Source: a virus. From it: 29,174 bases of DNA. Positions within the stretch are counted from its first letter, which is position 1, and each line of letters starts with the position of its first letter. The stretch is from IMG/VR virus record IMGVR_UViG_3300009164_000261, positions 1-29,174 of that record; one strand, given 5' to 3'. The translations under genes and the position numbers were made by a program. This document shows positions 1 through 29,174 of this stretch, in pieces. The notes under the pieces are model-generated. The model worked only from the letters and a program-made list of their open reading frames with translations. It did not search any database and had not been told where the DNA came from.

Positions 1-762
1 AGATGGATTCATACCATTCATTTCTAAAATATCATCACGGATGTTTTGATTACGTTTTTCAATATTAATAACACGGACAAAGCTGTTAGTCACCGCGGCC
101 GTAAAGTATGCAAATGGATTGTCTGATTTGCTTTCATCAAATTGTAAGCCCACCTGTGTTAGTTGTAGTATAGCTTGCCCACGCATTTCGTCGTTGTAAG
201 TGTATCCACGAACGTTGCCACGGGTAGCATACCTTTCGCATAGTTTAATCATCATGCGGGCCAGTGTAGGTGTAATTTGTCCAGCATCTTTGTCAAAGTG
301 CCCTTTATCTAACGTACCCTTCCAGTGGCTTTTGCCCACACAAACCAGTTCATCTTCATCATTAAACTTCCAATGCTGGAACGGAGGAAAGTTAACTTTG
401 TCTCTGTGGTCAGCTAGACTTTTTGGATTTTTCTTGCGTGTACTATTAAGTGGAATATGGTCAAAAGTCATAACCCTAAACACCAAATCTAACTTTTGAA
501 TTTTTTTGTAATCAACTTCGCAATCTGCTTGTTTGACTTTTTCACCTAGTTTTTTACGTCTTTGATACTCAGCATCTCCGATACGTTTAGCTTGATTTCG
601 TTTGGCTTCAGCAACTGTGCGTATGTTAACTTTGTCTATGCTGGGTATAATCAAGTCATATTGGTGATACTTTGGATCGGTAAAACTACAATAACTGCTT
701 TTAGATCTATGTATTTCCAAAAGCATATCTTTGTTGTTTAAGTAATTGATTTTTGCTGTCAT
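1..762 (-). CDS. gp55: Late-transcription sigma factor, T4 gp55-like (C-terminus cut by window edge)
   Basis: This phage-encoded sigma factor redirects host RNA polymerase to late promoters. I read 254 codons leftward from the ATG at 760-762 without a stop; the 3' end lies outside the window. The start is supported by a GAGGA ribosome site at 770-774, 7 nt upstream. Two blocks resemble T4 gp55 from memory: the N-terminal INYLNNKDML (residues 5-14; T4 has NYVNNKELL) and the region-2-like part (residues ~168-250), with YTYNDEMRGQAI and KSDNPFAYFTAAVTNSF matching T4 KYKNPHAYITQACFNAF. Between them lie about 150 residues rich in Lys and Arg (~15-165) with no counterpart in the short T4 protein. 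The clamp-binding C-terminal tail expected in gp55 cannot be seen. The gene diverges from the structural operon it should activate. The family call is firm; the role of the insertion is unknown. Confidence 0.88.
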   Translation of the reverse strand, partial: MTAKINYLNNKDMLLEIHRSKSSYCSFTDPKYHQYDLIIPSIDKVNIRTVAEAKRNQAKRIGDAEYQRRKKLGEKVKQADCEVDYKKIQKLDLVFRVMTFDHIPLNSTRKKNPKSLADHRDKVNFPPFQHWKFNDEDELVCVGKSHWKGTLDKGHFDKDAGQITPTLARMMIKLCERYATRGNVRGYTYNDEMRGQAILQLTQVGLQFDESKSDNPFAYFTAAVTNSFVRVINIEKRNQNIRDDILEMNGMNPS

Positions 763-783
763 TAAAGAGTCCTCGTAAAGTAA

Positions 784-812
784 ATTATAAACTACGCATA
801 GATTAAAGTCAA
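784..812 (-). promoter_or_regulatory. Sigma70-type promoter for the gp55 gene
   Basis: Read on the minus strand, the gap has a -35 box TTGACT (807-812; one mismatch to TTGACA), a 17-nt spacer and a perfect TATAAT -10 box (784-789). Transcription would start near 777, giving a leader of about 15 nt that contains the GAGGA ribosome site. This fits expression of the late sigma factor by unmodified host polymerase before late genes are switched on. The region is AT-rich, so a chance match is possible, but the box quality, spacing and position are all right. Confidence 0.6.
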
Positions 813-819
813 ATAAATA
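812..819 (+). promoter_or_regulatory. T4-type late promoter of the baseplate operon
   Basis: AATAAATA lies 23 nt before the first structural ATG (843). It fits the T4 late -10 box TATAAATA with one mismatch, and the NATAAATA form described for marine T4-like phages. Late promoters of this family have only this -10-type element and are read by polymerase carrying gp55. The ribosome site AGGAG (827-831) follows. Its first base coincides with the last base of the -35 box of the oppositely directed gp55 promoter. Confidence 0.65.
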
Positions 820-842
820 GAGTATCAGGAGAACCAAATATT

Positions 843-1820
843 ATGGGTCTATTCAATTCAGTGCAAGGCGTTAACCAAACTATAGGTGCGGCATCTAGCG
901 TGTTCGGAGCTATATCTGCCGCAAATAGCGCAATCAATACAATTTCTGAAACTGCTGGTAGCTTTGCCGACTTAGGAGCCACTGATAATCTCAGATCTAT
1001 TGGCCTACCAACTGCTGGTGAAGCAGTAGGCGATATCATGAGTGCAGTGGCAACATTTGGAGGCGGTGATGCGCCAAGTAATGACTGGCGTGTTAGATTG
1101 AGTTTACCCAAGTGGCCATCCTTTAGAAAAAGTCCTGTACTCAAACCATTGACTGAAGCAGGTGGATGTATCTTTCCTTATACTCCGGCAATAACAATAA
1201 CCCAATCTACCAACTATAACAGTACATCCCCTGTGCATAATAACTATGCGTTCAACGCATTTAAAAATAGTGATCCTGGATCAATTAGCATTGTTGCTCC
1301 AATGTATTGTGAAGACAGTGCCCAGGCATTGTACTGGATTGCTATGCTACATTATTTAAGATCAACATCAAAAATGTTCAGCGGAAATGATCCAAAAGCT
1401 GGAAATCCTCCGCCCATTGTAAATTTAAATGCCTATGGCAATTTTGTTTTTAAGAATGTTCCAGTTGTCATAACAGGATTCACGGTTGCATTAGAAAAAG
1501 ATTGTGATTACATCGGTTGCAATGTGGTCGGCAGTGCGGCCAGTGCCATTGCAGGTGTAGCTGATAATCTTGGTGGTCTTGCAGATACCTTTGGATTAGA
1601 TATAATCAGTGATTTATCAGGAACAATAGGCCAAGTAGCAGGACTACTAGGTGCATTTGGTATTGGTGGATCTACTAGCGGCGGCGTAACTCATGTACCA
1701 ACAAAAAGCACATTTACTGTTACATTAAAACCGTCTTACAGCAGACAAACAGTTCGCAAGTTTAGTTTAGATCAATTTGTAACCGGAGGATACATGTCCG
1801 GCTCAACAGGATTCGTATAA
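843..1820 (+). CDS. Baseplate tail-tube cap/initiator protein (gp48- or gp54-like)
   Basis: At 325 residues this is close to T4 gp54 (~320) and gp48 (~364), the two proteins that cap the baseplate hub and start the tail tube. The N-terminus (residues ~5-45) is Ala/Ser-rich and helical, as expected for the part contacting the tape measure. Residues ~150-225 hold the tube-like core, including APMYCEDSAQALYWIAMLHY and a PPPIVNLNAYGNF strand pair. The C-terminus ends with FTVTLKPSYSRQ and KFSLDQFVTGGY, typical of this family. A Gly/Ala-rich hydrophobic stretch (residues ~228-282) interrupts the core. The ATG has AGGAG at 827-831. It is the first gene of the late operon, 1 nt before gp53. I cannot decide between gp48 and gp54 by eye, and only one such gene is in the window. 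Confidence 0.7.
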   Translation: MGLFNSVQGVNQTIGAASSVFGAISAANSAINTISETAGSFADLGATDNLRSIGLPTAGEAVGDIMSAVATFGGGDAPSNDWRVRLSLPKWPSFRKSPVLKPLTEAGGCIFPYTPAITITQSTNYNSTSPVHNNYAFNAFKNSDPGSISIVAPMYCEDSAQALYWIAMLHYLRSTSKMFSGNDPKAGNPPPIVNLNAYGNFVFKNVPVVITGFTVALEKDCDYIGCNVVGSAASAIAGVADNLGGLADTFGLDIISDLSGTIGQVAGLLGAFGIGGSTSGGVTHVPTKSTFTVTLKPSYSRQTVRKFSLDQFVTGGYMSGSTGFV

Positions 1821-1821
1821 T

Positions 1822-2124
1822 ATGGCCGCAAGATATACTGATACTAGCCCATGGGCTAACACACCGATCACAAGAGATTATTTGGATATTTTTACAATAC
1901 GCTCTGTTAGTATTGCATCGGATGATTTTTTATACACTATACAACCGCAATACAATTTGAGACCCGACTTGTTGGCATTTGATCTATACGGTGATCCAGC
2001 GTTATGGTGGGTATTCACACAACGCAACATGGACATAATACAAGATCCGATATTTGATTTTGTTGCTGGCAAACAGATTTATATTCCAAAAAACAGTAGC
2101 TTATCAGAAATTTTAGGACTTTAA
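1822..2124 (+). CDS. gp53: Baseplate wedge protein gp53
   Basis: A 100-residue protein with the gp53/LysM-like core: YTIQPQYNLRPDLLAFDLYG, then DPALWWVFTQRNMD and FDFVAGKQIYIPK. In T4, gp53 joins neighbouring wedges around the hub, and its fold resembles a LysM peptidoglycan-binding domain. The protein is about half the length of T4 gp53 (~196 residues) and is essentially the core alone. The ATG lies 1 nt after the preceding stop, with AGGA at 1808-1811 inside the upstream gene. The next gene also starts 1 nt after its stop, so translation of the three genes is probably coupled. Confidence 0.85.
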   Translation: MAARYTDTSPWANTPITRDYLDIFTIRSVSIASDDFLYTIQPQYNLRPDLLAFDLYGDPALWWVFTQRNMDIIQDPIFDFVAGKQIYIPKNSSLSEILGL

Positions 2125-2125
2125 T

Positions 2126-4312
2126 ATGGCAGGCGATATAGAAAATACATCCCGTGCGGCCACACCGACCCAAGTGCCAGCAACTCCGGCACCGTCTGTT
2201 GTTCCAGGGGTAATGGCACTTGGAGGCGGTATAGCCAACTTGCTCAGCAGTTCTTCAAGCTCGCAGTTCAAACTACCGTTACCTAACCCATTAAGCAAAT
2301 ATGCAAGCTATACACAAATCTTTACCATAGCCGCGCTGAGTGAAAAAGATGTGAACAGTCCAGATACCACATATCTGGCAAGCGGCAAACTTCCAATAAT
2401 TTTAAAAACTGCCGGCGGCAATCCTAATAATCGTATTAAAACAGTGTATGGTAGATATGATTTTTTTGTCGACAGTGTGGAAATTGAAAGTACCTATGGC
2501 TTTGAGCTAGGTACTGGCAATACTAATGCTACTGGCATAACCATGGTTATAAGCGAGCCTTTTAGTATAGGCATGTTTCCGGTAGCACTTAATACTGCAT
2601 GTAAAAAATATAATTATTCTACTTATAGTGCCGCAGTATTTTTGTTAAAAATAGAATTCAAAGGTGAAGATCAAAACGGTATTATGAGCACCGTTCCTAA
2701 AACTACCAAAATGATACCTTTTAGGATAAACGATTTGACCATGCAGGTCACTAATGCTGGTGCCATTTATACTGTAAAAGCAACTCCTGCTGGACATGCA
2801 CCATTATTTTCAAATAACAATACAATTACTACTGACATGTCAATTGCTGGCAGTACTGTTCAAGAAATATTACAAACTGGACCATACAGTTTACAATCTG
2901 CAATCAATGCCGGATATAGAGAACAAGCCGCTAAAAATGGTTTAGCAGTACCAGCTCAAGAAATCTTAATTATATTTCCAAAGTCTTCTGCTAACGAAAC
3001 ACTAGTGTCGTCCCCCAAGGGCGACGACGAGAGAGAACGTGCAAAACCAGCGGCCGAAACAGCCGCCGCTGATGATGCAACTACTAATACAATATTAAAC
3101 GTATCTCGAAGTTCGATCAATAGCACATTGATAGAATCAGCAGTGAATGAAATAGGAGCATCGTCATTGGGTTATGGAACAGATCTGTATGGTGCCCCTA
3201 CACTACAACAAGACAGTATAATTATTGATTCCAAAACTGGAAAAATTGATCCTACAAAAATTTCTAAAAATCCCAAAGTTAGTAACTACAGTTTTAAACA
3301 AACAACAACAGTAGTTAATGCCATCAACCAAGTTATTATGTCTAGCATGTATGCTCTTAAGTGTATTTCAGATCCGCCAAAAGAAGGTACCAAAATGCGA
3401 AAATGGTGGCGCATTGAAACTGCATTGTATCATATTGATTCTAAACAGATCGATGCCAAAACCAAAAAGAAACCCGAATTGTTAGTGTTTAAAGTAATGC
3501 CATATCTGGTACACGAGACATCCATACCTGTATCAGGCATGGTGAGTCCTTCATTTAAACAAATGTTGGCGCAGTGTGTGAAAGTATACAGTTACATCTA
3601 CACTGGAAAAAATCAAGAAATTTTAAAATTAGATATTAAATTTAACAATTCGTTCAATGTGTCTAACCCAGTTGACAACGGTAACAACACAGTTTATAGC
3701 AAAACAGCTGAACAAAACGATGATGCCGCCAAAGGCCAAAAGCCACCCGCAGATGTTGATGGCCAAAAAGGGGCGCCAGCAATTGAACCTGGTTTTGGTT
3801 TAAACTACACATCAATTTGGAATTCTGTAAAGACGACTTATAACTATCGAGGCGGTTCAGGCGGAGACGAAACAACTGCTCAACAGCAAGTCAAATGGGT
3901 ACACGATGCGTTGACATTTGGCGCTGACTTACAAGAATTTGAAATGGACATAGTAGGAGATCCGTACTACTTGACCAGTAACGGCATGGGTAATTTCAAT
4001 AGCCCTCCAGTAGTCGGTCAAATGAATATCAACTCGGACGGTAGCATTAATTATCAAAGCGGCGAAGTTGATATTGCAATCAACTTTAAAACTCCAACAG
4101 ATATCAATCCCAGTACAGGATTATTAACAATGGCAAACAAAGCTGTTGGAGAATTCAGCGGATTATTTAGACTAGGCACAGTGACGCATAGATTTAGAGA
4201 CGGCGAATTTACTCAGACAATAAAAGGCACTCGCAGACAGATGGTAAGAGATCCCAAAACTGGCGAAGCAGTTTATCAATTTGCAACCAAGCCAAAGAAA
4301 CCCACTACTTAA
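2126..4312 (+). CDS. Putative baseplate hub protein (gp27-like by position)
   Basis: A 728-residue structural protein between gp53 and gp5. The N-terminus starts with a Pro/Ala/Ser-rich stretch (residues ~10-50), followed by beta-rich domains; YTQIFTIAALSEKDVN and YGRYDFFVDSVEIESTYGFE recall hub/tube proteins. Two hydrophilic low-complexity linkers, about residues 286-325 (GDDERERAKPAAETAAADD) and 527-556 (EQNDDAAKGQKPPADVDGQ), cut the chain into three parts. The C-terminal part has a DLQEFEMDIVGDPYYLTSNG motif and ends with THRFRDGEFTQTIKGTRR, a pattern typical of hub domains that hold the spike. T4 gp27 is only ~390 residues, so this would be an enlarged hub. A VrlC-like structural protein of cyanophage annotation is an alternative. 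The ribosome site is AGGA at 2115-2118. Membership of the virion is likely; the exact T4 equivalent is inferred from position. Confidence 0.55.
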   Translation: MAGDIENTSRAATPTQVPATPAPSVVPGVMALGGGIANLLSSSSSSQFKLPLPNPLSKYASYTQIFTIAALSEKDVNSPDTTYLASGKLPIILKTAGGNPNNRIKTVYGRYDFFVDSVEIESTYGFELGTGNTNATGITMVISEPFSIGMFPVALNTACKKYNYSTYSAAVFLLKIEFKGEDQNGIMSTVPKTTKMIPFRINDLTMQVTNAGAIYTVKATPAGHAPLFSNNNTITTDMSIAGSTVQEILQTGPYSLQSAINAGYREQAAKNGLAVPAQEILIIFPKSSANETLVSSPKGDDERERAKPAAETAAADDATTNTILNVSRSSINSTLIESAVNEIGASSLGYGTDLYGAPTLQQDSIIIDSKTGKIDPTKISKNPKVSNYSFKQTTTVVNAINQVIMSSMYALKCISDPPKEGTKMRKWWRIETALYHIDSKQIDAKTKKKPELLVFKVMPYLVHETSIPVSGMVSPSFKQMLAQCVKVYSYIYTGKNQEILKLDIKFNNSFNVSNPVDNGNNTVYSKTAEQNDDAAKGQKPPADVDGQKGAPAIEPGFGLNYTSIWNSVKTTYNYRGGSGGDETTAQQQVKWVHDALTFGADLQEFEMDIVGDPYYLTSNGMGNFNSPPVVGQMNINSDGSINYQSGEVDIAINFKTPTDINPSTGLLTMANKAVGEFSGLFRLGTVTHRFRDGEFTQTIKGTRRQMVRDPKTGEAVYQFATKPKKPTT

Positions 4313-4323
4313 GGTAATAATTA

Positions 4324-5823
4324 ATGTCACAAGAAGATAAAATTGTACAACGACGCAAAGAATCGACCCCGTTAGAATCAAAATCATCTGGGCCGTTTTT
4401 AGCACGAGTATTAAGCAACGTAGATGCAGATTACTTAGGATCAGTATGGGTTGAGTTATTGCGTGAAGGTTCAGGTAATGAATCTGTTGTATGGAATGCT
4501 ACCTATGCAAAATTTACAACTCCTTACTGGAGCAATACTGATAAAAAACATAACGGAAATTCAAACACATTTGTAGATACACAGAAATCCAACGGTATGT
4601 GGATGCCAGCACCTGATGTAGGTGTGCAAGGACTTGTTATATTAGTAGAAGGCAATATTAAAAATGCATACTGGATAGCCTCTATTCCTGACAGATATAA
4701 AAACTTTTCAGTTCCTGGATCACCGGCAACTACTGCTAATTCAAAAAGCTCCAGCGAGCGTTTACCAGTGGGAGAATTAAATCCAAATGCAACAGAACCT
4801 GGAAAACCGGCTACTGATGCTATTAAACCAGTACATACTCTTGAAGACATTTTTAAAACGCAAGGGTTATTAAAAGACGATATTCGTGGAATTACATCGA
4901 GTGGTGCCAGACGAGAAACTCCTAGTCGAGTATTTGGCATCAGTACTGCTGGGCCCTTGGACGAAAAAAGTCCTAAGAAAAACGTAGGAACAGCCAACGA
5001 ACAAACAATGGCTTATGTTAATCGACTAGGCGGCAGTCAATTTGTTATGGACGACGGTGATAACAAATATTCACGTAAGACACCTGCTACAATTGTTGAT
5101 CCTGCTACAGGTAAAGTTACACCCGGCGGCCCTCCTGAATATACAAATGTAGGCGGCACAAATATTCCTCATAACGAATTAGTAAGAATTCGCACACGTA
5201 CCGGACATCAAATTCTTCTACACAACAGTGAAGATTTAATCTACATCGGCAATGCTAATGGCACAACTTGGATAGAATTAACAGGTAATGGCAAGATAGA
5301 TATTTTTGCCGAGGACAGTATTAGTATTCATACTAAAAATGATTTGAATATTCGTGCCGACAGAGATTTGAATTTAGAAGCGGGTAGAAATGTCAATGTT
5401 AAAGCATCAGGCTTCTACCCTGAAGGCGCCGCCACAACCAAGGGAAAAATACATCTTGAAAGTGTTAAAGATTTTGAAATTATTTCCAACGCAGACACTA
5501 AAATTACCACCATAGGAAATCTATATCTTTCAACAACTGGTAATCATATAGAGCAAGCCAAGAAAATTCATATGAATGGCCCTGATGCATTAAAAGTCAA
5601 ACCATTGGTGACATATTTTAGTCCTACAGAAACAGAAGCTTCTTTAGAATCTATTTTGTTAAGGGTTCCTACACATGAGCCATGGCCGCTACACGAGAAT
5701 TTAAACCCTGCTGATTTTGTACCTGCAAAAACTGATATTACTACAGGCACTGCGGCAACACCGCCGGGGCTATGGACATTATACACATCACCAGCCGATA
5801 CATTCAAACAAAATAAAGGATAA
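4324..5823 (+). CDS. gp5: Baseplate central spike, gp5-like, without lysozyme domain
   Basis: A 499-residue spike protein forming the needle under the tail tube. Residues ~24-133 look like the N-terminal OB-fold (FLARVLSNVDADYLGSVWVE ... GVQGLVILVEGN ... AYWIASIPDRYK). Residues ~290-430 are the triple-stranded beta-helix, with a clear 8-residue register: IDIFAEDS, ISIHTKND, LNIRADRD, LNLEAGRN, VNVKASGF (residues 325-364). T4 gp5 carries a lysozyme between these parts. Here the ~155 residues in between are Pro/Lys/Thr-rich and show no lysozyme-like Glu-Asp-Thr pattern. After the helix comes a ~65-residue tail containing PWPLHENLNPADF. The AAGG ribosome site (4311-4314) overlaps the stop of the hub gene. 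The spike identity is firm; the missing enzyme is judged by eye. Confidence 0.85.
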   Translation: MSQEDKIVQRRKESTPLESKSSGPFLARVLSNVDADYLGSVWVELLREGSGNESVVWNATYAKFTTPYWSNTDKKHNGNSNTFVDTQKSNGMWMPAPDVGVQGLVILVEGNIKNAYWIASIPDRYKNFSVPGSPATTANSKSSSERLPVGELNPNATEPGKPATDAIKPVHTLEDIFKTQGLLKDDIRGITSSGARRETPSRVFGISTAGPLDEKSPKKNVGTANEQTMAYVNRLGGSQFVMDDGDNKYSRKTPATIVDPATGKVTPGGPPEYTNVGGTNIPHNELVRIRTRTGHQILLHNSEDLIYIGNANGTTWIELTGNGKIDIFAEDSISIHTKNDLNIRADRDLNLEAGRNVNVKASGFYPEGAATTKGKIHLESVKDFEIISNADTKITTIGNLYLSTTGNHIEQAKKIHMNGPDALKVKPLVTYFSPTETEASLESILLRVPTHEPWPLHENLNPADFVPAKTDITTGTAATPPGLWTLYTSPADTFKQNKG

Positions 5824-5826
5824 CAT

Positions 5827-6264
5827 ATGGCATCAACTTTATACGATAGAATTACAGTACCAGCAGTACCAACTGCGGTGGATCCAATACCACAAGCATA
5901 TAAAGGATTCAGCACAGTTAATACTAGCTCGCAAGGTTTTATGCTGTATGATTTAGAATTGATTAAACAGGATCTTTTGAATCACTTTCATACTCGCCGT
6001 GGCGAACGACTAATGAATCCACAGTTTGGAACTATAATCTGGGACATGCTATTTGAACCAATGACCGAAGAACTTAAAGAAAGTATAGTAAACAACGTTA
6101 ACGAAATTATAAATTATGATCCAAGATTGGTTGCACAAAATGTCATAGTTACAACATATGAAAGTGGAATTCAAATTGAGTGTATCTTAAAATACCTGCC
6201 CTACAACATCCAACAGAGTATGCAATTACGGTTTGATCAGTCTGCAGGATTGCTTTCGTCTTAA
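5827..6264 (+). CDS. gp25: Baseplate wedge protein gp25
   Basis: A 145-residue member of the gp25/IraD-like family (T4 gp25 is 132 residues), a core wedge subunit that contacts the sheath. The diagnostic motif is present: LLNHFHTRRGERLMNPQFGT, followed by IIWDMLFEPMTEELKESIV and a beta-strand pair ending KYLPYNIQQSMQLRFDQ. The first ~45 residues form a short lead with VPTAVDPIPQAYKGFSTV. Its AAGGA site (5816-5820) sits at the end of gp5, and the ATG follows the gp5 stop by 3 nt. It is the last gene of the first late block. Confidence 0.9.
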   Translation: MASTLYDRITVPAVPTAVDPIPQAYKGFSTVNTSSQGFMLYDLELIKQDLLNHFHTRRGERLMNPQFGTIIWDMLFEPMTEELKESIVNNVNEIINYDPRLVAQNVIVTTYESGIQIECILKYLPYNIQQSMQLRFDQSAGLLSS

Positions 6265-6285
6265 TATACGTACATATTAGAATTC

Positions 6286-6293
6286 AATAAATA
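6286..6293 (+). promoter_or_regulatory. Second T4-type late promoter, before gp6
   Basis: The 47-nt gap between gp25 and gp6 contains AATAAATA, the same octamer found before the first structural gene, 18 nt before the gp6 ATG. AGGA at 6302-6305 is the ribosome site. These two octamers lie in the only two intergenic gaps longer than about 12 nt in the window. The gap also has a short AT-only inverted repeat (6262-6267 with 6274-6279) that overlaps the gp25 stop and is too weak to call a terminator. Confidence 0.6.
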
Positions 6294-6311
6294 TTGATAA
6301 TAGGATAGAAT

Positions 6312-9300
6312 ATGAGTGCAACTGATAGACAAAATAGGTTATTAATCGCTAAAGACTGGAGAAAAGTATACCAGTCTTTCCGCAATGCCGACTTCCAAAG
6401 TTACGATTTTGAAAATATTCGTAGGAGCATGATTGACTATTTGCGCCAGAACTTTCCAGAAGATTTTAACGATTATATTGAGTCAAGCGAATACCTTGCC
6501 CTAATTGACCTTATTGCTTACTTGGGCCAAAGCATAGCTTTCCGTGTGGATTTAAATGCCCGTGAAAACTTCCTAGAACTAGCAGATCGTCGTGACAGTG
6601 TATTACGTCTTGCACGTATGTTAAGTTATAATGCCAAGCGCAATCAAGCGGCCAACGGTTTGTTAAAAGTAGTGGCAGTACAATCTACACAGAATATATT
6701 AGATTCAAATGGCCGAAATATCGCCAATCAAATTATTAGTTGGAACGATAGCTCTAATGCTAACTGGTATGATCAGTTTATAGCAGTGATGAATGCCGCG
6801 TTTCCTGCAACTCAACAATTTGGAAATCCAAGCGATAGCGCGACTGTTTATAGCGTACCAACTGAGCAATATAAATTTAATGGTGCAAACACCGCAGTTC
6901 CTATCTACAGCTTTAGCAAAACAGTCAACGGTTCTAAAATGGATTTTGAAGTTACCAGTACTACTTTTGTCGGCCAGGGATACATTTACGAGGAAGCTCC
7001 TAAGATTGCTAACCGCATGGCATGTGTTTATAAAAATGACGGCCAAGGTGCGGCTAGCGTTAATACTGGATTTTTCTTTAATTTTGTGCAAGGCACATTG
7101 AATCAAGGTAATTTTACAATTACACAACCAAGCACTAACGAAATCATTGAATTAGATTCTCCTAATATTAATGATACCGACTTGTGGTTATACAAGGTGG
7201 ATCAGCGTGGTGTTGAATCGGAACTATGGACTCCTGTTCCTAATTTAGTAGGTAATAATATTATCTATAACAGTTTAAACAAGTCAATTAAAAATATCTA
7301 TAAAGCCATCACACGAGCCGGCGACCGTGTGGCGTTGTCTTTCAGTGACGGCATTTTTGGAACACTTCCGCTAGGCACATTCAATGTGTACTATCGTATC
7401 AGTAACGGACTATCATATACCATTAACCCGCAAGATATTCGCGGTGTTACAATGACTATACCTTACTATTCAAACACAGGACAACAAGAACAACTTACAC
7501 TTACATTGTCGTTGCAAACAAGTGTGGACAACAGTGCATCTACAGAAAGCAATGATACTGTAAAAGCTAACGCTCCTGCAACTTATTATACACAAAATAG
7601 AATGATTACTGGTGAAGATTATAATATTAGTCCTCTTGCAGTTAGTCAGGAAATTGCAAAAATCAAAGCTGTAAACAGAAGCTCGAGCGGTGTTAGTAGG
7701 TACCTTGATTTAATTGACCCAACAGGAAAATATAGCAAAACTAATTTGTTTGCCGACGACGGAATACTTTATCAAGAAACATATTCAACAGATCTTACAT
7801 TTACCTATGCTAGTAAAACTGATGCTCAGGCAATAGTTTATAATACTGTATTTGAGATATTGACAGATCCGAATTTAAGAAACTTTTACTATTCAAAATT
7901 TACAAAGATCAGTACAACATTACTTGATATAGCATGGTACAATACAGTTAATGATACTAATTTTTCAAGTGGTTATTTTGGATCAACTACAGATGCCAAA
8001 CCTTACTTAGTTTCTAGTTATACAACTACCGCATTAAAGTATGCAGGTGTAGGCTCACTAATAAAATTTGAAGCTCCTTTAAGCGCAAGCGGCAGTCTAC
8101 AAGTATTTGATAGAACTAATAATAATGCATTGATACCTAAAACCATTCCTGCTAAAGCAAATACCAGCAGTTATATTTGGGCTGAAATAGTTTCCTTAAT
8201 AGGCGACGGAACTGCCAACGGCACAGGAGTTTTAATATCAGGAGAAGGCCCGGTATCTTTAAATGATATTATACCAACAGGCGCAGTTGCTACTCGAGTT
8301 ATTCCAGTATGGAGAACAGTAATAGACAAAGCAGTTATTACCACAATGATTGATCTTATTACAAGCAATCTTCCATTTGGTCTGCGCTTTGACATAAACA
8401 CACAGTCTTGGCAAATTGTTTTCCAGTCAAATTTAAATTCGGTAGATGATTTTAGTTTAAACAAAACAGGCGATACTAGTAATCTATTATTAGATTCTAG
8501 CTGGTTGCTATTATTTGTCACAGATACTGTAACATATACTATAACAACAAGAAAATTACGTTATATATTTGAAAGCGACCTTCAAGTAAGATTTTATTTT
8601 GATAGCACAGAGCGAGTTTATGATAACGTTTCGGGTAAACTGTTAACTGATTCAATTAATATTTTAAGTATTAACACACAGCCGGGATTAGCCGAACCGT
8701 TTACTTTTGATCAAAATTTAAAAGTAGTAGGTCAGTTTATTGGTCTAGACGGATATATTGATACTAAAAAACTTGTGGTTACTTTTAGTGATAAAAATAA
8801 TACAGGAATAGTACAAGATCCTGAAACTTTTGACAATGTAGCAATGCCAGCATCTACTTCTTTATTATCGTCCTACTATGTTGTTTTAGAAAAATACCAA
8901 GTTGAAAACGGACAAGAAGATTATAGATATGTCAGTAATGCCAATAGTACAGTTGTTATTTTACCAACTCAACCCAAAACATTTTCACAATATGCTAATG
9001 GACAATATTTTTATTTTATAGATATTGACACAGTAGCAAAATTAAATAGCGTTACTTCGGAGTTGACTCCAAGTCTGGATTATAGAGTGTTCTTAGGCAG
9101 AGCCGATCTAAAATTCCAGTATACACACAATGCAAGTGATACCCATAGAATAGACCCGGGTGTTAGTAATATTATGGATGTGTTTGTATTAACAAATGGA
9201 TATGACACTTTATTTAGACAGTGGCTTAACGGTGTGATTGCAAGTAAACCGTTACCAGCAAGTAGCGATGAATTGAATAACTTAATTTCTCCTAAATTAA

Positions 9301-9794
9301 ATTTAATTAAATCTATAAGCGACGAAATTATATACCATCCTGTAAAATATAAAGTCCTTTTCGGAGCAAAAGCCGAAAAGAATTTACAAGCACAATTTAA
9401 AGTAATTATAAATTCATCAGTAGTAATTTCTGACAACGATGTTAAAACACAAATACTAGCGGCCATTAATAACTTTTTTGCACTGGGTAACTGGGAATTT
9501 GGAGATACGTTTTATTTTACAGAAATGGCCGCGTATGTTACAAGTCAACTTAGTCCTAACATAGTCAATTTTGTTATAGTGCCATCAGGTAGTACATTAT
9601 CGTTTGGCGGCCTATTTGAAATCACAGCAGGCCCTGACGAAATCTTTATAAGCGGTGCAACTATCGATAATATTGACATAGTTCCGTCCATTACATCTTC
9701 TCTCATCAATAGTTTAGGTAATATTACATTAAAATCAAATGCGGTAGCAATACAAGCATTAACAAGCTCAGCTTACGGATCGACAAATGTCTGA
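6312..9794 (+). CDS. gp6: Baseplate wedge protein gp6 (enlarged)
   Basis: A 1160-residue baseplate wedge protein; T4 gp6 is ~660 residues and forms the inner ring that links the six wedges. The N-terminus is typical of the family: DWRKVYQSFRNADFQSYDFE, then SEYLALIDLIAYLGQSIAFR and RENFLELADRRDSVLRLARM. The C-terminal part (about residues 990-1110) is a gp6/J-like region with ISDEIIYHPVKYKVLFGAKA, FALGNWEFGDTFYFTEMA and a GGLFEITAGPDEIFI segment. The extra length lies in the middle (about residues 430-960), beta-rich and with no motif I recognise. AGGA at 6302-6305 supports the ATG. The 3' end overlaps the next gene by 8 nt. Family assignment is firm; the role of the middle region is unknown. 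Confidence 0.88.
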   Translation: MSATDRQNRLLIAKDWRKVYQSFRNADFQSYDFENIRRSMIDYLRQNFPEDFNDYIESSEYLALIDLIAYLGQSIAFRVDLNARENFLELADRRDSVLRLARMLSYNAKRNQAANGLLKVVAVQSTQNILDSNGRNIANQIISWNDSSNANWYDQFIAVMNAAFPATQQFGNPSDSATVYSVPTEQYKFNGANTAVPIYSFSKTVNGSKMDFEVTSTTFVGQGYIYEEAPKIANRMACVYKNDGQGAASVNTGFFFNFVQGTLNQGNFTITQPSTNEIIELDSPNINDTDLWLYKVDQRGVESELWTPVPNLVGNNIIYNSLNKSIKNIYKAITRAGDRVALSFSDGIFGTLPLGTFNVYYRISNGLSYTINPQDIRGVTMTIPYYSNTGQQEQLTLTLSLQTSVDNSASTESNDTVKANAPATYYTQNRMITGEDYNISPLAVSQEIAKIKAVNRSSSGVSRYLDLIDPTGKYSKTNLFADDGILYQETYSTDLTFTYASKTDAQAIVYNTVFEILTDPNLRNFYYSKFTKISTTLLDIAWYNTVNDTNFSSGYFGSTTDAKPYLVSSYTTTALKYAGVGSLIKFEAPLSASGSLQVFDRTNNNALIPKTIPAKANTSSYIWAEIVSLIGDGTANGTGVLISGEGPVSLNDIIPTGAVATRVIPVWRTVIDKAVITTMIDLITSNLPFGLRFDINTQSWQIVFQSNLNSVDDFSLNKTGDTSNLLLDSSWLLLFVTDTVTYTITTRKLRYIFESDLQVRFYFDSTERVYDNVSGKLLTDSINILSINTQPGLAEPFTFDQNLKVVGQFIGLDGYIDTKKLVVTFSDKNNTGIVQDPETFDNVAMPASTSLLSSYYVVLEKYQVENGQEDYRYVSNANSTVVILPTQPKTFSQYANGQYFYFIDIDTVAKLNSVTSELTPSLDYRVFLGRADLKFQYTHNASDTHRIDPGVSNIMDVFVLTNGYDTLFRQWLNGVIASKPLPASSDELNNLISPKLNLIKSISDEIIYHPVKYKVLFGAKAEKNLQAQFKVIINSSVVISDNDVKTQILAAINNFFALGNWEFGDTFYFTEMAAYVTSQLSPNIVNFVIVPSGSTLSFGGLFEITAGPDEIFISGATIDNIDIVPSITSSLINSLGNITLKSNAVAIQALTSSAYGSTNV

Positions 9795-12700
9795 TAACAC
9801 AAATCCAACAGGTTCTAACAATTTTTCTACAGTAGATTTACTGCCTAAATATTATCGTACAGACGATAATAGAAAATTCATACAGGCAACAATAGATCAA
9901 TTAACACAAAAAGGTACGGCTAAAAAAGTAAACGGTTTCATAGGCCGTAAAAATGCTAAGTCGGCCAACGGCAAAGACATTTATATTAATGCCCCAACTA
10001 CAGTAAGACAAGATTATCAATTAGAACCAGCAGTGGTAGTAAATGATGTTACCGGCAATGTAGAATTTTTTAAAGATTATCAAGATTTTATTAATCAATT
10101 AAAAGTATTTGGCGGCAATGTTGATAATCACGAAAGATTAAATCGTCAAGAATTTTATAGTTGGGATCCACACATTGACTGGGATAAATTTATTAGCTTC
10201 CAACAATACTATTGGTTGCCTTACGGCCCTGATGTTATTAATATTGTTGGACAACAATTAAATGTTGTAAGCACTTTCAAAGTTGAACTTACAACAAGTG
10301 CAACACAACAAAAAGAATATTTGTTTACTCCTAACGGATTAGACAGAAATCCAGTGGTAACACTATATAGAGGACAAACATATTATTTTGAAATTAATAG
10401 TCCTGGAGAACCTTTTAGTATTAAAACAGCTAGAACTTTAGGTACATTGGATCGATATACTGACGAAGGTTATGTAAGTAAGTTTGGAGTTACAAACGGT
10501 ACAATTAAATTTACAGTTCCAATTTCTGGGCCAGACACACTATATTATGTAAGTGAACGTGATCCTAACTTAGGTTCTATTTTTAAATTTTTAGACATTA
10601 CCGAAAACACTTACATTAATCTTGAAACAGATTTAATAGGTAAGAAGACCTATACACTATCAAACGGCACTCCACTAAGCAACGGTATGAAAGTATCGTT
10701 TGGCGGTAATGTTACCCCTGCATCTTATACTTCAGGCGAATACTATGTGGAGGGCGTTGGCACAGCAATTACCCTGATTCCAACCACTATATTTGAAGTT
10801 ATTAGCACATACACAGAAGATCGATCTGTGGCATTTGACTCTACATTGTTTGATCAATATCCGTTTGCGGCCGCAAACTCATATGCCGGCAAGCAAGACT
10901 ATATTACAATTAATAAAGCAAGTAAGGATAGAAATCCATGGAGTCGATACAATCGTTGGTTCCATAAAGATACAATCAATGCCAGTGCGGCTTTTAATAA
11001 TAAACTTGCAGATTTTGATCAATCTAATCGTGCAACAAGACCTATTATTGAATTTAACCCAGATTTAAAACTTTTTAACTTTGGTGTAGTAGCAACAAAA
11101 GATGTCGATTTAGTTGATTCTTATACTAAGGATGTATTCAGTAACATTGAAGGTAAGGCCGGATATAACGTTGACGGTATTGATCTAGCGGCCGGCATGC
11201 GTGTTGTATTTGTTGCAGATACTGATGCACTAGTAAACAATAAAGTTTATAAAGTTACTTTTGTCAATATTGAAAATTCAGGAATTGGCGTACCTCAGAT
11301 ACGTTTAATACTTGACGAAAGTCCTGCAATAAATTCAAATATTTTAGTAAGACAAGGACAAATATACCAAGGTAAGACTTTCTGGTATAACGGAACAACT
11401 TGGGTATTGGGACAGCAAAAAACAACTGTAAATCAAGCGCCGTTATTTGACATGTTTGATGCTAATCAACAAAGTTTTTCATTGTATCCAGGTTCAAGAT
11501 TTGCTGGTAACAAGATATTTTCTTACAAGCTAGGAACAACTACAACCGACAGCATACTTGGATTTAGTTTAAGCTATCAGAATATTAACAACGTAGGCGA
11601 TATACTATTTTCGTTTAACTTAATATCGGATACTTTTGATTATAAAGAAAACGAAATATTAGTTACAAAGTCTGTTAACACTGGATTTTTATCTAAACTA
11701 GAATTTAATAATGATACTACTTACGTTAACGGTTGGCAAATCAGTAAGGTAACTCGTTACCAGCCGGGCGTTAGAATTTATAAAGATTCTGGATTAACAA
11801 ATAATTTTCCACTAGACATCTATGATAACAAAACAAATTTACTTGATTTAGAAGCCCGAGTATTTGTTAACGGAATTAGAATTGATTCTGCGGCATGGAC
11901 GTTAGTGGATGCTGTAAATTATAAACAGATTAAATTAGTTACTGATATAGCATTAACCGATGTACTAACAATCAAGGCATTTTCAGCACAACCGATTAAT
12001 GCTAACGGATTTTATGAAATTCCTATTAATTTACAAAATAATCCCTTAAACGTTGACATGAAAAATTTCACGTTAGGTGAAGTAGCTGACCATTTAAATT
12101 CAATAGTTGATAATATACAAGATGAGTTTGTAGGATTGGTCTCAGGATCAAATAATCTTAGAGACTTAGGTAATGTGACACCTTACGGTACAAAATTTGT
12201 ACAACACAGTGGCCCTGCTAGTCTAGCAGTATATCATATTGCCAGCGAGCAAAATAATATAATTCGAGCATTAGAAAAATCTAGAGATGACTATGGCAAA
12301 TTTAAACATAGTTTCTTGCTTGCGGCTCAAAATTTAGGAACTGATACAAATGTAGTTGCCCAAGTTGACTTACTACTTAAAAAATTAGTTTCAAATAAAA
12401 CAAAAAAATCATCTTACTATTTTAGTGATATGGTTCCATTTACAGGCAAAAAAGTTACAGAGTATACTATTGTAGATAATCGTATCAGAACATACCCATT
12501 AACAAATGTGTATAGTAATACTGAACTAAGTAATAAAGCAGTTTCTGTTTATCTTAACGGTATCCAACCACCGGAAGGCATACAATTACTATACGGTAAA
12601 GATTATACTTTTACAACAGACGGCTATGTATTAATTACTAACAATGTTGAATTGCTAGACGGCAATACTCTTACAATCTTTGAATATGATAGCACAGACG

Positions 12701-15700
12701 GATGTTTTATTCCACCTACTCCTACCAAGTTAGGACTATGGCCAAAGTTTGAACCTAAAATATATGTTGATTATAGTTTACTAACTCCGCGAACAATGAT
12801 ACAAGGTCATGACGGAAGCCAGACTTTGGCATACGGTGATTATCGTGACAACATTATTTTAGAATTAGAAAAACGAATTTATAATAATTTACAAATTCAA
12901 TACGACTCAACGATATTTGACATCTATGATATTATTCCAGGATATTATAGAAATAGTGATTATTCTCTAGACGAGATCAATCGAGTACTGGCGCCAGGAT
13001 TTTATAAGTGGGCAAATCTAGTAGGCCGAGATTTTTCTAAACAAGTAGGGTTTAATAAAGATAGCACATTTACATATAACTACAGAGGACACCCTTCACC
13101 GGATGGTAGAGAATTACCAGGTTACTGGCGCGGCATTTTTAGATGGGTATACGATACTGACAGACCAAATATCTGCCCATGGGAAATGCTTGGAATAAGC
13201 GAAGAACCAAGCTGGTGGCAACAACAATACGGCCCAGCACCTTATACAAGTAATAATACTATTATGTGGAAAGACTTGGAAGAAGGCGCAGTTAAAGAGC
13301 CTGGCATGCCTGTTGAATATCGAACACAATTTGCAAGACCTGATCTATTAAATCATTTGCCGGTTGACGAATCTGGAAACTTAGTTAGTCCGGTTAGTGC
13401 AAGATTAGCTAATGGTGTGTTTAGTACAGACAATCAAGGCAGTTATATATTTGGAGATGTTGCACCGGTCGAGTCTGCATGGCGCCGCAGTAGTTATTAT
13501 CCATTTAGTATATTAATTGCGGCAATGGTTTTAAAACCAGCACACACTCTTGCTACTTGTTTAGATAAATCTCGAACTGTCAGAAACTTGTGCGGACAAT
13601 TAGTTTATAAAGATACTGGATTGCATATTAAACCAAGTGATATTGTATTGCCTAGCATTTATTCTAGCAGTACTAGAGTATACACATCGGGTATTATCAA
13701 CTATCTAATTGAGTCTTTAATAACCACTAATGTTAATTACTATAACAACTATCAATATAATTTAGATAATCTAGATATTAAATTATCTTATAGAGTTAGT
13801 GGATTTACAAGTAAAGATAATTTTAATTTAATCTTAGATAGCAAAAATCCAGCATCTACTGGAAACGTGTTTGTTCCTCCAGAAAATTATAAAATATTTT
13901 ATAATAGTTCTAGCCCAATTGCTAAACTGTCATACAGTGGAATTATTATTACTAAGTTATCTGAGGGATATGAAATCAAAGGCTACAGCCTTTCTGAAGC
14001 ATTTTTTAAATATTTTCCTCCCCGCCAAGAACTTGGACCACGCATTAATGTAGGCGGTATTAGTGCCTCGTTCGTAAATTGGACTGCTGGTAAGACATAT
14101 TCAGTAGGGCAAAATGTATTTTACAATGGAAAATATTACAGAACTTTATACGCTGTAACTCCAAACGTTTTTGATGTAAAAGCATTTGCGGCGTTACCCG
14201 AGCTTCCAGTAACTGGAGGTGTGTCATCAGTATTTAGAAATGCTTGGGATTCCTCTAGTGTTAATATATTGCCTTACGGATCTGTATTATCAAATGTACA
14301 ACAAGTTGTTGATTTTATTTTAGGATACGGAGAATATTTAAAATCACAAGGATTTATATTTGAAGATTTTAATAATAATCTTGGTAATGTTACTAACTGG
14401 AGTACCACTGCTAAAGAATTTATGTTCTGGACTACACAAAAATGGAGTACAGGTCAGGATACATGGCAACAGTGGATTCCTAATCGAGCAGTGGGTCATG
14501 GAACTATTGTAAAATATCAAGATGTTTACTATCGAGCTTTACAAAATATTCCAGAACAACCTGCGTTCTTAGAAAATAATTATATTAAATTAGATGGATT
14601 AAACACGATCGGTAGTGCAGTAATAAGTTTAAGCCCTGCGGCTAATGCATTGTCATTTAGTTCAATATTATCGGTTGCAGAAGATATTAATAATCCGTTT
14701 AACGAATATGAAATTTATAAAGTAGACGGCAGTAGTTTGACTCCGTCAGATTTAAATTCAAATAGACAAGGCAACGTTGTTACATTTAGCCCAGACGATA
14801 ACGGAACAATATACAATGCTAGCTTTTATCTAGTTCAAAAAGAACAAATTCTAGTACTTGATAATTCTACAGTTTTTAATGATGTTATATACAATCCAGA
14901 AAGTGGGTATCGACAAGAGCGTATCAAAGTTGCTGGTTTTATTAGTAGTGAATGGTTTGGCGGCTTTGAAGTACCGGGCTTTATTTTTGATAGAGCAGAT
15001 GTTAAGCAATGGAGTTCTTGGACAGACTATGCATTAGGTGATATTGTGTCTTATCAAGGATATTATTATAGTGCTGTACGATTCTTGGCAGGTACTGACG
15101 AATTTGATTCCAATAACTGGATGCAAATTAAAAAACCTCAGCCAGCACTATTGCCAAACTGGAGCTATAAAGCTGGCCAGTTTGAAGATTTTTATAATTT
15201 AGATCAAGATAATTTTGATACAGGCCAACAAGTTATTGCACAGCATCTAGTTGGATATCAGAAGCGCCAGTATCTAAGTAATATCATTCAAGATAACATC
15301 AGTGAATTTCAATTTTATCAAGGTATGATAAAAGAAAAAGGAACACAAAACAGTCTTAATAAATTATTTGATGTGTTAAGTGCTGAAAATAAAGAAAGTT
15401 TAACATTTTACGAAGAATGGGGCATCCGTGTTGGCCAGTATGGCGCAAGCCAATCCTATGAAGCGGTTGAATTTTTAATTGAGCAACCAAACCTTACTAA
15501 AAATCCACAAGGATTTTATCTAACAATTCAACCCGAGGTTTCAACAAATTACAATGTTAATATTTCAGCTAATGATGTATATGTTAAACCTCGCGGATAT
15601 ACAGCCGACCCTTGGCCTGTTAATAATACACAAAAATTATTTTTAAGAACACCAGGATATGTCCAACCAACTGACCAAGTATATCAAATAAGTACCCTTG

Positions 15701-18700
15701 AAGAATTACTCGCTACCAGTGTTGCATCCTTTAATACTGGCATGTATATTTGGGTTACTTTTGAAAAAACAAGCTGGAACATTTATAGATTCTCTTCGTC
15801 TACAATCAAACCGTCAGATGCAATTTATAATAGTTCAAACAAAACAATCACAATTTTTTCAAATAACCAACTTGATTCAAGTTTGCTAGGACAATATGTT
15901 GCACTAAAACAAATTGCATTTGCTGGATTTTATAAAGTTGTTGATGTCAACTTACAAGATTTTACTATCGAAGCACCTTCATATAAACCTGGTGCAGAGT
16001 GGCCAACCGCCGAGACAATTGCGGCTAATTTAGAAATATTTAGATTATATTCAGTGCGAGCAGATTCGATTGATAATGCCAATGATATTATTAAATCATT
16101 TACTTCTCCTGGTGATAAAATTTGGATCGATAATGATTCGTCTAACAAATGGGCAGAATTAGAATTAAATTCTGTTTATACTAGTACTGAAATTAGAAAG
16201 CCATATCCTACTTCAGACATGGCGCACGGTCGAATAGTTGTTACAAATTTAGAAGGCACAGTTACCGCAGTATCTACTCAAGTTGGCGAAGTTATTGTTT
16301 ATAGCAAACAAGGTCCTCGCTGGATCTTTAAACAGATTATTAAACGTCCTTTCATGTCACAAAATGTCTTTGGTCAAAATCCAAATGCACTTGATACATT
16401 TGCTAACACTATGGCAATGAGTCCAGACGGAGAGTTTTTAGCAATTGGTAGTCCTCGAGTAGGCAATCTTGCTACTAAACAATTAGCTAACGGGAATGTA
16501 ATCTGTGATCCGTCAGCAACTAATTCTGTTAATTTACAAGCTGGAGCAGTAAGTTTATATCAAAAAACATCATATGATGAATACATTTTATTGTTTACAA
16601 TTGTAAGCGGGGATAATACTGCCAATCAACAATTTGGTTCTAGTTTAGCATTTGGCGACGGAAAATTGTTTATAGGCTCGATAGGGCCATCAAGTTCTGG
16701 AACACAAGCAACTGTATATCAATTGAAATATGTTGCAGTTAATGGAGTTGAATCAGTAGCATCTACTCTTAACGCAGACGGCGACGATGCTAACGCAATT
16801 GTTACAGTGACCTATGACGGCGGCATTGCATCAACAGTTAGCTCTACTAGCGATTTAATTTTTGATGGCGGCCCAGCATTACCTATTGAAACTACCGGAG
16901 ATCGTTGGTTATTAACCAAGCCTGGTATTAGTGTTGTTAATGGAACGTTATCTGGATTTGGCGCTGACATTAGTGTTACAAACGACAATGCAATCCTTGT
17001 AATTTCAGCACCATTGGCTGGAAACGTTTACATTTACTCGTTAGATGCAAATAACAATTATAATTTAATACAAACAGTTTCTGGACCAAGTCAGATAGTG
17101 TCTAATCCAACAACTATAAGTGGAGTATTCGCTTTCAACGGTGGCACATTATCTGGCGGTACTGGATTTAGAAACACAACTGATAAATTTCTTAGAACAA
17201 CAATATCATCAGTAACTACAACAGGCGGTAGTGGAACAGGATTATTAGTTGATGTTATTGTTACTAGTCAAGGAGTTTTGCAGACTGTAACAGTAAGAGA
17301 TCCGGGTAGAAACTACAAAGTAAATGATATTATTACTGTTGTTAATCCGTTAGGTACAGGTGGAGTGTTAGCACTAACCTGGGCTACTTCTACATATAAT
17401 TCTGGCGTTCAATATAAAATTGGAGATACTGTAATATATGGTGGAAATTATTATGTGGCAATTCTGGACACAATTAATAATTCTGTAACTAATGCAACAT
17501 ACTGGTCACCACTAACATTTGCAAATAGTACTACTGGTTCTAATATTGCTACCACTACAAATCGTTCAGGATCTGGTTTAACAGTTAAATTAGCACATAC
17601 TACGACCCCAGGATCATTATCTGGATCTATTATTATTCCAGTCCCTGGTATTAGAAATTTTGAAATAGGACAGCTAGTATTTTCGTCTACAGTGCCAACT
17701 GCGTTCGCTCCTAATACATATATTACCCAAGTCAATTCTGTAACTTATTCGGGTTCTGTTCAAAATAACATTTTAACTGTTAATAAGATTACTGCTGGAC
17801 TAAATCCAGTAGTTGCAGAAATTGTTGGATCTATAACTGAAAAAACTCTTACAATAGAGCAATTATCGGGCGCCAATATTATTCCTGGTATGCAATTAAG
17901 CGGCTTAGGAATCAACGGAGATTATACAATTGTTAGTGGTAGCGGAACTATCTGGACTATTTCAAACTCTGTTACAGTGTCAACACGTGAGATAACAGCT
18001 ACATTATACGAAACTATTCGGTCTGGCATGCAACTTGGTAATCCTGCACTTGATACTATTTCTACATTCACTGCTACTGTTACAACAAAAGGCACAGCAA
18101 ATCTAACTGGAGCAACAACTACAATAGTAGGTGGAGTTGCTACATTATACAACGCTAAGATTACTGGAATAACATTGACGTTCGATGCAGTTACTGGTGG
18201 TGATCCTGTAGTTCCAGGAATGATATTAACTGGATCAGGAGTTACTGCTGGTACTAAAATATTATACGGTTCTGGAACAATATGGACAGTTAATACTAGT
18301 CAAACTGTTGCCGGCCCTATAACTATCACAGCTACATTATCATCTGCTACTATTATTGGATTTATACTTTCGTTCTCGTCTACCTCTGGAGCAGTATTGG
18401 CCCCAGGCATGGTTTTATCAGGCGGCACTGTGCTTGCTGGCACAACAATCATTGGCGGTTCCGGAACATCGTGGACTGTTAGCCTTAGTCAAAATACTAC
18501 TTGTACTACTGCCACAGTACCTAACGGAATTATTTCTGGAAATATATTAACGTTTACAGCATCCAGCGGATCGCCGGTAGAAACTGGAATGGTATTAACA
18601 GGGGGTACGGTATTAGATGGAACTGTTATTACCGGAGGTGCTGGTACAACTTGGTACGTTAACATTAGTCAGTCAACTACTTGTACCCGAGCAACATCAC

Positions 18701-21700
18701 AAGCATTTTTATTAAACGCTCAAATTGACGGTACAACTCTTACATTTACTGATAATACAGGAATTGGGTTATTTGCTGGAATGGTCCTGAGCGGAACTGG
18801 TGTAGTTTCTGGAACTTATGTAGTATCTGGAGCAGATACAGAGTGGTTAATAAGTCCAAGTCAAACAGTAGTACCAACAACTATAACAGGAACTCCGGTA
18901 GTACTAACGGCAGGCACTCCGTCTGCTGGTTTAATATTATTAGGTCAACAACTATCGGGTAATGGAGTGACTTCTGGAACTGCTATTATTGCGGCTGGAT
19001 CTGGTACAGGCAAAGAAGGAACATATTATGTTACACCAGCGCAAACTGTAAATTCATTTGCGGCAACTTCTCGATACATTGTTAGTAATCCGGTAATTAT
19101 AGACGGCATTACAGTTACTGGAGCGGCAATTAGTGGAACTACATTGACATTTAGCGGACAGTCTGGAGGTAATGTTCAAATTGGTATGCTTGTAACTGGT
19201 AGTAATGTATTACCGGGAACAGCTATTCTTTCTGGATCGTCCGGAACTTGGCAGGTAAACATAAATCAATCGGTTACAAGTACTACGCTGTTATTAACTG
19301 GAACTGGCCGTGGCGGCATTGGAACGTATGTAGTTAATCAAGAATTAACTGTTGGATTAACTCCGACAGTTGCAAGCAGTTTAACTATCAATACTCCATT
19401 GTTGGCAACACTTACTGGTAGTGCAGAAGTCACTAGTTTAAAAATTAGCAATTCAGGTGTTAGCTATTCAGTGGGCGACACTATAACATTTAATAGAGGC
19501 GGCGGCCTAGTAACTATGTCGATCAGCACAGTAACTTCTAACGGATTTATAACAGTTTCTGTGGTTGGCGACGGAAGCGTTACAAAAGATTCTACACAAT
19601 TTGGTCAAAGCGTTGCAATCTCCAAGCACGGAGATTATGTTGCAATCAGTTCGCCTTTACAATCAGATATACAAGAAAACGAAGGCCGAGTATATATTTT
19701 AAGTAATAACTCTGTACTTGGAAATACTTATAGAGAATATCAACAAGTTTTAAATCCTCGTCAGCAGTCCGGAGATTTATTTGGTTATAATATTAAATTT
19801 GCAAACGATTATAAAACATTATTAATTTATAGTCCAGGAGCAGACTCATTTGACTTGACCACATTTGATGCGGCAGAAACTATATTTGATTCTGGATCAT
19901 TGTTATATAAAGAAATATCACAAAATTCTGGAAGAATTGATGTATATGATCGATATTCTAAAACTTGGATCTCTGGAGAATCTTTATACACTGGCGGATC
20001 AAACGCCGACGGGTTTGGTCAAAGTTTTGCGGCTTCAGATAGCATAATTTTAATTGGTGCTCCGCACGAAACAGAGATTTCAGAAAACATAAACGGATCT
20101 CCAATAACAGAAATTAATTCGGGTAAAGTTTATTCTTATGAAAAATCTGCCGGATCATTTAGTTGGACACCAGCACACCGACAAGCAGATTTAATTGATA
20201 TTAAAAAGATCAAACAAGCATTTTTATATAATAAGGTATCAAATAAGCTAGTTAGATACTTAGATATTATTGATCCAACACTTGGTAAGATTGCAGGCCC
20301 AGCCGAGCAAGAAATAAGTTACAAGACATTTTACGACCCGGCAATTTATACTGTTGGAACAAGTTCTGTAAATGTTGATATTGGCAACTCTTGGCAAAAT
20401 AAACAAGCTGGAAAATTATGGTGGGATTTACGCACGACTAAATTCATTGACAATCATTCTGAAAATTTAATTTATAGAAATAGCACATTAAACATGTTAG
20501 CTACTGGAGCAAGTGTTGATATTTACGAATGGGTAGAAACAAAGTTAACACCTGCAGAATGGAAAGTGCAAGCAGATACTGATGCAGGTCTTGTTGATAA
20601 CATTAGTGGAACACCGTTATATACTGATTGTTATAGTGTTAAACAATATTTTAATGCATTTAATAATGCATTTGAAAATACATATTATTTCTGGGTAAGA
20701 AATAAACGACTTACTCCTACTATTGCTGATAGAAAAATTTCGGCAAACTCTGTAGCACAATTAATTTCTAATCCTCGAGGACAAGGATACCCGTTCATTG
20801 CTTTAACTGGTAAAAATTCTTTTAGTTTAATAAACTGTCAAAATTTATTAGATGGTTTAGATGTTATATTAGGAGTAGAATACTGGATAACTGAACAGAC
20901 AGATCAGAACATCCACGCCCAATGGAAATTAATTGATAACAGTCCAAGTACAAAATTACCATCAGTAATAGAAGAAAAGTGGTTTGACAGTTTGTGCGGC
21001 AAAGATCAAGGAGATATGCCAGTTCCGGATCTAAACTTGCCAGCTAAGTTGCGTTACGGAATTGAAAGTAGACCACGTCAAGGAATGTTTGTTAATAATT
21101 TTGAAGCATTAAAACAATTCGTTGAACGTGTTAATTCAACATTAATTAAAGAACAAATAGTTGAACAAAGAAATATTTCTAAGTTGGAAAGCTATGATGC
21201 CGAACCGAAATTGTTTACAGGAGTATTTGATACTACAGTTGATACTGATGCAGAATTAAGAGTAGTTTCAGTATCTACCGCTAAATCAGCAGTCATGTCT
21301 CCAGTAATTGTTAATGGTAGCATTGTTGATGTTATAATACAATCAGCAGGATCTGGGTACAAGAGTTCGCCAACTATAACTATTAACGGTTCTGGATTTG
21401 GTGCTAAATTAAAAGCAATAATTAATATTGCCGGAGCAATTATAGGCGCTGAAATCATTTCAAAAGGAAAAGGATATACTAGTTCTACTACACTAGAAGT
21501 ACGTCCGTTCTCAGCATTAGTTAGATCAGATTCTGTGGCCAACGGTAATTGGAGCATTTATGCTTATGTTACATCTGCAATAACTGGTACGCAGTCTTGG
21601 GTACGTGTCAAAACACAATCTTATGATGTTCGTAATTACTGGAGTAAAGTAGATTGGTATGCTACTGGTTTTAATCAATTTAGTATTATTGATTTTGCTG

Positions 21701-24700
21701 TAGATGTTTTTGCTGAACTAGGTACAGTTGACCCGGACATTGGACAAACAGTTAAAGTTAGAATGTCTGGCTCTAATGGCTGGCAATTATTGCTGTGCTA
21801 TTCTAAATCTACAAGTATTGATTGGACACAGCGATATCAAGTTATTGGTATTGAAAATGGAACCTTACAATTAAGTTCTAAACTGTATAGTTTTGTCAAT
21901 AATAATATAGGCTATGATAGTTCAATTTATGATAATACAGGTTACGATTATACTGCAAGTAAGGAATTAAGAGTAATCTTAAATTCTCTTAAAGATGATA
22001 TTTTAATTGATACATTAAAATCAGAATATTTAAATTTATTCTTCTCTAGTGTACGATATGCACATACTGAACAGACTTATATTGATTGGGCATTTAAAAC
22101 AAGTTTTGTAAAAGCACAACATAATGTTGGCAAATTAAAACAAACAATCACTTATACAAATGACAATTTGGCAAACTTCCAAGACTATATTTCTGAAGTT
22201 ATTCCATACAGAACAACTGTAAGAGAATTTGTAAGCAACTACACAGCGGTAGATAGTAGTTCTTCTGTAATTACAGACTTTGATCTTCCAGCAACATTTG
22301 GAACTGGCAACGGTAATGTAATTAAAACTTATGTTAAAGACGGAAAAATTATAGCTGACAGATCAGAAATACAAACATATCCTTGGAAACATTGGTTATT
22401 AAATGCAGGGTTTCAAATAACTTCTATCGTAATAATTGATAACGGATCGGGTTACGTTACTGCACCAACTGTTAGGATTATTAGTGATAGTGGAAAAGGA
22501 GCAGTTGCACAAGCGTTTATTGCCAATGGTAAAGTTAATAGAATATTGTTAGTATCATCAGGAAGCGGATACTTGTCAGCTCCTACTATTATTATTGACG
22601 GCGGCTCTTCTGCTAGCGGAACTACTGCAAAAGCAATTGCAATTATTGGCAAGAGTAATGTTAGATCAAGTTTTATCAAGATGAAGTTTGATAGAACCAC
22701 CAACACATACTATACAATTCAGTTAAATGAAACACAAACATTTACTGGCACTGGCAATAAAACTACTTTTACGTTAGTATGGGCACCAGATGTAAAAATT
22801 GGCCAAAGCACTGTTAAAGTTGATAATGCCATTGTACTTAGAGACAATTATACATTAACGACTGTTAAATCAGCTACAAAAGGATATACAACTTATAGCG
22901 GAGTTATAACTTTAAAAACAGCCCCGGCCATAGGTACAAAAATTACAGTTGAATATTTGAAAGACATTGACCTATTAAATGCCAGCGATAGAATACAATA
23001 TTATTATAATCCAACAACTGGACAACTGGGAAAATCATTAGACCAACTAATGACTGGAGTTGATTACGGCGGAGTGATTGTCACAGGACTTGATTACAGT
23101 GTAAGTCGAGGTTGGAATAGTGTTGGGTTTATGCAAGACTTGTGGGATTCGTACGAAAATACATATAATGATTATGCAGTAACAATTAGTAACGAAACAG
23201 TAGTAAGTCGCACGTTTACACTTCCATATATACCTGAAGTGTTTACCAATGTTAACGTTTATTATTCTGCAATATACAATACGTCTTTCACGTCGGATGG
23301 AGCACAACTAATATACACACTTCCTTCAGCATATACATTTGTTGATGCTATTCAAGTTCAACTAGATAAGACAGTTGCTGGTTTGACTTTAAATGTAACT
23401 TCTACTTCAACAGAGCGAATCACAGTTACTCAGCTTGTTACAGGTTTTAATTATCTTAAAACTACATCTACAGTAAATTTAAGCATTGGTAAAGCTATTA
23501 AGATTATATCAGGAAGTTTTGGCGGATTTATTACAAATCAAACTTATTATGTTAACGAAATCATTGACTTGACTACATTTAAAGTCGGATCAAGTGTCGG
23601 CGGCTCAGAGTTTACCGTTGCAGGTGGACTAGGTAGTATGATTATACAATACGCAACTAGTAGCAACTATCTTACTGCTCCAACAGCATCGCTATTTCCA
23701 GGATTAGCCTTCCAATTTAAAGGAACTGTATTTGGCGGGTTTTCACGGGACGTTACTTATTATGTAAAAGATATAGTATCATCAACCTTGTTTACAGTAA
23801 GTGCAACCATTGGTGGATCAGTATATCCAGTAAGCTCTGCCCAAGGTATAATGCCGTTAAGTCAAGTAGCGGCCGCACCTGCCGCTACTGTAAATTTAAA
23901 CAATATAACTGGTTTAAAAATAGGGGATGTGGCAACTTGTAATATTACAGGCTCAATTGCTGACGGAACATCTATACAAAAAATTCTAACTGCTACTAAT
24001 CAAGTAGTATTAACTAACATTTTATACGGTGATATTTTAGCAGGAACAGAAATTAATTTTATTAGAACATTAACAGCTCCAGTTGATTATAGATACTTGA
24101 CAAATGTATCTTTACAATTATCTGAACCGCCTGTGGCTGGCGCAACAATTAATGTTACTTCTAGTTTTGATCCTGTTAGAATTGATGATGAAAATTTTGA
24201 TAAACAGTGGGTTATTACTAAAACAGAAGCTGGTACTAATATTATAACTACTATAACTCCAATAACATTTAATGTTGGAGATTCTATTGGATTTAGTGGA
24301 ACATTATTTGGCAATATACAACCTGCTACTACATATTACGTTAAAGAAATATTAACAAATAGAACTTTTAAAATATCAGCAACATCATCAGGCCCTGAGT
24401 ATGTATTATTATCTGCAACAGGTTCAATGATAGGAAGAAGTACAGGTAATGCAAATGCAGTAATGGCCACGTATGTAGCAGACGGAACTGAACCAATTAT
24501 TACAATACCAAATACATATACATTAGTATCGGGCGATGTTATTATATTCCGCAAGAGTACTAGCGATGGCGCAATTTCTGTTAATGAAAATGATTATGAT
24601 ACTGCTCTTGACGGTGGAGCATTAGAATATAATTCTGCTACTGGTTTAAATCCTGACGAAATTATTGTTGACGGTGATGGTTTCGTAACAACAGACACTA

Positions 24701-27576
24701 GCGGTGCACCAGAAGAAGTGGTACCGGGACAAGTTGTAGACAGTGTTGCAATTAAAGTATTTGACAGACCGAGCGATGGATCTGCTACGGTAAAAGTATT
24801 AAATTATATTGCAGACGGAGTTAATAAGAAATTTAATCTAGAACAATTTCCAAATAGCCAAGATGCAGTTTATATCAAATTAAATTCTACAGTACTGACC
24901 ACGGGTACCGATTATTATCTTGACTATCCTAACAAACAAGTAATCTTAAGAAATGTACCTGCTAAAGGTAGTATAGTTACTTTACATAGTTTTGGATTCA
25001 ACGGAACTAACATTTTAGATGCTGATTATTTTGTTGCAGATGGAAAAACAAAAGAATTTATCACTAAAGCTCCTTATGTAGACACAGATTTTAATTATCT
25101 TGTTTATCTTGACGGTATAGCAATCAGCCCAACATTGTTTAAAACTGACAATACATACGATAGTCCAAACAGAATTGGTTTTAGATTCAGTATTGCGCCG
25201 ACTAAATTTCAAACTTTAAATTATCTAATAGTATTGGGAAATCAACAGACTTATGCAATATTTAAAAATGAAAAACTAGCAACTAACGGTAGTTCAACAT
25301 ATACATTATCGAATACTATTGGATCAAGTGTCCCATTAGAGACTAGTGTGTTGATTCGTGCTAACCAGCAAATTTTGCAAGGTCCTAAGACATCATATTT
25401 TACAATTGCTGGAAATCAATATACCTACACGTTAGATAGATTATCAGTACAACCCTATAGTGTTAATACAGCGGACCTTATTGTATACGCTGATGGAGTT
25501 TTATTAGAACTATCTACAGATTATACTGTAGATACTTCAGAAGTAAGTATTTCAATTAATAGAAAAGTATATAGTAAGTACAAAACAAAACGATTGATTA
25601 TAAATGTTAAATCAGCACAAGATTACTATATCGTTGGCAATACAATTACATTTAGTCAACCATACGGTTTATCTGATTATGTTGAAGTAGTATCTGCATA
25701 CAAGCACGATATTTTACAGATACAACGTACACGAACAACTGCAACTAGCAATTTACAATTTAGTTCAGCTAGTGCCGATTATTATAGATATGTTGGAGTA
25801 TTAGGCGGCAAGATAGAATTGCCATCAACTATTTTAACAGAACCGCAACTATGGGTTACAAAAAATAAACTATTATTAATTAATGGAGTTGATTATCGAG
25901 TAAATCCAGATTTATCTAGCATCACATTAGATACTCCTCCTGGAATTAATGATGAATTTGAAGCAATTATTTTTGCCGGCGAATCAGTTAAAGCCGGTAT
26001 AAGCTATATGCAATTTAAAGATATGCTAAACAGAACAGTTTATAAACGTTTAAATCTTTATAAACAAAATGAATTAGTGCAAGATCTCTACTACTATGAT
26101 AAAGAAATTTTTGTAAAAGATGCTGGTAATTTTGATAAACCTAATCCTGCAATTAATAAACCGGGTGTTGTTGAAATCAACGGTGAGCGTATTGAATATT
26201 TTACAATTAAAAATAATACTACACTTGGACAGTTGCGCCGAGGTACATTAGGAACTGGTATTCCTACAGTGCATGGTACTGGGTCAAAGGTACAAGATAT
26301 TGGGCCTAGCGAAACCATTCCTTATGTTGATACGTTTAAAACAGAACAAATTACAATTGATAATTACACAACAAAATTAATTATTCCACTAAGTTTTGTT
26401 CCTAGTAAAACAACAAGTTCGTGGTCAGCTACTCCTAGTAGCCTTAAATTATTTGATAATGCAGTAATACAAAAATTTGTTAGCAAAACAGGTACAGGTC
26501 CATACTTAGTAACCTTTGCAGTTCCTCAGCAAAACTATACACCTGCGCTTAACAAATATTTGCTAATTTCTAATAACAGTAACACTAACTACAATGGATA
26601 TCATACAGTATCTTCGTCAAACATATCTAATAGTATTACAATAGTTCCAACATCGGTAAACGCATTTGTAACAGTTGGTAGTGCAATCGATGTGACATTT
26701 ATAATTCCTATACAAACAACTGCGCCAACTACAGGAATTTACTATATTATTTCAGGCTCAACTCCTATAGAATATAATGGTGCATGGCTATGTTCTGCTA
26801 GTACAACAACAAGTATTACGTTGACTATATCTAATAATTATGGAATATTTAAAGTACTGCCAGGTTCAATTCAATCAACACATACAATTACTGTATCATA
26901 TGATACTGACCCTGGAGTTTATAGTACAAAACTAATAACTACAATATCAGCATCGACGTACGGAGAAGCAGATGAAATAGAAGTGTTTGTTGGCGGATAC
27001 GATACATCTACAGTATGGGAACCAAATACAATTTTTGATGTAGATCAAATTTTAACAGTTAACAGTTACACTTATAGGGTTACTACTAAACATAGAAGCG
27101 GCACAACATTTAATAGTGCGGTATCTACATTAGATAGTGACAACTTGATTATTTCAACAGGAGTACCTGCAACTACTGTACGTACATTCTTTGTTGGTAA
27201 TACTCGTTTAAAGAAAAGTCCTTACTCTGTTTATAATGTAGAAAAGGCACCTGCAAGCCCAGAAGGCGATGTTAGTTTCAATGCGGATTTTGCAGTCGAT
27301 GGTATTAATAAAGAACTAATATTAACTAATAAACTTACTACTGGTACGGTAGTAACAATTATACGAAAATTTGGACAAGCATGGACAGTTAATAATGAAT
27401 CATTGCAAACTAGTCAAACTAAGATTGCTAAGTTTATTACAGCAGTTCCTGGAGTATGGGTAACAAGTAACCGTATTACAAGTACACAAACCGGTTTAAC
27501 AACCGCAACAACAACATTTGATAACGTTACTAAATCGTTTGATAATGATGATACAACATTCGATCAAGGAAATTAA
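9787..27576 (+). CDS. Giant baseplate-associated virion protein, 5929 residues (possibly gp7-like)
   Basis: A single uninterrupted frame of 5929 codons. Residues 1-~140 (LLPKYYRTDDNRKF, IGRKNAKS, YSWDPHIDWDKFISFQQYYW) and later blocks (PWEMLGISEEPSWWQQQYGP near 1132; HNVGKLKQTITYTNDNLANF near 4117) resemble, from memory, large structural proteins downstream of gp6 in marine T4-like phages. Position suggests a wedge protein, perhaps replacing gp7, but I see no proven T4 equivalent. In order there are: the N-terminal module; three CBM5/12-like modules (1432-1778); propeller blades (~2160-2438); a ~825-residue insertion with a fourth CBM-like module and ~60-residue repeats; further blades (~3265-3460); GSGY repeats; three ~48-residue FGG-type repeats (4567-4881); several 'VNGV..DY' beta-domains; a conserved LGQLRRGTLGTG block (~5485); and a C-terminus ending KSFDNDDTTFDQGN. 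The start overlaps gp6 by 8 nt and has only a weak CGGA upstream, so translational coupling is likely. Role in host contact is inference. Confidence 0.8.
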   Translation: MSDNTNPTGSNNFSTVDLLPKYYRTDDNRKFIQATIDQLTQKGTAKKVNGFIGRKNAKSANGKDIYINAPTTVRQDYQLEPAVVVNDVTGNVEFFKDYQDFINQLKVFGGNVDNHERLNRQEFYSWDPHIDWDKFISFQQYYWLPYGPDVINIVGQQLNVVSTFKVELTTSATQQKEYLFTPNGLDRNPVVTLYRGQTYYFEINSPGEPFSIKTARTLGTLDRYTDEGYVSKFGVTNGTIKFTVPISGPDTLYYVSERDPNLGSIFKFLDITENTYINLETDLIGKKTYTLSNGTPLSNGMKVSFGGNVTPASYTSGEYYVEGVGTAITLIPTTIFEVISTYTEDRSVAFDSTLFDQYPFAAANSYAGKQDYITINKASKDRNPWSRYNRWFHKDTINASAAFNNKLADFDQSNRATRPIIEFNPDLKLFNFGVVATKDVDLVDSYTKDVFSNIEGKAGYNVDGIDLAAGMRVVFVADTDALVNNKVYKVTFVNIENSGIGVPQIRLILDESPAINSNILVRQGQIYQGKTFWYNGTTWVLGQQKTTVNQAPLFDMFDANQQSFSLYPGSRFAGNKIFSYKLGTTTTDSILGFSLSYQNINNVGDILFSFNLISDTFDYKENEILVTKSVNTGFLSKLEFNNDTTYVNGWQISKVTRYQPGVRIYKDSGLTNNFPLDIYDNKTNLLDLEARVFVNGIRIDSAAWTLVDAVNYKQIKLVTDIALTDVLTIKAFSAQPINANGFYEIPINLQNNPLNVDMKNFTLGEVADHLNSIVDNIQDEFVGLVSGSNNLRDLGNVTPYGTKFVQHSGPASLAVYHIASEQNNIIRALEKSRDDYGKFKHSFLLAAQNLGTDTNVVAQVDLLLKKLVSNKTKKSSYYFSDMVPFTGKKVTEYTIVDNRIRTYPLTNVYSNTELSNKAVSVYLNGIQPPEGIQLLYGKDYTFTTDGYVLITNNVELLDGNTLTIFEYDSTDGCFIPPTPTKLGLWPKFEPKIYVDYSLLTPRTMIQGHDGSQTLAYGDYRDNIILELEKRIYNNLQIQYDSTIFDIYDIIPGYYRNSDYSLDEINRVLAPGFYKWANLVGRDFSKQVGFNKDSTFTYNYRGHPSPDGRELPGYWRGIFRWVYDTDRPNICPWEMLGISEEPSWWQQQYGPAPYTSNNTIMWKDLEEGAVKEPGMPVEYRTQFARPDLLNHLPVDESGNLVSPVSARLANGVFSTDNQGSYIFGDVAPVESAWRRSSYYPFSILIAAMVLKPAHTLATCLDKSRTVRNLCGQLVYKDTGLHIKPSDIVLPSIYSSSTRVYTSGIINYLIESLITTNVNYYNNYQYNLDNLDIKLSYRVSGFTSKDNFNLILDSKNPASTGNVFVPPENYKIFYNSSSPIAKLSYSGIIITKLSEGYEIKGYSLSEAFFKYFPPRQELGPRINVGGISASFVNWTAGKTYSVGQNVFYNGKYYRTLYAVTPNVFDVKAFAALPELPVTGGVSSVFRNAWDSSSVNILPYGSVLSNVQQVVDFILGYGEYLKSQGFIFEDFNNNLGNVTNWSTTAKEFMFWTTQKWSTGQDTWQQWIPNRAVGHGTIVKYQDVYYRALQNIPEQPAFLENNYIKLDGLNTIGSAVISLSPAANALSFSSILSVAEDINNPFNEYEIYKVDGSSLTPSDLNSNRQGNVVTFSPDDNGTIYNASFYLVQKEQILVLDNSTVFNDVIYNPESGYRQERIKVAGFISSEWFGGFEVPGFIFDRADVKQWSSWTDYALGDIVSYQGYYYSAVRFLAGTDEFDSNNWMQIKKPQPALLPNWSYKAGQFEDFYNLDQDNFDTGQQVIAQHLVGYQKRQYLSNIIQDNISEFQFYQGMIKEKGTQNSLNKLFDVLSAENKESLTFYEEWGIRVGQYGASQSYEAVEFLIEQPNLTKNPQGFYLTIQPEVSTNYNVNISANDVYVKPRGYTADPWPVNNTQKLFLRTPGYVQPTDQVYQISTLEELLATSVASFNTGMYIWVTFEKTSWNIYRFSSSTIKPSDAIYNSSNKTITIFSNNQLDSSLLGQYVALKQIAFAGFYKVVDVNLQDFTIEAPSYKPGAEWPTAETIAANLEIFRLYSVRADSIDNANDIIKSFTSPGDKIWIDNDSSNKWAELELNSVYTSTEIRKPYPTSDMAHGRIVVTNLEGTVTAVSTQVGEVIVYSKQGPRWIFKQIIKRPFMSQNVFGQNPNALDTFANTMAMSPDGEFLAIGSPRVGNLATKQLANGNVICDPSATNSVNLQAGAVSLYQKTSYDEYILLFTIVSGDNTANQQFGSSLAFGDGKLFIGSIGPSSSGTQATVYQLKYVAVNGVESVASTLNADGDDANAIVTVTYDGGIASTVSSTSDLIFDGGPALPIETTGDRWLLTKPGISVVNGTLSGFGADISVTNDNAILVISAPLAGNVYIYSLDANNNYNLIQTVSGPSQIVSNPTTISGVFAFNGGTLSGGTGFRNTTDKFLRTTISSVTTTGGSGTGLLVDVIVTSQGVLQTVTVRDPGRNYKVNDIITVVNPLGTGGVLALTWATSTYNSGVQYKIGDTVIYGGNYYVAILDTINNSVTNATYWSPLTFANSTTGSNIATTTNRSGSGLTVKLAHTTTPGSLSGSIIIPVPGIRNFEIGQLVFSSTVPTAFAPNTYITQVNSVTYSGSVQNNILTVNKITAGLNPVVAEIVGSITEKTLTIEQLSGANIIPGMQLSGLGINGDYTIVSGSGTIWTISNSVTVSTREITATLYETIRSGMQLGNPALDTISTFTATVTTKGTANLTGATTTIVGGVATLYNAKITGITLTFDAVTGGDPVVPGMILTGSGVTAGTKILYGSGTIWTVNTSQTVAGPITITATLSSATIIGFILSFSSTSGAVLAPGMVLSGGTVLAGTTIIGGSGTSWTVSLSQNTTCTTATVPNGIISGNILTFTASSGSPVETGMVLTGGTVLDGTVITGGAGTTWYVNISQSTTCTRATSQAFLLNAQIDGTTLTFTDNTGIGLFAGMVLSGTGVVSGTYVVSGADTEWLISPSQTVVPTTITGTPVVLTAGTPSAGLILLGQQLSGNGVTSGTAIIAAGSGTGKEGTYYVTPAQTVNSFAATSRYIVSNPVIIDGITVTGAAISGTTLTFSGQSGGNVQIGMLVTGSNVLPGTAILSGSSGTWQVNINQSVTSTTLLLTGTGRGGIGTYVVNQELTVGLTPTVASSLTINTPLLATLTGSAEVTSLKISNSGVSYSVGDTITFNRGGGLVTMSISTVTSNGFITVSVVGDGSVTKDSTQFGQSVAISKHGDYVAISSPLQSDIQENEGRVYILSNNSVLGNTYREYQQVLNPRQQSGDLFGYNIKFANDYKTLLIYSPGADSFDLTTFDAAETIFDSGSLLYKEISQNSGRIDVYDRYSKTWISGESLYTGGSNADGFGQSFAASDSIILIGAPHETEISENINGSPITEINSGKVYSYEKSAGSFSWTPAHRQADLIDIKKIKQAFLYNKVSNKLVRYLDIIDPTLGKIAGPAEQEISYKTFYDPAIYTVGTSSVNVDIGNSWQNKQAGKLWWDLRTTKFIDNHSENLIYRNSTLNMLATGASVDIYEWVETKLTPAEWKVQADTDAGLVDNISGTPLYTDCYSVKQYFNAFNNAFENTYYFWVRNKRLTPTIADRKISANSVAQLISNPRGQGYPFIALTGKNSFSLINCQNLLDGLDVILGVEYWITEQTDQNIHAQWKLIDNSPSTKLPSVIEEKWFDSLCGKDQGDMPVPDLNLPAKLRYGIESRPRQGMFVNNFEALKQFVERVNSTLIKEQIVEQRNISKLESYDAEPKLFTGVFDTTVDTDAELRVVSVSTAKSAVMSPVIVNGSIVDVIIQSAGSGYKSSPTITINGSGFGAKLKAIINIAGAIIGAEIISKGKGYTSSTTLEVRPFSALVRSDSVANGNWSIYAYVTSAITGTQSWVRVKTQSYDVRNYWSKVDWYATGFNQFSIIDFAVDVFAELGTVDPDIGQTVKVRMSGSNGWQLLLCYSKSTSIDWTQRYQVIGIENGTLQLSSKLYSFVNNNIGYDSSIYDNTGYDYTASKELRVILNSLKDDILIDTLKSEYLNLFFSSVRYAHTEQTYIDWAFKTSFVKAQHNVGKLKQTITYTNDNLANFQDYISEVIPYRTTVREFVSNYTAVDSSSSVITDFDLPATFGTGNGNVIKTYVKDGKIIADRSEIQTYPWKHWLLNAGFQITSIVIIDNGSGYVTAPTVRIISDSGKGAVAQAFIANGKVNRILLVSSGSGYLSAPTIIIDGGSSASGTTAKAIAIIGKSNVRSSFIKMKFDRTTNTYYTIQLNETQTFTGTGNKTTFTLVWAPDVKIGQSTVKVDNAIVLRDNYTLTTVKSATKGYTTYSGVITLKTAPAIGTKITVEYLKDIDLLNASDRIQYYYNPTTGQLGKSLDQLMTGVDYGGVIVTGLDYSVSRGWNSVGFMQDLWDSYENTYNDYAVTISNETVVSRTFTLPYIPEVFTNVNVYYSAIYNTSFTSDGAQLIYTLPSAYTFVDAIQVQLDKTVAGLTLNVTSTSTERITVTQLVTGFNYLKTTSTVNLSIGKAIKIISGSFGGFITNQTYYVNEIIDLTTFKVGSSVGGSEFTVAGGLGSMIIQYATSSNYLTAPTASLFPGLAFQFKGTVFGGFSRDVTYYVKDIVSSTLFTVSATIGGSVYPVSSAQGIMPLSQVAAAPAATVNLNNITGLKIGDVATCNITGSIADGTSIQKILTATNQVVLTNILYGDILAGTEINFIRTLTAPVDYRYLTNVSLQLSEPPVAGATINVTSSFDPVRIDDENFDKQWVITKTEAGTNIITTITPITFNVGDSIGFSGTLFGNIQPATTYYVKEILTNRTFKISATSSGPEYVLLSATGSMIGRSTGNANAVMATYVADGTEPIITIPNTYTLVSGDVIIFRKSTSDGAISVNENDYDTALDGGALEYNSATGLNPDEIIVDGDGFVTTDTSGAPEEVVPGQVVDSVAIKVFDRPSDGSATVKVLNYIADGVNKKFNLEQFPNSQDAVYIKLNSTVLTTGTDYYLDYPNKQVILRNVPAKGSIVTLHSFGFNGTNILDADYFVADGKTKEFITKAPYVDTDFNYLVYLDGIAISPTLFKTDNTYDSPNRIGFRFSIAPTKFQTLNYLIVLGNQQTYAIFKNEKLATNGSSTYTLSNTIGSSVPLETSVLIRANQQILQGPKTSYFTIAGNQYTYTLDRLSVQPYSVNTADLIVYADGVLLELSTDYTVDTSEVSISINRKVYSKYKTKRLIINVKSAQDYYIVGNTITFSQPYGLSDYVEVVSAYKHDILQIQRTRTTATSNLQFSSASADYYRYVGVLGGKIELPSTILTEPQLWVTKNKLLLINGVDYRVNPDLSSITLDTPPGINDEFEAIIFAGESVKAGISYMQFKDMLNRTVYKRLNLYKQNELVQDLYYYDKEIFVKDAGNFDKPNPAINKPGVVEINGERIEYFTIKNNTTLGQLRRGTLGTGIPTVHGTGSKVQDIGPSETIPYVDTFKTEQITIDNYTTKLIIPLSFVPSKTTSSWSATPSSLKLFDNAVIQKFVSKTGTGPYLVTFAVPQQNYTPALNKYLLISNNSNTNYNGYHTVSSSNISNSITIVPTSVNAFVTVGSAIDVTFIIPIQTTAPTTGIYYIISGSTPIEYNGAWLCSASTTTSITLTISNNYGIFKVLPGSIQSTHTITVSYDTDPGVYSTKLITTISASTYGEADEIEVFVGGYDTSTVWEPNTIFDVDQILTVNSYTYRVTTKHRSGTTFNSAVSTLDSDNLIISTGVPATTVRTFFVGNTRLKKSPYSVYNVEKAPASPEGDVSFNADFAVDGINKELILTNKLTTGTVVTIIRKFGQAWTVNNESLQTSQTKIAKFITAVPGVWVTSNRITSTQTGLTTATTTFDNVTKSFDNDDTTFDQGN
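16264..17100 (+). other. FG-GAP-like beta-propeller, first half (giant protein)
   Basis: Residues ~2160-2438 contain successive propeller-type units: GEVIVYSKQGPRWIFKQI; TMAMSPDGEFLAIGSPRVG ... AGAVSLYQK; QQFGSSLAFGDGKLFIGSIG ... ATVYQLK; and GFGADISVTNDNAILVISAP ... GNVYIYSLD. Each has the FG/S..A...DG..L.IG.P motif followed 15-40 residues later by a G.V.(I/L)Y strand, as in FG-GAP/integrin-like repeats. The series stops after IYSLD and resumes about 830 residues later with the same motifs. Confidence 0.6.
17206..17370 (+). repeat. GSGY-type beta repeat, copy upstream of the ~60-residue repeats
   Basis: Residues ~2474-2528 follow the pattern 'GGSGTGLLVDVIVTSQGVLQ, TVTVRDPGRNYKVNDIITV', a variant of the phage virion repeat with V.(V)..(G).GY...(D)..TV. 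A shorter related copy (SLKISNSGVSYSVGDTITF) occurs at 19432-19506, on the far side of the ~60-residue repeats, so the two bracket that array. Confidence 0.45.
17812..19302 (+). repeat. Run of seven ~60-residue protein repeats (giant protein)
   Basis: Seven units can be laid over each other, at about 17812-18009, 18151-18339, 18340-18519, 18520-18699, 18712-18891, 18892-19071 and 19108-19302. The common pattern is I.G..LTF...SG..(V).PGM.LSG.GV..GT.I..GSGT.WTVN.SQT(V)..T.(IT). Units four and five (by start 18340 and 18520) are most alike: MVLSGGTVLAGTTIIGGSGT against MVLTGGTVLDGTVITGGAGT, both ending SQ(N/S)TTCT. A divergent copy precedes them at 17611-17800. At the DNA level the copies differ widely, so the array is old and held at protein level. 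Similar repeats occur in many phage tail proteins of uncultured viruses. Confidence 0.75.
19579..20166 (+). other. FG-GAP-like beta-propeller, second half (giant protein)
   Basis: Residues ~3265-3460 resume the propeller motifs: QFGQSVAISKHGDYVAISSP ... GRVYILS; DLFGYNIKFANDYKTLLIYSP ... GRIDVYDRYS; and DGFGQSFAASDSIILIGAP ... SGKVYSYEK. With the four units before the insertion this would give about seven blades, the usual number for such a ring. The count is by eye; the closing strand could come from either end. Confidence 0.6.
21262..21501 (+). repeat. GSGY-type beta repeats, tandem pair (giant protein)
   Basis: Residues 3826-3905 hold two units of the virion repeat V..G.(I)..V.(I)..(A)GSGY.S.PT(I)TI.G.G.GA: one with SIVDVIIQSAGSGYKSSPTI and one with IIGAEIISKGKGYTSSTTLE. 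A second pair lies about 900 nt downstream. Such repeats are common in phage structural proteins; no function is assigned. Confidence 0.55.
22414..22650 (+). repeat. GSGY-type beta repeats, second tandem pair (giant protein)
   Basis: Residues 4210-4288 carry ITSIVIIDNGSGYVTAPTVR and VNRILLVSSGSGYLSAPTII, with a GKGAVAQAFIANG strand between them. This is the same family as the pair at 21262-21501, and closer to its consensus. Confidence 0.6.
23485..24429 (+). repeat. Three ~48-residue FGG...TYYV repeats (giant protein)
   Basis: Copies lie at 23485-23640 (GSFGGFITNQTYYVNEII ... GGLGSM), 23701-23853 (GTVFGGFSRDVTYYVKDIV ... SAQGIM) and 24274-24429 (GTLFGNIQPATTYYVKEIL ... SATGSM). Each runs (G)..FGG(I)....TYYV.(E/D)I.....F.(V/I)S...GG......(A).G.M. 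Copies one and two are about 60 nt apart, and the third follows after ~420 nt that encode other beta-domains. Function unknown; a stalk or spacer role is likely. Confidence 0.7.
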
Positions 27577-27579
27577 AAA

Positions 27580-29174
27580 ATGGCACAACAGATTCTTAAC
27601 ATTGGATCAACAGTTAATGATGGTACTGGCGATACATTACGTACTGGAGCTCAAAAAATAAATGCAAACTTTGCAGAGTTATACTTAACAACAATTCCAA
27701 CTCAAACAGGAAACGGTGGAAAGTTTTTAACTACAGACGGAACAGGAACAGCTTGGGCAACTATTACAGATACTATTACAGCGGCCGCTAATCAGTTAAC
27801 TGGAACAACACTGGCACCGAGCGTAGTTACTAGTAGTTTAACTACTGTCGGTACACTAACAAATTTAACAGTTACAAATACAATAACAGGTAGCATAACT
27901 GGTAATGCGGCAACAGTTACTAACGGTGTATATACAAGCACAACATACCAAAATCCAGGCTGGTTAGGAAGTTTGTCTGGAACAAAAATTACTGGAGATA
28001 TTGTAGGTAATTCTGGAACAGTTACAAATGGAGTGTATACAAATCAGATTTACAATAATCCTATCTGGATTTCAGCATTAAGCCCAGACAAAGTTTTACC
28101 AACACCTGTTGGACAAAGCGGAAAATTTTTAACTACTAATGGCGCGGCAGGAGGTTATTCTTGGAGTACTATTTCTAATTTACCAGGTGGCGCACCAAAC
28201 AAAATTTTGTACCAGTCAGGCATTGGAGTTACAGGTTTCATCATAGCTCCAACATCTACAAATACATTCTTAAAATGGAATGGTAGTGCATTTGAATGGA
28301 CTGCCACTGGCGCTGGACAAGGTACAGTTACCCAAATACAAGGTACCGGAACAGTTAGTGGTATTACATTAACTGGAACAGTTACTAGTAACGGTAATTT
28401 AACATTAGGCGGAGCATTAGCATTATCAAGTGCTAATATTACAGATGCACTTGGATTCAATCCAGTCCAGTTAGCATCATTCAGTGTTACTACAAATAGT
28501 CCAAGCGGCGCAGGCAGTTTAGCATTTAATTCTTCAACAGGTGTGTTTACATTTACACCTCCTGCACCTCCAGTCGGAACTGTGAGTACAGTAAGTGTTG
28601 CCAGTGCCAATGGTTTTACAGGTACAGTAGCTAATGCCACAAGTACTCCTGCTATTACAATTACTACTAGTGTTACAGGTTTGTTAAAAGGTAATGGTAC
28701 AAGCGTATCTGCGGCCGTAGCAGGCACTGACTATTTCTTACCATTTGGAAGTCAGTCTGCCAACACAATTTATGCGGCTCCTAATGCGGCTTCTGGCTTA
28801 CCATCTTTTAGAGCTTTAGTTTCTTCAGATATTCCACTATTAAATCAAAATACAACTGGCTCTGCGGCCAGACTAACAGTAGCAAGAAATATTAACGGCA
28901 ACCCGTTTGATGGATCAGCTGACATCTCAGTAACCGTACCTGCTTCTACTGGAATCTCTGGACTTGCAGGCGGCGTAGCAAGTTTCTTAACTGGCGCATC
29001 TAGTTCAACACTAGCAAACGCAATTAGCGATGAAACAGGTTCTGGTGCTTTAGTATTTGCTTCTACACCAAGTTTAACTAGCCCAGATGTATCAACTAGC
29101 ATTACTACTCCTACAACAGGAACATTTAACTTAATTAATGCCAATGCTACTACTGTAAATTTTGCTGGAGTGGC
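27580..29174 (+). CDS. Tail-fibre / receptor-binding-type protein (C-terminus beyond window)
   Basis: An open frame of 531 codons runs to the right edge without a stop. The start ATG lies 3 nt after the giant gene's stop, with AAGGA at 27566-27570 inside that gene. The N-terminus ILNIGSTVNDGTGDTLRTGA then QKINANFAELY is a widespread phage fibre attachment module. After it come two copies of VTNGVYT..(T/I)Y.NP.W...LS (27916-27996 and 28021-28095), a GTVSGITLTGTVTSNGNLTL block (~28342), SLPSFRALVSSDIPLLN-like and NGNPFDGSADISVTVP segments, and a GLAGGVASFLTGASSSTLAN / ETGSGALVFASTPSL block (~28960-29090). All are recurrent in trimeric fibres of uncultured aquatic phages. The protein is very rich in Thr, Ser, Gly and Asn. 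The receptor-binding tip, expected at the C-terminus, is not visible. Confidence 0.8.
   Translation, partial: MAQQILNIGSTVNDGTGDTLRTGAQKINANFAELYLTTIPTQTGNGGKFLTTDGTGTAWATITDTITAAANQLTGTTLAPSVVTSSLTTVGTLTNLTVTNTITGSITGNAATVTNGVYTSTTYQNPGWLGSLSGTKITGDIVGNSGTVTNGVYTNQIYNNPIWISALSPDKVLPTPVGQSGKFLTTNGAAGGYSWSTISNLPGGAPNKILYQSGIGVTGFIIAPTSTNTFLKWNGSAFEWTATGAGQGTVTQIQGTGTVSGITLTGTVTSNGNLTLGGALALSSANITDALGFNPVQLASFSVTTNSPSGAGSLAFNSSTGVFTFTPPAPPVGTVSTVSVASANGFTGTVANATSTPAITITTSVTGLLKGNGTSVSAAVAGTDYFLPFGSQSANTIYAAPNAASGLPSFRALVSSDIPLLNQNTTGSAARLTVARNINGNPFDGSADISVTVPASTGISGLAGGVASFLTGASSSTLANAISDETGSGALVFASTPSLTSPDVSTSITTPTTGTFNLINANATTVNFAGV

Follow-up and report, generated by a model that had tools for sequence, protein, structure and literature searches.

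Tail fibres are the textbook site at which phages exchange the parts that contact the host. Insertions into propellers have been described for other proteins. The alpha-I domain of integrins is inserted between blades 2 and 3; it was gained once in a clade and has been kept since (PMC10659397). Among phage nozzles, that of SU10 is described as a seven-bladed propeller in which four Ig-like domains separate blade 2 from blade 3 and from whose blade 1 a fibre-dock loop extends (PMC9509320), and the tip of the T7 gp12 nozzle is described as leaving from blade 3 (PMC6702177).

The window analysed here is the complete stretch of 29,174 nucleotides from an uncultured large phage (IMG/VR record IMGVR_UViG_3300009164_000261, positions 1–29,174). 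An initial annotation, made from the letters alone, had reported a beta-propeller split by about 825 residues of other modules, and this was borne out: Four blades (residues 2146–2433, nucleotides 16222–17085) are followed by approximately 830 amino acids of other material and then by three further blades (residues 3264–3470, nucleotides 19576–20196). Probably, the protein concerned, a putative baseplate component, contains one ring with an 830-residue arm of modules in the D4–A5 linker (between blades 4 and 5), the closed scaffold displaying modules from several loops.

The giant protein and its genomic setting

The propeller lies within an open reading frame of 5,929 codons (ORF call, nucleotides 9787–27576, plus strand, as are all features below), whose product, 5,929 amino acids long, is a giant virion structural protein. 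Typing of the neighbouring genes with PHROGs and Pfam revealed a T4-like baseplate operon with gp53-, gp25-, and gp6-like genes upstream of this frame and a gp9/10-like gene downstream. The gene, following gp6 and preceding the gp9/10-like gene, is thus found in the position of the T4 gp7-like wedge component. The protein matched the virion structural protein family phrog_10938 with E values of 3.8e-234 and 3e-69, most conserved regions being covered. Homologues from this family sit directly after gp6 in PA5oct, Atu_ph07, RaK2, 121Q, SCTP-2, and Vibrio phage 2.275.O, so that family and gene position of, for example, RaK2 ORF070, 121Q gp582, PA5oct gp355, and Atu_ph07 gp180 are the same as in the window; the record of PA5oct gp355 carries an ESI-MS/MS mark on the product. 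At the sequence-profile level, two profiles of regions of the giant protein (A6 and A7) matched no solved baseplate protein. We infer a place near gp6, at the baseplate periphery.

The members from cultured phages share conserved N-terminal and post-propeller regions with the window protein. The conserved region after the propeller starts at residue 3471 (nucleotides 20197–22400) and is also present in cultured jumbo phages without the propeller. Unlike the window, the six cultured phages examined (L083–L088) contain no recognisable propeller at the equivalent of window residues ~1908–3470, and a tblastn search for the ring in cultured phages gave no match. Because the propeller is missing at that position in these six phages, the plug-ins are nested in a module that is itself optional. 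The same position is occupied by a short stretch in RaK2 and 121Q, by many GSGY units in Atu_ph07, and by a possibly lectin-like stretch in SCTP-2 (inspection only).

Two halves of one ring

With the region after the propeller as query, 80 relatives were collected. Uninterrupted propellers and other inserts, for both of which a comparison of relatives had been proposed, were found among them: The two halves abut in many, with nothing between them in L006, L011, L033, and others. Alignment of the relatives' propellers gave seven blades of four strands each. The D4–A5 linker consists of a few residues in the compact L033 (LAQTISGTDTRFGQSIAIT), as compared with LIQTVSG...DSTQFGQSVAIS in the window. 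A ring profile made solely from relatives with uninterrupted propellers was then run against the window protein, and matched both an N-terminal piece (residues 2147–2435, E 1e-51) and a C-terminal piece (E 7e-57), the propeller part of which ends at residue 3468, the match also straying into the repeats of the insert. Two alignments (A2 and A3) were excluded because the C3–D3 modules or blade 4 of relatives fell on the insert repeats or on blade 5. The Pfam family FG-GAP_2 (PF14312) was detected above its curated cut-off in the C-terminal half (E 3.5e-9, 37.1 bits versus 23); of 39 relatives, 26 had a match with E≤0.01.

From the alignment to the relatives' ring, the blades ahead of the insert were assigned as follows: blade 1 to residues 2146–2190 (nucleotides 16222–16356), blade 2, with a short B2–C2 loop in the window, to residues 2205–2276 (16399–16614), and blade 3, with an extension of about 55 amino acids in its C3–D3 loop, to residues 2281–2388 (16627–16950). 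This extension (residues 2317–2371) differs from the GTGF-type module found there in most relatives. Blade 4 comprises residues 2391–2433 (16957–17085). After the insert follow blade 5 (residues 3264–3331, nucleotides 19576–19779, also supported by the window model), blade 6 (residues 3332–3409, 19780–20013), and blade 7 (residues 3410–3470, 20014–20196).

Structures were predicted for a relative and for the window. L014, with five occupied loops, was predicted as a single seven-bladed ring (pLDDT 80.6, pTM 0.75), and its best solved match over the whole length was the alpha head of integrin alphaM/beta2 (Z 26.4, 332 residues, 3.1 Å), WD40 propellers scoring nearly as well. The window model spans residues 2271–3470 (blades 3–7 and the insert, without blades 1 and 2) and is of low overall confidence (pLDDT 58.7, pTM 0.37). 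Each of the top 50 structure entries listed for it was nonetheless an integrin alpha head, the highest-scoring one with Z 22.7 (263 residues, 3.1 Å), in alignments covering both flanks of the insert. Foldseek by itself gave low TM-scores for a multi-domain model, which VIA-align resolved. Seven four-stranded blades in one ring are therefore complete in the model of L014, and blades 3–7 are modelled for the window. Given the uninterrupted relatives and predicted structures that match a single integrin-type propeller, both halves in the window are assigned to one predicted seven-bladed propeller of the FG-GAP type, in agreement with the earlier supposition that four blades and three would make one ring.

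The insert between blades 4 and 5

The insert itself (nucleotides 17086–19575, 830 amino acids) is absent from the compact relatives and present in L001–L005, L017, and L026. The arm had been placed inside a blade loop, which did not hold: In the window model, all four strands of blade 4 (residues 2395–2397, 2403–2408, 2413–2419, and 2425–2432, mostly with pLDDT of 85 or more) are complete ahead of the insert, strand D4 ends at residue 2432, and the strands of blade 5 begin at about residue 3276, so that the junction lies between two whole blades.

The composition that had been read from the sequence (a CBM-like module, GSGY units, and seven repeats of about 60 residues) was confirmed by profiles and sequence. 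A first GSGY-type module (residues 2440–2532, nucleotides 17105–17382) stands at the start of the insert, and is followed by the CBM5/12-like module (residues 2534–2584, 17386–17538), seven ~60-residue repeats of the type GM.LSG.G...GT (residues 2683–3173, 17833–19305, by repeat profile), and a second GSGY-type module at the end (residues 3208–3262, 19408–19572). The number of repeats corresponds to seven profile matches in the 82%-identical copies of L001/L017, the coordinates of L001 having been mapped onto the window. Against Pfam CBM_5_12, the window module remained below threshold (E 0.042, 14.3 bits versus a cut-off of 26.2; best E among the relatives 1.7e-4), whereas a profile of the relatives' B2–C2 modules matched residues 2536–2584 with E 3.5e-7 (one-sequence search). 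That profile also matched three further places in the window protein.

Related material was observed elsewhere in the giant protein. Further CBM5/12-like modules lie upstream of the propeller at residues 1431–1458, 1571–1609, and 1741–1764 (nucleotides ~14077–15078), and residues ~3820–5040, after the propeller, contain more GSGY-like and FGG..YYV-like modules that by eye resemble the B2–C2 plug-ins of relatives.

The modules of the insert are small and all-beta. They may bind carbohydrates or the host surface, for which the CBM5/12 match, below its curated cut-off, is a lead. A scan with the window insert as query gave no hits beyond the two most closely related contigs. In profile comparison, the window repeats matched the C3–D3 module of relatives weakly (93% probability over 32 columns), and the D6–A7 and D1–A2 modules gave no match to the window insert in profile comparison. 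The G+C content of the insert is slightly elevated (0.36–0.43 versus 0.31–0.39), a difference too small to argue for recent import, and a tandem repeat search for recent DNA duplication found none, a single 18-bp repeat excepted.

Insertion sites around the ring

Inserts of at least 25 amino acids were counted and assigned to ring positions in 52 distinct relatives and in 46 further distinct propellers from a second scan, the positions being unreliable in the very divergent rows L064, L066, L071, L074, and L078. The used loops in both sets taken together are D1–A2, B2–C2, B3–C3, C3–D3, B4–C4, C4–D4, D4–A5, B6–C6, D6–A7, and B7–C7. About ten loops thus take modules while the ring persists, and D4–A5 is one of them, not the main site. 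The busiest is B2–C2, which is occupied in 31 of 52 and 33 of 46 propellers and shows eight changes on the conserved-region tree. A 65-residue insert of L014/L024 had been a candidate for D4–A5 and was rejected, because the L014 model places it at C4–D4.

Eight of the ten used sites are B–C or D–A loops, and two lie on the other face (Fisher one-sided p 0.015, in a test that counts sites instead of independent events and for which loop borders were in part drawn by our own reading). The topology of a four-stranded meander would put the B–C and D–A loops on one face, and most plug-ins would accordingly project to the same side.

Module types recur at several sites. By inspection, GSGY modules were seen at D1–A2, at B2–C2, and in the D4–A5 insert of the window, and the CBM5/12-like type is the commonest plug-in at B2–C2; the location of the CBM-like module differs between relatives (B2–C2) and window (D4–A5). 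Separately, a module of about 57 amino acids (AGSFVxGxTYTILSLGTTDFTxIGAS) occurs at D6–A7 of L008, L014, L021, L024, L025, L030, and L069, at B2–C2 of L027, and at B6–C6 of L006; the copy in L014 was modelled with pLDDT<50.

The earlier notion of a plug-in site at which modules are exchanged on a scaffold was largely right, in that inserts are gained and lost on a persisting ring, but has to be broadened from one site to about ten.

History of the D4–A5 insert

The D4–A5 insert was also found in five other distinct lineages on separate contigs (L001/L017, L002/L003, L004, L005, and L026). On the tree, the window-type insert requires a single gain (one change) in the clade formed by the window, L001, L002, L004, L005, and L026. 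Within this clade, insert and ring have diverged at similar rates, with identities of 82/62/59/45% for the insert as compared with 83/60/59/61% for the N-terminal half. The insert of L005 is devoid of the CBM-like module and carries a different module nested in its first GSGY unit, and that of L026 retains weak similarity only. The reading of the L005 insert as unrelated to that of the window was ruled out by the 45% identity together with the module swap. On these sequence comparisons, the arm of the window clade appears to have been gained once and then inherited, diverging with the ring. A rapid exchange of modules is not what this history points to, although internal turnover of modules did take place in L005 and L026.

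A second, separate lineage provides a pair of filled and empty sites. L159 carries 142 amino acids at D4–A5, and L073 carries none. The two DNAs align collinearly along 14.5 kb (67–78% identity), and L159 differs by a clean 426-nt insert (L159:6587–7012), the empty counterpart of which lies near position 8428 of L073. This insert consists of two repeats of the window's ~60-residue type (E 3.7e-13) and is flanked on both sides by ACAGGTACTG. Such flanks are a hint of short-repeat recombination, for which one case is no proof.

Proposed function and alternatives

We tentatively propose, with a little less than even confidence, that the propeller serves as a plug-board in the baseplate of large myoviruses: a rigid, optional propeller would offer about ten loops to one shared pool of modules (CBM5/12-like, GSGY, and ~60-residue repeats), which would be nested and moved by recombination at short repeats, so that host contact would be re-tooled on an unchanged scaffold. 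In the more probable reading given at the outset, each insert would enter and leave through neighbouring strands and thereby keep the fold of the ring; the closed ring would display differing modules from several loops; and the arm would contact the host surface during adsorption, probably glycans. The modules would spread by recombination at short repeats.

A serious competitor, to which we give somewhat less than even probability, is that the modules act as structural spacers or as contacts between baseplate subunits, like the SU10 nozzle domains that rearrange on attachment. In SU10, the four Ig-like domains that follow blade 2 of the seven-bladed propeller are described as forming the nozzle and touching their neighbours (PMC9509320), and the bulk of the window insert is made up of repeats in which Pfam found no known ligand-binding signature. 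However, the prevalence of CBM5/12-like modules at B2–C2 (seen by inspection) speaks against it, and the insert content differs strongly among relatives, which is less expected for a fixed contact.

Largely neutral drift, by which permissive surface loops would take up beta-modules from a repeat pool common to phages with no selection for new targets, is less likely, even if the many loops in use, the nesting of modules within modules, and the near-equal divergence of insert and ring in the window clade agree with it: An 830-residue insert that has stayed open in frame in six lineages implies that selection retains it. Closure of each half as its own small propeller, or its joining of another oligomeric ring, is very improbable; that four and three blades could in principle assemble otherwise is all that favours it, and it is contradicted by the uninterrupted seven-blade relatives and by the models of L014 and the window, each of which matches a single integrin ring. 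A chimera of metagenome assembly, conceivable for an assembled contig of uncultured origin, has a negligible probability, because the filled junction recurs at 34–89% identity in the five other lineages on their separate contigs.

Comparison with known systems

The plug-board reading has its nearest parallels in integrins and nozzles. The integrin alpha head, the best solved structural match of both the L014 and the window models, likewise is a seven-bladed FG-GAP propeller in which a domain occupies the linker joining two whole blades. In contrast to the window, integrins insert one vWA domain of ~200 amino acids between blades 2 and 3; in the window, the linker from blade 4 to blade 5 holds ~830 amino acids of small tandem modules, and its relatives fill other loops. 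The calcium motif DxDxDG of integrins was not matched in window residues 2146–2433 or 3264–3470, and the window carries no vWA-type insert after blade 2. Among viral structures, the L014 ring was best matched by the YHYH-domain protein A0A6J5L0K2 from an uncultured Caudovirales phage (E 2.5e-22, 28% identity).

The nozzles of SU10 and T7 resemble the window in being seven-bladed propellers of phage tails. They differ as parts of short-tailed phages with fixed inserts in single phages, and the passages on them do not describe a family-wide turnover at multiple sites. With filled and empty sites catalogued, it can be tested directly whether baseplate modules, and not only fibres, participate in adsorption, and the same catalogue shows where propellers accept large inserts in nature. 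Insertion into a propeller was already known; what is new, as far as the literature found shows, is that a single baseplate ring takes inserts at many of its loops and that the modules recur. Within a conserved baseplate protein, the propeller here behaves at many loops as fibres do, in an architecture that resembles that of animal integrins.
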